From positions 1-57,785 of the IMG/VR virus record IMGVR_UViG_3300037339_000276: DNA of 57,785 nt, one strand, 5' to 3'. Positions 1-57,785 of this stretch are shown piece after piece. This stretch comes from a virus. The translations under genes were made by a program, and so were the position numbers. How positions within the stretch are numbered: position 1 is the stretch's first letter; the number at the start of each line of letters is the position of its first letter. The notes under the pieces are model-generated. The model saw only the letters and a program-made list of their open reading frames with translations, was not told where the DNA came from and made no database searches.

Positions 1-170
1 TTCTGTATCTGTTAGATTTGGGTTTCATTTCATCTCTATCAATGGAGTTCTTAGAATCACCCATAATGAAACTGTTCAAAGTGTTAATCCCGGATATATT
101 GGAATAAGGTACTACAGAGCTACTAAAACCGGAGACTTCGGTGCCGATAACTTTGTTATGCTTTCATGGG
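1..170. repeat. Terminal direct repeat, left copy
   Basis: The first 170 bases match the last 170 bases (57616-57785) except at four positions: 127 (A here, G there) and 154-156 (TGT here, CTC there). The repeat lies wholly inside the tail-tip coding sequence, which stays in frame through the join. It is most simply the overlap left by assembling a circular or circularly permuted genome. The mismatches suggest two phage variants or consensus error rather than an exact physical terminal repeat. Confidence 0.9.
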
Positions 171-808
171 AAACTCCATATACTTCTGATGATTTAGTAG
201 CTACTGCTTTAGCTATGGGAGATATGCACAACGTTAGTATAGATGCCGGAGACCAACCACAGGTGGCTGTGGTATGGGGTCCGCAAACTGATCTGAACAC
301 TCCAGCAGCTGCTATCTCTAAGCTCTTCTCTCAGTTAAAGCTTGACATGGTAAGAAGAAATGGAATTCTAACAGTAGGTAAGTTCGAAGACCTTGAAATC
401 ATTAAAACCATTCAGAATGAGTCTCTAGACTTTAAAGTTACTGAAGAAACTGGTGAAAGAATTAATCTAGCAATAGTAGATGGACGGGAAGATACTTATA
501 CAGCAATAGATGGACGTGACTCTAGAACTAGGGGAAGACAAATTGTAGCTTATTTTGATGTTCCAGAGTTAGATACAACAGAGAAAGTTATAGCTAGGGC
601 TAACCAGGAGATTAGGAAAGGCGTAGAGGGTGTTAGCTATGAGGGAACTGCACCTTTATTCATGGACCTGTGGAGATTGGACGCAGTAACTTGGTACGAT
701 CCAACTGGTGTTCCCCATGACCTTAGAATTGATGAGATTAGTATAGAGATTAATCAGAGTGATAAGCCTAATCAGAAAACTAAATACACCTTAAGCCCAC
801 TATCATGA
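1..808 (+). CDS. Tail tip / baseplate protein, C-terminal part (continues from 55790)
   Basis: This is the 3' part of the gene that starts at 55790. In the circular genome codon phase carries over exactly (first full codon at position 2), giving one protein of about 877 residues. The apparent ATG at 158 is internal. This portion contains the end of a beta-rich, LamG-like segment and then a charged C-terminal region. Its stop overlaps the ATG of the next gene in an ATGA, so the two are translationally coupled. Its place after tape measure and distal-tail genes and before lysis supports a tail-tip or receptor-facing role. No catalytic motif was recognised. Confidence 0.8.
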   Translation, partial: SVSVRFGFHFISINGVLRITHNETVQSVNPGYIGIRYYRATKTGDFGADNFVMLSWETPYTSDDLVATALAMGDMHNVSIDAGDQPQVAVVWGPQTDLNTPAAAISKLFSQLKLDMVRRNGILTVGKFEDLEIIKTIQNESLDFKVTEETGERINLAIVDGREDTYTAIDGRDSRTRGRQIVAYFDVPELDTTEKVIARANQEIRKGVEGVSYEGTAPLFMDLWRLDAVTWYDPTGVPHDLRIDEISIEINQSDKPNQKTKYTLSPLS

Positions 809-1062
809 CTTCAATAAAGAAGTCTATTACTAATCTTGCCGAGGAGGTAAATACTCCTAAGATTAGATTCGGCTATCTAGCAGAAGACTACGACGGGCTT
901 AGTCAGTACGTATTAGTTTCACTCTCGAGGGGATCTTCTTCTGCTGCTTTAGCTAGAGTTTCTATAGGTGGCGGAGCATATAAATTTCCACTAGAAAATG
1001 GAGCTTTAGTCTCTGTAGTTTCTATAAATGGAGTTTTAGAAGTAATCTCATTAGGCGGCTAG
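805..1062 (+). CDS. Small beta-module tail-associated protein
   Basis: An 85-residue protein whose ATG overlaps the stop of the tail-tip gene. Most of it is one module: a LAEDYDG-x-SQY segment, a VLVSLSRGSSSAA strand, a variable loop, then short strands ending in SLGG. The same module forms the N-terminus of the next gene, so this is a duplicated domain standing alone. The alternating strand and glycine pattern resembles small OB-like baseplate modules, but that is only an impression. Function is unknown; position suggests a virion accessory protein. Confidence 0.75.
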   Translation: MTSIKKSITNLAEEVNTPKIRFGYLAEDYDGLSQYVLVSLSRGSSSAALARVSIGGGAYKFPLENGALVSVVSINGVLEVISLGG

Positions 1063-1065
1063 AAA

Positions 1066-2706
1066 ATGGATTTACTAAAGAAACTAGTAACTCAGCAGAG
1101 AGAAGTCTTTGATGGCTTCTTAGCGGAAGATTATGATGGCAGAAGTCAGTACATCTTAGTTAGTCTTTCACGTGGTAGTTCTAGTGCTGCTCAAGCGAGA
1201 AGTCTAGTCCCACATACTTCTAGTGCAGAAGCTGGTAGTCCAGTAAAACTAAAGTCTCTCAATGGAAAGATTTATATAGTTTCGTTCGGCGGTAGAGTAA
1301 GTAGAATTTGTGATCAATTTGAGAGAATAGCTGATGAAGTTATTATAGATCATGTTAATATAAGTGATGAAGATGACATAGAAGTTTGGGACGGTGACGA
1401 TGTTATCTGGACCGGACAAACTGGTCATGCCGGTGCTAAGTATGGAGTAGATAGTCAAGGAGCTTATATAGGCGGTGTAGTAAATGCTGATGCCAGAATC
1501 TTAGAAGACTCAGTAATCATAGATTTCCCATGCACCTTTTACTTCAGGTATAAATCTAATGTAGCTTATTCTTCATTACCTTACTATATCTTACTATCGA
1601 CAGAAGGGCCTGATAGCTATGGACTTGAGAATCCAGCTTATGCTGGACAACCAGATTTAGACAGCTATGTTGGTTATATAGTTGTACAAGTAGCTCTTAG
1701 GACAGCACAAGTTGACCTCTCAGTAGATACTGCACAAATAGATGGTACTCTTAATGCAACAGCTGTAGCTGCTATAGATCAGGTTGTTAATGAATGGAGA
1801 TGGATAGCAGTAGACTACAATCCTGGTGTAAGTGTTGAAGTTAGAACTTGGAAAGATACAGAAGTTGAACCAGATACTGCTATAATCTCACTTGATTCTT
1901 CTGAAGATAACGCTTATATTCCATTAAGCTTAACTAGAATATGGCTTTCACAGCAAACGGCAGTCTTTGGAATTGGTAATGCTAATAACAAAGTATGGTT
2001 CAGTAGATTTTGTATAGATGATGATATATCACCAGTAATAGCTTCAGAGATTGTGCAGAGCAAACTAGGTGCCTGGGGCAGTTCTGGAATTGCTCAAACT
2101 ACATCATTTGATTTACAGCCCACTGCTGGTAATACTCTTCTAGCTTTCATGTTCTGTCATGATGAAGCACAGACCGGTAATCCCATAATAGATAGTGCTG
2201 GATGGTCTCAGCTAATAAATGTACAAGATGGAGAAGCAGGCAATAAAACTGGTAAGATAAGAATATGGAGTAAAGTTGCTGGACCATCAGAAACAAAAGA
2301 TGTTCACATGCCAGCTTATGGGGGTGGACATCTTCATATTCTTCACTTGTTTGAAGTCACTGGAGTTGTAACTTCTGTTGGTAGTAATAAAGATGAGATA
2401 ATTCCTAATAGTGGTACTATCATAGGACCAACACTATCACCATTAGGCACGGAAACCTATGGACTAATGCTTCATGGTTCTATGGGTTCTACCGGTGATG
2501 TAGATGGTCCAGTCACTCTAGTACCAGTATCTCCATCTATACAAGATTATTACATCAGACACCCAACACACAGACCAGTCACCTTGACAGCACATCTTAA
2601 TATAGATCTACCAGACACCTCGTACACGCCACAAGCTACATACACTGGTTTCTACAATGGTGGCTATGCTTGGCTTGCAGCTGCAGTAATTATAGAGCCT
2701 GGCTGA
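1066..2706 (+). CDS. Putative tail fibre / receptor-binding protein
   Basis: A 546-residue protein with three visible parts. Residues about 15-75 repeat the LAEDYDG...SLSRGSSSAA module of the preceding gene. Residues about 80-330 are beta-rich and lectin-like (for example WDGDDVIWTG). Residues about 335-546 contain the GNTLLAFMFCHD and SAGWSQL pattern common in phage and secreted surface proteins. No enzyme motif was seen. Its position between the tail tip and the lysis cassette and its domain style suggest an adhesin or fibre. It starts four bases after the previous stop. Confidence 0.6.
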   Translation: MDLLKKLVTQQREVFDGFLAEDYDGRSQYILVSLSRGSSSAAQARSLVPHTSSAEAGSPVKLKSLNGKIYIVSFGGRVSRICDQFERIADEVIIDHVNISDEDDIEVWDGDDVIWTGQTGHAGAKYGVDSQGAYIGGVVNADARILEDSVIIDFPCTFYFRYKSNVAYSSLPYYILLSTEGPDSYGLENPAYAGQPDLDSYVGYIVVQVALRTAQVDLSVDTAQIDGTLNATAVAAIDQVVNEWRWIAVDYNPGVSVEVRTWKDTEVEPDTAIISLDSSEDNAYIPLSLTRIWLSQQTAVFGIGNANNKVWFSRFCIDDDISPVIASEIVQSKLGAWGSSGIAQTTSFDLQPTAGNTLLAFMFCHDEAQTGNPIIDSAGWSQLINVQDGEAGNKTGKIRIWSKVAGPSETKDVHMPAYGGGHLHILHLFEVTGVVTSVGSNKDEIIPNSGTIIGPTLSPLGTETYGLMLHGSMGSTGDVDGPVTLVPVSPSIQDYYIRHPTHRPVTLTAHLNIDLPDTSYTPQATYTGFYNGGYAWLAAAVIIEPG

Positions 2707-2716
2707 TAGGAGGCAG

Positions 2717-3649
2717 ATGACATACAATCCAATAACATTAAAAGATCTAGGATCATACTGGGTATCTCAAGGCGGAGTTAATCTGGGAGTTGTCGGCAAT
2801 AAAGCTCATACTAAAGGCTATCATTTAGGTAAAGATCGCATCTATGACGGTAGTGGTCCAGGAATTGGGTCTGATGATTACTCAGTCCAGCTTGCTCGTG
2901 ACAAAGCTGGACTAACTAATGCTGCTAGTGCTATAGATCTAGGAAGGCTAGACGGATCGCTTACTGATCTAAGAAAGTTCAGTAAGTGGTTAGTAGCTAG
3001 ATGCATGGCCGACATTAAAGTTCGTCATGAGTTCAGAGAAATAATTTACTCACCAGATGGAACTATCGTCCAGAGATACTCCTCTGTGGACAATAAGATC
3101 CATACTGGTCCTGGAAATGGTGACGATTCACATAAGACTCATAGCCATTGTTCATTCATACGAGACACAGAGCTTAGAAATAAGATTTGGTTAATCTCAC
3201 CATATTTTGCGGCACCGATACCAGCACCGGGAGGCAACATGAGCCAGTTCATTACTTACACTACACCCAAGATTGCGGTAGTACCAGCTGGTACATGGAT
3301 TTATGATAATGCAGCATGTGCTCCAGCAGCTGGTAACATTCAAGTTAATCCAGGTAGAAACATGCCTGTAGCTGGTAAGGAAGCTAACGGGACCCACATC
3401 TTAGGTTACGTGGATACCACGCCCACAGAGACTGAAGTCAAAACCTACTGGGCTAAGGCTGGGACAGTGACTCTGAAAGATGCTACTTCTCCAGCACCAC
3501 CAGATACCACTCCGTATGATCAAGCTGATGTCGATGAGGCCGATGCCAAGGGTTATCAGAGAGGCTTGGCGGAGGGGCATACTGACGGCGAGGTTGATGA
3601 GAAGAATAGAATAGCTGAATCAGAAAAAGAACGTATCTTAGCAATCTGA
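2717..3649 (+). CDS. Putative endolysin, M15/Hedgehog-like zinc peptidase
   Basis: A 310-residue protein behind a strong AGGAGG ribosome site. The N-terminal ~165 residues contain spaced His and Asp motifs: KGYHLGKD (His about 37), an ASAIDLG aspartate, and SHKTHSHCSF. These are placed like the metal ligands of D-Ala-D-Ala peptidase (M15/Hedgehog-type) folds, which cut peptidoglycan cross-bridges. The middle region (about 170-260) is beta-rich and could bind cell wall. The C-terminus is charged and helical. A small membrane protein follows immediately, as expected for a lysis cassette. The family assignment is inferred from motif spacing. Confidence 0.6.
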   Translation: MTYNPITLKDLGSYWVSQGGVNLGVVGNKAHTKGYHLGKDRIYDGSGPGIGSDDYSVQLARDKAGLTNAASAIDLGRLDGSLTDLRKFSKWLVARCMADIKVRHEFREIIYSPDGTIVQRYSSVDNKIHTGPGNGDDSHKTHSHCSFIRDTELRNKIWLISPYFAAPIPAPGGNMSQFITYTTPKIAVVPAGTWIYDNAACAPAAGNIQVNPGRNMPVAGKEANGTHILGYVDTTPTETEVKTYWAKAGTVTLKDATSPAPPDTTPYDQADVDEADAKGYQRGLAEGHTDGEVDEKNRIAESEKERILAI

Positions 3650-3661
3650 GAGGGAGATAAG

Positions 3662-3910
3662 ATGGCAGATCAAGGTACAGTAGTTGGTGTCCTAACTGAC
3701 GGAACTGGAGTTAGTTCTTTCACTGTCACCAAGTTCGTCAAGGACTTTATTGCAGATGTTCTATTATCTGGTGCAGCTGCACTAGTAGCCGTTCAGGTAG
3801 TAGATGTGGGTTCAGCCATAGCACAGCCACAGGTAGCTGCCTTTGCTCTCTTAGGAGCTGTCATCAGGGCAGGATACCGGGCCGTTCTACGGTGGGCCAC
3901 GACCGATTAA
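3662..3910 (+). CDS. Putative holin
   Basis: An 82-residue protein with two hydrophobic stretches (about residues 32-48 and 57-70) and a basic C-terminal end (RAGYRAVLRW). It starts 12 bases after the putative endolysin behind a GGGAG ribosome site and is the last plus-strand gene of the late cluster. Size, hydrophobicity and position fit a holin, which times lysis by opening the membrane. Sequence similarity alone would not identify it. Confidence 0.6.
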   Translation: MADQGTVVGVLTDGTGVSSFTVTKFVKDFIADVLLSGAAALVAVQVVDVGSAIAQPQVAAFALLGAVIRAGYRAVLRWATTD

Positions 3911-3942
3911 ATGATCTAGACACCGTATCTAGTCGATATCTG

Positions 3943-4021
3943 ATGGACAATAGGCATCTTGTCCATTCTTTGACATATGACTGACCGGTGTGAATAATGA
4001 GAGATTCAGCTAGGAATCTCT
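3943..4021. terminator. Two stem-loops between convergent transcription units
   Basis: The gap between the holin gene and the convergent minus-strand VRR-NUC gene holds two perfect hairpins. TGGACAA (3944-3950) pairs with TTGTCCA (3959-3965), extended by an A-T pair. GAGATTC (4001-4007) pairs with GAATCTC (4014-4020). The first is followed by TTCTTT on the plus strand. They are well placed to end the late plus-strand and early minus-strand transcripts. Neither has a long T run, so termination is inferred from position. Confidence 0.5.
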
Positions 4022-4049
4022 AATGATGGTGGACAAGCCTGCGGCCTCC

Positions 4050-4355
4050 TCAGAGCTTGTCTATCCGGTCGAGTTCGTCTAGTACGGGCTCTACTGAGTG
4101 GATCCGGAGAGCGACGCCGCCCGCTTTCCGGATCCTACCCAACTGGAACTCCTGTATAGGAGTTGCCTCATACTCCTCGCCGCGCTTGACTTCGAATGCA
4201 AGAAAATGCCCCCGATAGCAAGCGATGATATCAGGAAGCCCGAGCGCCATGAAAGGCGACCCGTGTAACTTGATGGCGAAGCCCCCTCTTGATCTGATTG
4301 TCATCAGCACTTTGTTGACGACTTTCTTCTCGAGAGGGGGCTTTGGAGTGTTCAT
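4050..4355 (-). CDS. VRR-NUC domain nuclease
   Basis: A 101-residue protein with the core VRR-NUC (PD-(D/E)XK) pattern: KLHGSPFMALGLPDIIACYRG, then LAFEVKRGEE, then a TPIQEFQ glutamine and AGG. The GLPD aspartate and E-V-K are the likely metal-binding and catalytic residues. Standalone VRR-NUC proteins are frequent in phages and are predicted structure-specific nucleases. It is the last gene of the minus-strand operon. Its ATG lies directly against the encoded CCA of the upstream tRNA, with no ribosome site, so it may be read from a leaderless product of tRNA processing. The alternative start is Met18. Confidence 0.85.
   Translation of the reverse strand: MNTPKPPLEKKVVNKVLMTIRSRGGFAIKLHGSPFMALGLPDIIACYRGHFLAFEVKRGEEYEATPIQEFQLGRIRKAGGVALRIHSVEPVLDELDRIDKL
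4279..4343. repeat. 11-bp inverted repeat at the 5' end of the VRR-NUC gene
   Basis: AAGCCCCCTCT at 4279-4289 is the exact reverse complement of 4333-4343. The 43 bases between them lie in the first codons of the minus-strand VRR-NUC gene. In RNA this would fold a stable stem over the start region. A second perfect 9-bp inverted repeat (4100-4108 with 4127-4135) lies near the gene's 3' end. Confidence 0.7.
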
Positions 4356-4431
4356 TGGTAGGGGAGCAGGGACTCGAACCCTGAACCGGCTGTGTATAAG
4401 ACAGCTGCTCTAACCATTGAGCTACTCCCCT
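4356..4431 (-). tRNA. tRNA-Ile (anticodon UAU)
   Basis: Read on the minus strand, a full cloverleaf is visible. The acceptor AGGGGAG pairs with CTCCCCT; the D-arm is GCTC/GAGC; the anticodon stem GCTGT/ACAGC closes the loop CTTATAC; and the T-arm CAGGG-TTCGAGT-CCCTG is intact. The anticodon TAT reads AUA, the rare Ile codon, which phages often supply themselves. The discriminator is A, and CCA is encoded (4356-4358). It lies one base after the upstream tRNA and touches the start codon of the downstream nuclease gene. Confidence 0.92.
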
Positions 4432-4612
4432 ATGGTGCCCGGAACGAGATTCGAACTCGTACTGTACTCATTTTAAGTGAGCTTCCTCTGCCTATTGGGA
4501 TACCCGGGCAGACCATGGATGCTTCCTTGATTAGTCTCTTTCTGAGCTTATTAGATTGGTAAGAAGATCCCTCTACAAGGATTTCTTCTAGTGGGATCTT
4601 CTCTCCATTCAT
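4430..4612 (-). pseudogene. N-terminal remnant of an HNH endonuclease, cut off at the tRNA
   Basis: This 60-codon frame starts directly after the stop of the SSB-like gene. Its first ~30 residues include IPLEEILVEGSSYQS and LRKRLIKEA, which closely resemble the conserved start of phage HNH endonucleases, a segment normally followed by a zinc-binding CxxC and the HNH core. Here the similarity stops exactly where the UAA tRNA begins (4509), and the rest reads through the tRNA as nonsense. I infer a mobile endonuclease truncated when the tRNA pair, or a recombination at it, replaced its 3' part. Confidence 0.6.
4433..4509 (-). tRNA. tRNA with anticodon UAA (Leu), short variable loop
   Basis: The minus-strand cloverleaf has acceptor GCCCGGG/TCCGGGC (one G-U pair), a D-loop with the usual GG, anticodon stem GCTCA/TGAGT with loop CTTAAAA, and T-arm ACGAG-TTCGAAT-CTCGT. 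The anticodon is UAA (codon UUA, Leu). The discriminator is A and CCA is encoded (4433-4435). The variable region is only about five nucleotides, whereas bacterial tRNA-Leu normally has a long class II variable arm. This is either an unusual class I Leu tRNA or an isoacceptor whose charging differs from its anticodon. Confidence 0.88.
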
Positions 4613-5170
4613 TTAGATATCGTCTACGTCAATCTCATCCATATCTTCACCATCGTCAGCTGTCGCCGCTTCTTCTACATCTTCGTCATCGTCGGAAGTA
4701 GTAGACTGAAGCGCCGTCCACTCGGACTTGTTGAAGGTGGCCTTAATCTCAGACTTGATCTTTCCATTGTAAGGCTCGCCGTCTGCTATAGTTGCCCCGA
4801 ACTTGGGCTTTGCCGCAACTATCTTAGCTAAAGGAATGTTTACCTTGCTCTGTGGAACCTTGTCCTCACCAAGCAGATCAACCAGGAATGTCCTCAAGGC
4901 CCAGAGGTTTTCTGGAACAAGGGACGTGTTGTTGTAGATAGTCTTGCCAGAGGTATTCTCACCGGCCACAGACTTGGGTTCAACTACAACGGTCTTCCAT
5001 CTAAGATAGTGGCGAGAAGGGTCGTCTTTCTTAGTTTCTTGCGTTACTCCAACTACCTGCATCAGATAGTCGCCTTCTGGGACTCGATCACCACCGCCAC
5101 CGCGGCGGATTTCTGCGCCTGAGAAATCCAGTGAAAGAGTGGCTGGAGTGTTACTCCGCGGGACTGGCAT
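4613..5170 (-). CDS. DUF669-like putative single-stranded DNA-binding protein
   Basis: A 185-residue protein. Residues about 10-135 are beta-rich, with the VPEGDYLMQVVGVTQ and RHYLRWKTVVVEP pattern of DUF669-type phage proteins, followed by a very acidic tail ending DMDEIDVDDI. An acidic C-terminal tip is typical of SSBs, which use it to recruit partners. It follows the Sak4-type ATPase with a 20-base overlap, the usual pairing for this family. Likely role: coating ssDNA during recombination and replication. Confidence 0.7.
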   Translation of the reverse strand: MPVPRSNTPATLSLDFSGAEIRRGGGGDRVPEGDYLMQVVGVTQETKKDDPSRHYLRWKTVVVEPKSVAGENTSGKTIYNNTSLVPENLWALRTFLVDLLGEDKVPQSKVNIPLAKIVAAKPKFGATIADGEPYNGKIKSEIKATFNKSEWTALQSTTSDDDEDVEEAATADDGEDMDEIDVDDI

Positions 5171-5963
5171 TCTTCAATTCTCCATTTATCTTTTCGATGA
5201 ATGAACCAAATGTCGGATTACGTTCGACATATTTTAGTTCATTATAGCGATTACCAGAAACGAACTTGGTATGTGCACCAAGGAGCATCCTTCGTTCCAA
5301 CCGCTTCTTGTCGTTCTCTAACTCAACCTCCTTCACATATATCCTGCCGATGATATCTACAGCTGACAGCAAGGTAGACCGTGGTGATGGCGACAATTCG
5401 GGGTGGATTTCCTGAACCGTTCCACCATCATCATCTTCATTAGTTGTCATCTTCTCTTGTGCAGTGAAGATAACATGCATAGGCAAGTTTCGGAAACGGA
5501 TAATCGTTTCTTTCATTGCCTCTCCTAGTTTACCCCAGCTTCTCCTGTCTGGAGTGAGAACATCAGCAGTCATATCACGATCGGCATTCTCCTTTAGTAC
5601 CCATTTCATGCAGATATTAGCTAGCATAGTAACTGTATCAATGACTACTACTTGGAACTCATGCTTACCACCACGAAGGTACCAATAGATTGGGTCTAGG
5701 TCCTCCCACCGCTGTAACTCATAGATTGTAACGTTAGCTCTATCTCTAACGCTGGCATACCCACGCTCATTACAATCTATAAGTAATGTCTTCAGGTCTG
5801 AATGGCAAGCGAAAACTGTCTTGCCTTGCTTATTCCTTCCGTAAACTACCATCTTTACCTGCGGACGAATTGAAGATGCTGGTTTTAGCTTAGCAATTGC
5901 TTTCTCGATACTACTCTCCCGAGTCGTCCCAGTCATCTTCGTAGCTGTCAGGTCTATCGCCAA
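5151..5963 (-). CDS. Sak4-type RecA-like ATPase (phage recombinase)
   Basis: A 270-residue single-domain RecA-fold ATPase. Walker A is YGRNKQGKTV (about 41-50) and Walker B is VVVIDT (about 105-110), matching the phage AAA_24/Sak4 family of single-strand annealing and recombination ATPases. Met10 may be the real start, because the first codons overlap the upstream nuclease gene by 53 bases. It sits between a RecB-like nuclease and an SSB-like protein, a complete recombination trio. Confidence 0.8.
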   Translation of the reverse strand: MAIDLTATKMTGTTRESSIEKAIAKLKPASSIRPQVKMVVYGRNKQGKTVFACHSDLKTLLIDCNERGYASVRDRANVTIYELQRWEDLDPIYWYLRGGKHEFQVVVIDTVTMLANICMKWVLKENADRDMTADVLTPDRRSWGKLGEAMKETIIRFRNLPMHVIFTAQEKMTTNEDDDGGTVQEIHPELSPSPRSTLLSAVDIIGRIYVKEVELENDKKRLERRMLLGAHTKFVSGNRYNELKYVERNPTFGSFIEKINGELKNASPAE

Positions 5964-6969
5964 TTGTAGAAGCCTCCTTCAGCGTGTACATCGTGTGCCT
6001 CAAGATATCAGTGTTCATTCCATTAAGTTCTGATCTACAGAGCTCATGATATGAACACATCGTAGCGCACTCCCTAGTAATAGTTCTGCTTCTCCTCTTG
6101 TCTGTTCTGATATGTTTGGTGACGGATAGTGCGTCGAGAAGTATTTCATTGGTAACGTGCTTCTCACGAGGATAGCGATACTGTCTGAGGAAAGGGGATC
6201 TCTTGGACAAGGGCCTAAGGATATGTGCATAGTCTCTGGGATCATACCCCTCTCTTTTAAGAAATCTGTAAAGAGTAGGGTAATCTGTGAGAACTTTTCG
6301 TTTGGATATAGATCCGTCATTATTGATCCTTGGAATACTTGGTGGTTTTGATTTAACGTAGTTATATATGATCCCTGCTATATCCCATTTCCAAGCTTGA
6401 TTTGCAGCCCACGGGTAGAGCATTAGCTGTGGGTCCATTGCATGGAAAGCTGTAGACTCGGGAATATTACCAGCTGTTTTATGATCTATTACCCACCAGT
6501 TACCGTCTTCATCTTCTATTGTTAAGTCTATGATTCCTTTGAGCCATTGAACTTTTCCATCAATAGTCAATGGAGTGGGAACTAAAAACTCCTGCTCAAC
6601 TGCAATAACTCGCCAGTTATCATTCTTGTGATACCAGATGTATGAGAGCATAATGTTCTTAACAATATCTGGTAACGGCAGGCTAACTTGACGACCTCGT
6701 GTCTGTAAAGCAAGCTTCTCTTCATCAAATAACTTGTTCCATTCTTTAGTGAAGACTTCGCTTCCGGCCCTCCAATCACCTTCAGCATAATGGGTTTGCA
6801 GTGCAGCATGGACCCATGATCCTAAGAAAAGTGGCCGTGATTTCTTCTTAGGAACTAGTCTCTGGAGATATTTGTAATCATGTTGCTTGGGGCATCTCTG
6901 AAATGTTTTAATCTCAGACCAAGAAACAGATTCTATTTCATCTTTGGGTTCAACTAGTTGAAGTGTCAC
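5911..6969 (-). CDS. PD-(D/E)XK exonuclease, RecB/Cas4-like with Fe-S cluster motif
   Basis: A 352-residue nuclease. It opens with SWSEIKTFQRCPKQHDYKY, the typical first helix of RecB/Cas4-like nucleases with Cys26. Active-site motifs are GIIDLT (Asp148) and VIDHKTA (Asp162, Lys164). Cys301, Cys305 and Cys311 in CATMCSYHELC, with Cys26, make a four-cysteine set as in Cas4/AddB 4Fe-4S nucleases. It probably resects DNA ends for the downstream Sak4-type protein. It is the first gene behind a perfect minus-strand promoter (6988-7016). Confidence 0.87.
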   Translation of the reverse strand: MTLQLVEPKDEIESVSWSEIKTFQRCPKQHDYKYLQRLVPKKKSRPLFLGSWVHAALQTHYAEGDWRAGSEVFTKEWNKLFDEEKLALQTRGRQVSLPLPDIVKNIMLSYIWYHKNDNWRVIAVEQEFLVPTPLTIDGKVQWLKGIIDLTIEDEDGNWWVIDHKTAGNIPESTAFHAMDPQLMLYPWAANQAWKWDIAGIIYNYVKSKPPSIPRINNDGSISKRKVLTDYPTLYRFLKREGYDPRDYAHILRPLSKRSPFLRQYRYPREKHVTNEILLDALSVTKHIRTDKRRSRTITRECATMCSYHELCRSELNGMNTDILRHTMYTLKEASTIGDRPDSYEDDWDDSGE

Positions 6970-6987
6970 CGCCGCTCCCTTTATACT

Positions 6988-7016
6988 ATTATATAAGAGC
7001 CAAGATCATTTGTCAA
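6988..7016 (-). promoter_or_regulatory. Sigma-70-type promoter for the recombination/tRNA unit
   Basis: On the minus strand, TTGACA (7011-7016) and TATAAT (6988-6993) are separated by 17 bases: a perfect consensus. It lies just upstream of the RecB-like nuclease gene and near the end of the preceding unit, so it probably drives genes 6969 down to 4050, including the tRNAs. Confidence 0.9.
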
Positions 7017-7021
7017 TAAAC

Positions 7022-7258
7022 TTAATCTTTAACAGGTAATTCATAGTTCCCGTCATAACTAGGCCACAGATGTACCCAATCTGGGGGATACTTGTACCGC
7101 ATCATCTTCTCAAAAACTACACATCGGTCCATTCTAACACCATATAGTCTAGCAAGAACTGGCGGAGAAATATGATGAAGTTGCCCATCATTTTTACTGA
7201 GTATATTCCCGGGATGTAGAATGTACTTAGGAGGATTGTCTCTCATTTCTCTCCCCAA
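7022..7258 (-). CDS. Conserved phage protein of unknown function
   Basis: A 78-residue protein with YILHPGNILSKNDGQLHHIS, LARLYGV and a C-terminal HLWPSYDGNYELP. This layout recurs in small phage proteins encoded beside replication genes; its function is not known to me. It overlaps the 3' end of the polymerase gene by 16 bases, so it is cotranscribed with it. Confidence 0.7.
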   Translation of the reverse strand: MGREMRDNPPKYILHPGNILSKNDGQLHHISPPVLARLYGVRMDRCVVFEKMMRYKYPPDWVHLWPSYDGNYELPVKD

Positions 7259-9654
7259 TGATTTCCTATGGTCACATCAGCTATGATAGGAACATTGGGT
7301 TTCCATCCAAAAAGTCGCTTAAGAGGCAGATTCTCCATTGTGTTTTTGACAATTGATGCAGCCTCTTCTGAGTAATCATCCCTAGCTTCTAGTAGAACTG
7401 AGTCGTGGACATTTCCAACTATTTTACTTCTCTTCTTATCTAGTTTTTCTTGTAAGATTACCATGGATAATACCATCATATCAGACGCTAAACCCTGTAT
7501 GGGTGAATTGATGGCCTGTCGTTCAGCTTCAGCTTGTACACCATCATCTGTGGAGTTGATAGTAGGTAAATGCCTAACCCTCCCGATCGGAGACGAAACT
7601 CTCCCAAGATTACGAACGAGTCTTCTTTGTCTCTCGTGCCAGGATGACAGTGCTGAATACTTTGAGAAGAATGCTTTTCTATAGGCTTGTGCTTCTTCGT
7701 CAGTGACATCGACTCCGAACTTCTCCTTTGCATAAACCTTGTAACCTCTCCAGCCCATGCCATACAAGAAACCGAAGTTGACCGACTTAGCCATCTTTCT
7801 CTCTTCTTTGGTCAACTCCCCCTGTGGCTTGCCGAGAATAAGTGCACCAGTTTGCCCATGCGGATCTTCGCCCATCTTAAAAGCTCGAATGAAAGTCTCG
7901 TCTCCGGCCAACATAGCAGCAAGTCTGAGCTCGATTTGAGCAAAGTCAGCCTCAACAAGTTTCCATCCTTCTCTGGTCCCGATGATACTTCGAACGAAAA
8001 GATCTCGTGGCACCTGTTGCATGTCTGATGATAGACGCCCAGTGACCGTACCAGCAAGATTGTAAGAGGTGTAAAGTCGTGGCTTGCGAGCACGTTTAAC
8101 TCTAATAATCCAGTTCCTAGTATAGGTTGACTCATACTTCTGCCACTTTCTTAACTCCATTAGAGTATTAACGATTGGATACTTAGCTTGTAGTCTTAGA
8201 AGAACTGACTCGTTCGTAGAAGGTCTGCCTGACTTCTTACCTCTCTCAAGAATAGGCATACCAAGCCTATCAAAGAGCCAAGTACCAAGGAAAACAGGAG
8301 AACGGAAGTTGGCAAGCGGACGAATATCATCTGGTACCTGCTTTAATAGTTCGGCCTCAAGTTCAGCAATCTTAGTTAGCGCGCCTCTATGCCGTTCTTC
8401 TAACCTTCTAACGTCCACAGGGATGCCGTTAGCTTCTATGTCTACAAATGCTCTACAGGCCGGCATTACTAGATTTACGAATAGCCTAAGAAGTTGGGGT
8501 TTCTTCTTTAGTTCTTCTTTGAAGATATGATATAGACGCAGAGTGTAATCTGCATCTTTCCCATTGTAAATTGCCAGCTTGACCAGCTTGGTAACGTCAG
8601 CTCCAAAAGAGATGTTTGCTTCATATTCTTCTGCTCCGAGATAAGTCCTAGCCAGAGATTTAAGACCCTTAGGTCTATTCTCTTCCAATAAGTTCGTCGC
8701 TTGTAGAGTATCGAAGTGTCCATAAAGATTAACGCCTTTGGACTTCATCCATGCTAAATCAAATTTGAGATTGTGACCTACCATCTTCTTACCGGCCAGG
8801 GCGAGATTGAGGGCTTCGTAAACTCGCTCGATAGGAATGTCCCAGGTGGTAGCTGGATGTTCGAGCGAAACAGCAAAAGCCTTACCTGGTTCCCATGAAA
8901 ATGCGACTGTGTGAATGATTCCCTGAGGTGACCAAGGGTGAAGTCCACCTTCTTCCTCCATTGGGTCGGAACTGCCAGTTTCAACGTCAAAGGCAATTGG
9001 TGTTTCTACCTCAGACAGTATCTGACATAGCTTAGCTAGACCTTTAGAGGATTGAATTAGTTTTGTCTCAGTTTCTGGGCGTCGTGTTTCACCCTTTACC
9101 ATGTGTGCAAAAGCAAATAGATCAGACCTGAAAGATCCCTCAAGAGAAGGATTTCTTAATACAGCAGCTGGATGAACCGTTATGAAAGCTGTAGCTCCAG
9201 AAGCTAGTTTCCTAGAAGTTCCTCGTAACTTCATTACACCCGAAGTATTGAGGATTGCTTGAATGGCAACGTTACCGAGAAGCAAAACGTAATCAGGCCG
9301 AACAATTTCAAGTTCTGATCGTGTGTAAACTGAGCATGCATTGATTTGTCCCTTAGACGGTGTTGCGTTATCTTCCGGCCTGCACCTAACTGCGTTCGTA
9401 ATGTATACGCTTTCTCTGGGCAAGCCGACCTCGGACAGTATACGATCGAGATACTTCCCAGCTGGCCCGGAAAAAGGCTTAGCGATATCATCCTCACGAG
9501 CCCCAGGCGCTTCTCCCATGAGTAATACTTTAGATGGAACAGGTCCATCACCCAAGAGGCATACTGACTGCGCATTCTCATGGAGCGGGCATAGTGTGCA
9601 GTTTTCATCTCGGACCGGCAGCCAAACTTTCTCTCTAGCTTCAGGGTTTAACAT
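7243..9654 (-). CDS. Family A DNA polymerase with N-terminal uracil-DNA glycosylase-like domain
   Basis: An 803-residue replicative polymerase fusion. Residues 1-190 form a family 4-type UDG: Fe-S cysteines at 19, 22, 91 and 107, the GEAPG motif at 47-51 followed by PFSGPAG, and HPAA at 161-164. Residues about 215-390 are a DEDD 3'-5' exonuclease (DVE at 223-225, NLKFD at 295-299, DAD at 367-369). Residues about 400-803 are the polymerase: motif A Asp570, motif B R619...K623...Y631 with Phe627 at the sugar-selectivity site, and motif C HD at 750-751. All catalytic residues seem present. SPO1-type phages carry a similar UDG-polymerase fusion. It sits beside dCMP deaminase and thymidylate-synthase-like genes. 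Confidence 0.95.
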   Translation of the reverse strand: MLNPEAREKVWLPVRDENCTLCPLHENAQSVCLLGDGPVPSKVLLMGEAPGAREDDIAKPFSGPAGKYLDRILSEVGLPRESVYITNAVRCRPEDNATPSKGQINACSVYTRSELEIVRPDYVLLLGNVAIQAILNTSGVMKLRGTSRKLASGATAFITVHPAAVLRNPSLEGSFRSDLFAFAHMVKGETRRPETETKLIQSSKGLAKLCQILSEVETPIAFDVETGSSDPMEEEGGLHPWSPQGIIHTVAFSWEPGKAFAVSLEHPATTWDIPIERVYEALNLALAGKKMVGHNLKFDLAWMKSKGVNLYGHFDTLQATNLLEENRPKGLKSLARTYLGAEEYEANISFGADVTKLVKLAIYNGKDADYTLRLYHIFKEELKKKPQLLRLFVNLVMPACRAFVDIEANGIPVDVRRLEERHRGALTKIAELEAELLKQVPDDIRPLANFRSPVFLGTWLFDRLGMPILERGKKSGRPSTNESVLLRLQAKYPIVNTLMELRKWQKYESTYTRNWIIRVKRARKPRLYTSYNLAGTVTGRLSSDMQQVPRDLFVRSIIGTREGWKLVEADFAQIELRLAAMLAGDETFIRAFKMGEDPHGQTGALILGKPQGELTKEERKMAKSVNFGFLYGMGWRGYKVYAKEKFGVDVTDEEAQAYRKAFFSKYSALSSWHERQRRLVRNLGRVSSPIGRVRHLPTINSTDDGVQAEAERQAINSPIQGLASDMMVLSMVILQEKLDKKRSKIVGNVHDSVLLEARDDYSEEAASIVKNTMENLPLKRLFGWKPNVPIIADVTIGNHWGEK

Positions 9655-10096
9655 TAGCAGACCATGATTCTGGAGTCCACTTTAGATGTTCTATCCTGGC
9701 CGAATCTAGTATATCTAATGGAGTGATGTCTCTATATTCAGTATCATAAACTACTCTAATAATACCAGCATTAATGATGAGTTTAGCGCAATTTCCACAG
9801 GGGCTATGCGTACAATGGAGCTCGCTTCCCTCAGTCGAGATGCCATGTCTAGCTGCGAAGGCAATGGCATTAGCTTCAGCGTGTACGGTCCTGATACAAC
9901 CAGAATAGGTACTCTCATCACAACCGACATCTGTGCAATGTGGAAGACCCCGTGGTGATCCCACATATCCCGTCGATATGATGCGACCATCACGAGAGAT
10001 GATGGCTCCAACTGATGCTCTAAGACAAGTTCCTCTAGCCGATGTGATAACCGCCATCCTGATGAGCCACTCATCTCTACTTGGCCTCATTATCAT
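9641..10096 (-). CDS. Deoxycytidylate (dCMP) deaminase
   Basis: A 151-residue zinc deaminase that converts dCMP to dUMP. The motifs are complete: HAEANA (His72, catalytic Glu74) and PCGNC (Cys100, Cys103) bind zinc and activate water. The insertion with GCDESTYSGC is typical of phage dCMP deaminases. It overlaps the upstream thymidylate-synthase-like gene by four bases, so its dUMP can feed directly into that step. Confidence 0.93.
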   Translation of the reverse strand: MIMRPSRDEWLIRMAVITSARGTCLRASVGAIISRDGRIISTGYVGSPRGLPHCTDVGCDESTYSGCIRTVHAEANAIAFAARHGISTEGSELHCTHSPCGNCAKLIINAGIIRVVYDTEYRDITPLDILDSARIEHLKWTPESWSANVKP

Positions 10097-10857
10097 TTTC
10101 TTGATTCCGCCTCTATCCTGCCGCGTTCGGCTGAGAAGATATGCATTGATGAGATATGCATGACTAACTTACCTGGCACCACCTCGTGTAGCTGATCTGA
10201 AACCCATTGTCCGAGCCGTCCAGCCATGTAGGCATCATCGCGAAAGTGTCTATAGAAATCGCAGGACCTAATGTAATAGACGATCTTGAGCTTCCCATTT
10301 CGAATGAGGAAGTGATAACCCAGAGTACAAGGGACTCGTTGATCAGCAACGGCTCCTGTATCTTCCGGGAACCAAACAGGGAGATAAGCCTGTCTCGTTC
10401 CTGGTCTTTCTTTGAGAAGTCGTACGACATCATTTAAATCACCATATGGATATCTGATGCCACCCATAACAGAGAATGCGTCGTCAGATGCCCATTTAGG
10501 CCAGAATCTCTCTGGATACGTATGAGAGAATTTTTCACCATTCATATGCTCTTCATTGCTCTTCTGAGCAAAAGGCCATCTCACGTGCGATGGAGGTGGA
10601 TTATGTGGTATCCCACTTACCCTCTCTTGGAAATGTTCTTCAGCCCAAGGCATGTTAGGTTTGATAATCTCTTGCCACTCATGAACTTCTAACGGCAATG
10701 AAATATCAAATGAAACATCTTCTATCTCGATGGTCTCCGCCTGTGGTATGTTCCCTTTGATTGCTTGCCATTCCCCAACATGTACATCTAATGCCATTGA
10801 TAGGTCAGCAATTATTTGTTCACAGACGTCATCAAATGAGTCTCCGTAACTTCTCAT
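10093..10857 (-). CDS. Thymidylate synthase-like protein / possible dNMP hydroxymethylase
   Basis: A 254-residue protein. Its C-terminal half carries the thymidylate synthase fold signature: RQAYLPVWFPED, VPCTL with the nucleophile candidate Cys177, YYIRSCDFYRHFRDDAY (197-210) and MHISSMHIF. The Asn that selects dUMP in ThyA aligns with Asp (207 or 208), the change seen in dCMP hydroxymethylases. The product could thus be dTMP, hydroxymethyl-dUMP or hydroxymethyl-dCMP. The N-terminal ~90 residues are not recognisable. Neighbours dCMP deaminase and the UDG-polymerase fit pyrimidine remodelling. Confidence 0.75.
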   Translation of the reverse strand: MRSYGDSFDDVCEQIIADLSMALDVHVGEWQAIKGNIPQAETIEIEDVSFDISLPLEVHEWQEIIKPNMPWAEEHFQERVSGIPHNPPPSHVRWPFAQKSNEEHMNGEKFSHTYPERFWPKWASDDAFSVMGGIRYPYGDLNDVVRLLKERPGTRQAYLPVWFPEDTGAVADQRVPCTLGYHFLIRNGKLKIVYYIRSCDFYRHFRDDAYMAGRLGQWVSDQLHEVVPGKLVMHISSMHIFSAERGRIEAESRK

Positions 10858-11036
10858 CTGGTTAATTCTCTGATTAGAGCACTGAGGGCAGACTCAGGAG
10901 TTGGCTGTTTAGTTCCCTCTTCAGGATGCTCAGCCATGCTTGCTATCCACCAAACCTTGTCCTTTTCATCCAACCAAGTATAGAATACAACCGCTTGATT
11001 CTGGAGTTTGTGTTGGACTTCTTCAGTCGTTGCCAT
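10854..11036 (-). CDS. Small hypothetical protein
   Basis: A 60-residue, tryptophan-rich, slightly acidic protein (VVFYTWLDEKDKVWWIASM) ending in a helical ALSALIRELTR. Its ATG lies inside the end of the upstream gene, and it overlaps the next gene by four bases, so it belongs to a tightly coupled operon between two thymidylate-synthase-like genes. Function unknown. Confidence 0.6.
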   Translation of the reverse strand: MATTEEVQHKLQNQAVVFYTWLDEKDKVWWIASMAEHPEEGTKQPTPESALSALIRELTR

Positions 11037-11904
11037 CGTCTATTTCCACCACAGGTGAGCCTCTTCTGCCTACACCAGCGAGTACTAGCTTAGCACTATC
11101 TTGTGCTGATAACCTCCTGTTCTGCCTAATCTCAGATTGCCACCCCTTCAACTGTAGACTTGAAACTGGCATGGACCGATAGACATCAGCCTGAGAATTC
11201 TCATATTTCTTCTTCATCCTGCGGGCCGCTCGCCATCTGATATCTTCCATAGGACGATTCATATAATCTATGTAGTACTGGATAGCATTACCGATTCTAT
11301 CCCCACGGGACGTGTACTCTTCAAGAAGGCCACGTTGATGCAGGAAATGAACTGTTTCCACTGTTTTGAGGATGAAGTTAGGACAGTATATCTGGAGTCT
11401 GATGGAGGCTGGGTCCACTCCCATTCGTTCAGCGAGTTTTCCAATGACGAAACTGCAGAGAGCATAATCTGCGACTCCGGAAAATCCGATGGACTGAGCA
11501 CGAGTGAAAAAAGTAAGCGTAGATGGTTTTGGTTGTCTACGAAAACTAAATCCCAGCAGGCAAGATCCCCATTGGTGTACAGCCTTTTGACCAGTGAAGT
11601 TAGGCGGAACTGACTTAAACTGCCAGAGTGCGTCATATGTTTTCACATTCATAGCATTGTTCACCCAAGTGTGGAGGCTTTCAACATCCACGTATTGTCC
11701 GGTGAACTTTGTCCACTTAGTAGGAGTCAATCCAATCTCACCTAAGTCGAAGTCCATGACTCCTTCTTTGGCAATGATGTGGTTGTTATGGGAATGAATG
11801 ATATTCCTATTGAAATTATCTATTACACCAGGTTTGTCATCGAGTATGGAGAAGTATATGCCTTCCCAAGCTGCCCTAATGTTGGGGAATGTTTTTACTA
11901 TCAT
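11023..11904 (-). CDS. Second thymidylate synthase-fold-like protein
   Basis: A 293-residue protein. Residues about 108-182 look like a diverged thymidylate synthase core: GSCLLGFSFR (Cys115), LTFFTRAQSIGFSGVADYALC (129-150) and LQIYCPNFIL. These correspond to the Cys, RS-D and G-x-P-x-N regions of ThyA, but the pyrimidine-selecting Asn is replaced. The C-terminus is basic (RWRAARRMKKKYE) and might bind DNA or a partner. It could be a degenerate partner of the other TS-like protein or a distinct pyrimidine-modifying enzyme. The family call is inference. Confidence 0.5.
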   Translation of the reverse strand: MIVKTFPNIRAAWEGIYFSILDDKPGVIDNFNRNIIHSHNNHIIAKEGVMDFDLGEIGLTPTKWTKFTGQYVDVESLHTWVNNAMNVKTYDALWQFKSVPPNFTGQKAVHQWGSCLLGFSFRRQPKPSTLTFFTRAQSIGFSGVADYALCSFVIGKLAERMGVDPASIRLQIYCPNFILKTVETVHFLHQRGLLEEYTSRGDRIGNAIQYYIDYMNRPMEDIRWRAARRMKKKYENSQADVYRSMPVSSLQLKGWQSEIRQNRRLSAQDSAKLVLAGVGRRGSPVVEIDDGND

Positions 11905-12170
11905 CCTCGGTCTATGTCCAAGTTAGCAGCAGCACGTCGTGATTGATCAATCTTATACAACTTTCTTTGGATAACATCTATGAATTCACTTGGCTTGATA
12001 ATTCCATTAAGCATGAAAAGATCTAGGCAAGTTGAGAGTTCTGCTCGTTGAACAGTACCTTCTCCATACATGTCAACAAACCTATCTCTAACTGTTTCTG
12101 GGTCATTACCGCCAGCTCCATATAGCCTAGTAGCTGGCTGTGGAACCCATATCTTCTTGGCGTCAGGCAT
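11901..12170 (-). CDS. Small hypothetical protein
   Basis: An 89-residue protein with mixed helix and loop content, including RLYGAGGNDPETVRDRFVDMYGEGTV and a helical C-terminus. The ATG at 12170 is chosen over the upstream GTG at 12194 because an AGGGAAG ribosome site precedes it and the overlap with the upstream dUTPase-like gene drops to eight bases. It overlaps the next gene by four bases. Function unknown. Confidence 0.6.
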   Translation of the reverse strand: MPDAKKIWVPQPATRLYGAGGNDPETVRDRFVDMYGEGTVQRAELSTCLDLFMLNGIIKPSEFIDVIQRKLYKIDQSRRAAANLDIDRG

Positions 12171-12549
12171 TGTCACTTCCCTGTGAAAGGCCACCCTTCT
12201 TTGCAGAATAGGTGCCGGAGGCAGCCCTCTTACGGTTTACCTCTTGCTTGATCTTATAGTGGTGTTCTAGTTCTTCATCATCAACCTCTAGCATAGTTAG
12301 CATGTTACCGAGGAAATGCATTACGTCAATGACCTCATCACGGATGCGGGCTCGGTTGAAGAATGGCTCGTCACTGGCCCAAGGCTTCCAACTGAATTCC
12401 TCTCTAACTTCAGCCAGCTCTTGAACGGCTGCTGTCTGGTTCCAATCCAAGTACCTAGCGACAGCTTCCTTAGTCATCAACTCCCGTTGGTACTTGTAGA
12501 TTTCCCTCTGCAGCTTATCTGTTGAAGCTAACCATTTCCAATCATTCAT
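12163..12549 (-). CDS. MazG-like all-alpha dUTPase/dCTPase
   Basis: A 128-residue protein with the all-alpha NTP pyrophosphatase pattern: ELAEVREE (44-51, metal-binding glutamates), WKPW (54-57) and RDEVIDVMHFLGN (Glu72, Asp75). WKPW with D-x-x-H-F is typical of dimeric dUTPases and T4-type dCTPase/dUTPase. It would hydrolyse dUTP and/or dCTP to monophosphates, limiting unwanted bases and supplying substrate to the deaminase and TS-like enzymes nearby. Confidence 0.82.
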   Translation of the reverse strand: MNDWKWLASTDKLQREIYKYQRELMTKEAVARYLDWNQTAAVQELAEVREEFSWKPWASDEPFFNRARIRDEVIDVMHFLGNMLTMLEVDDEELEHHYKIKQEVNRKRAASGTYSAKKGGLSQGSDNA

Positions 12550-13003
12550 GTACTAATCTCCATTTGATTGGGCCTGTGAAGCAGTGACGAATAATCTTGC
12601 AAGCGCCACTTGTAAGATCCCATGTACGTCCTCTAACGTAGGGGCCTCTATCAACAACCTGTACGATAACTGCCCTGCCGCCATAGGAAAACTCAACGAG
12701 AGTTCCACAACGGAGGCTTCTGTGGGCAACCCCGATTGTAGTCTTATTGAGTTTGTGTCCGCAGGCCATTCCATTCCCGTAGAGTCCGGGACCATACCAT
12801 GAAATCTCTGGGTCATTATGCCAAGCTCCTACCCTACGTATCTTAGTAGGCGCCAAGCTAGCTGCTGGGACTCGTATACCTTCGGTGAGAGATGACGAAC
12901 CCGGTCCATAGGGGTGGGATGTCGCCACGGATCCTGTTTGTACAAAGAGTAGAAGTATCCCACTAAGTAGTGAAAATATCTGTCGTAGTAAATCATCTAT
13001 CAC
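12542..13003 (-). CDS. RlpA-like secreted double-psi beta-barrel protein
   Basis: A 153-residue protein with an N-terminal hydrophobic segment (about 8-23, signal peptide or anchor), a linker, then a double-psi barrel: SWYGPGLYGNGMACG (68-82), VAHRSLRCGTLVEF (His94) and VDRGPYVRGRTWDL (Asp118). In RlpA-type lytic transglycosylases the Asp of DRGP is catalytic. It would act outside the membrane on peptidoglycan. It is odd among nucleotide-metabolism genes, overlapping the kinase and dUTPase genes by a few bases, far from the lysis cassette. Confidence 0.78.
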   Translation of the reverse strand: MIDDLLRQIFSLLSGILLLFVQTGSVATSHPYGPGSSSLTEGIRVPAASLAPTKIRRVGAWHNDPEISWYGPGLYGNGMACGHKLNKTTIGVAHRSLRCGTLVEFSYGGRAVIVQVVDRGPYVRGRTWDLTSGACKIIRHCFTGPIKWRLVHE

Positions 13004-13518
13004 CCCACCAAGTACCCCTCTAACTGTCTTACTAAAGTATTGAAGTCACTTCTGTAATGCCAATCATAGACCAAAAATCTATTGCCATAATAGACTGGCT
13101 GCATCTGCATTATCTTATCGTACCCCTCTAATAATTCAGGAAGATTAGTTAAAACCCCATCCATTTGTTCATTGGTTTTAGAGTCTTTGATGATATTAGC
13201 AAGAGTAGGTCTACAATAGATTAGAAATGCTTCTTTTCTGAGCTGATTTCTAACATCAATATGTACCTTTCTGTCTCCTACAAGACTGCCACGAATGACG
13301 GGACCATAAACAAGCTCAGAATAATAAAACCTGTCATGGATAGGAATAATGCCTGGCTGATACTCAACTTCTAATTGGTACGGCCACCACTCATTGAAGT
13401 TTTGTTCTGATTGCTTATCATTAACTACTGGTAAGAGAAAATGGAATTCACTCCTGAGTTCACTGATCAGAGTAGATTTTCCACTACCGTCTATGCCCTC
13501 CACAATAATTCGTTTCAT
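13000..13518 (-). CDS. Deoxynucleoside monophosphate kinase (thymidylate kinase-like)
   Basis: A 172-residue P-loop kinase with Walker A GIDGSGKST (8-16) and the HDRFYYSE motif of the thymidylate kinase group. It is shorter than standard Tmk and its lid is not obvious, so substrate is uncertain. It probably phosphorylates dTMP or a modified pyrimidine monophosphate made by the downstream enzymes. It is the first gene of its unit, with its own promoter at 13536-13565 and a GTGGAGGTAAC ribosome region. Confidence 0.8.
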   Translation of the reverse strand: MKRIIVEGIDGSGKSTLISELRSEFHFLLPVVNDKQSEQNFNEWWPYQLEVEYQPGIIPIHDRFYYSELVYGPVIRGSLVGDRKVHIDVRNQLRKEAFLIYCRPTLANIIKDSKTNEQMDGVLTNLPELLEGYDKIMQMQPVYYGNRFLVYDWHYRSDFNTLVRQLEGYLVG

Positions 13519-13535
13519 GTTACCTCCACGTGTAT

Positions 13536-13565
13536 ATTATATGACATCCCGTAATCACTTGTCAA
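13536..13565 (-). promoter_or_regulatory. Sigma-70-type promoter for the nucleotide/polymerase unit
   Basis: On the minus strand, TTGACA (13560-13565) and TATAAT (13536-13541) are separated by 18 bases, just upstream of the kinase start and overlapping the end of the helicase gene. It probably drives genes 13518 down to 7022. Confidence 0.88.
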
Positions 13566-15013
13566 TGTCGAAGAACAAACGGATCGTGGATGACTATATC
13601 AGCAATTTTCTTCTTCTCATCTAGTGCTTTATAGGTTAAGCTATCTACTGTTCTAGGAGCTATCAGTCTATAGTATGTAACATTCTTAGTTTGCCCCGGC
13701 CTGTGGAGTCGGTCCTGAGATTGTTGCCAATGAAGTAATGAATTGCTCATAGAATAGTAGATTGCCACAGAAGCTGAGAAGAGTTCAATGCCCTCAGACC
13801 CAGCTTGGACTTGAGCTAAGAAGACTTTCACTTTAGGATTCGTCTGGAAATCTTCGACAATACTGTCCCGCTGACTGTCTGGGACACTTCCGGACAGTAT
13901 TCGGTGGGGAATCCCTTTGTTGAGTAAATGCTCTTCAACTCTCCTAAGATCAGGAATAAACCTGAAGAACACCACTACCTTTTGATCCTCAGCAAGCACG
14001 TCATCGAGAAGATCCTTGAATACTTCAAGTTTAGAATTATCAAATATGCGGATATTACCGTCAACGTCTTTGATAAAGCCTGAAGTTATCTGCTGTAAAC
14101 GTAGAATCTTAGTAAGAACAATGGTAGCAGTGGCGTGGGTTTCTTCAATCTCAATAATGGCCTGCTCTGACATCTGCTTATACAACTTCAGAGCACGGTC
14201 CGAAAGTGTTACAGGCACGTCCTGGAACAGTTTTTCAGGTAAGTCTAAGCACTGTGTCTTCTTGATGCGGAAGGACCACTCGCGGACTTTCTGAATAAGG
14301 ATATCTAAGTTACGGTATCTGAGTAGCTGATACTTCCCAAAGCCTCCCCAGATACCAAATGTGAATTTGAACTGATACCAGTTCTCACCAAAGATACTGT
14401 GATTCAACGCTCTGAACTGTCCGAAGACGTCAAGAGGAGCTTTGGTGATGGGAGTACCTGTAAGGAGAAGTCTTTGGCTAGACTCCCTCGCAATCCTCCA
14501 GGCCGCTTTTGATTGCTTGGCAGTAGGAGACTTAATACGATGAGACTCGTCAAAGATGACGAGGTCAGGCGCCCATTTTCTGATAAGGGCTTCCACTCCT
14601 GGTCCTGATCTAGGTGAACGCCATATGCCTTCATAGTTGATAAGAACATAGGTAAGCTTGGATTCATCAGGAGCTCGCAAAATTGATGTAAGATATCTAA
14701 CTCGTGTATTTGTATTCCCACTAAGCCTGTATATTCTGGACGGGACATCTGAATGCTGCCGTATCTGACGCGGCCACACTCCAAGCACACTAAGCGGAGC
14801 AACGATGAGTACTTTCTTGGTTCCATAGTTGTAGAATCCAATGCCTGCCCAGTCAATAGCAACCTTCGTCTTTCCAGTTCCCATCTCCATGAACAGAGCG
14901 CACTGCCCATTAAGTTTCTGGATCTTGGCTAAGGCTCTTTTTTGATGAGAATATGGCTCAGTCTTGTACCGATATCTAAGCTTCTGTGACTTCAATGAGA
15001 GGTTCAACATCAT
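13562..15013 (-). CDS. SNF2/DEAD-family helicase
   Basis: A 483-residue superfamily 2 helicase. Motif I is MGTGKT (44-49), Walker B is DESH (155-158), motif III is LLLTGTP (about 182-188), and the C-terminal lobe has AGSEGIEL and QDRLHRPGQT (SNF2-style motif VI). SNF2-like translocases are common in phage replication modules, where they may help fork remodelling or strip proteins. The start is ATG-ATG, either usable, overlapping the upstream gene by about 38 bases. Confidence 0.9.
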   Translation of the reverse strand: MMLNLSLKSQKLRYRYKTEPYSHQKRALAKIQKLNGQCALFMEMGTGKTKVAIDWAGIGFYNYGTKKVLIVAPLSVLGVWPRQIRQHSDVPSRIYRLSGNTNTRVRYLTSILRAPDESKLTYVLINYEGIWRSPRSGPGVEALIRKWAPDLVIFDESHRIKSPTAKQSKAAWRIARESSQRLLLTGTPITKAPLDVFGQFRALNHSIFGENWYQFKFTFGIWGGFGKYQLLRYRNLDILIQKVREWSFRIKKTQCLDLPEKLFQDVPVTLSDRALKLYKQMSEQAIIEIEETHATATIVLTKILRLQQITSGFIKDVDGNIRIFDNSKLEVFKDLLDDVLAEDQKVVVFFRFIPDLRRVEEHLLNKGIPHRILSGSVPDSQRDSIVEDFQTNPKVKVFLAQVQAGSEGIELFSASVAIYYSMSNSLLHWQQSQDRLHRPGQTKNVTYYRLIAPRTVDSLTYKALDEKKKIADIVIHDPFVLRH

Positions 15014-15182
15014 CAGCTGTTAGAATGCGCCTTCCACAAGACTGTGCGCCAGAGTCAGATCTAGTACTAATATGAACCCACTGTTCTGGTAACTCTACTT
15101 TCTTTCCAATCACAATATTAGAAGGTGGTACTACCCTTACTCTAATACCATCTTGCTTGCAAAAGAATCTACTTTCGGCCAC
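14976..15182 (-). CDS. Small hypothetical protein
   Basis: A 68-residue protein beginning MAESRFFCKQDGIRVRVVPP, with a mix of basic and beta-prone segments and an acidic C-terminus. It overlaps both neighbours and is translationally linked to the helicase downstream. No family recognised. Confidence 0.55.
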   Translation of the reverse strand: MAESRFFCKQDGIRVRVVPPSNIVIGKKVELPEQWVHISTRSDSGAQSCGRRILTADDVEPLIEVTEA

Positions 15183-15606
15183 GAATTCTCCTTCTACCTG
15201 ACTGTTCTTCTGTTGGCTGTCGTTTCCTCATATCCTTAGCAGTAAAGTATCTCTCAGCGAAAACCGGATTGTAAATCCTAACATAATAGTCCATGATAGA
15301 GATTGTACAGGTTGTACACCTAAGTAGTTCTGGAGTCAAGTACTCCTCATGTTTGACGGCAGTTTCTTGAAACTCTTTCCACTTCAAACAGTACGGGCAC
15401 CACAGGAGGCCCAGCCGTGTGGGCTCTTTCATCTTAGCTGGAGGTGGAAACCCCCTCCGCCTTGAGATAACATCTGCTAAAAGACCGCGGCGTCGCAGTT
15501 CATTTGCGAAGGCCACGGCCCCAGATTCTTTGGGAGAATTACCCTCAAAGACCTTTCTGACTAGATGTTCCCCGTCATTCCATTGTACGTTCCAAGCGTT
15601 ATCCAC
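15169..15606 (-). CDS. Zinc-ribbon protein, first gene of the minus operon
   Basis: A 145-residue protein with a predicted zinc ribbon, CPYC (about 70-73) and CTTC (about 97-100), a basic arm and a very basic tail (SGRRRIRGRK). The start is GTG at 15606, supported by GGAGGAGG seven bases upstream. Zinc ribbon plus basic tail suggests nucleic-acid binding, possibly regulatory, because it leads the minus-strand early region behind a structured leader. No specific family assigned. Confidence 0.65.
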   Translation of the reverse strand: MDNAWNVQWNDGEHLVRKVFEGNSPKESGAVAFANELRRRGLLADVISRRRGFPPPAKMKEPTRLGLLWCPYCLKWKEFQETAVKHEEYLTPELLRCTTCTISIMDYYVRIYNPVFAERYFTAKDMRKRQPTEEQSGRRRIRGRK

Positions 15607-15792
15607 AGCCTCCTCCTAAATGGAATGATATGAAGAGCTCGACCTACAGAAGTTGACGTGAGACAACTCCTTCTTTCTGTCGAGCTCTTCAGGTGTGAAC
15701 AGCGGTTATAGTCTAGGTGAAGAAGGTTCCGACTGACTAACGCGAATCAGTCGTCGGGGTTCAATTTGACCACTCCCGCTGTCCACTGGACT

Positions 15793-15821
15793 AATATATA
15801 ACATCTCGAAATCTTTGTCAA
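15793..15821 (-). promoter_or_regulatory. Sigma-70-type promoter for the helicase unit
   Basis: On the minus strand, TTGACA (15816-15821) and TATATT (15793-15798) are separated by 17 bases. The transcript would start near GGACAGCGGG and run through a folded leader into the zinc-ribbon and SNF2 genes. Confidence 0.85.
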
Positions 15822-15851
15822 GGACTAAGTTTCTAGCCTGAGTTCTACCTG

Positions 15852-15880
15852 TTGACAAGGCAAATCTTATAGTATATTAT
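15852..15880 (+). promoter_or_regulatory. Sigma-70-type promoter for the primase unit
   Basis: TTGACA (15852-15857) and TATTAT (15875-15880) are separated by 17 bases. The predicted transcript begins near GGACGG, carries a small GGTCAG/CTGACC hairpin and a TAGGAGAAAGAG ribosome site, then the HTH gene. Confidence 0.87.
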
Positions 15881-15928
15881 AGAAGAGTGGACGGTCAGAA
15901 TTACTGACCACGCGTATAGGAGAAAGAG

Positions 15929-16135
15929 ATGGCACGATATACTACTGCCAGTGATACTGCTGAGCGGTTAGGCTTAGAGCACAAAGAGGTAATCCGTAGG
16001 ATACGGAAGGGTGATATAGTCGCACGAAAGTTAGGCTGGAACTGGATTATTGAAGAGGGTGAGGTAGATGCAGTGCTTGAGAAGCCGTGGTATAAGAAAT
16101 TAATGGAGCTTAGGGCACAGCGCCGGGCGTCATAA
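15929..16135 (+). CDS. Excisionase/MerR-like helix-turn-helix protein
   Basis: A 68-residue protein whose first ~50 residues (YTTASDTAERLGLEHKEVIRRIRKGDIVARKLGWNWII) match the winged-helix excisionase/MerR-type HTH. It is the first gene of the rightward early unit, six bases before the primase-helicase. No integrase is present, so it is more likely a replication initiator or transcription regulator than a true excisionase. Confidence 0.75.
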   Translation: MARYTTASDTAERLGLEHKEVIRRIRKGDIVARKLGWNWIIEEGEVDAVLEKPWYKKLMELRAQRRAS

Positions 16136-16141
16136 CCTCAG

Positions 16142-18115
16142 ATGTCAGACGGACAAGTTGAAAGACTTCTAGCTGCCGTCTGGGGTTCTCGTCAGGGCTA
16201 CGCTTTCCTTCCGTACAAGGATACCACTGAAGAACGTAGGTGGCATGAAGTTCCTGGCCTGTTCTGGACCGGTAGTAATCTACCGTCTTTAGAGGACCAT
16301 AAATCTGATCTTTACTTTTGCCCGGTTCTATTCAAAGAAAATAAACGTCAGAAAGAATTCGCACTAGCAACAAACATCCTCTGGGCTGACCTAGATCCAG
16401 TACATCCTAACGATTGTAGACTCAAGCCTTCAATCGCCTGGGAATCAAGTCCCGGAAGGTACCAGGCCCTGTGGTTCTTGACTGTTGAAGTGTCGGCGGA
16501 AGAGGCGTCACAACTATCAAAGCGTATAGCTTATGCTGATGGCGGCGACCGCAGTGGCTGGGATGTTACTCAGGTCCTGAGGATACCCGGCACTCACAAT
16601 TATAAGTATGACTCAGCGCCTGAGGTCCAACTTCTGTGGGCGAAGAGGAATGCTTACTCTGTTGATGAGATAATGGCCGCGTATCCTCAGATTGAGGAAG
16701 AGCATGAGAAATCAAATGGGGTATCCTCTTCACTCAGCCTCGGCCTCGGCGGAGCCCCTAAAGATTGGCCAGATGTAGATGAACAGACAATACAAGCGGC
16801 CATTCAATCACTTAAACTGGGACTCAGAAAACGAATTACTCGAGACCCAGCAGGAGCGGACAGAAGTAAGGAAATTCAACTTCTTGCCAGAGACCTTATT
16901 CAGGCAGGAGTATTTCCCGAGGTTGCTGTTCACATTCTTCAGCGATCGACCTTCAATAAGTATGCAGGACGTAGGACTGAGCACACCGACTTACTTAGAC
17001 ACGTCCAGCAAGCTCAAGAAATAGTTGAGGTAAGGAAGCAAAAGAAGTCGCAACCGTCTGAACCCATCGAACAGATGGAAGTTCATACGTGGGGCAACTT
17101 CATGCAAATTCCCACTAAACTGGAGTGGTTAGTTGATGAAGCTTGGGTGGATCAGTCGGTCGGTTTCATCTCAGGAAGAAGCAAATCCTATAAGACTTGG
17201 ATTGCTCTTGATCTGGCATTGTCTATTGTGTCGGGGAAAGCATTCTTGGGACGGTACGAGGTACGGAGAACTGGCCCTGTACTGCTCATACAAGAAGAGG
17301 ACCCGTCATCTGTTCTTCAGGAGCGTCTCAGACTCATTGGTAAATCAAAGGAAATGCTCCCGACCGCCACAGTTGTGGACGAAATAGTTCAGATTACTTA
17401 CCCAGATTTTCCTCTCCATATCATTAACCTCCAAGGATTTAATCTTGGTAGTGATGATAAAATCTCTCAGGTGAGAAGACTCATAGCCGAAATAAACCCA
17501 GTTATGGTCATACTTGATCCGCTGATTGTCATGTTAGGATCAGTAGATGAGAACCGTGCCACAGAGGTGGCTACTCTGCTCCAAGTAGTCAAGATGTGGA
17601 GAGAAGAATTCGGTTGCTCAGTTGTTATTGTTCATCACTGGAACAAGACTAAGACAGAAGACGGTGAGAGATTTGCTCAGCACATGTATGGTTCATTCGC
17701 GTTCCATGCTTGGTTAGAGTCTGCACTACATGTGATGCCTGTTATTGAGGAAGAACAGGAAAGAATTGACAGCGTTATAATAGAGAAAGAGTTTAAGGCT
17801 GCGCCATCTGGTAGATCACTCAAACTCAAATTTAAGATTGATACCATTGAGAAGTATACTTATGAAGTTGACTTCGAAGATAGTAAGTCCATGAATGCCA
17901 CAGAGCAGTCACTGTATGACGCCATCAGTGAAAGCTCATTTACTGGTCTAACAACTCCAGAACTAGTTGCTATTACTGGACACGCACGGGCTAGAGTTTC
18001 TGAGTATCTAAACCGTCTAGTAAGATTTAAGATGGTGGTAGTAAGTGCTGGAGGTGGCAGAGGCAAGAGCTCCAGGTACTGGTTGCCAGATAACAGGCCG
18101 GCGGAGGAGAAATAG
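16142..18115 (+). CDS. Primase-helicase fusion (RepB-like primase, RepA-like ATPase)
   Basis: A 657-residue replication protein. The N-terminal ~160 residues look like an archaeo-eukaryotic/RepB-type primase: NILWADLDP (78-86), ESSPGRYQALW and RIPGTHNYK (147-155). Residues about 325-560 are a RepA/RecA-like hexameric helicase ATPase with P-loop GRSKSYKT (345-352), QEED at 384-387, Walker B VMVILDP and VVIVHHWNKT. The C-terminal ~75 residues form a winged helix. The P-loop has Tyr where Gly is usual. It would prime and unwind DNA for the family A polymerase. Confidence 0.85.
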   Translation: MSDGQVERLLAAVWGSRQGYAFLPYKDTTEERRWHEVPGLFWTGSNLPSLEDHKSDLYFCPVLFKENKRQKEFALATNILWADLDPVHPNDCRLKPSIAWESSPGRYQALWFLTVEVSAEEASQLSKRIAYADGGDRSGWDVTQVLRIPGTHNYKYDSAPEVQLLWAKRNAYSVDEIMAAYPQIEEEHEKSNGVSSSLSLGLGGAPKDWPDVDEQTIQAAIQSLKLGLRKRITRDPAGADRSKEIQLLARDLIQAGVFPEVAVHILQRSTFNKYAGRRTEHTDLLRHVQQAQEIVEVRKQKKSQPSEPIEQMEVHTWGNFMQIPTKLEWLVDEAWVDQSVGFISGRSKSYKTWIALDLALSIVSGKAFLGRYEVRRTGPVLLIQEEDPSSVLQERLRLIGKSKEMLPTATVVDEIVQITYPDFPLHIINLQGFNLGSDDKISQVRRLIAEINPVMVILDPLIVMLGSVDENRATEVATLLQVVKMWREEFGCSVVIVHHWNKTKTEDGERFAQHMYGSFAFHAWLESALHVMPVIEEEQERIDSVIIEKEFKAAPSGRSLKLKFKIDTIEKYTYEVDFEDSKSMNATEQSLYDAISESSFTGLTTPELVAITGHARARVSEYLNRLVRFKMVVVSAGGGRGKSSRYWLPDNRPAEEK

Positions 18116-18123
18116 CCTACATG

Positions 18124-18152
18124 TTGACAGGATTCTTCTGGTATTATATAAT
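18124..18152 (+). promoter_or_regulatory. Sigma-70-type promoter
   Basis: TTGACA (18124-18129) and TATAAT (18147-18152) are separated by 17 bases, directly after the primase-helicase stop. The leader that follows can pair ACAATAgACAGGGGACC with GGTTCCTGTaTTGT just before the ribosome site of the next gene. Confidence 0.9.
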
Positions 18153-18221
18153 AGAAATGGACAATAGACAGGGGACCATATTCAAGGTTCCTGTATTGTT
18201 CTCATGAATAGGAGGCGCGGC

Positions 18222-18485
18222 TTGCTCGCTGAGCTAAGTGAAATCCAGGAGAATTACCGCGGTATCCTTATAGGACTCAGAACTAAGGAGGACAGGTCTT
18301 TCTCTGAAGCTATCACCGCTAGCGTTGGGATGGATGATGAAGCTCTAATCTCGGTCGCTTGTATATTCTTCGAAATGCGAGGAGATATTCCTGGGATTGA
18401 TACCCAAGAAGAAAACGACATCTTACTAGCACAAGAGTTTATCGATCATCTTGATACACTAGGGAAGGTGATCGTTGCAAAATGA
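18222..18485 (+). CDS. Small hypothetical protein (TTG start)
   Basis: An 87-residue acidic, helical protein (AELSEIQENYRGILIGLRTKEDRSF...). An in-frame ATG exists at 18204, but the strong AGGAGG lies downstream of it and six bases before the TTG at 18222, so the TTG is the better start. The stop overlaps the next ATG. Function unknown. Confidence 0.6.
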   Translation: MLAELSEIQENYRGILIGLRTKEDRSFSEAITASVGMDDEALISVACIFFEMRGDIPGIDTQEENDILLAQEFIDHLDTLGKVIVAK

Positions 18486-18703
18486 CGCATCAAGATACAG
18501 ACCCAGTTACTTGGCTTGAGTTTAGAAAGTTAATTGCTTACACCAAAAAACTCGAGGCAAGACTGGGTGATGCCTTTGAAGCAATATCCACAGGCGATGA
18601 GACTCAAGCAGAATTTTGGAATGAGCATGAGGAAAAGATCAATCGTCATCAACGCTCTCTTCGAAGGCTGGAGAAGAGAATGACAGAACTAGAATCTGAA
18701 TGA
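18482..18703 (+). CDS. Small coiled-coil protein
   Basis: A 73-residue, strongly charged protein predicted mostly helical. Its C-terminal half (EEKINRHQRSLRRLEKRMTELE) looks like a coiled coil. It overlaps both neighbours by four bases. Function unknown. Confidence 0.65.
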   Translation: MTHQDTDPVTWLEFRKLIAYTKKLEARLGDAFEAISTGDETQAEFWNEHEEKINRHQRSLRRLEKRMTELESE

Positions 18704-19311
18704 CTAGATCTAGAAGGGCTAGAGCGGAAGATCAGGCCGCTTTCAGCAACTCCAATGCCAATCCAAGGATGCGACCAAACTATAGTGCTTTAGTTCACAA
18801 GCTAAGGCAAATGAAGCTACTTGAGGATCCCTACTTTGCTAGAATGGTGATAGATGACATGATCTATCACCGTTTCATTTTCCAAGAGAAACACCCAAAC
18901 CATCTGTGGTTCTTACTCCAACAAATTCATTCCTATTGGATAAGATCCATTGATGCTGATGGTGCAACTACTAGTGGAGAAGAGAGGCAAAAACTTTTTC
19001 TCGAAACTGAAAAGGGGGATATTTTGAATTTGAATGAAGATGCTTCTCAAAAAGTTGAGATTGATTTAGACTCAAAGGAGCTCAAACGGTCTGCCAGAGA
19101 ACAAATTGCTCTTCACACCTATGATCCGACCTCAAGAAATGGTGTAGAATTTCCAGTATGCCATTGTGGCCGTCAATTTGATCTTTTCGAGGAATGGGCA
19201 AATCACACTCGTTCAGTAATCTGGAAGGTGTTGCGTGAGTCGGCTAACAGCTCTAGCGATCATTCAAACAAGAGAGAAACACCTGATCAAGAGGATCAGG
19301 CCGATCAGTGA
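18700..19311 (+). CDS. Hypothetical protein with a zinc-finger-like motif
   Basis: A 203-residue protein. The first half is helical with aromatic residues (PYFARMVIDDMIYHRFIF, HLWFLLQQIHSYWIR); the second contains PVCHCGRQFDLFEEWANHTR, a C-x-C...H arrangement like a short zinc finger. Four-base overlap with the upstream gene. Function unknown. Confidence 0.65.
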   Translation: MTRSRRARAEDQAAFSNSNANPRMRPNYSALVHKLRQMKLLEDPYFARMVIDDMIYHRFIFQEKHPNHLWFLLQQIHSYWIRSIDADGATTSGEERQKLFLETEKGDILNLNEDASQKVEIDLDSKELKRSAREQIALHTYDPTSRNGVEFPVCHCGRQFDLFEEWANHTRSVIWKVLRESANSSSDHSNKRETPDQEDQADQ

Positions 19312-19373
19312 AAAGAAACTAATGAATCATGAGTTCAGAAACAGCCTAACAACTCCAGAACGGAAAGGAAGAT

Positions 19374-20018
19374 GTGATTGGTGTGACGCCAAAAGATTTG
19401 AAAACCAACTCCACTTCTTCTAAGCTAACCCCGACTGACCCGACCCCGCGTGACGTGACGGAGCTACGGGAACAAGTCGTCGGCGCGATGCCGTGGTATG
19501 ACGACGCACATCCCGATTACACCGAACTGGACGCCATCCTCCGTGCCGCCCTCACCCGGAGCGAGCTGGTCCCGCTGGACGTGGCGCGGCTGGCGGACCA
19601 CATCTTCATCCAACGCCAGTTCGAGACGGTGTGTGCTGTCACGGGTTGTGAGCATCCGCCAGCCGCCGATCCGCCCGCGCTGGACGACGACTTCCCCAAC
19701 ACTGAGGACTACTGGCGCGGATACCGGGATGGTCGGGCGTTCGCCGCCGAACCGCCCAGCCGTTCCACCATCGCACGTCTCACCCGCGAACGTGAACACC
19801 GGGAAGGCAACGCATGGTGGCGATGCATCCCTATCATGGATGCCGCCCTCGCCGACGCCGACACTCCGAAGTATAGAATTGACGTTATCTCAACAATCAA
19901 CGGACAGGCGTTCCATAAGCAGGAAGTTTATGTTAGAAATGGCGATTCAATCACTATAGATTTTCCAGCAAAGTTCGAGGTTGAGTTGGCTAAAGACGTT
20001 ACTTACAAGATAAAGTAA
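19374..20018 (+). CDS. Chimeric hypothetical protein with a GC-rich centre
   Basis: A 214-residue protein from a GTG start preceded by GGAAAGGAAG. Codons from about 19430 to 19865 are strikingly GC-rich, unlike the AT-richer start and the last ~50 codons (KYRIDVISTINGQAFHK onward). The GC-rich part carries DVTELREQVVGAMPWYDD and EDYWRGYRDGRAFAAEP, similar in style to small proteins of high-GC actinobacterial phages. I read it as an in-frame graft. Function unknown. Confidence 0.65.
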   Translation: MIGVTPKDLKTNSTSSKLTPTDPTPRDVTELREQVVGAMPWYDDAHPDYTELDAILRAALTRSELVPLDVARLADHIFIQRQFETVCAVTGCEHPPAADPPALDDDFPNTEDYWRGYRDGRAFAAEPPSRSTIARLTREREHREGNAWWRCIPIMDAALADADTPKYRIDVISTINGQAFHKQEVYVRNGDSITIDFPAKFEVELAKDVTYKIK

Positions 20019-20028
20019 TAACATAGAA

Positions 20029-20130
20029 ATGACACGCGATCAAGCATTAGGTTGCTTATTTGTTTTAGTATTCTCAGTAGTTGCCTGGTCAATTATTCTC
20101 TACGCAATCAAGTTAGTTATAGGAAAATGA
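20029..20130 (+). CDS. 33-residue single-span membrane protein
   Basis: ATG at 20029 opens a 33-codon frame with one hydrophobic helix (LGCLFVLVFSVVAWSIILYA) followed by KLVIGK. The next small membrane gene starts two bases after its stop. The pair of tiny membrane proteins suggests a host-takeover or membrane role. No family assigned. Confidence 0.5.
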   Translation: MTRDQALGCLFVLVFSVVAWSIILYAIKLVIGK

Positions 20131-20131
20131 A

Positions 20132-20257
20132 ATGGGCGAGTTATTTCATATTGCTGCTGAAACTTTACCAATCTGGAGAGATTCAGCTATAGTAGTTCTG
20201 GCTCTAATAGTTATCGGACTTATCATGGTAGCCACAGAGGTTTACGGCGGGCGGTGA
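20132..20257 (+). CDS. 41-residue single-span membrane protein
   Basis: ATG at 20132 gives 41 residues: a short amphipathic N-terminus with ETLPIWRDS, then a hydrophobic helix (AIVVLALIVIGLIMVA) and a TEVYGGR tail. It directly follows another tiny membrane gene. Function unknown. Confidence 0.5.
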   Translation: MGELFHIAAETLPIWRDSAIVVLALIVIGLIMVATEVYGGR

Positions 20258-20365
20258 GTCAAACGGTCTACGTGAACAGCATCCAGTCGATGCACGATAG
20301 CCCTAGATTACTTCCACACCTACTCAGCGGTCGGTCGACCCATTGGGCGCCGCGGAGAACTTAAG

Positions 20366-20905
20366 ATGGAAAACCGGACGTGCGGGAAGTGTCATCTGAG
20401 TAAGCCGGTTTCTATGTTTTATGCTGGTCAGGGGAATACGTGCAAATCCTGCATCAAGGCTAAGAATAGGGTTTGGAGGAAGGAAAATCCACTGAGGTAT
20501 AGGGCTACGAGGAAGGCCCATGATGATGGTAATGCAGAGGTCGCGGTTAGGAGAAGAAAGAACAGGCTCCGGCGGAGATATAATCTCAAACCAGCGAGAG
20601 TTGTAGAGCTACTAGAGAACCAGGATTATAAGTGTGCTATTTGTCTAGCGGAGCTCCATTCTCCATTTGATTTAGATCCGCCTGAAAACACAACTAAACC
20701 AGTAGTTGATCACGACCACAGGGATGGTCATGTTAGAGGGATTTTGTGTTCTGCTTGTAATACGGGGCTTGGACAGTTCGAAGATGATCCGAAGATGGTT
20801 AAAGCTGCATACTACTACCTGAAGCGAGACATTGAAGCTCAGCTATCACGATCTAAAATAGGAGATAAAGATTTTGGATCCCGTGGGGTAGTGTACGATG
20901 AGTAA
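20366..20905 (+). CDS. Recombination endonuclease VII (HNH-type resolvase)
   Basis: A 179-residue endonuclease VII-like protein. An N-terminal zinc pair (CGKCHLSKP, CKSC) is followed by a basic helix, then CAICLAEL, VVDHDHRDGHVRGILCSACN and GLGQFEDDP, the endonuclease VII signature with the catalytic DHDH. It cuts Holliday junctions and branched DNA before packaging. The phage also has RuvB but no recognisable RuvC, so this is the likely resolvase. Confidence 0.9.
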   Translation: MENRTCGKCHLSKPVSMFYAGQGNTCKSCIKAKNRVWRKENPLRYRATRKAHDDGNAEVAVRRRKNRLRRRYNLKPARVVELLENQDYKCAICLAELHSPFDLDPPENTTKPVVDHDHRDGHVRGILCSACNTGLGQFEDDPKMVKAAYYYLKRDIEAQLSRSKIGDKDFGSRGVVYDE

Positions 20906-21104
20906 TCAGGTAGTCAAAGATTTGACTTGTCATCATGTACTATTACCTGGAACATACACTGTGGAAAGAATTGAGATAGATCATGAACCATATCTATCTT
21001 ACTATTGCCCTTGGTGCGGTGAACTGGCATTATTAGATTTCAGAGGTTATAAGCAAGTAAACCACAGAGAATATGTGGGTAATACTGTCTATGAGAAAGA
21101 TTAG
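20898..21104 (+). CDS. Small zinc-binding hypothetical protein
   Basis: A 68-residue protein with CHH near the start and YYCPWCGELALLDF, a CxxC zinc knuckle. It overlaps the endonuclease VII gene by eight bases. Function unknown. Confidence 0.6.
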   Translation: MSNQVVKDLTCHHVLLPGTYTVERIEIDHEPYLSYYCPWCGELALLDFRGYKQVNHREYVGNTVYEKD

Positions 21105-21112
21105 TCAGTTAG

Positions 21113-21202
21113 CCTTGGGATTAAACTGTCCAATACTGTTACCGCCCCCTAAAGGGGGCTGGTATACAACAGTAGTTGGGACAGTTTAATCTTACCCAAA
21201 GG
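21113..21202. repeat. Nested long inverted repeat
   Basis: ATTAAACTGTCC (21120-21131) pairs with GGACAGTTTAAT (21179-21190), TACTGTT (21134-21140) with AACAGTA (21168-21174), ACC (21141-21143) with GGT (21161-21163), and GCCCCCT (21144-21150) with AGGGGGC (21153-21159). Outer CCTTGGG and CCCAAAGG add imperfect pairing. This makes one near-continuous hairpin or cruciform of about 90 bases. Confidence 0.85.
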
Positions 21203-21544
21203 CAAAACCGTTACAACTGTTACAATACTGTCCACCGGACTATTGGGACAGTTTAAACTTTACTCCCGCCTGTGGAAGTTGCTTAAGAATGAGTGAAAAC
21301 TTCTAAGAAAAAACGCCTTAAGAAGACCTTTTCTTTAGAGAAAATATTGTCTATTTACTGGATTCTCAGGATCCCGGCAATCCCATCTGGGATCAAAAAG
21401 TTTGGCATGAGAAGTAAAGTTGGAAATGTCGAGCTTAGGGGAAAACTCAAATGGGGTTCCAAAATCAAAAAAAGAGAAGCGAGTTTTGATCTTGAGGAAC
21501 CGAGTGGCGGCTCTTTGGGAGCTCGCTAACCCAGGGTGGGTTGG

Positions 21545-21564
21545 TTGCCCATAAGGCAATTTTT
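21545..21564 (+). terminator. Rho-independent terminator candidate
   Basis: TTGCC (21545-21549) and GGCAA (21555-21559) form a five-pair stem followed by five T residues, just before the promoter at 21591. Confidence 0.5.
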
Positions 21565-21590
21565 GGCTTAGATGTGTTTTTACAAACTCA

Positions 21591-21619
21591 TTGACAATTG
21601 GCACTGGGTATAATATAAT
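21591..21619 (+). promoter_or_regulatory. Sigma-70-type promoter for the small-gene cluster
   Basis: TTGACA (21591-21596) and TATAAT (21614-21619) are separated by 17 bases. Upstream, GTGTTTTTACAAACTC is shared almost exactly with the promoter at 26474, suggesting a common upstream element. The leader runs to the TTAGGAGGTAAGG ribosome site before 21694. Confidence 0.92.
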
Positions 21620-21693
21620 AGTAGTGTCAGGACGGACGGGACAGGGACAAAGGATCCCCGCCCCCGTCGGGACTAGGTTAGGAGGTAAGGGAA

Positions 21694-21858
21694 ATGGGAA
21701 GGAAGGAAATCACCTTCGCCGGATGGACAATCCGCTTATTCCCCCGACCCACCAGCTTCGGCCGCCGCTACGGTCGAACCGGGGCCTGGTATTACGCCAG
21801 GATCGCTCGCATTGGGATCGCCCTTCGACTGCCACGATCGGGTGGATGGAACCGATGA
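21694..21858 (+). CDS. 54-residue basic hypothetical protein
   Basis: ATG at 21694 sits six bases after an excellent AGGAGGT ribosome site and is the first start after the promoter at 21591. The product begins MGRKEITFAGWTIRLFPRP and contains GRTGAWYYARIARIGIALRL: small, very basic, with a hydrophobic C-terminal half. The stop overlaps the next ATG as ATGA. Function unknown. Confidence 0.7.
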   Translation: MGRKEITFAGWTIRLFPRPTSFGRRYGRTGAWYYARIARIGIALRLPRSGGWNR

Positions 21859-22331
21859 GCCGACCCGCTAGCCTTCGCCCGTCTTCCTCGCCTATCCTTG
21901 CCAGGCAGAAGCAGACAGGCGGGAAAAAGCTAGAGTTGGATTGGGAGCATATCGAGCTTTCCAATAACCACAACGCCAATACTGACTTCAACATCATGGA
22001 CCTAACCCACCTCAGGATCCAATTGGTCGAGGCTGAGAGGCTGGGGAAAACCTCCGCGGTTAGAAAAATCCGCAGAGAGATTTCAAGGATCCAGGAAAAC
22101 CAACTGGCCATCCACGCCACCTTCTGTGGGGGATGCGGTTATTACCAACACAACTGCCGCTGCGAGGGACTCGAGGAGGGATCAAGATCGACTAAATACC
22201 GACGACGAACCTACCGCAAAGCCGCCGTCAGAGTTCTACACCGAATCCTAAACCAAGTTCACGAGGAAATTCTCGCCGAAGAAAAGGCACAGGAAGACTT
22301 CAATAAGCGGAACAGGAAGGGGAATCGGTAA
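21855..22331 (+). CDS. Hypothetical protein with a cysteine-rich zinc motif
   Basis: A 158-residue basic protein started from the ATGA overlap with the previous gene. A longer in-frame extension to 21591 is rejected because it would run through the promoter. The second half contains a helical segment (LRIQLVEAERLGKTSAVRKIRREI), a CGGCGYYQHNCRC zinc-like cluster and a basic helical tail. Function unknown; nucleic-acid binding is plausible. Confidence 0.6.
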   Translation: MSRPASLRPSSSPILARQKQTGGKKLELDWEHIELSNNHNANTDFNIMDLTHLRIQLVEAERLGKTSAVRKIRREISRIQENQLAIHATFCGGCGYYQHNCRCEGLEEGSRSTKYRRRTYRKAAVRVLHRILNQVHEEILAEEKAQEDFNKRNRKGNR

Positions 22332-22549
22332 TGGCGAAGTTGGTCGTAACTACTATGCCTTGTATCGAATGCGGTAAGAAGACTGAGGTTGAGGTTGATC
22401 CAGTAGCTTGGGAAAACTACACAAGGCGTGGAATGTATGTTCAAGAGGCATTCCCCGACTGGTCCGCAGATCGTAGAGAACTTCTTATTACCGGAACTCA
22501 CCCAGAGTGCTGGAGTAAGATTTTCCCACCAGAAGAAGAGGTTGGATGA
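22331..22549 (+). CDS. Small zinc-ribbon phage protein
   Basis: A 72-residue protein with MPCIECGKKTEVEVD near the start and RELLITGTHPECW near the end, giving a CxxC...C treble-clef-like set. The layout, with the GTH-x-x-CW end, recurs in small proteins of actinobacterial phages. Stop and start codons overlap with both neighbours. Function unknown. Confidence 0.7.
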   Translation: MAKLVVTTMPCIECGKKTEVEVDPVAWENYTRRGMYVQEAFPDWSADRRELLITGTHPECWSKIFPPEEEVG

Positions 22550-22761
22550 TGGGTAAGCCTCATTGGGACAAGATGGATGATCTACTCACTCGGGTGGGGA
22601 TCACCATGGACGACTCTTTGGAGGATCGACTGAAGTTTGATGCACTTACAAGCCTCATGGGATATTTCGGAGAGGAGGTCATTGCTGAAGTAGATGTTAG
22701 AAGTGCTCCAGACAGTTCTTCTTGGTGGAAGGAGTATGCGGAGGAGTTCTTGGTTGGATGA
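22546..22761 (+). CDS. Small acidic hypothetical protein
   Basis: A 71-residue acidic protein (DDLLTRVGITMDDSLEDRLKFDALTSLMGYF). It overlaps the upstream stop in an ATGATG arrangement. Function unknown. Confidence 0.6.
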   Translation: MMGKPHWDKMDDLLTRVGITMDDSLEDRLKFDALTSLMGYFGEEVIAEVDVRSAPDSSSWWKEYAEEFLVG

Positions 22762-22827
22762 TCACTGACATAGTAGTTCAGGATGAAATGCCAAACCGAG
22801 TGGCACCGCTTTAGGAGGTAAGGCTAA

Positions 22828-23133
22828 GTGGATCAGAAGACCACATATTTCTCAGGACCAACTGACCTTCACGCCTTTGAGGCAGATGTGAACGAGGAAG
22901 GGATTCTCTTCTCGTTCAATAACACTGGAGGCTACATCGACTGCCGCATCTGTGGAAGAGACAACCGCAACTCAATTCACGCGGTTGCTTGTGAAGAACT
23001 TCTGAACGCCTTAGATGCTTTTTACGATGATCCCATGACTCAAGCCTACGGTGCTAATGATGTGGATGAGTTATTGGTTAGAGAGCACAAGAAGAAGCAT
23101 GGATGTTGGGGTCTTGGACTTCAGGAGCCATAA
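22828..23133 (+). CDS. Hypothetical protein (GTG start)
   Basis: A 101-residue acidic protein. GTG at 22828 follows a TTAGGAGGTAAGG ribosome site, the same extended site used at 21694. It contains DCRICGRDNRNSIHAVAC, a possible zinc knuckle. The 66-base gap before it carries a TGCCA/TGGCA hairpin. Function unknown. Confidence 0.65.
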   Translation: MDQKTTYFSGPTDLHAFEADVNEEGILFSFNNTGGYIDCRICGRDNRNSIHAVACEELLNALDAFYDDPMTQAYGANDVDELLVREHKKKHGCWGLGLQEP

Positions 23134-23135
23134 AG

Positions 23136-23345
23136 ATGTACGTTTCGCCCAACTTCAAATACAAGAAGCAGCTCATTGAAGCGGTCAAGGCTGGGAAGAA
23201 GGTTGAAGTTTATCTGCCCGGTTACCGCTTCGGCGGACCTCTCACCGGCGACCACTCTGTGGAGGGGCCGCATTACCCAGAACTCCATAGGTGGTATGCG
23301 AGGGTTAGAGTAGTTGAGAATATGGTAGTGGAGGTCATCTCATGA
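23136..23345 (+). CDS. Small hypothetical protein
   Basis: A 69-residue beta-prone protein (KKVEVYLPGYRFGGPLTG, WYARVRVVENMVVEVIS). The ATG at 23136 is preferred over an upstream in-frame ATG that would overlap the previous gene. Four-base overlap with the next gene. Function unknown. Confidence 0.6.
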   Translation: MYVSPNFKYKKQLIEAVKAGKKVEVYLPGYRFGGPLTGDHSVEGPHYPELHRWYARVRVVENMVVEVIS

Positions 23346-23524
23346 TCTGGCGATGGGTAGTAATCTGCTTGGGTAATGAGCCTTTAGCTTTTGGGCCTTT
23401 TGATTCAGAACTTGAGGCCGACGAGTATTTGGAAGCTCATGCTCCACTACATTTAGACGGATCAACCACCTGTAATAATGGGATTGAGGTTGATGATCAT
23501 CATGTACTGGAGATGACGCCGTGA
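23342..23524 (+). CDS. Small hypothetical protein
   Basis: A 60-residue protein with MIWRWVVICLGNEPLAFGPFDSELEADEYLEAH, like small SPOR or ferredoxin-fold-like phage proteins. Function unknown. Confidence 0.55.
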   Translation: MIWRWVVICLGNEPLAFGPFDSELEADEYLEAHAPLHLDGSTTCNNGIEVDDHHVLEMTP

Positions 23525-23886
23525 TGGCTTTGTTCGATTACGTTGGGTGGACTCCCGAGGAGATTGCAGCCGAAGAGGCATTTACTGCTCAGTTGAAGTA
23601 CACGGCTGAGATGATTGATGGTATGGTAAAGGATGGCGGCCATCACCACTTCACTGACGACTGCGGAGATTATCTCTTTGCTGCCTTGGACATCTCCAGG
23701 GATTTACAAGCTGCTAGGATGAATGGGCCTGAGGATTTGATAGAGGCGCTAAAAGAATATGCGGTGGCAGAGGAGGGGTATGAAGGAGAAGATATAAGGA
23801 AGATCGATATGATGGCTTGTGACGGAGTATCGCCTGGATTGATGAAGTACATCGATTCCATTAGTAAGGAGCAGGAGGTAGATTAG
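23524..23886 (+). CDS. Acidic helical hypothetical protein
   Basis: A 120-residue, highly acidic, mainly helical protein with a GGHHHFTDDCGDYLF segment. ATG at 23524 overlaps the previous stop in TGATG; a GTG three bases earlier is the alternative. Function unknown. Confidence 0.6.
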   Translation: MALFDYVGWTPEEIAAEEAFTAQLKYTAEMIDGMVKDGGHHHFTDDCGDYLFAALDISRDLQAARMNGPEDLIEALKEYAVAEEGYEGEDIRKIDMMACDGVSPGLMKYIDSISKEQEVD

Positions 23887-23887
23887 G

Positions 23888-24181
23888 ATGATCTTCGAAC
23901 GTGACCCAGAAGAGGTTGGTCCTGAGAGCTTTGAGGATGTAGAGTTCAGGATGGACCTCCAAGAGTCTATTCACGAGTTTGATCCAGATCCAGTGACGGG
24001 GAAGTGCCGCAGATATCTTATCCGTCGTGGGATGCAGGGAGTACAGTGCAATTCCACTCAGAAGTGGAGTGTATTCCACGACAACTCTGATGATCCACAA
24101 GATAAGTTCATGGAGGGTGGAAGTCATTGGCATGGCGGTGGGGATTGCATGTGCTTTGAGGATATTGACTACTATGGATGA
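23888..24181 (+). CDS. Hypothetical protein with His/Cys cluster
   Basis: A 97-residue acidic protein ending GGSHWHGGGDCMCFEDIDYYG, a His- and Cys-rich cluster that could bind metal. Starts one base after the upstream stop. Function unknown. Confidence 0.6.
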   Translation: MIFERDPEEVGPESFEDVEFRMDLQESIHEFDPDPVTGKCRRYLIRRGMQGVQCNSTQKWSVFHDNSDDPQDKFMEGGSHWHGGGDCMCFEDIDYYG

Positions 24182-24410
24182 GATGGAACTCTACGAAGTA
24201 GAAGACCACATCATGGCTCATCAGAGAACATGGATCAAGAACCATTACGGACAGAAGCAAGCAGATATTGCTAACTATGGCTGGGGAATTTACGAAGATG
24301 ATCAGCTAGGTCCAGTAGTCGAAACTAAGATCTATGGTCCATGGAAATGCATCTCAACAACATATAGAAATGGCAAGTATGAGGATGTGGTCACGGACCT
24401 AAGCAGATGA
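24174..24410 (+). CDS. Small hypothetical protein
   Basis: A 78-residue protein (MDEMELYEVEDHIMAHQRTW...). The ATG at 24174 overlaps the upstream stop; an earlier in-frame ATG would overlap that gene by 150 bases and is rejected. It has a compact beta-prone middle (YGWGIYEDDQLGPVVETKIYGPWKC). Function unknown. Confidence 0.55.
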   Translation: MDEMELYEVEDHIMAHQRTWIKNHYGQKQADIANYGWGIYEDDQLGPVVETKIYGPWKCISTTYRNGKYEDVVTDLSR

Positions 24411-24691
24411 AAACGGCTTTTGTAGTTGATGGGGGCAGTCAGCTAGATCTTCTTATCTTCCACCTCAAAGAGGCTCAAGCTAGAAGGGCTGGGGTAGTAC
24501 TGCTTTACACCTCTGATGAAGATAAAGTTAATGATGAATTGAGTAACGCCTCAGAGGCTATGGCTGTAGATGTTGAGTATATGCCTGAATCTCCAGATTT
24601 ACTCTTCTTTGGAACAATCACGGTATTGGGGTTTGAGGGGGCTGTAGATGACTTTAGGGGAGCTTTAGAAGTAGATGAACGACTTAACTAG
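24407..24691 (+). CDS. Hypothetical protein, Rossmann-like
   Basis: A 94-residue protein with alternating strands and helices (KTAFVVDGGSQLDLLIFHLK, AGVVLLYTS, DLLFFGTITVLGF) that resembles a small Rossmann-like fold. No motif fixes a function. Four-base overlap with the upstream gene. Confidence 0.55.
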   Translation: MKTAFVVDGGSQLDLLIFHLKEAQARRAGVVLLYTSDEDKVNDELSNASEAMAVDVEYMPESPDLLFFGTITVLGFEGAVDDFRGALEVDERLN

Positions 24692-24977
24692 AGATTGGGT
24701 AAAATCTATCCAAGACTCGAATGCCAGCCCAACCTCAAAAACGTTGAATATCTATAACCGCTTAATCTCTGATGAAGGTCTTTTTGGAAAGGCTTTCTTT
24801 GGGCACAGGGCAACTTCTAAAGAGCGCAGGCGGATCAACTCCCTGTGGAAGCTGTCTATGAAGCTGGGAGGTCTGAATGCTGAAAACGCGGGACAACTTG
24901 AGGCCAGCAACCCTGGAAGGCTACATCGGGCAGGAGCAGGTGAAGGATCTGCTGGAGACCTCCATTCTAGCAGCTAA
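24675..24977 (+). CDS. Hypothetical protein overlapping the ruvB start
   Basis: A 100-residue frame. The first ~65 residues look coding (LTRDWVKSIQDSNASPTSK, KERRRINSLWKLSMKLGG). The last ~33 are low-complexity Gly/Ala/Ser and overlap the RuvB gene by 101 bases in another frame. Either a genuine long overlap, or the ancestral stop was lost and the frame now runs into ruvB. Confidence 0.45.
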   Translation: MNDLTRDWVKSIQDSNASPTSKTLNIYNRLISDEGLFGKAFFGHRATSKERRRINSLWKLSMKLGGLNAENAGQLEASNPGRLHRAGAGEGSAGDLHSSS

Positions 24978-25821
24978 GGGTAGAAACGAGCCGCTGGATC
25001 ACGTTCTTCTTAATGGACCGCCAGGGTTGGGTAAAACAACCTTAGCTTTGATTATTGCCAATATGATGGAAAGGAAGTTGAAGATCATTCTGGGGCCTAG
25101 TTTAGGGGGTCCTAGGGATGTGGTAACTCTGGTGCTCTTGCTTCCAAAAAGTACAGATCTTTTCATTGACGAGATCCATAGGGTAAGAAAAGCAACTCAA
25201 GAAGTTCTATATCCTCTACTTGAAGACGGGATTTTACATTCTACTCTATCTTCTGCTGAGATGCCAGTACCCCCAATGACGATCATGGGAGCAACTACTA
25301 ATATTGGTAGATTGGAACAGCCCTTCATTGACAGGTTCGGGCTACAGTTCCAGCTACAATATTATAAGGTAGATGAGTTAGCAACTATTCTTGCTGCCTC
25401 AGCTGAGAAACTAAAAGTCAAGGTTGATAATGATGTTCTAGTTCATATCGCACAAAGATCTAGAGGAACTCCACGGATTGCCAACAACATTCTAAAAAGG
25501 GTCAGGGACTACTCTGTGGTTCTCAAGGTGGATAAAACTACTCCCGAGTTCACTGACAAGATCATTTTAGAGAAACTGAGAACTGACGAACTTGGGCTGA
25601 GGCCATTGGATTATAGATATCTTAGAACACTGAATAGAGCTCCAGCTAGTATTGGAGTACAGACTATTGCATCCACAATCAATGAGGAGGTGGAGACAGT
25701 AGAAGACTTTATCGAACCATTCTTACTTAGCTTAGGGTTCATTCAAAGGGAAAGAACGGGTCGATGTCTTACAGAGGCTGGAGACAAGTTTATAGCTGGG
25801 AAAGGTAGAATGTGGAAATGA
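24877..25821 (+). CDS. ruvB: RuvB-like Holliday junction branch-migration ATPase
   Basis: A 314-residue protein collinear with bacterial RuvB: LRPATLEGYIGQEQ at the start, Walker A GPPGLGKT (47-54), Walker B DEIH (98-101), sensor 1 GATTNIG, arginine-finger region PFIDRFG, then a C-terminal winged helix with LGFIQRERTGR. It drives branch migration at Holliday junctions. No RuvA or RuvC was recognised, so it may borrow host RuvA or work with the phage endonuclease VII. Phage-encoded full-length RuvB is uncommon. Confidence 0.92.
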   Translation: MLKTRDNLRPATLEGYIGQEQVKDLLETSILAAKGRNEPLDHVLLNGPPGLGKTTLALIIANMMERKLKIILGPSLGGPRDVVTLVLLLPKSTDLFIDEIHRVRKATQEVLYPLLEDGILHSTLSSAEMPVPPMTIMGATTNIGRLEQPFIDRFGLQFQLQYYKVDELATILAASAEKLKVKVDNDVLVHIAQRSRGTPRIANNILKRVRDYSVVLKVDKTTPEFTDKIILEKLRTDELGLRPLDYRYLRTLNRAPASIGVQTIASTINEEVETVEDFIEPFLLSLGFIQRERTGRCLTEAGDKFIAGKGRMWK

Positions 25822-26093
25822 TGATTCTGAATGGGGATGATGATTTCTACGAGGAGTCAGAGTTCGAGCCTTCTGACATGGATGAGGAGGATTGGGACGG
25901 TAGTAGGTTGGAATTTCAAGATCCAGGAGGCAATTCAGCTCTGAGAGCAGCCTCTCCAACCAACCCAAGAAACCTCCCATGCCCCACCTGTGGAAGGAAG
26001 AACATGCTAACACCAAAGGATGTTGCACTTCACTACCAGTGTGATTATTGTGCTGATGCTGCAGAAGGGATTGGTTTTGGTGGCGAGTACTAA
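25812..26093 (+). CDS. Small zinc-ribbon protein
   Basis: A 93-residue protein with an acidic N-terminal half (DMDEEDWDG) and a zinc ribbon, CPTCGRKN...CDYC. Overlaps the end of ruvB by ten bases. Function unknown. Confidence 0.6.
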   Translation: MEMMILNGDDDFYEESEFEPSDMDEEDWDGSRLEFQDPGGNSALRAASPTNPRNLPCPTCGRKNMLTPKDVALHYQCDYCADAAEGIGFGGEY

Positions 26094-26241
26094 GAAGAAG
26101 TTCGTTACTTATGATGAAGCTGAGAAGGTAGCTAAGTTGGTTGAACTTCAAGCCAAGGGTATTTATGTTCGTGAGTTCCATTATGGTGGAAAGTATGGAA
26201 AGCCCAAGCCCAACCGCTGGGAACTCTTCTGGGAGGAATGA
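26080..26241 (+). CDS. 53-residue hypothetical protein (GTG start)
   Basis: From GTG at 26080 the product is a small basic protein (VTYDEAEKVAKLVELQAKGIYVREFHYG). The upstream in-frame ATG at 26020 adds an implausible hydrophobic stretch inside the previous gene. Function unknown. Confidence 0.5.
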   Translation: MASTKKKFVTYDEAEKVAKLVELQAKGIYVREFHYGGKYGKPKPNRWELFWEE

Positions 26242-26444
26242 TGCAGAGGCTGAAACCAGATCTAACTACTATCCAGTCAGAGCCACGTGTAGTAGTAATT
26301 TTTAGTGAGTATGAGAAAAATATCCTTCTTGCTTTACTACATCATCCCATGATTGATAGTTTGAGTTTGCCCATTACTGGCAAGAGATTTGATCTAACTG
26401 CTATCAAGCGGTTTCGTGAGATGGCACATGAACTTGAGAGATAA
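26238..26444 (+). CDS. Small hypothetical protein
   Basis: A 68-residue protein with VVVIFSEYEKNILLALLHHP and a helical basic end. Four-base overlap with the upstream gene; last gene before the next promoter. Function unknown. Confidence 0.5.
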   Translation: MMQRLKPDLTTIQSEPRVVVIFSEYEKNILLALLHHPMIDSLSLPITGKRFDLTAIKRFREMAHELER

Positions 26445-26473
26445 TATGAGGTTGAAGTGTTTTTACAAACTCC

Positions 26474-26502
26474 TTGACAATCAGAACCTAGGAATATATA
26501 AT
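26474..26502 (+). promoter_or_regulatory. Sigma-70-type promoter
   Basis: TTGACA (26474-26479) and TATAAT (26497-26502) with 17 bases between. It shares GTGTTTTTACAAACTC upstream with the promoter at 21591. The leader contains GACGGACC and a GCGGA/TCCGC hairpin before the TTAGGAGGTAG ribosome site. Confidence 0.92.
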
Positions 26503-26565
26503 ACTATTGACGGACCAGACGGTCACGTCACGCGGAACCAATCCGCTTAGGTTAGGAGGTAGAAT

Positions 26566-26955
26566 ATGAGAATTGGGTTTACTGGTACAAGAGTTGGGAT
26601 GTCCGGTAAGCAGAAGAAAGAACTGAAGAAACTCTTGATGGGAGCTTCTGAGTTTCACCACGGGGATTGTGTAGGGGCTGATGCTGAAGCAGATCAAATA
26701 GCCCGTGAGTTGGGTGTTAGAATCTTCATTCATCCACCTGAGATAAAGGATCTGAGAGCATATTGCTATCAGCCTGCTGACGTAATGTTTAACCCACGAC
26801 CTTACCTTGATAGGAACAAGGATATCGTTAACTCAACAGACTTTCTTATTGGTGCTCCTAGTACTGACAATGAGCAGATGAGGTCTGGAACTTGGTCTAC
26901 TATTAGGTATGGTCGTAAAGTTGGAAAAAGAGTTGTTATACTTAGGAGGAAGTAG
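26566..26955 (+). CDS. SLOG-superfamily (DUF2493/YspA-like) protein
   Basis: A 129-residue Rossmann-like protein. RIGFTGTRVGMS opens it, followed by HHGDCVGADAEADQIARELG, the nucleotide-binding signature of the SLOG/DUF2493 group, and VVILRRK at the end. SLOG domains bind or process nucleotides or NAD-derived signals and appear in anti-phage and counter-defence contexts. It is the first gene of its own transcription unit. Substrate unknown. Confidence 0.78.
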   Translation: MRIGFTGTRVGMSGKQKKELKKLLMGASEFHHGDCVGADAEADQIARELGVRIFIHPPEIKDLRAYCYQPADVMFNPRPYLDRNKDIVNSTDFLIGAPSTDNEQMRSGTWSTIRYGRKVGKRVVILRRK

Positions 26956-26959
26956 GGTA

Positions 26960-27202
26960 ATGACGGAATTGGAGTTCATGGGGGATGAGGATAGTTGGCC
27001 TGGATGGCCTATCCTCCCGCTGAAGAAGAAGGGTTCAGTACATGATGAAAAGGGTACTGGTGTTCTAGTAGCTGGTCATGGACCCGTGATCTATCTGATC
27101 AACATGTATGCCATCACTGGACTAGCCTCTATCAAAGCTGCCGAGCAACTCAAGTTTGATTCACTTACGGCTATTGTAGATAACGGATGGGTGGTAGACT
27201 AA
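26960..27202 (+). CDS. Small hypothetical protein
   Basis: An 80-residue protein (MTELEFMGDEDSWPGWPILPLKKKGS...). The ATG at 26960 follows AGGAGGAAG; an earlier in-frame ATG overlaps the SLOG gene and is rejected. Function unknown. Confidence 0.6.
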   Translation: MTELEFMGDEDSWPGWPILPLKKKGSVHDEKGTGVLVAGHGPVIYLINMYAITGLASIKAAEQLKFDSLTAIVDNGWVVD

Positions 27203-27203
27203 G

Positions 27204-27494
27204 ATGAGCATGACCGATGAAGAGAAGTTAGTTCTAGCAAAAGATCTTCTAGAGAGATTTGTTCTGGATGAGTCCGGCTTCGCTCAGTCGGAAGCAACAG
27301 CTTATCTGGAGGGGCACGAGGGGTTTGAGGTTGAGTGGGTTCTGAATAGAGAAGGTGATATCCTCCTTTTACTTCTCTGGAAGTATAGTCCAGATCCATT
27401 GCATGCTATGGAAGAGGAGTTCATTATCGAGTTTGCTGGGCATGATGCTAACATCGTTTCTGTCTTCAACCTGGCGAAGTCGGTTCAGCTATGA
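27204..27494 (+). CDS. Acidic hypothetical protein
   Basis: A 96-residue acidic protein with a helical start (DEEKLVLAKDLLERFVLDESG) and beta-prone middle (GDILLLLLWKYSPDP). Starts two bases after the upstream stop. Function unknown. Confidence 0.6.
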   Translation: MSMTDEEKLVLAKDLLERFVLDESGFAQSEATAYLEGHEGFEVEWVLNREGDILLLLLWKYSPDPLHAMEEEFIIEFAGHDANIVSVFNLAKSVQL

Positions 27495-27760
27495 AGAACA
27501 TTAGGGGAAGTCACCGCCCTCCTGTGAATCCGGATGTTAATGTTATCCACGAGGAGGTTTGGCTAGTCAAACGAGTTGGTAGGTTAGATGAGGTGGTCAA
27601 TAGAGAAACCGGAAGTATTAGGTACAGGGTGAAGATTTGGGATGAGGGTAGAGATGCCTTTGTTACTCAGAACTTCAATGACCAAGTGCCCGCTGAGGAT
27701 TTCCTTGAGGGGTTGAAGGAAGATGGCGAGCGCCATCATAAGTTTAGGTTGGAGGATTAG
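27491..27760 (+). CDS. Small hypothetical protein
   Basis: An 89-residue protein with NVIHEEVWLVKRVGRLDEVVNRETG and YRVKIWDEG, a likely beta-rich fold. Four-base overlap with the upstream gene. Function unknown. Confidence 0.6.
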   Translation: MKNIRGSHRPPVNPDVNVIHEEVWLVKRVGRLDEVVNRETGSIRYRVKIWDEGRDAFVTQNFNDQVPAEDFLEGLKEDGERHHKFRLED

Positions 27761-27763
27761 ATC

Positions 27764-28003
27764 ATGGCTAAGTCTGGTAGTGAAACAATCATCCTCGAGC
27801 GTCATGAGTTCATCGGTGAGATTGTACCCGGGTCTGGTACTGAGTCTATGGTAGTTGCTGCTTTCAAGATGGCTGGGGAATACCTCAGTGAGCATGATGA
27901 TCAGACCGGGGTAAATATCGAGTTCAAGTACTACGGCAGAACTTTTAATGCTTCTCTCCTACCTGACGAGAGCCTTTCTTCAGTTAGGAAGGATGATTAT
28001 TGA
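27764..28003 (+). CDS. Small hypothetical protein
   Basis: A 79-residue protein (SETIILERHEFIGEIVPGSG...). Three-base gap upstream, four-base overlap downstream. Function unknown. Confidence 0.6.
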   Translation: MAKSGSETIILERHEFIGEIVPGSGTESMVVAAFKMAGEYLSEHDDQTGVNIEFKYYGRTFNASLLPDESLSSVRKDDY

Positions 28004-28305
28004 TGGCTGGTCTTCTTGAGAATATTAGGGTTGGGAAGTACGACGCTAGCTTAGATAGGATCATTGATGCTTGCAGATCTAGGAAAGAGAACCGCATCTA
28101 TAGCCTCAAGCCTGGAGATAAAGTAAAGTTCTCTGACTCGGTTCGGCCTGAATATCTTCGAGGAGTAGAATCCACAATCATCTCATGGCGCCGTACTAAG
28201 GTATTGATCCAGATGGATCCGTCAGCTAACTACGCTGGACGCTTCCTTAGAGGCGGCGGTAGGATCATCGCACACCCATCTGGACTCATCCCTGTGGAGG
28301 ATTAG
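28000..28305 (+). CDS. Basic hypothetical protein, SH3-like barrel candidate
   Basis: A 101-residue basic protein. The middle (YSLKPGDKVKFSDSVRPEYLRGV...KVLIQMD) resembles a small SH3-like barrel. Function unknown. Confidence 0.6.
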   Translation: MMAGLLENIRVGKYDASLDRIIDACRSRKENRIYSLKPGDKVKFSDSVRPEYLRGVESTIISWRRTKVLIQMDPSANYAGRFLRGGGRIIAHPSGLIPVED

Positions 28306-28307
28306 CT

Positions 28308-28529
28308 ATGAGAAGTTACCTGGATGATCCAGAGCATGACTGGTCAATTGATCCGACTGCGGGTGATGGAACATCCTTAAACTCTCTGATGAATGAACTC
28401 TGTAGTAGGTTGACTGAGGAAGAGGAGCTACAAATCATCTTTAGGGGTTATGCTGGGTTGAAGATGAGATATCCAGAAGCTTCGGATCCAGAATGCCTCC
28501 AAACCTCTATGATTTGGTATTACGGATGA
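28308..28529 (+). CDS. Small acidic hypothetical protein
   Basis: A 73-residue acidic protein (MRSYLDDPEHDWSIDPTAG...). Its stop overlaps the next ATG. Function unknown. Confidence 0.6.
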   Translation: MRSYLDDPEHDWSIDPTAGDGTSLNSLMNELCSRLTEEEELQIIFRGYAGLKMRYPEASDPECLQTSMIWYYG

Positions 28530-28714
28530 AGTACGAAATCCTCAAGCCTACTTGTGTAGCTTGTCAGAAGGAGATTGATAGTCCGGCTGATTGTATCATG
28601 GAAAGTTTTAGGCTCGGCATTCCCATCCATACCGAGTGCAGTAAGGTTGTTGATAGGTTTTTAGCTGCCTGGCAAAAAGCATTCGGAGTAGAGTATGGAG
28701 CTGGTGATGATTGA
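28526..28714 (+). CDS. Small zinc-knuckle hypothetical protein
   Basis: A 62-residue protein with CVACQKEIDSPADC and IPIHTEC, a possible zinc knuckle. ATG at 28526 overlaps the upstream stop and is preferred to an earlier in-frame ATG. Function unknown. Confidence 0.6.
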   Translation: MKYEILKPTCVACQKEIDSPADCIMESFRLGIPIHTECSKVVDRFLAAWQKAFGVEYGAGDD

Positions 28715-28994
28715 GAATGAGTACCCAGCTGTTGACCAGAAGCTTTTAGAAGATCGTATGCCGTCAGAGTTACTAGATCCTCTGGAGAAAGAAGATATCT
28801 CTCAAGTTCTGGGTGACTGGCTTGGGATCAACGATATGCATGATCAAAATGAGGGTGACTTTGATGAGCCAGGTGGGTACGGTGAGTTCATCCGTTTCTA
28901 CCTTCGAGTAGCTAGGATCTACTATGTATTCACGGGCTGTGACTATCTCTGCAATCATAGCTATCTCACTAACTTTGAGGGGAGGGCAGTCTAG
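28695..28994 (+). CDS. Acidic hypothetical protein
   Basis: A 99-residue acidic protein. Its C-terminal third is aromatic-rich (FIRFYLRVARIYYVFTGCDYLCNHSYL). ATG at 28695 has GGAG upstream; ATG at 28707 is an alternative. Last gene before the promoter at 29021. Function unknown. Confidence 0.55.
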   Translation: MELVMIENEYPAVDQKLLEDRMPSELLDPLEKEDISQVLGDWLGINDMHDQNEGDFDEPGGYGEFIRFYLRVARIYYVFTGCDYLCNHSYLTNFEGRAV

Positions 28995-29020
28995 GGTTAG
29001 GTACTAAGTTTACAAAATCC

Positions 29021-29050
29021 TTGACAACTACAATCAGGTTGTTATATAAT
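29021..29050 (+). promoter_or_regulatory. Sigma-70-type promoter
   Basis: TTGACA (29021-29026) and TATAAT (29045-29050) with 18 bases between. GTTTACAAAATCC precedes it, a variant of the upstream element at 21591 and 26474. The leader has GGACagaaaGTCC and a CAAGGAGG ribosome site. Confidence 0.9.
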
Positions 29051-29096
29051 AGTTATGTAGAGGGACAGAAAGTCCTTCATCACAAGGAGGCCAGAA

Positions 29097-29630
29097 GTGG
29101 CAACAGCTAAGGCGACGGCGAAGAAGGCTACAGCCCCGGCGGTCGTGGAAGAGCCTGAGGAAGACGACGAGATCGAGGCTCTGGACGAGGTCGAGGAAGA
29201 GGTTGAGGCGCCGGCCAAGAAGCCGCGGGCAAAGAAGGCAAAGGCCGTCAAGGAAGAGCTTGAGGGTTACACCACTAAGGAAGTCGGCGAGATGCTGGGG
29301 ATTGCTCCAGTTAAGCTCCGCCGAATCCTTCGCACTGATGACTTCTTCAACGACAAGGGGTACACACGCTACCGCCTGAGCGATGAGGATGTTGAGCGGA
29401 TCAAGGCTGCCATTGCAGCTGGAGCGACGGCTGAGAAGAAGCCTCGCACCAAGAAGGCGACGAAGGCAAAGAAGACCCAGGAAGCGGCAGAGGATGTCTC
29501 CGCTGAACTGGAAGAGCTGGACGACCTCGCCGATGAGGATGAGGAAGTTGCGGATATTGACCTCGAGGATGATACCGAGTCTGAGGATGAGGACCTTGAG
29601 GAAGAGGAGGAAGAGGAAGACGACGAGTAA
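29097..29630 (+). CDS. Abundant-type DNA-binding protein: HTH flanked by Lys/Ala and acidic arms
   Basis: A 177-residue protein from GTG at 29097. The N-terminal ~55 residues alternate Ala/Lys and Glu/Asp blocks. Residues about 58-105 form a winged-helix-like HTH (YTTKEVGEMLGIAPVKLRRILR, then RYRLSDEDVERIKAAI). A second Lys-rich stretch (KKPRTKKATKAKK) leads to an acidic tail. The Lys/Ala repeats resemble histone-like tails. It has its own promoter and strong terminator, and lies about 300 bases before an array of dyad iterons it might bind (inference). Confidence 0.75.
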   Translation: MATAKATAKKATAPAVVEEPEEDDEIEALDEVEEEVEAPAKKPRAKKAKAVKEELEGYTTKEVGEMLGIAPVKLRRILRTDDFFNDKGYTRYRLSDEDVERIKAAIAAGATAEKKPRTKKATKAKKTQEAAEDVSAELEELDDLADEDEEVADIDLEDDTESEDEDLEEEEEEEDDE

Positions 29631-29646
29631 TCTCGTCTAACTCTCA

Positions 29647-29684
29647 AGAGGGTAGGTAGTTTAACCGCTATCTACCCTCTTTTT
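29647..29684 (+). terminator. Rho-independent terminator
   Basis: AGAGGGTAGGTAG (29647-29659) pairs with CTATCTACCCTCT (29668-29680) with one G-T, followed by TTTT. It directly follows the HTH gene and ends the rightward early region. Confidence 0.9.
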
Positions 29685-29941
29685 GTACCTTCTTTGGCTA
29701 GGAACCTGGGTAGTTTCAAGATTGATCACCTCTTCTCGACACCAGGTTTGGTTCCGACACAGGAACATCCTGAAAGCTTCGGCTTTGGTAGATCAGGATC
29801 AGGCTCGGTAACATGGTAGTTGGGTTGGATCTTGAGGAACCGCAAGGCGCCTCTTTATAGGATTAGCTGTGCAGTTTAGGTTGGGAACCGCCTGTGGGGG
29901 ATCCCGTGGGGAGGGGTATCCATCTTCCCCATCTTTCCTGA

Positions 29942-30100
29942 TGGATGCCAATATCAATCCATGATGGATGCCAATATCAATCCCTATGGATGCCAATATC
30001 TATCCAAATGGATGCCAATATCTATCCAAGTGGATGCCAATATCATTGCCAGATGGATGCCAATATCATTGCCAGATGGATGCCAATGACATTCCTGTAG
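29942..30100. repeat. Seven-copy dyad iteron array (22-23 bp period)
   Basis: TGGATGCCAATATC recurs with GG at 29943, 29966, 29988, 30010, 30032, 30055 and 30078; the last copy is degenerate. In copies 1, 3 and 4 each unit is an interrupted palindrome, TGGAT-N10-ATCCA; copies 5-6 have TTGCCA on the right. An eighth TGGATGCCA occurs at 30241. The spacing is about two helical turns, so bound proteins would lie on one face of the DNA. Confidence 0.93.
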
Positions 30101-30454
30101 CGGATCCATAGGATCTTAAGGAACTGGGGCTCTGGAAGTTAGGCTCCAAGGAACCTTGCATAGTAGATCTTGAGGAACTTGAGGAACCTAACGCAGGCTC
30201 TTTAGGTAGATTGATGAGTAGGATGCCTTGGACAAACTATGTGGATGCCATATACCTACACTTCTCCCATCTTTTTCCAGGATCAATCCCTCCCAGGACC
30301 ACTTTACTAAGGGAAGAGCTTATCAAACTTCGCGTTTTTGCCTTAAGAGCCCAAAGCTCTGCCTACCATCTTCCAATATTTTTGACGTTTTTTGTGACAA
30401 TATTGGCGGGCCGATAGTTGCTTGCGCACACAACGAGTCTGCGACCGACGAATA

Positions 30455-30485
30455 GACCCGCCCGACCGCAAGGGCCGAGCGGGTC
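30455..30485 (-). terminator. Stem-loop after the GC-rich minus-strand cassette
   Basis: GACCCGC (30455-30461) pairs with GCGGGTC (30479-30485), with inner GGCCC-type pairing, directly beyond the stop at 30494. No T run follows, so terminator function is inferred from position. Confidence 0.5.
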
Positions 30486-30493
30486 CGAGTCTG

Positions 30494-30796
30494 TTACAGG
30501 TCCTCCTCAACGAGCGCGAGCGCGTCAGGGTCCATGTCTGGACCATAGCGGGTCGTCCCGCCCGTATGGTCGTCATCAGCACGCCCGCACCATGACCGGA
30601 CGTTGATACCGTCAGGGGATAGCACGAGGTCCCTGTCCCATGCGGGCGGTCGCAGACGAGCCTTGAGCGGTACGCGATCGCGCTCAATGACGATACGTCG
30701 CGCGGGCTGGCCACAGGGACATGACGCACCCATGATCGCCGCGACCGCAAGAGCGCGGTACGCGTCGTCAATGACGAGAGTGACGCTACGACGCAT
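30494..30796 (-). CDS. Hypothetical protein of the GC-rich cassette
   Basis: A 100-residue protein with ALAVAAIMGASCPCGQPARRIVIERD, a CPCG pair that may bind zinc. Codon use is very GC-rich compared with all flanking genes. It overlaps the upstream gene by 11 bases. Style resembles small proteins of high-GC actinobacterial phages. Function unknown. Confidence 0.6.
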   Translation of the reverse strand: MRRSVTLVIDDAYRALAVAAIMGASCPCGQPARRIVIERDRVPLKARLRPPAWDRDLVLSPDGINVRSWCGRADDDHTGGTTRYGPDMDPDALALVEEDL

Positions 30797-31055
30797 CAGG
30801 AACGCTCGCAGTCTTAGGCTTGGCCGTGCGTGGCTTGCGGAGTGTCACGCCCGCACGCTTGGCGATGGACGCGACGAGCGCGGTACGCTCGGCGGCACTG
30901 TAGACGTGGACGAGACGTTCGGGATGCTTGACCTTATCGAACCGGGCCATCGTCGCGCGTGCGGTCGCGCGGACTTGCTTGTCCGTGACCGGGCGACCCA
31001 TCGCCTTGGACGCTTCCAGCGCGACCGCATGGGGACTAAACGTTTGTGCTGCCAT
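30786..31055 (-). CDS. Hypothetical protein of the GC-rich cassette
   Basis: An 89-residue basic, helical protein (RPVTDKQVRATARATMARFDK, YSAAERTALVASIAKRAG). ATG follows GAGGAG. Upstream on the minus strand are a CCGATGG/CCATCGG hairpin and a weak promoter-like TTGACT-N17-TGCTAC (about 31110-31140). High GC marks it, with its partner, as a transferred cassette. Possibly nucleic-acid binding. Confidence 0.6.
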   Translation of the reverse strand: MAAQTFSPHAVALEASKAMGRPVTDKQVRATARATMARFDKVKHPERLVHVYSAAERTALVASIAKRAGVTLRKPRTAKPKTASVPDAS

Positions 31056-31416
31056 TGCAACACTCCTCTAGCACTGGGCCGATGGTCCACGCGCCATCGG
31101 TCCCGGTCAGACCGTAGCACGTCTGTACCCTGCGCGAGTCAATGTTAAAGAGGGTATTAGTAGCACGGAAGATGTAAATAGAAAAGCTAAGATTGATAAT
31201 AGTCAAGGGACTGGGACCGACGTGACAAGTGACTTTAGATTCGCCTGAGTGGATGCGTGAAGGGGCAAGATTACTTCTTTAGTATCTAAGTGGTATGTCT
31301 TTACTGTCGGTGACTTTTAGATTATTGCTGGGAAACTTAATAGGGGTAAGCTTTAAAATTTTGAAGATGAGCTAAAGCAAGCTTAGCAAACTGGAACGAC
31401 CCACTCGCCCTGTGGT

Positions 31417-31463
31417 ATGAAGAGTTCAGTTTCTGGCTTAAGAACATAAACTGAACTCTTCAT
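31417..31463. repeat. Perfect 16-bp inverted repeat
   Basis: ATGAAGAGTTCAGTTT (31417-31432) is the exact reverse complement of 31448-31463, with a 15-base loop. Outside it, ACCCAC (31399-31404) can pair with GTGGGT (31476-31481). It may be a dimer operator, an RNA fold, or a packaging or processing site. Confidence 0.9.
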
Positions 31464-31538
31464 TTATGTCCACTCGTGGGTAAACGTAGTTTCTAAGCTT
31501 ATAAACTTACTTTTCCCACAAGGCTAAGAACAGGATCC

Positions 31539-31567
31539 TTGACAAAGATTCTAAGATGGTTTAGGAT
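31539..31567 (+). promoter_or_regulatory. Possible late-region promoter
   Basis: TTGACA (31539-31544), 17 bases, then TAGGAT (31562-31567). The -35 is perfect; the -10 matches four of six. It lies 171 bases before the first late gene. Confidence 0.5.
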
Positions 31568-31737
31568 AGGAGCCAGGGAAGAGCTTCAACCGAATAATAC
31601 CATCTGGATCGACCCACCGGTCCTACTAGGGGAAGAGCTCCTACATCAAACTCCCGTATTCTTACGGTAGTGGGAAATGGTAGTTTAGCCTCGGCAGCTT
31701 CCATTGCTCTGGCACAACATAGGGAAGAGTTCAGGCT

Positions 31738-32253
31738 TTGTTTGTAGAAGAAATAATCTACTTTTACCAACAAACTTACCCAGAACGCCCCTGTGGTCAC
31801 AGCTCTCTATTCTACCTCTCTTCTAAGGATCAAACAGGTATTTTCTGCGGGCTATGTTGGCTCCAAGAAGCCTGGAACTCGGAGTTCCCTGGTCGCTTCC
31901 ACGAATACAAACTGCTTGCAGAAAACGGCAACCCAGAGACATCTCCAGCCTTTTGGAGTCATCTCAAGGCAAACCTAGGATTGATTCCCCCAAAACCCGA
32001 CGAGAACCTAGAAACATATCGCCTCGCGCGTAAGCGTTTATATGGGGAGCCGAATAAGAACAGATACCCCATCGCTTGGGCTCTGTATGAAGTACTCGGC
32101 GTTCAGCCAAAACTAGCCCGCCCTCTACTTCTCCACCTCTGTGGTTTTAGCTTTGATTACATCAGAGCTGAGAATCAGATGTCAACATACGGAGTTCATC
32201 AATCCATGTCGAAGGGGATTCGTCTGGTGGTTAGGAAGATAGTGAAGAAATGA
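31738..32253 (+). CDS. HTH-like protein at the head of the packaging genes
   Basis: A 171-residue protein; the frame starts at TTG 31738 behind an AGGGAAGAG sequence. An N-terminal half contains CGH...FCGLCW (possible zinc site). The C-terminal ~55 residues (LLLHLCGFSFDYIRAENQMSTYGVHQSMSKGIRLV) resemble a sigma-region-4-like HTH. Being first before the terminase genes, it may regulate late transcription or assist packaging. Confidence 0.55.
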   Translation: MFVEEIIYFYQQTYPERPCGHSSLFYLSSKDQTGIFCGLCWLQEAWNSEFPGRFHEYKLLAENGNPETSPAFWSHLKANLGLIPPKPDENLETYRLARKRLYGEPNKNRYPIAWALYEVLGVQPKLARPLLLHLCGFSFDYIRAENQMSTYGVHQSMSKGIRLVVRKIVKK

Positions 32254-32918
32254 CAGAAGAAGTTCACGAAAAAGATCCAGTCTACGTAGAGAGAGCTCTT
32301 AGGGGCAGGGCCAATCCGAGAGTTCCCAAGGTTGAGCTATCGCTGCCTGATGACGCAACTGGTCATGATCGTAATCTTCTTCCTGCTGTTAGAGAAGGTT
32401 TAAGAGTAATAGATCCAAAACGAGAAACCTTCGAAGAGCGATCAGACAGGTTCCGAGCTCAGCGCCTCAAGTATGCTCCGATGCGAGCACACATGGAGAT
32501 GGCTGCGATGGCTCTCGCCGCCGGAGGCTCTTTTAGATTAGCTGCTACTCATGCTGGCGTTTCAGTTCGTCAGGTTAAGAAATACTACACTGACGCTGAA
32601 TTCCGTTCTCGCATTGAAGAACTTCGAAACACGATGTTCTCGAGGATTCGAGGCCGTGTTATCAAGGAAATGGAGAAGCGGACCGAGCCTGGGAAGATAG
32701 AGCAGATAGAACTATTAGATCTTCTCCGCGTATTCGACCGAGTTGCGGGACCGATAGGTGGGAAGGCCGGAGTGAATATCGCGGGTGATGTAAATGTTGG
32801 CACCACACAGTATGATACAATCATCGCAGCGGTCCTCGCTCAGAACTCCCCTACAGAAGAGCCGGATTTTCCGATCTTTGAACTTAACAGTTCTTCCAGC
32901 CCAAGCGAAGATTCATAG
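32250..32918 (+). CDS. Terminase small subunit (putative)
   Basis: A 222-residue protein with an HTH in the middle (AAGGSFRLAATHAGVSVRQVKKYYTDAEF), a helical oligomerisation-type region (LLDLLRVFDRVAGPIGG), and a flexible Ser-rich tail. It precedes and overlaps the large terminase gene, the usual place for the DNA-recognition subunit. The call rests on architecture and position. Confidence 0.75.
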   Translation: MTEEVHEKDPVYVERALRGRANPRVPKVELSLPDDATGHDRNLLPAVREGLRVIDPKRETFEERSDRFRAQRLKYAPMRAHMEMAAMALAAGGSFRLAATHAGVSVRQVKKYYTDAEFRSRIEELRNTMFSRIRGRVIKEMEKRTEPGKIEQIELLDLLRVFDRVAGPIGGKAGVNIAGDVNVGTTQYDTIIAAVLAQNSPTEEPDFPIFELNSSSSPSEDS

Positions 32919-34215
32919 CAGTCCTGCCCGTTTCCGAGTAGTTGACGCCGGTCGCCGGTTTGGGAAATCACTTCTAGGCGGCCGAGAGGTCTTCGCACAA
33001 GCTGTAATTCCAGACTCTTACATCTGGATAGTTGGTCCTACCCTAGACTTAGCCGAGAAAGAATTCCGTGTTGCATGGAAGCTTATCGTTGACCAGGAAC
33101 TAATTCCAGTTCGGCGGAAATCAGAACGAGAACTATTCATGCAACTTCAGAATGGTACTACCATTGAGTGCCGTTCTGAAGAGAACCCCGATCAGTTAAT
33201 TGGAGAGGGGTTAGATCTTGTCGTCTGCGCAGAAGCTGCAAGGCTTAAATATCGTACTTGGGACCAGTATCTGCGTCCTGCTCTGGCAGACCGGAGAGGC
33301 GACGCTCTTCTTACTTCTACTCCTCGTGGTTTTAATTGGTTCTTTGATTTCTTCAATCGCGGCCAAGTAGATCACCCCGACTACCAGCCTGGGTGGGAGA
33401 GCTGGCAAATCCCATCATCTGAGAACCCACTGCTAGGTGAGGAAGAAATAGAACTTGCTAGACGTACTTCTACTCCTGAGGCATTCGCACAGGAATGGGA
33501 GGCCAAGTTCATTTCGTATGGCGGTCTAGTCTTTCCAGAATTCGATCAAAATATCCACGTCAGGTCACACATCTATAATCCCTCACTCCGTACTTCCCTG
33601 TGGATCGACCCAGGTACATCCGCCCCATACTGCGTCCTACTCGTTCAGATTACACCTGAGGAGGAGGTACGGGTCCTTGATGAGATCTATCTTACTCAGT
33701 ACACTTCCGACCGCATTATTCTTATCGCGGAAGAGAAGTGGGGACCCTACCTCTTCAACGACTACGGGCGGCCGAAAGTTGAACTCGACGTTGTTATCGA
33801 CAAGGCAGCGGCTGAAGCTGCTGCTACTTGGCGACTTCGCGGCTATCGGGCGTGGGGAGAAAAGCCAACTATCAAGAAGGGACTTGAGGTACACCACCAG
33901 TTCCTTCGCGATCCACTACGATCCACGGACGGGAACGTTGTACCGAGAATTACTTACGACCCGAAATGCGTCAATGCCATCAAAGAGCACGGTCAGTATC
34001 ATTATCCCGATGAAATCAGAAAGCGAATAGATACAAATCCCACAGAGAATCCAGTGGATGTAGATAACCACGCAATAGATGCTGTTAGGTATGGATACTA
34101 CAATACTTTTCCTGCCCTCTTCAATGAGGACCCGAAACACGAAGAAGTTCAATACTTGGATTATGAAGAATTTGATCCCGGGATTCGCCAGAGAGTGAGC
34201 TTGGGGGATTATTAG
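32878..34215 (+). CDS. terL: Terminase large subunit
   Basis: A packaging ATPase-nuclease. From the TTG at 32878 the protein is about 445 residues and begins LNLTVLPAQAKIHSSPARFR; upstream in-frame ATGs from 32794 lie deep in the small-subunit gene and are less likely. ATPase motifs are VVDAGRRFGKS (Walker A) and LDLVVCAEAARL (Walker B with catalytic Glu). The RNase H-like nuclease domain has LWIDPGT, VVIDKAAAEA and DVDNHAIDAVRYG. It cuts and pumps DNA into the prohead. Confidence 0.93.
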   Translation: MNLTVLPAQAKIHSSPARFRVVDAGRRFGKSLLGGREVFAQAVIPDSYIWIVGPTLDLAEKEFRVAWKLIVDQELIPVRRKSERELFMQLQNGTTIECRSEENPDQLIGEGLDLVVCAEAARLKYRTWDQYLRPALADRRGDALLTSTPRGFNWFFDFFNRGQVDHPDYQPGWESWQIPSSENPLLGEEEIELARRTSTPEAFAQEWEAKFISYGGLVFPEFDQNIHVRSHIYNPSLRTSLWIDPGTSAPYCVLLVQITPEEEVRVLDEIYLTQYTSDRIILIAEEKWGPYLFNDYGRPKVELDVVIDKAAAEAAATWRLRGYRAWGEKPTIKKGLEVHHQFLRDPLRSTDGNVVPRITYDPKCVNAIKEHGQYHYPDEIRKRIDTNPTENPVDVDNHAIDAVRYGYYNTFPALFNEDPKHEEVQYLDYEEFDPGIRQRVSLGDY

Positions 34216-34374
34216 ATGGATCTATTCCCTATGACGATTGATTTACCTTTCTGGGTAGCTATACACGCCGCGTTCCTTCTAGGAATAGTTTTTGGTCTGG
34301 TTTTAGGGCTTTGGGTAATACCAGCATTAGTAGATGCCTCGTCTAAGAACAGGCGTAGGCGAGATGGACAATGA
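34216..34374 (+). CDS. 52-residue membrane protein
   Basis: ATG directly after the terminase stop gives 52 residues: one hydrophobic helix (VAIHAAFLLGIVFGLVLGLWVIPALV) and a basic tail (SSKNRRRRDGQ). It overlaps the next gene. Two small membrane proteins between terminase and portal are unusual; an accessory holin or membrane-localising role is possible. Confidence 0.55.
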   Translation: MDLFPMTIDLPFWVAIHAAFLLGIVFGLVLGLWVIPALVDASSKNRRRRDGQ

Positions 34375-34606
34375 AAAACTTCCCTCGCCTGAATCAAAAC
34401 CATCAAAGCCATACTCCAGAGAAACAGATTATCATCACGCTAGAATAGGAGCTGGGGCTGCTCTAGTTTTTGTGGTAGTTCTGATTCTTCTACTAGATGC
34501 AATATCTACTGAGTATGAAACAAGTCCCATTGTTCTTGCATCTCTACTGGGAACTATAGCGGCGCTGATGGGCGTTGAAGTTCGCGCCATCGGAGGTAGA
34601 AAGTGA
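34364..34606 (+). CDS. Small membrane protein
   Basis: An 80-residue protein from ATG 34364 (overlapping the previous gene) with a polar N-terminus and two hydrophobic segments (GAALVFVVVLILLLDAI and IVLASLLGTIAALMGVEV). Four-base overlap with the portal start. Function unknown. Confidence 0.6.
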   Translation: MDNEKLPSPESKPSKPYSRETDYHHARIGAGAALVFVVVLILLLDAISTEYETSPIVLASLLGTIAALMGVEVRAIGGRK

Positions 34607-36465
34607 ATCAAATCCAAGAAGCTATAGCCCGAGTGACTGGGGTTTCAGACATTGTTGATGGTCTGAGCACCCAGTTAGAATCCGTGCAGCGATCTAATGT
34701 ATTACTTCAGCATCAGATTGAGGACCTTGACTACCTCAATATGTATGATCTTCAGGGGATAGCTGAGGTTCTACCGTTAGGTGATCGCAAGAAGTACATC
34801 AATCGCATGCGTAGGATGCGGCATGAGAATCCACTAGCCAAGCAGTCTGTAAAGCTAATCCTACGATTTACTCTCGGCAGGGGAGTTCAGATCAGTATCG
34901 GCCCTGATCCTGAACAGGCCTTGGAAGATGCCGGTGATATAGAATTACCAGATGACGATGAAACGGATGACTCAGACTCTCCTAAGCTGAATGGCCTATT
35001 CCCAGGCCCTAGGAATAACAGCTCACGTCCCACCGCCAATCTCAAGCCATTACCTCGGTCCCGTCCACAGGTCAGCGAGCAGGTAGATACCGAGGGGGAT
35101 GACCAGCTCAAGGAAATAATCAATTCTTTCTGGAAGGATTCAGAGAATCAAGTGGCATTAACATCCAAAGAGGCCATGAAAGACTGGTTGGATGGTAATG
35201 TAACTGATGGAGAGAAATTCTTCGTCTGTTTCGAGGGTACCTCAGCCCCATATATTAAACTGACAGAGATTCCACTTGAGGAAATAGATACCGTTATCTA
35301 CCACCCTGAAAACCGTCTAATTCCAGCTTACTATCGACGTGTATTTCAGAACTTAATCTATGAAGACGGGCAGTATAAGCTAGACGGTGAGCCCAAGATT
35401 CTTCACTATCTTGACTACAATCTAAGTGAAGAACAAATAGCCCTCATTAAAACTAAGGTAAAGATTAAAGCTAGTGAATTAGCCCCAGAAGAACAGCGCA
35501 TCTTCCACACAATGGTCAACCCTCTGTGGACGAAAGCCGGCCGTCGTGGGATCTCAGAACTATTCGCTTCTCGTGAATGGTTCAGGGTTTACAAAGAATT
35601 CATGGAAGATCGTGCAGCTATTAACTCAGCTGCTACTTCTATTGCTTTCAAGCGTAAGGTGAAGGCTGGACCAACAGGCGTTGCTCAGTTCCAAGGCAAG
35701 TTTGGTGGACTTGACGTTGGTTATGAGAACCCTGAGAATTCTTCGGAAGTTCGTAAGCTAACTAAGCCAACTTCAGCTTCTGTCTATGATTCTAATCCAG
35801 CTATAGATATGGAATGGATGAAGACAGATACCGGAGCAGTTAATGCCGAGAAGGATGGACGGGCCATTCTCATGGCGGCTGGTTCTGGTACTGGTATCTT
35901 TGCTCATTACTATGGAGAAGGCGGCGATTCTAATCTAGCGACCGCACAGGCCATGGAACTGCCGATGGTGAAGACTTTCGAGGATTGGCAGGAATGGGTA
36001 AACACATATCTCGTAGCTATGCTTTTCTACGTCATACGAATCGCCACGGACATAGAGAACGCAAAGAAACAGATAGAAAGAGTCAGCGGTACATTCCCGC
36101 CCCTTATCTCTCAGGACGTTGTGAAGTACACTACGGCGTGGTCACAGGTTGTTCAGAATGTTGCCCCAGGCAACAAGATAGTCCACCGTGAAGCCATCCG
36201 TGGTGCTTTAACTGTTATGAATGTTCCCAACGTAGATGCAATGATGACACAGATAGAAGCCGAAGAAAAGGCTTTAGAAATACAACGTCAAGCTCAAAAA
36301 CAAGCTATGATGGATGCCCTGTCTAAGCAGCCTACTCCTGACCCAACTCAGAATGGTAACGGCTTCCACGCTCGTGATGGAAATGCTCAGGGACTACCGC
36401 CAGATCTTGCCACTGTTGCTAAAGGCAACCCGGCTCCTGAGAGAAATGGCCCAAAACCAGCCTAG
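34603..36465 (+). CDS. Portal protein
   Basis: A 620-residue protein from GTG 34603. It has the portal layout: helical N-terminus with YINRMRRMRHENPLAKQSVKLILRFTLGRG, a central stem region with PLWTKAGRRGISELFASREW, DRAAINSAATSIAFKRKVK, and a C-terminal crown helix rich in Gln and Ala. It forms the dodecameric DNA channel of the head. Position after terminase supports this. Confidence 0.87.
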   Translation: MNQIQEAIARVTGVSDIVDGLSTQLESVQRSNVLLQHQIEDLDYLNMYDLQGIAEVLPLGDRKKYINRMRRMRHENPLAKQSVKLILRFTLGRGVQISIGPDPEQALEDAGDIELPDDDETDDSDSPKLNGLFPGPRNNSSRPTANLKPLPRSRPQVSEQVDTEGDDQLKEIINSFWKDSENQVALTSKEAMKDWLDGNVTDGEKFFVCFEGTSAPYIKLTEIPLEEIDTVIYHPENRLIPAYYRRVFQNLIYEDGQYKLDGEPKILHYLDYNLSEEQIALIKTKVKIKASELAPEEQRIFHTMVNPLWTKAGRRGISELFASREWFRVYKEFMEDRAAINSAATSIAFKRKVKAGPTGVAQFQGKFGGLDVGYENPENSSEVRKLTKPTSASVYDSNPAIDMEWMKTDTGAVNAEKDGRAILMAAGSGTGIFAHYYGEGGDSNLATAQAMELPMVKTFEDWQEWVNTYLVAMLFYVIRIATDIENAKKQIERVSGTFPPLISQDVVKYTTAWSQVVQNVAPGNKIVHREAIRGALTVMNVPNVDAMMTQIEAEEKALEIQRQAQKQAMMDALSKQPTPDPTQNGNGFHARDGNAQGLPPDLATVAKGNPAPERNGPKPA

Positions 36466-36513
36466 ATTGAGAAGAAGGCTTATCCCTAGAGAAATCTGTG
36501 GGGTTACAGGAAT

Positions 36514-36858
36514 ATGCACGAGGCCGCCTTTACATCCAGGCCATCACGGCGGATTTCTTATTTTCAAACTAGAGAACCTACAGAAAGAGAAATTGAAATC
36601 TTCCTTGTCACCATTGAGCTCGGTGATAAGGGAGCAGCAGAAAGATTCGGAATAAGTTTTCAGACTGTTAAGAATCATATGGCTAATCTAAGAGAGAAAC
36701 TGCAGGCAAACAACAGAAGTCATGTAGCCTGGCTTCTGTGGCCTAAGTATGGTGAAGTTTTAAGCAAATTAGATTTTGCATATGATAAGAATAAGTGGGG
36801 AAGGCTCTACGGTCCTAATAATCGTAGAATGGGTAGAGATAGAAGAAATGGTGCTTGA
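36514..36858 (+). CDS. LuxR/GerE-type HTH protein in the head module
   Basis: A 114-residue protein. Residues about 22-75 (PTEREIEIFLVTIELGDKGAAERFGISFQTVKNHMANLREKL) are a clear LuxR-type HTH with the usual T-E-R-E-x-E start and V-K-N-H recognition helix. There is no receiver or sensor domain. It lies between portal and MuF-like genes, where a regulator is unexpected, and may control late genes. Confidence 0.8.
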   Translation: MHEAAFTSRPSRRISYFQTREPTEREIEIFLVTIELGDKGAAERFGISFQTVKNHMANLREKLQANNRSHVAWLLWPKYGEVLSKLDFAYDKNKWGRLYGPNNRRMGRDRRNGA

Positions 36859-37558
36859 TCGTGTCTTTCAGGGCCGTGACTCATACCTTCAGCCTTACAG
36901 CCCATCCTTCGGAGGACTGGATCGAGATGTCATCCGAGAAACTTTCAGGCTTACTGCGCGACGCTTTCGTGATAGACTGTTACACCTCTTGGATGATCTT
37001 GCCGCCGGTCGTACTGATGTTCAGGGATTCAATAGGGCTCTACCCAGAATATTCCGAGATGGATTCGGAATTACTTTTGCACTAGGCGCTCTTTCTATAG
37101 ATCCATTCCATACTCTAACTCTTCGTGATATTCGTGTCATTGAAGAAGAGATATCTCAGCAGAAGCGATTCCTCCGAGCTTTTGCCAAGGAGATTGCCGG
37201 AGGCTTTTACGTACTAGATCCAGTCCAGAGAAGTAGCCTTTACTTACAATCTCTTAGGGGTATGTTCGAGTTAGGGAGAATAGAGGCTTTACCTTCTGGG
37301 CCATACGAGTGGCAACTGAATGATACGGAGCATTGCCTCCCATGTATTCAAGCTTCTCTTAACGGACCATATCAAAGAGAAAGATATTCCGGTCTCGGAT
37401 TACCAGTTATTCCTGGCATTCCTGGATCTGGTGATCTTTGTCGCGGCCTTACTCGCTGTGGTTGTACGATTAAACTGAGTGGGGCTCCGATACCAAATGT
37501 TCAATTACAACAGGAGATACGAGATGTGCTAGCTGAGGTTATACATGACACAAGCTGA
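36848..37558 (+). CDS. MuF-like minor head protein
   Basis: A 236-residue protein from ATG 36848, overlapping the HTH gene by 11 bases. A helical N-terminal part is followed by EWQLNDTEHCLPCIQASLNGPY and LPVIPGIPGSGDLCRGLTRCGCTI, the cysteine-rich ending of MuF/SPP1 gp7-type minor head proteins found next to portals. It is probably injected or attached to the portal. Confidence 0.8.
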   Translation: MVLDRVFQGRDSYLQPYSPSFGGLDRDVIRETFRLTARRFRDRLLHLLDDLAAGRTDVQGFNRALPRIFRDGFGITFALGALSIDPFHTLTLRDIRVIEEEISQQKRFLRAFAKEIAGGFYVLDPVQRSSLYLQSLRGMFELGRIEALPSGPYEWQLNDTEHCLPCIQASLNGPYQRERYSGLGLPVIPGIPGSGDLCRGLTRCGCTIKLSGAPIPNVQLQQEIRDVLAEVIHDTS

Positions 37559-37754
37559 TCCAATTCCCATTTGGAGGAGAATAGACTTCATTAGAGAAGT
37601 TCTCCAGCAAACGGGCTATAGCTCTGAAGATATCCTTTCGTTATCTATCAGCGACAGGATTATCATGATGAGAAATGGCGGTAAGTACAGATTGGCAGAT
37701 GGCGAGATAGAGCACTTAGCTGGGCCTTCTCCAGATCCAAGCGAAAGGATGTAA
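37545..37754 (+). CDS. Small head-module protein, paralogue A
   Basis: A 69-residue protein whose C-terminal half contains NGGKYRLADGEIEHLAGPSP. The next gene has a matching ending, so the two are tandem paralogues. Overlaps the MuF-like gene by 14 bases. Function unknown. Confidence 0.65.
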   Translation: MTQADPIPIWRRIDFIREVLQQTGYSSEDILSLSISDRIIMMRNGGKYRLADGEIEHLAGPSPDPSERM

Positions 37755-37756
37755 TA

Positions 37757-37999
37757 ATGGCGGATGATGTAATACCGGTTGAGAATACTACAGCTTCTCA
37801 GGAACGTATAGAGCGATTTCTCAAGCTTAGTGGCTATAAGGCCACTGATCTGACTAGTACTAATAAGAACACTGGTAACTTCACTACTGACAATGGCGGG
37901 AAGTACAACATGGACAAGGCTGGTAAGCGTATCACTACGCTTCTAGGTCCAGTTTACCCAAAGTTTGTCAAGGATGAAGAGGAGGGAGCTGACGAGTAA
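37757..37999 (+). CDS. Small head-module protein, paralogue B
   Basis: An 80-residue protein with ERIERFLKLSGYKATDLTS and NGGKYNMDKAGKRITTLLGPVYP, matching the preceding gene in layout and in the NGGKY and GP motifs. An acidic tail ends it. Likely a structural or assembly accessory. Confidence 0.65.
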   Translation: MADDVIPVENTTASQERIERFLKLSGYKATDLTSTNKNTGNFTTDNGGKYNMDKAGKRITTLLGPVYPKFVKDEEEGADE

Positions 38000-39163
38000 A
38001 TGCCGTTCGCTGAGTATAAGGACTTTGCTGACTGCGTAGCGAAGAACTCCGACAAGAAGGATCCGCAAGCATACTGCGGAACTATAAAAGCGGCGGCAGA
38101 AGGGAGTGGGTTGAAGCCAGGGATCATAGAAGACTTCAGGGCTATCGACCAGTTTGATCTTAACGAGTCAGAATTCTCTGTGGAAGAAGCTGACGACGGT
38201 AAGAAGAAGTTGGTTGCTAATGTTCGATTGATCAAATCGGGACTTTCAAAGAACCGACGCAATTATCGAGCAACAGCTCTGAAAGAATCAGTAGATAAAG
38301 GCATCTGGAATGGCGTCCGGATGTTTGCTAATCATAGCAAGACAGTTCCTCTTCAGCGACCTATGCAAGAAATGGTAGCGGCTGTAGAGAGTACTTCTTG
38401 GGATTCTAAAGCTGAATCAGTAGAAGCTAAGGTCGTATTCTTCAACAAGGACTTCTATGAGTTCGCTGAGCGAGCTAAGGAGTATATGGGGGATTCGATC
38501 AATGCTTTAGTTCAAGGCACTAGAACACGGGATAACCGTGGACAAGTCACGGAGGATATTCATCGAATAGTTCAGCCACACTCCGTTGACTTCGTGATCT
38601 ACCCCGCCGCTGGCGGAATGATTCACTCATTTGAAGGTGAAGGCGACATGATCGATTGGAGTTCTATAACTTCTAAGGATATCAAGGAGAATGCAGCAGC
38701 ATTGTACGATGCCATTAAGGCTGAAGTCATTGCTGAGACACCTCCACCTGATCCGCCCAAGGATCCAGAACCAACTGCTTCCGCTCTTACGCAGGAGCAG
38801 ATCAATGGACAGATTAAGGCAGCTATAGAAGCTCACGACAAGGAAGTTGCTGAGACTAATAGGAAGATTGCTGTCGTCAACGAGAAGATGTTATCAGCTT
38901 TCTCTAAGTCCGGTCTTCCTCTAGCTACTCAGAAGCGCGTTATGAATTCTTTCGAAGGCGTTACTGAGTTTGATGAAGAGGCAGTTAAGGAATCAATTGA
39001 AGCAGCTAAGGAGGAACTTGTAGCAGTTGGAGCTGGTCCACACATCACTGGTCAGGGACCATCCGGTGCAGCTGGTTCTTCCAGCGCTAAGTCGTTCTCG
39101 GTTAACGAGAGCATTGCAGGGGCCTTCGGAATGAAGCCTGCTAAGAAGGAAGGTGACAAGTAA
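38000..39163 (+). CDS. Capsid maturation protease with scaffold domain
   Basis: A 387-residue protein. An N-terminal mini-domain (FADCVAKNSDKKDPQAYCGTI) is followed by a protease-like region: VRLIKSGLSKNRRNY, MFANHSKTV (conserved His), and HSVDFVIYPAAGG. The last ~150 residues are helical and acidic, fitting an internal scaffold. It directly precedes decoration and major capsid genes. Confidence 0.78.
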   Translation: MPFAEYKDFADCVAKNSDKKDPQAYCGTIKAAAEGSGLKPGIIEDFRAIDQFDLNESEFSVEEADDGKKKLVANVRLIKSGLSKNRRNYRATALKESVDKGIWNGVRMFANHSKTVPLQRPMQEMVAAVESTSWDSKAESVEAKVVFFNKDFYEFAERAKEYMGDSINALVQGTRTRDNRGQVTEDIHRIVQPHSVDFVIYPAAGGMIHSFEGEGDMIDWSSITSKDIKENAAALYDAIKAEVIAETPPPDPPKDPEPTASALTQEQINGQIKAAIEAHDKEVAETNRKIAVVNEKMLSAFSKSGLPLATQKRVMNSFEGVTEFDEEAVKESIEAAKEELVAVGAGPHITGQGPSGAAGSSSAKSFSVNESIAGAFGMKPAKKEGDK

Positions 39164-39534
39164 TGTCCCGCACTGCAATCAACGCCGGACGGCGTATGAC
39201 CATCACAGCAGACCGAGCAATGGCTGCTGGAGACTTCGTTTATTTTCAGGGCTTCTTTGGTACAGTTGATGATGATGCCGCCTCTGGCGAGCTAGTCACG
39301 CTAATCCTCGATGCAGGGGTTCGGTCACTCAAGAATATCTTTGGTAGCACTATTCCACGTGGTACCAAGATGTTTGCGGCGCCGACTACAGCACCAGCCA
39401 CTACTCTTATTCTCTACCCGGCAGCTTCTGTGCCATCTGGCGGACTCCCTGTGGGTAGGGTTTGGGCAACAGGCGTTGCTTCGTCGGCTTCGGCAACTCT
39501 CAAGGTTGCTTTGTTCCATCCGAATGCTCAGTAA
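39163..39534 (+). CDS. Capsid decoration-type protein (DUF2190-like)
   Basis: A 123-residue beta-rich protein (RRMTITADRAMAAGDFVYFQGFFG, LPVGRVWATGVASSASATLKVALF) with the layout of DUF2190-type head decoration proteins. It lies between protease and major capsid, the usual place. One-base overlap with the protease stop. Confidence 0.72.
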   Translation: MSRTAINAGRRMTITADRAMAAGDFVYFQGFFGTVDDDAASGELVTLILDAGVRSLKNIFGSTIPRGTKMFAAPTTAPATTLILYPAASVPSGGLPVGRVWATGVASSASATLKVALFHPNAQ

Positions 39535-39547
39535 GGAGATTAGCTAA

Positions 39548-40609
39548 ATGCGATATCACGGTGCTCTTCCAGGCAATCCACTTGGGCTTGCACCCGGAAC
39601 CCACGTTCGACTTTTCGATGGATATATCGAGGGTCGTGAATCGATCGAGACGATGGATGCAGAAGAGGCTATGTCCTTTTCTGACTTCCCTACTTACCTC
39701 AGTAAGTTCATTCGTCATACATTTCTCGATCGTTTCACTGAGGTTCAGGGCGCTTGGACACAGTACACTCGAGATTTCTCTCTTGAAGATTTCGAGACTT
39801 ATACTAGCTCTCGCTTCGGTCGGTTTGACGACATTCCACAGAAGGCTCTGGGCGCTGAGTACGATCAGCTGACTCTTCGGGAGTTCCCCGGTGAGTCGAT
39901 TGCACTGAAAGAGTTCGGTGCAGCCATAGTCGTTACCCGTGAGCTTATCATTGGTGACCGGCTCAATAAGATTGCTGAACTCCCCCGACTGGCAGCTGAA
40001 GCTCTTGCTCGCACAATGAGCAAGGATGCTGCTATTAACCAGTTCCAGGCTAATCCGACGATGTACGACGGTAATGCACTGTTCAGCTCTGCTCATGCTA
40101 ATCTTGGGGCTGCCACAGCTCTGACTGCTAATGATGCGGGGATGGCACTGCTTCAGGCTCTAGAGTTAAAGCTTGATAGCCAGGTTGATGATGAGGGTTA
40201 TAAGATCCAGACGCCTGGAGCCCCTTACAGCATCATTGCTCCAATTGATTATCGCTGGATTCTGAATGCACTCGTGAATAACGAGACAATTCTTAATGCA
40301 GCTGGTACCGTACTAGTTTCTAACCTGGTCCGTGGTAGGTACAACGTCATTGAAGAGCGATTCTTCACTGACGCAAACAACTACTACATGGCCTCTGATC
40401 TTAAGGGGCCTCTTGGGTTCCTTGCAGCCATTACACTGAATGGACAGACTACTCCATTCATTGGACTGAAGGACCCGGGTGTTCGTGGAGTCCTTGGTGG
40501 TAATGATCCATACACCTTCGACTTTGATGAAGTTGCATGGAAGTTACGCCATGACTTCTCGTTCAAGCCAGTTGAGTGGCGCGGGATAGCCGCTTCACTG
40601 CCAGCATAA
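39548..40609 (+). CDS. Major capsid protein
   Basis: A 353-residue protein with features of Mu gpT/HK97-fold capsids: FGAAIVVTRELIIGDRLNKIAELPRLAAEALARTMSKDA, DGNALFSSAHANLGA, and a C-terminal KLRHDFSFKPVEWRG. Preceded by AAGGAGATTAGCTAAATG. The 13-pair hairpin just after its stop may end or process a highly expressed transcript. Confidence 0.88.
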   Translation: MRYHGALPGNPLGLAPGTHVRLFDGYIEGRESIETMDAEEAMSFSDFPTYLSKFIRHTFLDRFTEVQGAWTQYTRDFSLEDFETYTSSRFGRFDDIPQKALGAEYDQLTLREFPGESIALKEFGAAIVVTRELIIGDRLNKIAELPRLAAEALARTMSKDAAINQFQANPTMYDGNALFSSAHANLGAATALTANDAGMALLQALELKLDSQVDDEGYKIQTPGAPYSIIAPIDYRWILNALVNNETILNAAGTVLVSNLVRGRYNVIEERFFTDANNYYMASDLKGPLGFLAAITLNGQTTPFIGLKDPGVRGVLGGNDPYTFDFDEVAWKLRHDFSFKPVEWRGIAASLPA

Positions 40610-40617
40610 TTTCCACG

Positions 40618-40653
40618 GTGGGGGCTCAGATTGGGCATAGTCTGGGCTCCCAC
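40618..40653 (+). terminator. Strong hairpin after the major capsid gene
   Basis: GTGGGGGCTCAGA (40618-40630) pairs with TCTGGGCTCCCAC (40641-40653) through 13 pairs including two G-T. No T run follows, so it may be a partial terminator or an mRNA-stabilising hairpin that raises capsid expression over the downstream glycosyltransferase. Confidence 0.65.
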
Positions 40654-40702
40654 ACAACTTCCAACGTGCTACTATGCACTATGATAGAGGAGACTGGCGG
40701 CA

Positions 40703-43669
40703 ATGGCAACTATTTCTCTTGGCATGATTGTACGGAATGAAGGACGTACTCTTAATGCCTGTCTTTCTTCTGTAGTTCCCCATGTTGATCAGATAGTCAT
40801 TGGTCTTGGCGGTAAGTCTGATGATGATACTGAAAAGATTATTCAAGAGTTCAAAGATGACGGTTATCCAATTGAAGTCTTTGAAATAGAGTGGCATGAG
40901 GACTTTGCAGAGGCAAGGAATTTAGTTCTTGAACGGTGTACTGGAGAATACTTTCTTTGGATAGATGGCGATGATACACTAGTCGGCGGAGAAAAGCTTC
41001 ATGACTACATCAACAACTATCCCAACCTAGACGCTTTCTACTTCGGATATGATTACGGACGTGATGAGAGCGGGTTAACCGTCTGCTATCTCATCAGGGA
41101 AAGACTAGTCAAGAGGCACCCAGAACTCCCTGTGGACTGGTCTTGGTCCGGTAAGGTTCACGAGGTTTTGATTCCAAAGTTTGAACAGGCGGTAATGAAG
41201 GTTGATGATGTAGTAGTCATTCACCATAAGCCGCCATTCAAACATGAACCTGACAGAAATTTACGGATTCTTTACCAGCAGCTAAGTGATTCTGAACCTA
41301 ATCCAGATCCTAGGCTGCTAGTATATCTTGGATCTGAAAACTTAGGTCGTGGGGAGACTAGAGAAGGAATTCTCCACCTCCAACGGTTTGTTAAACTTAG
41401 TGGTTGGGATGAAGAGCAATACCAAGCACAAGTGAGAATTTCTCACGCTTGGCGTAGTCTTGGTGAGATTGATAAATCCATCAAGGCTGCTCAAGAAGCT
41501 ATTGCTATGATGCCTGACTGGCCTGATGCTTATTTTGCGATGGCTAAGTCTTATGCTTCTGAACCACTTAGTAACTGGAAAACTGTTCTTGAGTATGTCA
41601 AGGTTGGGGTTTCTAAGCCTAAGCCCAGAACAATGCTTATCATTAACCCACTTGACTACACATATGAGCCTTCTCTTTTAATAGCATTGGCATATACTCA
41701 TCTTGGTGATTATGAGATTGCCTTGAAGAATTATGAGAATGCTTATGAACTCAAGCAGGACCCAGCAATAGCAGATCAGATAAGACTTCTTAGACGCTCA
41801 GTAGAAATGAATCTAGTTCAGCATGCTTTCATGACTCTTCGAGAATATCTTGGAAAGCATGATGAATGGCTAAAGGTTAGGAAGCTCTTTGATGTTGTTC
41901 CCAAGCATCTAGAACATAGTACTGCTATTAGAGAAGTCTGGGAACGGTCTATGCTTCAAACCGGACACATAGAAAATCCCCAGATAATGATAGATTTCTA
42001 TAACGATAATCCACACTGGACTCCTATGGCGGATGAGAGGATTCTCGATCCAGAGTGGTTGAAGTACCCACGATTGAAGTATGCAGTAGACGTTGCTAAG
42101 CGTGTTAAAGCCAAAACTATAGTAGATTGGGGGTGTTCTGATGGATTCATCGCACTCCCGCTCGCAAAAGAACTTGGAGCCCACGTTACCGGATTCGACC
42201 TTGATCCTCGTTGTACAGACCTTGCAACAGTACGAGCTAAGGAATGGGGAATTGATGCTCGTTTCGAAGTCGGTAACGTGGATGAGATCGGAGGATGGGA
42301 AGGTGAAAAAGCTGACCTTGCTATCTTCTTCGAAGTCATAGAACATGTAGTTGATCCCGCACAAACATTAACTAAACTAGAGAAGACTGCTAAACATATT
42401 GCCATGACTACTCCATATCTTTCTTGGGAAGATGGCAATATTCCAGCTTGGGATAAACTGGAACCAAAAGGACATCTTAGAATCTTTGACCAATACGACC
42501 TAGAGAGATTGCTCAATGGTCGTGGCCAGATTATGAATATCTACCGAGAACCATGGGGTCCCACAGGCTGGCTGTTTGCTGATTATAAGCCTGGTGTTAA
42601 ACTCGGCAAGACCATAATCATAGGCGCCCAATCAGGTTTAGAAGAATGGGGGCCAAGGAAGCTACAAACTGGTGGACTGGGCGGATCTGAACTAGCAGTT
42701 ATTAAGCTTGCTGAAGCTCTTGCTAGTAAAGATAGAAGGCCCATTGTCTATAATCCCATTGATGAGCCTGGATACTATAATGGGGTTTGTTATAGACCAG
42801 TTGACCATTTCAGGACAGAGATACACTCACAACTCTACATATCTTGGAGAATGCCCGAGGCAGCTGACTGGGGAATAAACACGGACCACTTATCCCTGTG
42901 GCTACATGACGTAGATTATGGTGATAGGCTTACTAAGGAACGTGCTTCTAGATTCAATTCCATAGTTGTTTTAACTAACTGGCATAAAGAACACGTCCTT
43001 TCAGTATACCCATTCATTGATCCTAAAAAGATCTTTGTTATAGGGAATGGTGTTGATAAGACTCGTTTTGAGTTAGATATGTCTAGAAATCACAAGAAGA
43101 TTATCTATTCATCTTCACCAGATAGAGGTTTAGATGTAATACTTGAACATATCTGGCCAAAGATAATAGAAGCCGTGCCAGACGCTGAACTTCATGTATA
43201 CTATGGCTGGGAAAGTTTTGATAAAGCTGCTTCCCTACCAGGTTACGGTCATTTAGTTCAGTTCCGGCAGAAAATGGATGAACTTTTTCTTAGATCTAAG
43301 AATGTAGTTCAGCATGGTAGGATTCCGCAAGACTTGTTAGCTAAGGAAATGCAGGAGGCATCTATTTGGCTTTATCCAACATACTTCTCTGAAACTTACT
43401 GCATTACTGCTATCGAAGCCCAGTTAGCTGGAGCAATACCTGTTACTAATAAACTTGCTGGGCTTAGTGAAACAGTTCAAGGCGGAATCAGTATAGATGG
43501 TAATGTTTATGACCCTGAAGTTCAGAAGTCATATGCTGAAGCTGTAATTCATCTACTAAATAGTGAAGAAGATAATGATCTTCGACAAACAATTAAGGAA
43601 TCAGCTCCCGCAGTTACTTGGGATCAGGTAGCAGCAAATTGGGAACAATTCCTAGTGAAGGAGAAATAG
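40703..43669 (+). CDS. Glycosyltransferase GT2 - TPR - methyltransferase - glycosyltransferase GT4 fusion
   Basis: A 988-residue multidomain enzyme. Residues 1-220 are a GT2 (MIVRNEGRTLNACLSSV, DGDD at 88-91). Residues about 225-400 are TPR-like helical pairs (ALAYTHLGDYEIALKNYENA). Residues about 440-600 are a class I methyltransferase (VDWGCSDG at 474-481, FFEVIEHVVDP). Residues about 640-988 are a GT4 (LGGSELAVIKLAEAL, VIGNGVDKTRF, SETYCITAIEAQLAGAIPV with the EX7E motif). Cytoplasmic. Likely builds and methyl-caps a short glycan, plausibly on virion proteins because it sits between capsid and tail genes. Confidence 0.88.
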   Translation: MATISLGMIVRNEGRTLNACLSSVVPHVDQIVIGLGGKSDDDTEKIIQEFKDDGYPIEVFEIEWHEDFAEARNLVLERCTGEYFLWIDGDDTLVGGEKLHDYINNYPNLDAFYFGYDYGRDESGLTVCYLIRERLVKRHPELPVDWSWSGKVHEVLIPKFEQAVMKVDDVVVIHHKPPFKHEPDRNLRILYQQLSDSEPNPDPRLLVYLGSENLGRGETREGILHLQRFVKLSGWDEEQYQAQVRISHAWRSLGEIDKSIKAAQEAIAMMPDWPDAYFAMAKSYASEPLSNWKTVLEYVKVGVSKPKPRTMLIINPLDYTYEPSLLIALAYTHLGDYEIALKNYENAYELKQDPAIADQIRLLRRSVEMNLVQHAFMTLREYLGKHDEWLKVRKLFDVVPKHLEHSTAIREVWERSMLQTGHIENPQIMIDFYNDNPHWTPMADERILDPEWLKYPRLKYAVDVAKRVKAKTIVDWGCSDGFIALPLAKELGAHVTGFDLDPRCTDLATVRAKEWGIDARFEVGNVDEIGGWEGEKADLAIFFEVIEHVVDPAQTLTKLEKTAKHIAMTTPYLSWEDGNIPAWDKLEPKGHLRIFDQYDLERLLNGRGQIMNIYREPWGPTGWLFADYKPGVKLGKTIIIGAQSGLEEWGPRKLQTGGLGGSELAVIKLAEALASKDRRPIVYNPIDEPGYYNGVCYRPVDHFRTEIHSQLYISWRMPEAADWGINTDHLSLWLHDVDYGDRLTKERASRFNSIVVLTNWHKEHVLSVYPFIDPKKIFVIGNGVDKTRFELDMSRNHKKIIYSSSPDRGLDVILEHIWPKIIEAVPDAELHVYYGWESFDKAASLPGYGHLVQFRQKMDELFLRSKNVVQHGRIPQDLLAKEMQEASIWLYPTYFSETYCITAIEAQLAGAIPVTNKLAGLSETVQGGISIDGNVYDPEVQKSYAEAVIHLLNSEEDNDLRQTIKESAPAVTWDQVAANWEQFLVKEK

Positions 43670-43672
43670 TTC

Positions 43673-44101
43673 GTGGCTAATGCACTTCATGATACCGGCC
43701 GTGATGCCTTTCTTCGTGGCTCTATTAACTGGCTAACTTCTCCAATTAGGGCTCAGTTGGTTTCTATTTCAAACCAGCCAACAGCTTATGTATTCAATGC
43801 TTCTTTGGATACAGTATTCGCTTCAGTTCCAACTGGGGCTAGGGTCGGCTTCTCAGCTCCTAGTCTTGGTGGTAGAACTGCTACCTCTGGCATTGCTGAT
43901 GCATCAGACCAGGTCTTTACAGCAGTCTCTGGGCCTACAGTTGGTGCTATTCTTATCTTCGCTTCAACTGCTACCGCCAATGCTTCTGACTGGCAGCTTA
44001 TTGCTTACATCGACACTGCTACTGGCGAGCCTGTGGGACCAAACGGTGGAGATATCACTGCTCAGTGGGATAATGCCACCAACAAGATCTTCAAGCTATA
44101 A
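43673..44101 (+). CDS. Virion structural protein (putative)
   Basis: A 142-residue beta-rich protein from GTG 43673, behind AAGGAGAAATAG. LHDTGRDAFLRGSINWLTSPIRAQLV opens it, a pattern shared with small head or tail proteins of other phages, and GDITAQWDNATNKIFKL closes it. A strong hairpin follows. Possibly a decoration or tail-associated protein. Confidence 0.65.
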   Translation: MANALHDTGRDAFLRGSINWLTSPIRAQLVSISNQPTAYVFNASLDTVFASVPTGARVGFSAPSLGGRTATSGIADASDQVFTAVSGPTVGAILIFASTATANASDWQLIAYIDTATGEPVGPNGGDITAQWDNATNKIFKL

Positions 44102-44111
44102 AGTAGTTTAG

Positions 44112-44141
44112 GGGGGAAGCCGTTTTTAGATGGCTTCCCCC
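44112..44141 (+). terminator. Strong hairpin after the structural gene
   Basis: GGGGGAAGCC (44112-44121) pairs perfectly with GGCTTCCCCC (44132-44141), loop of ten with five T residues. There is no T run after it. It marks the border between ordinary-GC genes and the GC-rich block starting at 44160. Confidence 0.65.
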
Positions 44142-44161
44142 ACCATGATTGGAACTTCGTC

Positions 44162-44497
44162 ATGGCTTTCGTTGTATGGTACGAACTGATCGACCTTAAC
44201 GTCATCGGCGGGGCGGTCGATGCCAACCTCTCCGCTCTGTCGGTCGCTGACCGGAACCTCGCACGCAAGTACTGGCAGGGCGGCGCCAGCGGCTGGGCTA
44301 CTGCTCCCGTCGGCCACTGGTCCGGCGATGATCTGTGCTCACTGTGTCGTCAACTCGTCATCACCTTCGGGACGCTGGCCGAGTTCCGCGCCCTGCTCCA
44401 CCGGATCGCCGATGCGCTCGGCGGGGACGCCCTGTACCTCCACGCGCTCGCCGACGACATGGGCAACCCGTGGGGCGGGCAGGACCCGTTCCCATGA
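44162..44497 (+). CDS. GC-rich hypothetical protein
   Basis: A 111-residue protein with DANLSALSVADRNLARKYWQG, SGDDLCSLCRQLVITFG and helical Ala-rich segments. Codon use is far more GC-rich than in upstream genes, matching the first third of the next gene, so both came together. Function unknown; position suggests a tail or fibre accessory. Confidence 0.6.
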   Translation: MAFVVWYELIDLNVIGGAVDANLSALSVADRNLARKYWQGGASGWATAPVGHWSGDDLCSLCRQLVITFGTLAEFRALLHRIADALGGDALYLHALADDMGNPWGGQDPFP

Positions 44498-44507
44498 GGG
44501 CTGACTG

Positions 44508-47500
44508 ATGACCGTCACGTTCGCCACCGGGTTCGAGGGTCAGGAAGAAACGGTCGATGAAATCGTCCTCTCGGCCGCCACGTACTCGACCGCGCAGGCC
44601 CGAACCGGCGCGGCGTCCGTCCGGTGCAATCCGATCTCCGGAGGCAACGCGATCTTCGTGGGGCTGCCCGTTTTGGGCTGGTTGCATTGGGGTATGCGCG
44701 TCGCCTCGCTGCCGAGCGTGTCACGGAGGATCACCCCGAGCGCCACTGGGGCGAACTATTGGCTCAACAGCGACGGGACCATCTCCGTCTACGACGGAGT
44801 CACGCTTCGTGGCACGTCAGCAACCGCGCTGTCCGTCAACGTTTGGTACTGGATAGGAATGAGGCTCAGCTCCGGAACGTCCGTTCCGTGTCTGCAAATC
44901 GACGGGACGACCGAGGTCACTGCCACGATAGCAGCCCCTGATGGCTCTACCTCCTCCTACGGCTTTCCTGGCATCGAAGCGTCGGCCGCCGACGCGTACT
45001 TCGATGACATTGTCTGCGACGGCGCCGGTTTCCTCGGCCCGTCGAAGGTGGACATCGCGCTCCCCATCAGCGACAACTACCGCGACGCCAACTGGACGGG
45101 CGGCGCGGGCGGCACGACGAACCTGTGGGACGCCATCAACAACACCCCGCCGGCTGGCCTCGCGTCGGCATCCGAGACGAATACGACCAACATCGAGGCC
45201 ATCGCCAGCTCGACAGGCACCTACATCGCCAACCTGGAGACGTACACGACGCTCGGGGTCAAGGCGGGCGACACGGTGCTCGCGGTCCGGCCGGTCGTCC
45301 GACACGGCGAGGACATCTCGACCGGCACCAAGACGATGCAGAACGTTGGGACGCTGACCAATCCGACGATCACGGGCGCTACCATGACGTTCGGCGACGA
45401 CCTCGGTGCGCACGGTGCCGAACCCGGCAACTGGGTCACGAACTTCGGGCCCTTTACGGCCAGCCCGTCCGTCACGCTCGGCACCAGTCCGACGATCAAG
45501 GCGGAGCGGGCCAGTCAGTCACGCGTCGGCTGCATCGACTTCATGGGGCTGGTGGTGGCGTGGACCCCGGCGCCAGCTAGAGTTATCCAGCCCTCAGCAA
45601 TCGCTTCGGCTGAAGCATTCGGGACAACTACATTAGTTCAAGCTGCTGGCGGTGGCAGTATCTCACCTAGTGGAATCACTTCTGCAGAAGCTGTTGGTAC
45701 TCATACACTAGTTCCTGGACCAGTTAATATAGTTCCATCGGGTATAGCTTCAACTGAAGCTTTTGGGGCTCTAGTACTTAAACCAGCTAACTTAATCATT
45801 CCATCTGCCATACCTTCTTTCGGGATTGTAGAAGCCCCAGTACTCTCTCACGGCCCCGTGGTTATGGTTACTTCTGCCATTGCCACAGGTGGGGCTGTAG
45901 GGACTCCATCGCTTCTTGCTGGCCCAGTAACTGTCATCGTGAATGCCATTGCTTCTGGTGAAGCAATTGGTACTCATATTCTTAGTTCTCTTAGAACTAT
46001 TTCACCACAAGCCATTAGTTCACCTGCTCTTGGTGAATATCCAAGCAGAGACACATTCACTGATAGTAACGGAACTACTCTACAACCTCACAAACCAGAT
46101 GAAGGCCCAATCTGGGACTCCGTCTTTAATGATCTCACTGACTATATAATCCAAGGCAACAAACTTAATCGTTCTGCAACTTCTTTCAATATCATAGTCA
46201 TTGAGACTCAAACAGCAGATACCGAAGTTACTGCCACTTTCTCCGTACTAGAGAACAGCTGTGGTATCTTTGCCAGGTTTAAGGATTCTGGCAATACCTG
46301 GGAACTGTTCTATGACTACGGAGTTGGCTGGCGACTTGATAAAGTTGTTGGGGCGGTTGACAACTTTATCGGCTCTGTTCTACCCGGATCAATTGGAACA
46401 GTTACTCTTCGAGTTGACGGTGATGTAATCACCGCAATTGGTCCAGATGGATCACAAGTCTCTACTGTTGATAGTTTCCAGAATGGCTTCCAGAAGACAG
46501 CTCTTAATCTGAGAGGTTTTTCTGGAGTTGCTTCAGTAGTAGATGATTGGTTAGTTAGATCTATTGTTAAGCCCACGCTCTTATCTGTAGCTACTATATT
46601 ACCATCTGGAATAACTTCAGCAGAAATCTTCGGTGATGCTACTCTCGTCTTGGGCGGTATAGCTGGTAGTTCTATATCTCCAACGGGAATTGCTTCAGAT
46701 GAAGTTATAGGTGCTCATACATTAGTTCCCGGCAATGTAAACATTCAACCAATAGGAATTGCTAGCTCTGAGGCTATTGGGTCAGCCACACTTCTGCATG
46801 GCAATGTAAACATTCAACCAATAGGAATTGCTAGTGCTGAAGCACTGGGCTCTGTTACATTAGTTTCAACAGCGAAAATAATTGCTACTGGGATATCTAC
46901 CTCTGAATCACTAGGTAATCATACCCTAGTTCATGGTAATGTTTTAATTGTACCAATAGGGATATCTACCTCTGAATCACTAGGTAATCATACCCTAGTT
47001 CATGGTAATGTTTTAATTGTACCAATAGGGATATCTACCTCTGAATCACTAGGTAATCATACCCTAGTTCATGGTAATGTTTTAATTGTACCAATAGGGA
47101 TATCTACCTCTGAAGCACTGGGCTCTGTTACATTAGTTCATGGTAATGTTTTAATTGTACCAATAGGGATATCTTCAAGCGAAGTAATTCCTACGCCAAC
47201 ACTATCTATTGGCACTTCACAGATATTACCAGCAGGAATACCATCACCTGAGGTATTAGGAACTACTACTCTTCTTGCCGGCAATGTAAACATACAGCCC
47301 GCCGGAATTACAAGTGGAGAAGCACTAGGATCAGTTGTTCTTCTAACTAGCAATGTAAACATTCAACCAGCAGGAATTGCTAGCTCTGAAGCTATAGGGG
47401 CTTTAACACTAGTTTCTATAGCTCAGATACTTCCAGTTGCTATTGGTAGTAGTGAAGCATTTGGCGCTCATACCTTAGTTCATGGCAACGTCTTCATTAT

Positions 47501-48557
47501 ACCGAATGGGATAGCTTCTGTTGAGGTTGTTCCAGCCCCGGCATTATTCACTGGCGCTGGTCAGATCCTAGTTAATGGAATACCAAGTGCTGAGGCATTT
47601 GGTTCCGCAGTATTACTTCACGGCAACGTAAACATCCAGCCCACAGGGATTATCTCTGCTGAAGCATTTGGCAGTGATGTCCTGGCTGCTACCGCTATTA
47701 TTCAGCCTGTGGCAGTTGGCAGTGCCGAGTCGTTCGGTGCACATACTATTAAAGCTGCTGCCACTCTGCTTCCAACCTCTATAGGAAGTGGAGAGGCATT
47801 AGGATTAGGTACTCTAGTTCATGGGACTGCTTTCATTCTCCCCACGGGGATTATCTCAGCTGAGTCCATAGGTTCTCACTCACTAGTTTCTATTGGTGGA
47901 ACTATAGCCGCCAGTGGAATTCCATCAGCTGAAGCATTTGGTAATACTGTTCTTAGAGCTGGTAATGTTAATATAATTCCAGCTGGAATTGTATCAGCTC
48001 AGGCACTTGGGGTTACTGTTCTAGCGGCAACTAATAAGATCATCCCCAACAGCATTCCATCTGCTGAAGCTTTCGGGTCCCAGACGGTTCTTCATGGCGG
48101 TGTCATTGTCAGTCCTACCGGTATAGTTACCGGAGAGGCCCTTGGTACCCCAGTAATCTCTTCGGGACAATCCCTGATAGCCCCAACTGGAATACCAAGT
48201 GGTGGAGCCTTTGGTTCCACATCCTTAATTCCTACTAGTAAGATAGCTTCAGCTGGTATATCTTCGGCTGAACTATTCGGGCTGCCAATCTTAGTAGCTA
48301 TACCTCCACTAACTATAAATCCGCCTAGTATAAGTTCAACTGAACTATTAGGATTACCGTTACTGATACCGGGAGTTACTTTCATCAACCCGGGTGGAGT
48401 TTCTAGTAATGAAGCATTTGGTAACACTCTCATCAAGGGGGCTAGAACTGGATGGCAATGGACACACCAATCATCACAATCTGTTACTAAGACCGGCGGT
48501 TGGCCAGAGCTCGCAGATGCCTTGACTGGTACTAAACGCAATGAGGGTGATTCATGA
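44508..48557 (+). CDS. Giant repeat-containing virion protein with GC-rich lectin-like N-terminus
   Basis: A 1349-residue chimeric protein. Residues 1-358 are GC-rich and LamG/concanavalin-like (VTFATGFEGQEETVDE, YWLNSDGTISVYDG). Residues about 360-510 and 690-1310 are tandem ~23-33-residue repeats of the form I-x-P-x-G-I-x-S-x-E-A-x-G-x-x-x-L. Between them (about 510-690) is a second LamG-like domain (WDSVFNDLTDYIIQG, FARFKDSGNTWELFYD). Likely a long fibre or surface-exposed protein. GC content drops sharply at about 45580. Confidence 0.7.
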   Translation: MTVTFATGFEGQEETVDEIVLSAATYSTAQARTGAASVRCNPISGGNAIFVGLPVLGWLHWGMRVASLPSVSRRITPSATGANYWLNSDGTISVYDGVTLRGTSATALSVNVWYWIGMRLSSGTSVPCLQIDGTTEVTATIAAPDGSTSSYGFPGIEASAADAYFDDIVCDGAGFLGPSKVDIALPISDNYRDANWTGGAGGTTNLWDAINNTPPAGLASASETNTTNIEAIASSTGTYIANLETYTTLGVKAGDTVLAVRPVVRHGEDISTGTKTMQNVGTLTNPTITGATMTFGDDLGAHGAEPGNWVTNFGPFTASPSVTLGTSPTIKAERASQSRVGCIDFMGLVVAWTPAPARVIQPSAIASAEAFGTTTLVQAAGGGSISPSGITSAEAVGTHTLVPGPVNIVPSGIASTEAFGALVLKPANLIIPSAIPSFGIVEAPVLSHGPVVMVTSAIATGGAVGTPSLLAGPVTVIVNAIASGEAIGTHILSSLRTISPQAISSPALGEYPSRDTFTDSNGTTLQPHKPDEGPIWDSVFNDLTDYIIQGNKLNRSATSFNIIVIETQTADTEVTATFSVLENSCGIFARFKDSGNTWELFYDYGVGWRLDKVVGAVDNFIGSVLPGSIGTVTLRVDGDVITAIGPDGSQVSTVDSFQNGFQKTALNLRGFSGVASVVDDWLVRSIVKPTLLSVATILPSGITSAEIFGDATLVLGGIAGSSISPTGIASDEVIGAHTLVPGNVNIQPIGIASSEAIGSATLLHGNVNIQPIGIASAEALGSVTLVSTAKIIATGISTSESLGNHTLVHGNVLIVPIGISTSESLGNHTLVHGNVLIVPIGISTSESLGNHTLVHGNVLIVPIGISTSEALGSVTLVHGNVLIVPIGISSSEVIPTPTLSIGTSQILPAGIPSPEVLGTTTLLAGNVNIQPAGITSGEALGSVVLLTSNVNIQPAGIASSEAIGALTLVSIAQILPVAIGSSEAFGAHTLVHGNVFIIPNGIASVEVVPAPALFTGAGQILVNGIPSAEAFGSAVLLHGNVNIQPTGIISAEAFGSDVLAATAIIQPVAVGSAESFGAHTIKAAATLLPTSIGSGEALGLGTLVHGTAFILPTGIISAESIGSHSLVSIGGTIAASGIPSAEAFGNTVLRAGNVNIIPAGIVSAQALGVTVLAATNKIIPNSIPSAEAFGSQTVLHGGVIVSPTGIVTGEALGTPVISSGQSLIAPTGIPSGGAFGSTSLIPTSKIASAGISSAELFGLPILVAIPPLTINPPSISSTELLGLPLLIPGVTFINPGGVSSNEAFGNTLIKGARTGWQWTHQSSQSVTKTGGWPELADALTGTKRNEGDS
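45581..48420 (+). repeat. Protein-level repeat tract (GI-x-S-x-EA-x-G)
   Basis: Around 30 copies of a ~23-33-residue motif run through the C-terminal two-thirds of the 1349-residue protein, broken by a LamG-like insert at about 46035-46575. Most have diverged in DNA, but three are identical (46890-47096). Confidence 0.85.
46890..47096 (+). repeat. Three perfect 69-bp tandem DNA repeats
   Basis: Units start at 46890, 46959 and 47028, each encoding the same 23 residues (GISTSESLGNHTLVHG then NVLIVPI). A fourth unit at 47097 begins and ends the same but has a changed centre. Perfect identity implies recent expansion, and short-read assembly could have miscounted the copies. Confidence 0.95.
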
Positions 48558-49138
48558 CAAACATAGAAGCAGTACGGCTCAAGACATCAGATAAAAGCGT
48601 TATCACCCGAGAGAAGGGTGTAGGTAATGGTGTAGATAAGTACTTCAAGATGAAGTCTAGTAATCTACTAGCTTCCCCGCCCATTGAAGTTAGATCTAAT
48701 AGCGTTCTACTAACTGTAGGTGCCGATTACACTGTAGATATCATCAATGGAATAGTAACATTCCTAGTTACTCCGGTAGATGGAGCACAATTAGAGTTTA
48801 CCTACTACTGGAGCGTCTTTAGTGATGATGAAATCCAGTTCTTCCTTGATGAAGATGGCGGGAACACAACTGTCGCGGCGGCGCATGTTCTCCTTGCATG
48901 GGCAGCTGATGCAGCAAAGCTGGCGAAACGACAAACTCTCTCTGGAGGTGGCGGGCTCGGACAAACCGTCATTGATACTTCAGTCATCGCTAAAGAACTC
49001 AGAGCTACAGCCAAAGCTTTAATTGATACTGAGCAATCTCTTGGAGAAAGTATCCCGGCCGAGGGGCTCACTGAGATTCCATGGACTGAACAGATGTACA
49101 AGCGTCAAGTTGAACAGAATACTGTCAGGAATAGCTAA
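48554..49138 (+). CDS. Head-tail connector-type protein (putative)
   Basis: A 194-residue protein. The N-terminal half is a beta domain (GNGVDKYFKMKS, LTVGADYTVDIINGIVTFLV). The C-terminal half has SDDEIQFFLDEDGGNTTVAAAHVLLAWAADAAKLAK, like helical head-tail adaptors. Position just before tail-completion genes supports that. Four-base overlap with the repeat protein. Confidence 0.65.
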   Translation: MTNIEAVRLKTSDKSVITREKGVGNGVDKYFKMKSSNLLASPPIEVRSNSVLLTVGADYTVDIINGIVTFLVTPVDGAQLEFTYYWSVFSDDEIQFFLDEDGGNTTVAAAHVLLAWAADAAKLAKRQTLSGGGGLGQTVIDTSVIAKELRATAKALIDTEQSLGESIPAEGLTEIPWTEQMYKRQVEQNTVRNS

Positions 49139-49671
49139 TGTTCCATGAACAGATAGCTAAACTAACAGCAGATCACTTAAGAACTCATATCAAAGTTTAT
49201 TTAGATTCTATCTCAGCTGAGTATTCTGGGACAGATAAGGTAACTCTGACAGTTCCTAAATCCATAGACCCAGCTTCTGTGGTAGGCGGTCTGATGACAG
49301 AGTTTGACCAAACCTTACCGCAGTACGGTATAGATGTTTTGAACAAAGCTCTGGGTGAAGACATAGAGGGGTTGTTTACTTATAACTACTTCGGTCAGAT
49401 AAATGGTTTAGTAAGTTCTACTAGCAGAGACTCAGTTGACAAGCTCTGTTCACGGCATGCTCGGGCCTGTGAAACTTTTATTAGAGAACACCAGCTCATG
49501 CATGAGCAATCAAATGCTAATTTCAGTGTTCTTGCTTTTGCTTTCGTAGGCATAGATTTCTCAGGCGCTGAGAATCTTGGTTCCATAGATGATAGAGAAG
49601 TATGGGTAGCTGGATTTAGCATAAACGTAGTTTGGGCTACCAGTGAGGATGGAGCCTTCCAGCATGGCTGA
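49138..49671 (+). CDS. Tail completion / neck protein (putative)
   Basis: A 177-residue mixed alpha/beta protein with no recognised motif. It overlaps the adaptor-like gene stop by one base and the next gene by eight. Position between connector and major tail genes suggests a neck or tail-terminator role. Confidence 0.55.
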   Translation: MFHEQIAKLTADHLRTHIKVYLDSISAEYSGTDKVTLTVPKSIDPASVVGGLMTEFDQTLPQYGIDVLNKALGEDIEGLFTYNYFGQINGLVSSTSRDSVDKLCSRHARACETFIREHQLMHEQSNANFSVLAFAFVGIDFSGAENLGSIDDREVWVAGFSINVVWATSEDGAFQHG

Positions 49672-50668
49672 TAGGCGTGGCGGTACAACATCAGTAGGCC
49701 GTGGAGCTGGTGGTAGGTTTATTAAAATTACTACTTTCCCAGATAAGTTAGGTCCTGGTAGAGGCAGCAAGAACCAGGGCGGTTACTTAATCACTAATAC
49801 TGCTCGTCTTCCGTCAGAATTAGTAGAGGGTGTTCACCAGAGATTTGTTGGGTCACTGCTTTCAGACCCAGACGAACGAGCTGCAGCCATCCAAAATAGA
49901 CTTCGTATGGAAGTTGAACTGGCTTACAATAGAGCCGCCACTGGCAGAGTTTCACGTGGTATCTTTGCTAAAGCTACTAAGATGGGAACAAAGGACGGAA
50001 AGAGTGTAGAGACGGTAGTTAGAGTTACTATGATTAATTACCGTGAAACTAGATTCCTTACAAATCTCGATGGTATGGGTTACTTCAAACATTATCCAGT
50101 TGAAAAATATACTATCTTTGCTAAATCAGATTTAAGGTTCCGTGGAGCAACTGATCAAACCCGTAAAGTAGGTAGAAGTGGAATTAAAAGTCTTCTCCGT
50201 AGGAGTGGAGTTGGGAGATTAAAGGTCCCAAGATCTACTGCATTCTTCACTGCAGCTAGACAACCAGGTAGAGGCGGAGGTGAGAGCAGGATCATAAATG
50301 ATATACTTGGCCCGGCCAGCCCAGGAGACCTCAAATCAGCATTTTTCTTTTACCCACTGTGGGTACAACATCCTGGGTTCCATGAGGATGTAATCAGTGA
50401 AGTGGCTTTAGATGAAGGGGCTAGATTTCAAACAGAAGTAGCTGAAGTGGCTACTGAGTCTTGGTCAGAACTTAGAGGCGGTAGAGAAACTTTACAGCCT
50501 ATAATGAAGACACCGGGTGAACAAGTTGCTTCTAGCATTATCCCATTGCCAGGAACAGCTGTGAAAATGGCAGCAGAAAGTTCTTTCATTGGTTATGCTA
50601 GAGGAGTAATGCGTAGACAAGAACAAGCTAATTACACCTTAGATGAAACTGGTCGTAGAATCAGGTAG
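49664..50668 (+). CDS. Putative minor tail / neck protein
   Basis: A 334-residue basic protein from ATG 49664 (an earlier in-frame ATG at 49643 lies inside the upstream gene). The N-terminus is Gly/Arg-rich (GGTTSVGRGAGGRFIK). The remainder is mixed alpha/beta with no motif recognised. Position suggests a structural role. Confidence 0.55.
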   Translation: MADRRGGTTSVGRGAGGRFIKITTFPDKLGPGRGSKNQGGYLITNTARLPSELVEGVHQRFVGSLLSDPDERAAAIQNRLRMEVELAYNRAATGRVSRGIFAKATKMGTKDGKSVETVVRVTMINYRETRFLTNLDGMGYFKHYPVEKYTIFAKSDLRFRGATDQTRKVGRSGIKSLLRRSGVGRLKVPRSTAFFTAARQPGRGGGESRIINDILGPASPGDLKSAFFFYPLWVQHPGFHEDVISEVALDEGARFQTEVAEVATESWSELRGGRETLQPIMKTPGEQVASSIIPLPGTAVKMAAESSFIGYARGVMRRQEQANYTLDETGRRIR

Positions 50669-50677
50669 GAGAAGCAA

Positions 50678-51316
50678 GTGACTCAGAGGCAAATTCTAGA
50701 AAACAGCATTGACTTAATGAAGACACTTCGCGGACCAGCGAAGATCTTCAGAGCGGCCTCGGGAATTAACTTTCCCACTAATGTGGATGGAGTTATTAAC
50801 GCCAGTACTGGAGCTCCGGGCGTTAGTTGGATACCGTTCGGGCTGACTCGTGGTGGAGTCAATGTAGTTAAGAATTTGGATATCGCAGTCCGAGATGATG
50901 TTGATCAGATTCTTGGAGCATATGATCAGGATATCACTGATAGGTCTTACACAATCACTACTCAGCTTGCTGAGATTCTCCAGGATAATATGACTCAGAT
51001 AGCTGCCTTGGCTGATCTTGGTGTTGCCACTGTTGTAGTAGCAACTGCTGGCCAGCCAACTCAGATAATGCGTTATCTTGATGATAGTGATAATAAGACT
51101 GAAGAGGGTCGTTGGGCAGTCGTCTTCCCGAAGGCTACCAATGGTAAGGTTTTCGCTTTCGTCTTCCGACGCGGTGCCATTTCAGGTGGAGAGAAGACCT
51201 TCCGCTTTGATAAGAGCGACTCTGCTAGCCCTGGGCTTGAAGTCCGGATGTTCCCAGAAATTGCTACCGCCATCGACCCGCAGGATGCGTATGGTCGAAT
51301 CTTTGAGGTTGTGTAA
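50678..51316 (+). CDS. Major tail (tube) protein
   Basis: A 212-residue protein from GTG 50678 behind AGGAGAAGCAA. Compact beta-rich sequence (GVSWIPFGLTRGGVNVVKNLDIAVRDDVDQILG, KVFAFVFRRGAISGGEKTF) directly before the frameshifted chaperones and tape measure, the fixed place of the tail-tube protein in siphoviruses. Confidence 0.78.
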   Translation: MTQRQILENSIDLMKTLRGPAKIFRAASGINFPTNVDGVINASTGAPGVSWIPFGLTRGGVNVVKNLDIAVRDDVDQILGAYDQDITDRSYTITTQLAEILQDNMTQIAALADLGVATVVVATAGQPTQIMRYLDDSDNKTEEGRWAVVFPKATNGKVFAFVFRRGAISGGEKTFRFDKSDSASPGLEVRMFPEIATAIDPQDAYGRIFEVV

Positions 51317-51321
51317 TAGCT

Positions 51322-51825
51322 ATGAACGAGAGGCGGCAAGCATCTCGTCGCGAGCCCATCGAAGTTGAGTTACAAGATGGCAGAGTCTTCACGGCTAAGC
51401 CTCTACCTTGGATGGATGCTAACGACCTTGGAAATATAATCTTGCAAGAACAGGCTGCATCAGCTAATGAAGCTGTTAGGCTTTACATGGAGGATAACTT
51501 ACCACAGCTGGAAGTAACTCTTCAGTTAAAGGTAAAGGATTGGCAGCCTGTTCTTGACAAGGCATATCCAGAAGTTACTCATGAAGAGTGGAATACTCCA
51601 GCGGCACCATCACGTGATGAGTGCGCAGATTTAGTAATAGCTTCACTAGAAGTTAATCATCTTGATCATCTGAAATCGCTCGTCGACCCAAACTTCCAGA
51701 CCCCGACGATGCCTGGTGGAAGCGACACTTCGGAACCGGCGGGGATAACGACGATTGGTCAGAAGACAACATCTACGTTAGACTCCTCAGGTCAGGAATC
51801 ACTAGAGACACCGCCATCTCCATGA
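51322..51825 (+). CDS. Tail assembly chaperone, short form (G-like)
   Basis: The zero-frame product of 167 residues: an N-terminal beta part (PIEVELQDGRVFTAKPLPWMD) and helical middle (DANDLGNIILQEQAASANEAVRLYMED). After the CCCAAAC heptamer at 51687-51693 the zero frame becomes low-complexity Ser/Thr/Pro, while the -1 frame looks properly coding. Confidence 0.85.
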   Translation: MNERRQASRREPIEVELQDGRVFTAKPLPWMDANDLGNIILQEQAASANEAVRLYMEDNLPQLEVTLQLKVKDWQPVLDKAYPEVTHEEWNTPAAPSRDECADLVIASLEVNHLDHLKSLVDPNFQTPTMPGGSDTSEPAGITTIGQKTTSTLDSSGQESLETPPSP

Positions 51826-52022
51826 CTCGTGGAGAAGTTTTACGGTTGATGGAACAGTACATAGATGATAAATGGGATCAGAGGAATTGGGAGTTAGCTC
51901 TAGCCACAGATAAGCCGGTGGAAAATTACCACAAGTCTGTGGAAGAAAGAAACCAGGCTATGAATGCGGTGAATATAGATGAACTCACCAAGGAACAACA
52001 GGATTGGCTTAGGTCCATATGA
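51322..52022 (+). CDS. Tail assembly chaperone, -1 frameshift product (GT-like)
   Basis: Slippage at C_CCA_AAC (51687-51693) would join the first 124 codons to the -1 frame through 52022, giving about 233 residues. The frame read after the slip includes PDDAWWKRHFGTGGD and EDNIYVRLLRSGITRD, continuing into the MTRGEVLRLMEQYIDDKW segment that an isolated frame at 51822 would encode. The gene pair sits immediately before the tape measure gene, as in lambda G/GT. Confidence 0.88.
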
Positions 52023-54433
52023 CCGTAGGTAGAAGTGGATTAGCTACCTCATCTCTGGGCGCTGTAGGTGGTGCCAGGGGTACTGCTGCTGGCGGTTTGC
52101 GGATTCTTATAGAGTTCTTAACTAAGTATGATGCTTCTGCTGTTAAAGAACTTGAAGCAGACCTAAAAAGTCTCTCATCCTTAGAACAGCAAGCTGCTAA
52201 TAAGCAAATCTCATCATCACGTGCTGTTGAAACGGCTAATAAAAGAGCTGAAGCATTAGAAAAACAGCGTTTAAAACTAATCGCTACGTTGACCGCTGGA
52301 ACCAAGGGCGGTTCTGCAGCTACTAATCGTACTTTACGAGATATCAAAGATCAGGGCGTATTAACTAAAGCTGGTCAAGCTCAACTAAAAGCTCTAGACT
52401 TACAGATAGGTGCTAGAGGAAAGCTTGTCAAGTTAGTTACCGCTGAAGCACAACTTCAGCGTGGACTTCCGGGATTAACAGCTAAACTTACAAAAGCAGA
52501 ACAACTGAGACTAGCTCTGGCTGAACAAAGATTAGGGGTTGAGAGAGAATTAAGCTTCTTTCAGAACTTAAAAGGCTCAGTTCTTCCGAGACTGGGCGGT
52601 CTTCTTACTGGCGTCGTCGGTGGAGTATTCGGCGGCGCCCTGATTGGTGTTGGCTTCGCAGCTGCACAAGCACTTCTTGATAATATAGAACAGGGTCTCC
52701 TTGATGTCTTTGATCCAGCTCGTCATGCTCGTGAGGCCATTGATGAACTGGGATCTGCCATCAATACCTTGGCAGAATCTGAAAAGAATGCTGGTGATAG
52801 GCAGAAAGCTACCATAGAGTGGCTGAAATCAATTGGTATTTCTGCTGACAAATCAACTGTGGCACTACTTGCTCAAGCTGCTGCAGATAAGACGGCTAAT
52901 GATTCACTTGAAGAGAGGAAGAAAGTACTTGAGATTGTTGCACACCAGGAAGAATTGCACACTAAGGCTGTTGAAGAGTATAACAAACAAGTAGCTAAAG
53001 AGTTGGGTTTAAATATAGCTTTAGATGCCACTAGGAAAGCTAGAGGCCTACCAACGGTAGAAACTCAGGTAGCTACTGAAGCCCAGCTGAGATTTAATGA
53101 GGCTGTAGGAGCTTCTGCGTCTGTCATGGCTGAAGCGGCTTGGCAAGCTTCTATATTAGCTGCTAATGAAAGACAGTTGGCAGCTGCAGCTCAATTAGCA
53201 GCTTTCGGTCAACAACAATTAGCCGCAGCTATTCAAAGAGGAGCTGCTACTCAATCGGCTCCTATCCAGTCTCAGCTTGAGAGTCTTGGTAATGCTGGAC
53301 CCAGTGCTAAAACTCTAGCATTACAGAAGCAAATTGATAAGCTGTCCGGTGGCGGCGGTGGAAATAAAGCTGCTTTGGCTAATCTAGCTCAAGAGCGAGC
53401 CCTCATTCTACTTAGAATGAAGCTGCGGCTTATGGGTACTGCTATTAACTTAGAGAAGTACGAAGGCAAATTCCTTCTTGAAGCTATTAAAGCTAAGATA
53501 GACGCCTTGAACAAAGAAGCTGCTGCTCAAGATCGTATTAACCGTCTTATGGATCTTCAGTACCGTGCTTCTCAGGTCTTGCGTCGTAATGAAGGCGAGA
53601 CTATTAGTGACTTCCTCGAGCGTCGAGCACAAGAGAATAGAAGTATTCTCCAAGAAACTGCCGATATCGAACGTGAAGCACAGATGGAAAGCCTCAATGA
53701 GTTACAGGCTGTTACTGCTGATAAGGTAGCACTTGCTGAGAATGCCGAGCAGAGAAGGACGGCAGCAGCCCAAGCTGGAATGAATGCTAGGCTGAAGATG
53801 TTACAGAAGGAATTAGCGGCTTCTCAGAAACATGACGCTGAAGTTACTAAGGCTAAGCAGCTAGCCCTTCAGCAGCAATTAGCTGCCATCGCTGAGAATG
53901 CAAGAGTAGCTGAGAAGTACTCAGATAAGTTAACTACTGAACAGATAGACAATGCCATCGGGGCTGCTACTACCATTACCCAGCTTCAGCAGCTTTCCGG
54001 TGAGATTACTGGGCTTACCGCAGCGAAGGGATTCTTAAAAGGATTACTTGCTTCTGGTGCCCTAAGTGCTTCTGAGATAAAGAATATAGAGGCCGCCATT
54101 GCTAGGATTTCTTCTTCACTTAGCCAATACAATGTTAAGCTTAGAGACATAAAGTACGGCTCTACTGTTGGTCCTTGGACTTCTGGGTATGCCAAGGGCG
54201 GATTGATTCCACTTAATAATGCTTCTTCACCATTTGGATCTAATGTTAGGTTTGGTGAAGAAGGAACAGAGTACGGATTAGTCCTTCAGCATTCAATTGC
54301 TAAAACTCTTAGAGGTCAGGGAAGAGTGGGACAGGTAGGTCCTTTCTACATGAATAGAACCGATGATTGGCTTAAAGATAAGTATGCCATCAAGAATACT
54401 GTAGTAGAAGCTCTTGGTGAGGCACTTAGATGA
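52019..54433 (+). CDS. Tape measure protein
   Basis: An 804-residue, mainly helical protein with long Ala/Gln/Lys/Glu coiled segments, a hydrophobic central stretch (VLPRLGGLLTGVVGGVFGGALIGVGFAAAQALLDN, about 183-220) and a C-terminal beta portion. Tape length sets tail length, and this size suggests a tail of roughly 120 nm (inferred from about 0.15 nm per residue). Its ATG overlaps the chaperone stop. Confidence 0.92.
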   Translation: MTVGRSGLATSSLGAVGGARGTAAGGLRILIEFLTKYDASAVKELEADLKSLSSLEQQAANKQISSSRAVETANKRAEALEKQRLKLIATLTAGTKGGSAATNRTLRDIKDQGVLTKAGQAQLKALDLQIGARGKLVKLVTAEAQLQRGLPGLTAKLTKAEQLRLALAEQRLGVERELSFFQNLKGSVLPRLGGLLTGVVGGVFGGALIGVGFAAAQALLDNIEQGLLDVFDPARHAREAIDELGSAINTLAESEKNAGDRQKATIEWLKSIGISADKSTVALLAQAAADKTANDSLEERKKVLEIVAHQEELHTKAVEEYNKQVAKELGLNIALDATRKARGLPTVETQVATEAQLRFNEAVGASASVMAEAAWQASILAANERQLAAAAQLAAFGQQQLAAAIQRGAATQSAPIQSQLESLGNAGPSAKTLALQKQIDKLSGGGGGNKAALANLAQERALILLRMKLRLMGTAINLEKYEGKFLLEAIKAKIDALNKEAAAQDRINRLMDLQYRASQVLRRNEGETISDFLERRAQENRSILQETADIEREAQMESLNELQAVTADKVALAENAEQRRTAAAQAGMNARLKMLQKELAASQKHDAEVTKAKQLALQQQLAAIAENARVAEKYSDKLTTEQIDNAIGAATTITQLQQLSGEITGLTAAKGFLKGLLASGALSASEIKNIEAAIARISSSLSQYNVKLRDIKYGSTVGPWTSGYAKGGLIPLNNASSPFGSNVRFGEEGTEYGLVLQHSIAKTLRGQGRVGQVGPFYMNRTDDWLKDKYAIKNTVVEALGEALR

Positions 54434-54873
54434 GTTTCAATACCATCATACTCTCACACGCAACTTATCTCGGTCCATCTGGTGCCACAGCTGCGGCTAC
54501 TGGCATATTCTTCACTAGTGATTATGAGCCGCCTTCCCAGGAAAGAGCTATTGACAAGGATGTAGTAATCAATTCTAATGGAAAGTTCAAGTACGTTTAT
54601 GATAATGGGCCTGGATTTAGAAGGTGGAGCCCATTCAAAATACACTGTGAAGAAGCATTCAAGAATGCCAATGGTGGATTGACAGCAGCTCAACAATACT
54701 CTAAACTATTAGAGATGTGGGAGCACCCAGGAAATCTTCTTATGAAATCTCCAGATGGAACTTACCCAGTTCATTGGAGTGATTCAGTTGAGAGGTCCTT
54801 CAGGGTTTTTCCTAAGCAACTGAGTGATCTTCTTGAATACGTGGTAGTAGTCCAGTTTGAGGAAAGTCAATGA
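54430..54873 (+). CDS. Distal tail protein-like
   Basis: A 147-residue protein, beta-rich with YVYDNGPGFRRWSPFKIHCEEAF and a MWEHPGNLLMKSPDGTYPVHW segment, resembling short tail-tip adaptors that follow the tape measure gene. Four-base overlaps on both sides. Role by position. Confidence 0.6.
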   Translation: MSFNTIILSHATYLGPSGATAAATGIFFTSDYEPPSQERAIDKDVVINSNGKFKYVYDNGPGFRRWSPFKIHCEEAFKNANGGLTAAQQYSKLLEMWEHPGNLLMKSPDGTYPVHWSDSVERSFRVFPKQLSDLLEYVVVVQFEESQ

Positions 54874-55784
54874 CAGGGCAAGCTAACTTTCCTACCGCAT
54901 TAGACGATAATAGCTCACTCTATGATGTACTAGATAATGTCACGGCGGTAGTTGCGGCACATCATAACAACCCAAAAGAAGCTATAAAAGCAATAGAAGC
55001 CAAGATAGGTGTTCATCATACTACCATAGACACCTCATTAGATTTCAGGCTTGGTAGTGCTACTGGCAGTCATAGACATGATGGTGCTTCTGGTCAAGGC
55101 TTAGCTATAGCACCAAGTACTCTTCTAGTTCCTTCTGGCGGATTTCCCAGCGGCCTCAGTGTTCATGATCATCTTATGGATGCCGGGCTACATAATCCTA
55201 CAGCTCTTGGGGCTACTGGGGCTGCTTCGGCCATAGGCGGAAACGTAATTAGGGTTCCTAGTCAAGCAATACAACTAGGAACTGGTATAGCTTCTGTGAT
55301 AAGCCAATCAGAAGCTACAGTACTTTTATTCGCACCAAGCACACCTATTTTCAGGGCAACTGGCATCGCCTCTGTGGTAAGTCAATCACAGGCAACAGTC
55401 CTATTTTCTGTTCCTACTCAGGTTCCACGATACATAATGAGTATGGGGATGGTTGGGTCGGCCATTGTAGGCTCTAACGTTTGTCAACCGTTGGTCATTG
55501 GAAGAACACTACAATTAGAGTCTGTTCAAGGGGCTTTGAGAAAGGGTCCATCTGGAGCTACATCAGCTTTCGATGTACTAGTTGGTCCTACTTCTATTTA
55601 TGAAGCCTCACAGGGGTATAGGCCAATCTTTCCAGCTGGTGCTACAGCCTACAGAAGTGCTGCTGCTGCAACACCTAACCTGATTACATATCCATCAGGA
55701 GCAGTGATAACGCTAGACACAGATGCCGTAGGCTCTAATGATCCAGGACAGGATCTTCGAATAACTTTCATATTTAGAGAGTGA
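54870..55784 (+). CDS. Tail fibre-like protein
   Basis: A 304-residue protein. The N-terminal ~75 residues (PTALDDNSSLYDVLDNVTAVVAAHHNNPKEAIKAIEAKIG) follow a pattern common at the start of phage fibre proteins, with repeated HH and H-x-H-D motifs. Two central repeats (TGIASVISQSEATVLL and TGIASVVSQSQATVLF) echo the GIASxEAxGxxTL repeats of the 1349-residue protein. The C-terminus is a beta domain. Confidence 0.65.
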   Translation: MTGQANFPTALDDNSSLYDVLDNVTAVVAAHHNNPKEAIKAIEAKIGVHHTTIDTSLDFRLGSATGSHRHDGASGQGLAIAPSTLLVPSGGFPSGLSVHDHLMDAGLHNPTALGATGAASAIGGNVIRVPSQAIQLGTGIASVISQSEATVLLFAPSTPIFRATGIASVVSQSQATVLFSVPTQVPRYIMSMGMVGSAIVGSNVCQPLVIGRTLQLESVQGALRKGPSGATSAFDVLVGPTSIYEASQGYRPIFPAGATAYRSAAAATPNLITYPSGAVITLDTDAVGSNDPGQDLRITFIFRE

Positions 55785-55789
55785 TATAG

Positions 55790-57785
55790 ATGGCTAGCAT
55801 AATGGTCTATGGTGCTGGCGGTATCTATAATGATGGGTCAGTCTACGGAAGAATTGATCCGGCTCTAGCTGCCGCTCAAGCACTAACAATGCGAGAGACA
55901 GATCTGCGTGTAAAAGTTTATGATGATCACTTAAATGATTATATTGCAATAAGTGGGTTTTTATCTGTAACTATAGGTAGAGGCGGAGTACTTCACCAGC
56001 CTACAGTATATTCTACAGACCAAGCATATAGTGAATACAGGTTAACTTATGATGCGTGTGCTTTAGCTAACGGTCATATAGTAAGAGTTAGAAATGGTAA
56101 TGGAACGGTAGGTGACCGCAATATCTATATCCAAGATATTTCTGATCCTACTGATTCATTTCAGTGGATAAACTGGACTTTACTTTACAGCGGTACTTTC
56201 TATGCTGTGGCAATTATTCCAGCTTCAGCTAGTACTTATCATGTCTATTCGGCGAGTGCTACTGGTATTAGAAAGAATAATGTAGCAAAACAGTCTCTAA
56301 CAGGGATTGTTTCTATAGCACCAGTAAGAGGAGCTATAGATGCTATGTTTGTCACTCGTGTATTTGCAGATTCACTTGACGGCAAACGAGTGATGGATGT
56401 AGCTTACAGTAGCAATATAGAAACTACTGCATTCTCTGACGATGAATTTAATTATAGATGGCTTAGAACAGAAATCAATGCCATCTTAATGCCAGATGGT
56501 AGAGTAGCTAGAATACAAACTGCGGGATGGGGTACAGATCCAAGAAGTACTAATCTTGCTGAGTCTCTTACTATTGCCTTTAATCCGTCATTAACTAACC
56601 TCCGACCAGTAGATCCACCAAGGCTTATTAGAGGTTTTGCTGGTCAAGCCGGATCTAATGCCATAGTTCATCCGTACCTTACTAGGCTGTCTGATGGATT
56701 TTATTACCTATTCTATGGAGAGTCAAGGTTTGATGCTGACAAAGATGTAGCCATTAGTGTAGCTACTTTGTTTTGGCAGAGGTCCAAAGACTTAATCTAT
56801 TGGACTGAGCCTGTAGCAGTTGGCTTTGACAACATGACTCCCACCGGCCATGCAGTCGTAGAAACTGGTGGCAGGGTTTATATCACCAACAATGGTAAGG
56901 GATGGTCTAGAGCTGTAGCTACTACTGAATATGATATTAGTAACTATATTCCAGAGCTTTCTATGAGTATACCTAAGACACTCGAAGAGGGCTCTGCTAG
57001 CTTCACTGTGGCTAATCCCAATGGAATTAATGATTACCTGGAAGATTTATCAGATCATAGAATGACCATAGAAGTAGGTCTTAGGTCTGGTGATGGCACT
57101 TGGAATTATGAACAGTTTAATGACTGGTGGTTGCATCGTGCTAAGAAAGAAATGCAAGCACAGGTAAACCGTTTGACCGTAACAGCCTATGATATTACTA
57201 AAAGATTGAATAATCCGCTGAGGGATGTATTTAACTTCACGGGTAGAACATATTGGCATGATTGGGCAATTGGTAAAAGAAATAAACTATTCAATTACTA
57301 CATTCGCGGCGGTAAATCATCAATGTATAAGTCTAGTTCTACTAGCTTATACCTAAAAGTTACTAGAATTAACCGAACTTATCTTTGCTTATACACCGGA
57401 TGGAAAGGTCACAACGCAGACTTTAGTGTTAGGTTCCGTGGCGGGAAATTTATTTCAGGTGAAAAGTTTGGCTTAATCTACCGGTATAAGGATGGTAAGA
57501 ACTACTACTGGGCCCATATTGATGGACAAACCCTCAGACTTCAAAGGCGCAGAAATAATGTAGCTGTTAATTTAGCAAGTTATAGTATTGGCAGTTATCT
57601 AAATAATCCAACTATTTCTGTATCTGTTAGATTTGGGTTTCATTTCATCTCTATCAATGGAGTTCTTAGAATCACCCATAATGAAACTGTTCAAAGTGTT
57701 AATCCCGGATATATTGGAATAAGGTACTACAGAGCTACTAAGACCGGAGACTTCGGTGCCGATAACTTCTCTATGCTTTCATGGG
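55790..57785 (+). CDS. Tail tip / baseplate protein, N-terminal part (continues at position 1)
   Basis: Starts at ATG 55790 and stays open to the end of the window; in the circular genome it continues to 808 (about 877 residues). Residues about 1-380 are beta-rich, with YYLFYGESRFDADKD like a sialidase/arabinanase-type propeller strand. Residues about 385-480 (YIPELSMSIPKTLEEGSASFTVANPNG, VNRLTVTAYDITKRLNN) match the tail-hub pattern common in baseplate proteins. The rest is LamG-like (GEKFGLIYRYKDGKNYYWAHIDG). Probably hub and receptor-facing in one chain. Confidence 0.75.
   Translation, partial: MASIMVYGAGGIYNDGSVYGRIDPALAAAQALTMRETDLRVKVYDDHLNDYIAISGFLSVTIGRGGVLHQPTVYSTDQAYSEYRLTYDACALANGHIVRVRNGNGTVGDRNIYIQDISDPTDSFQWINWTLLYSGTFYAVAIIPASASTYHVYSASATGIRKNNVAKQSLTGIVSIAPVRGAIDAMFVTRVFADSLDGKRVMDVAYSSNIETTAFSDDEFNYRWLRTEINAILMPDGRVARIQTAGWGTDPRSTNLAESLTIAFNPSLTNLRPVDPPRLIRGFAGQAGSNAIVHPYLTRLSDGFYYLFYGESRFDADKDVAISVATLFWQRSKDLIYWTEPVAVGFDNMTPTGHAVVETGGRVYITNNGKGWSRAVATTEYDISNYIPELSMSIPKTLEEGSASFTVANPNGINDYLEDLSDHRMTIEVGLRSGDGTWNYEQFNDWWLHRAKKEMQAQVNRLTVTAYDITKRLNNPLRDVFNFTGRTYWHDWAIGKRNKLFNYYIRGGKSSMYKSSSTSLYLKVTRINRTYLCLYTGWKGHNADFSVRFRGGKFISGEKFGLIYRYKDGKNYYWAHIDGQTLRLQRRRNNVAVNLASYSIGSYLNNPTISVSVRFGFHFISINGVLRITHNETVQSVNPGYIGIRYYRATKTGDFGADNFSMLSW
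57616..57785. repeat. Terminal direct repeat, right copy
   Basis: Repeats bases 1-170 with four mismatches (57742 and 57769-57771). The differences change one codon of the tail-tip protein from Val to Ser (DNFVM at the left copy, DNFSM here) and one silently (Lys). Confidence 0.9.

What the first reader, a model, noticed from the sequence alone, without database searches (positions are those of the whole stretch)
40703..43669. One 988-residue enzyme with two glycosyltransferases, TPRs and a methyltransferase next to the capsid gene
GT2, TPR, SAM methyltransferase and GT4 domains occur in one chain directly downstream of the major capsid gene and its hairpin. A self-contained glycan assembly line with a methyl cap, made with virion proteins, suggests capsid or fibre glycosylation. 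The TPR segment could recognise the protein acceptor. Single-gene fusions of this kind in a head operon are, to my knowledge, little described.
Basis: partly seen in the sequence, partly recalled or inferred. Interest (0 to 1): 0.75.

Follow-up and report, generated by a model that had tools for sequence, protein, structure and literature searches.

The report
Phage capsid-linked multi-domain protein glycosylating enzyme
A phage known only from metagenomic sequence carries, right behind its coat-protein gene, one large enzyme that joins two sugar-adding units, a protein-docking unit and a methyl-adding unit, and relatives of it sit next to the coat gene in two unrelated phage lineages, so it most likely builds a small methylated sugar chain on the virus particle; this is predicted, not yet shown in the laboratory.

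Summary
The 988-aa ORF (40703-43669) is one chain, GT2 – TPR – methyltransferase – GT4, directly after the major capsid gene. AlphaFold gives pLDDT 93, and all three active sites are intact and conserved. The finding extends well beyond this phage. More than 70 IMG/VR loci carry the same GT2-TPR…GT4 core. Every testable contig with a close capsid homologue has the gene just downstream of it (23 fetched loci; six contigs were found through the capsid alone). An unrelated podovirus-type lineage also has it after the capsid gene, in 28 of 54 contigs. The methyltransferase is a movable module: absent in most relatives, inserted before GT4 here, or fused after GT4. The N-terminal half is closest in sequence and fold to protein glycosyltransferases (SunS, GmaR). 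Best reading: the GT2-TPR part puts a first sugar on a virion protein, probably in the head, GT4 extends it and the methyltransferase caps it. The parts and the principle (virion glycosylation, TPR targeting, GT-MT fusion) are known; this single-chain combination fixed to a capsid lineage appears undescribed. Acceptor, sugars and methylation site are untested. DNA glycosylation is the main rival of a different kind, because this phage also encodes a pyrimidine-hydroxymethylase-like gene.

The parts
40703..43669 (+). 988-aa fused enzyme GT2-TPR-MT-GT4
   Evidence: ORF, Pfam, AF2 model pLDDT 93.4, 17 further complete close relatives plus 3 distant ones in the same order
40703..41242 (+). GT-A / GT2 domain, residues 1-180; DxDD catalytic motif at residues 88-91 (40964-40975)
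   Evidence: PF00535 4e-13; phmmer hits GmaR and SunS; D88, D90, D91, H153 invariant in 49 sequences
41255..41962 (+). TPR-type helical domain, residues about 185-420
   Evidence: Pfam TPR hits; helical array in the model; phrog_13126 covers residues 3-362, GT2 plus TPR
42020..42598 (+). SAM-dependent methyltransferase domain, residues 440-632; motif I 475-481 (42125-42145)
   Evidence: PF13489 4e-13; motif residues invariant in close relatives; absent as a block from the 761-aa relative P0002
42608..43666 (+). GT-B / GT4 domain, residues 636-988; EX7E at residues 897-905 (43391-43417)
   Evidence: PF00534/PF13692, phrog_2170; GGSE loop, H735/D736, R808, E897 invariant or nearly so in 49 sequences
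39548..40609 (+). Major capsid protein, candidate acceptor
   Evidence: phrog_133 / phrog_4523; tblastn to annotated major capsid proteins. Own AF2 model poor (pLDDT 47)
39163..39534 (+). Head decoration protein, candidate acceptor
   Evidence: phrog_122 1.6e-6
43673..44101 (+). 142-aa protein of phrog_644 directly downstream, 19.7% Ser+Thr, candidate acceptor
   Evidence: phrog_644 5.5e-25; near the GT in many relatives; composition
38000..39163 (+). Prohead protease (head module context)
   Evidence: phrog_15531 6e-13
40618..40653 (+). 16-bp hairpin between capsid and GT genes
   Evidence: RNA fold, z -3.8
40666..40679 (+). Short leader hairpin GTGC-GCAC before the GT ribosome-binding region; occurs with changed stem sequences in relatives
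10093..10857 (-). Thymidylate-synthase-superfamily protein, possible pyrimidine hydroxymethylase (basis of the DNA rival)
   Evidence: PF00303 8e-8; top PDB hit CMP 5-hydroxymethylase; Asp at the E. coli TS Asn177 position

Best explanation
A cytoplasmic, late-expressed, single-chain protein glycosyltransferase that decorates a virion protein, most likely in the head (capsid, decoration protein or the adjacent phrog_644 protein). The TPR solenoid docks the freshly made virion protein. The GT-A (GT2) domain transfers a first sugar from a host nucleotide-sugar to a side chain, probably Ser/Thr because the capsid has almost no cysteine. Shown: domain order, predicted fold, intact active-site motifs, conservation, position next to capsid genes. 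Inferred: late expression, acceptor, sugars, order of steps, methylation target, purpose.
For: N-terminal half is closest to enzymes that glycosylate proteins: GmaR and SunS by sequence, SunS/ThuS as best PDB folds; phrog_13126 spans GT2+TPR. TPR targeting precedents: in FlmG the TPR domain alone binds flagellin (PMC7591256); GmaR has the same order GT2-TPR and its TPR is proposed to bind flagellin (PMC9638930). Position: the gene directly follows the capsid gene in group A, and all 23 fetched loci with at least 536 nt beyond a >=54%-identical capsid gene carry it; six of those contigs were reached by the capsid alone. It also lies one short gene after an unrelated capsid family (phrog_1328) in podovirus-type contigs, 28 of 54. 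No other GT2 or GT1/4 gene was found in the near-complete group A genomes. MT is linked to the GT core in several ways: mid-chain, C-terminal, or a gene close downstream, in three sequence clades. Phage virion glycosylation by phage enzymes is established in mycobacteriophages (cited in PMC12363180, PMC11256854).
Against: No experiment on this phage. In the podovirus-type lineage nearly half of related capsid loci lack the fusion nearby, so it is dispensable there. One subgroup has it next to the terminase gene and giant phages next to fibre-like or collagen-like genes, so the capsid itself need not be the acceptor. Mirror-tree comparison of GT and capsid distances was uninformative. Group A genomes also encode a hydroxymethylase-like enzyme.
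Confidence: 0.55

Rival explanations
1. Same chemistry, but the acceptor is a tail fibre or other tail protein, made from the same late operon, and the glycan tunes adsorption.
For: A 1349-aa repetitive tail protein and other tail genes follow closely. In giant-phage relatives the neighbours are fibre-like or collagen-like proteins. Late genes are probably co-transcribed.
Against: The nearest conserved neighbour is the capsid gene in two unrelated lineages, and the genes that follow the GT vary between relatives.
Confidence: 0.2
2. DNA glycosylation: the phage makes 5-hydroxymethyl-pyrimidine DNA and this enzyme hangs methylated sugars on it to resist restriction.
For: A thymidylate-synthase-superfamily gene with Asp at the position of E. 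coli Asn177, best PDB match CMP 5-hydroxymethylase, next to dCMP deaminase, dUTPase/dCTPase-like and nucleotide-kinase-like genes. PF00303 found in all 8 group A genomes tested including the window. No other GT2 or GT1/4 gene found in group A.
Against: None of the 13 podovirus-type and giant-phage records searched, including a complete 42.6-kb genome, has a PF00303 match although they carry the same enzyme family. The N-terminal half resembles protein glycosyltransferases. The gene lies in the head operon, 30 kb from the nucleotide genes.
Confidence: 0.12
3. Host-surface modification: the enzyme remodels host surface glycans to block superinfection, as proposed for glycosyltransferase clusters of jumbo phages.
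For: Such clusters are interpreted as capsular-polysaccharide modification in jumbo phages (PMC7824862). A capsule polymerase multienzyme is among the PDB fold matches.
Against: The gene sits among head genes; the model is compact and soluble-looking with no added segment; TPR plus a SunS/GmaR-type domain points to a protein acceptor.
Confidence: 0.1

Closest known systems
GmaR, flagellin O-GlcNAc transferase of Listeria (PMC9638930)
   Same: N-terminal GT2 followed by TPR, protein acceptor; best PDB sequence hit to the GT2 part
   Different: GmaR ends in linker and antirepressor domains; no MT, no GT4; not a virion system
SunS/ThuS peptide S-glycosyltransferases (SPbeta prophage-encoded SunS; TIGR04195)
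   Same: Best fold match to the N-terminal half; GT-A core
   Different: Scores 41.7 bits against a cut-off of 350; acceptor is a bacteriocin Cys; no MT or GT4
FlmG of Caulobacter and O-GlcNAc transferase
   Same: TPR domain selects the protein acceptor for an attached GT
   Different: TPR is N-terminal to a GT-B domain; no GT2, no MT
WsaE, S-layer glycan enzyme of Geobacillus (PMC2943079)
   Same: One chain with two GTs and one methyltransferase that makes a methyl cap
   Different: MT is N-terminal, no TPR described, builds an S-layer glycan chain in a bacterium, not a virion glycan; homology not tested
Virion glycosyltransferases of mycobacteriophages Che8, Corndog, Myrna (cited in PMC12363180, PMC11256854)
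   Same: Phage-encoded glycosylation of capsid or tail-tube proteins
   Different: No mycobacteriophage record matched P0001 at E<=1e-5; no such fusion reported in the papers read

Membership tests
SunS-family peptide S-glycosyltransferase (TIGR04195) | Score above curated cut-off of 350 bits | tested here: not met
   41.7 bits, covering residues 2-92
SunS-family peptide S-glycosyltransferase (TIGR04195) | SunS-like GT-A fold | tested here: met
   Foldseek ranks 1-4 and 6-7, E about 1e-16 to 1e-18, TM-score 0.59-0.70 on the target
SunS-family peptide S-glycosyltransferase (TIGR04195) | Cysteine acceptor in a peptide | tested here: inconclusive
   Capsid, decoration and phrog_644 proteins are nearly Cys-free (0.1-0.2% Cys), which argues against S-linkage on them; acceptor unknown
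GmaR-type GT2-TPR protein O-glycosyltransferase | GT2 then TPR in one chain with intact DxD | tested here: met
GmaR-type GT2-TPR protein O-glycosyltransferase | Transfers a sugar to a protein | not testable with these tools
   Needs enzyme assay or virion mass spectrometry
Phage virion glycosylation system (Che8/Corndog/Myrna kind) | Glycans on structural proteins dependent on a phage GT | not testable with these tools
   No isolate, metagenomic record
Phage virion glycosylation system (Che8/Corndog/Myrna kind) | Sequence homology to the known mycobacteriophage virion GTs | tested here: not met
   No mycobacteriophage among the 27 phage records that matched at E<=1e-5
WsaE-like GT/GT/MT multienzyme | Two GT domains and one MT in one chain | tested here: met
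   Pfam and AF2
WsaE-like GT/GT/MT multienzyme | N-terminal position of the MT | tested here: not met
   MT lies between TPR and GT4
Phage DNA glycosyltransferase system | Hydroxymethylase (PF00303 superfamily) accompanies the GT | tested here: inconclusive
   Present in 8 of 8 group A genomes, no match in 13 of 13 podovirus-type and giant-phage records with the same enzyme family

The most novel reading that the evidence does not exclude
A whole phage lineage has fixed, beside its capsid gene, a single-chain glycan assembly line that puts a methyl-capped oligosaccharide on every virion. Related phages rebuild the line by shuffling methyltransferase and extra glycosyltransferase modules around a constant GT2-TPR...GT4 core, giving each its own virion glycan.
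Probability: 0.4. Interest if true: 0.72.

Novelty: new variant of a known kind. Interest (0 to 1): 0.55.

Why it matters
If right, virion glycosylation is a built-in, conserved trait of common environmental phages and not a peculiarity of a few mycobacteriophages. A single soluble chain that docks, glycosylates, extends and methylates a protein would also be a convenient tool for making defined glycoproteins. The modular variants are a natural experiment on how phages diversify their surface.

Tried and rejected
Degenerate active sites: rejected, catalytic residues invariant. Chance ORF or mis-assembly joining two genes: rejected, 20 other complete chains in the same order from other contigs. 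Filing as SunS-type S-glycosyltransferase: rejected on score and made unlikely by the lack of Cys in candidate acceptors. Mirror-tree co-evolution of GT domains with the capsid: uninformative, vertical signal dominates (its GT4 column is unreliable, probably because partial matches were used). Capsid structure prediction: too poor to use. Ser/Thr-rich acceptor tail on capsid or decoration protein: none seen. Cellular four-domain homologue: none among 22 genome hits; anammox-type planctomycetes have the GT2 and GT4 parts as neighbouring separate genes, but the search used only two peptide patterns. Intron as the cause of split GT4 genes in one subgroup: no Rfam match. Direct reading of the mycobacteriophage virion-glycosylation paper and of the phage DNA-glycosyltransferase paper: not held.

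Full report
OBSERVATION. The window is an IMG/VR virus record. The ORF 40703-43669 is real and 988 aa long. Pfam finds GT2 (5-105), TPRs, a methyltransferase (467-608) and a GT group 1/4 domain (741-968) in one chain. AlphaFold2 with 49 related sequences gives pLDDT 93.4 and pTM 0.74. From the secondary structure and the Pfam and Foldseek matches I read: a GT-A fold (to about 180), a helical TPR array (185 to about 420), a methyltransferase (about 440-632) and a GT-B fold (636-988). The upstream gene is a capsid protein by PHROG and tblastn, in the order portal, protease, decoration protein, capsid. The capsid-GT gap carries a strong hairpin (z -3.8) without a T-run.

ACTIVE SITES. Among 49 sequences the GT2 DxDD and HE motif residues and the GT4 glycine-rich loop, H735/D736, R808 and E897 are invariant or nearly so. 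In the close group the MT motif I residues and the second Glu of EX7E are invariant or nearly so too. The 'degenerate' alternative is excluded at the level of sequence.

RELATIVES. P0001 has no full-length match among 50,697 phage records. The best is a complete podovirus, ctKR88, whose 761-aa protein aligns end to end except that the whole methyltransferase block is missing. An alignment-based scan of IMG/VR found 79 loci. By architecture: 43 GT2-TPR-GT4, 20 with a domain between TPR and GT4 (17 close ones plus three distant ones, two of them from contigs near 394 kb), and 8 with a C-terminal extension; one of these, L039, carries an extra GT2 domain and the others a methyltransferase-like domain. 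The methyltransferases form three sequence clades, compatible with repeated recruitment, although there is no outgroup. The best BFVD fold match covers only part of the chain.

POSITION. In the close group (group A) the gene follows the capsid gene directly. Searching with the capsid instead, all 23 fetched loci with at least 536 nt beyond a capsid gene of 54% identity or more carry the GT; six of these contigs had not been found by the GT search. The only long-enough locus without it has a capsid of 33% identity; one with 297 nt left shows no match. In a second lineage with an unrelated capsid family (phrog_1328), the order is capsid, one short gene, GT, often with overlapping stop and start codons. 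There, 28 of 54 testable contigs have the fusion within 1.5 kb of the capsid gene and 26 do not. A third subgroup has it after the terminase gene, and large phages near fibre-like proteins. So the link is to virion and packaging genes, most often the capsid gene.

MECHANISM. The N-terminal half matches GmaR and SunS by sequence and SunS/ThuS best by fold. In GmaR the same order GT2-TPR acts on flagellin and its TPR is proposed to recognise the substrate (PMC9638930). In FlmG the TPR part alone binds flagellins (PMC7591256). I therefore infer that the TPR docks a virion protein, GT2 adds the first sugar and GT4 a second. WsaE shows that two GTs and a methyltransferase in one chain can make a methyl-capped glycan (PMC2943079). 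Capsid, decoration and phrog_644 proteins have almost no Cys, so O-linkage is more likely than the S-linkage of SunS. No other GT2 or GT1/4 gene was found in group A genomes, so any virion glycan there would depend on this chain plus host nucleotide-sugars.

DNA RIVAL. The window encodes a thymidylate-synthase-superfamily protein whose best PDB match is a CMP 5-hydroxymethylase. Such genes are in all eight group A genomes tested, but none was found in 13 podovirus-type or giant-phage records carrying the same enzyme family. Hence DNA is unlikely to be the family's acceptor, but it cannot be excluded for group A.

NOVELTY. Known: phage virion glycosylation (cited in PMC12363180 and PMC11256854), TPR-guided glycosyltransferases, GT-MT fusions. 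I found no description of a GT2-TPR-MT-GT4 chain, nor of its fixation behind a capsid gene, in the held literature; that library lacks many subscription papers. I file it as a new variant of a known kind.

SHOWN VERSUS INFERRED. Shown: architecture, predicted fold, intact motifs, conservation, gene neighbourhood, modular variants. Inferred: protein acceptor, identity of the acceptor, two-sugar product, glycan methylation, benefit to the phage.

Noticed in passing
window 40650-40702 and the GT leaders of relatives (e.g. L014, L016, L010, L011): Just before the GT start lies a short hairpin closed by GT...AC whose stem sequence differs between relatives while pairing is kept, followed by TA (often TAGAAAGGA) and often GGCGGC before the start codon. 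It looks like a conserved translational leader; in the window this leader motif (GCACTATGA) occurs only here.
   Followed up: partly
window 10093-10857 (-), with 9641-10096, 12163-12549, 13000-13518: Thymidylate-synthase-superfamily protein with Asp at the Asn177 position, beside dCMP deaminase, dUTPase/dCTPase-like and nucleotide-kinase-like genes: a possible hydroxymethyl-pyrimidine pathway shared by group A phages.
   Followed up: partly
window 7243-9654 (-): One 803-aa ORF joins a uracil-DNA-glycosylase domain to a 3'-5' exonuclease and family A DNA polymerase.
   Followed up: no
window 24877-25821 (+): Phage-encoded RuvB-like Holliday junction helicase with all three RuvB domains.
   Followed up: no
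L070, L075-L078, L080, L081: The GT4 domain is split into two ORFs separated by about 300 nt, or about 1570 nt with a 418-aa ORF in L080; no Rfam intron match.
   Followed up: partly
L039 (6992-10162), L042, L051, L054, L058, L072, L079: C-terminal extensions on the GT2-TPR-GT4 core: an extra GT2 domain in L039, methyltransferase-like domains in the others.
   Followed up: partly
L086, L088 (Planctomycetota / Candidatus Brocadia contigs): Bacterial contigs encode the GT2 and GT4 parts as adjacent separate genes, a possible source of the phage fusion.
   Followed up: no
L079:10452-11279: A gene that reads like a radical-SAM protein stands two genes after the GT fusion, behind one glycosyltransferase-like gene (identified by eye).
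   Followed up: no
window 49643-57784: Several long ORFs of the tail end of the genome (341, 804, 304, 665 aa) have no PHROG match at E 0.001.
   Followed up: no
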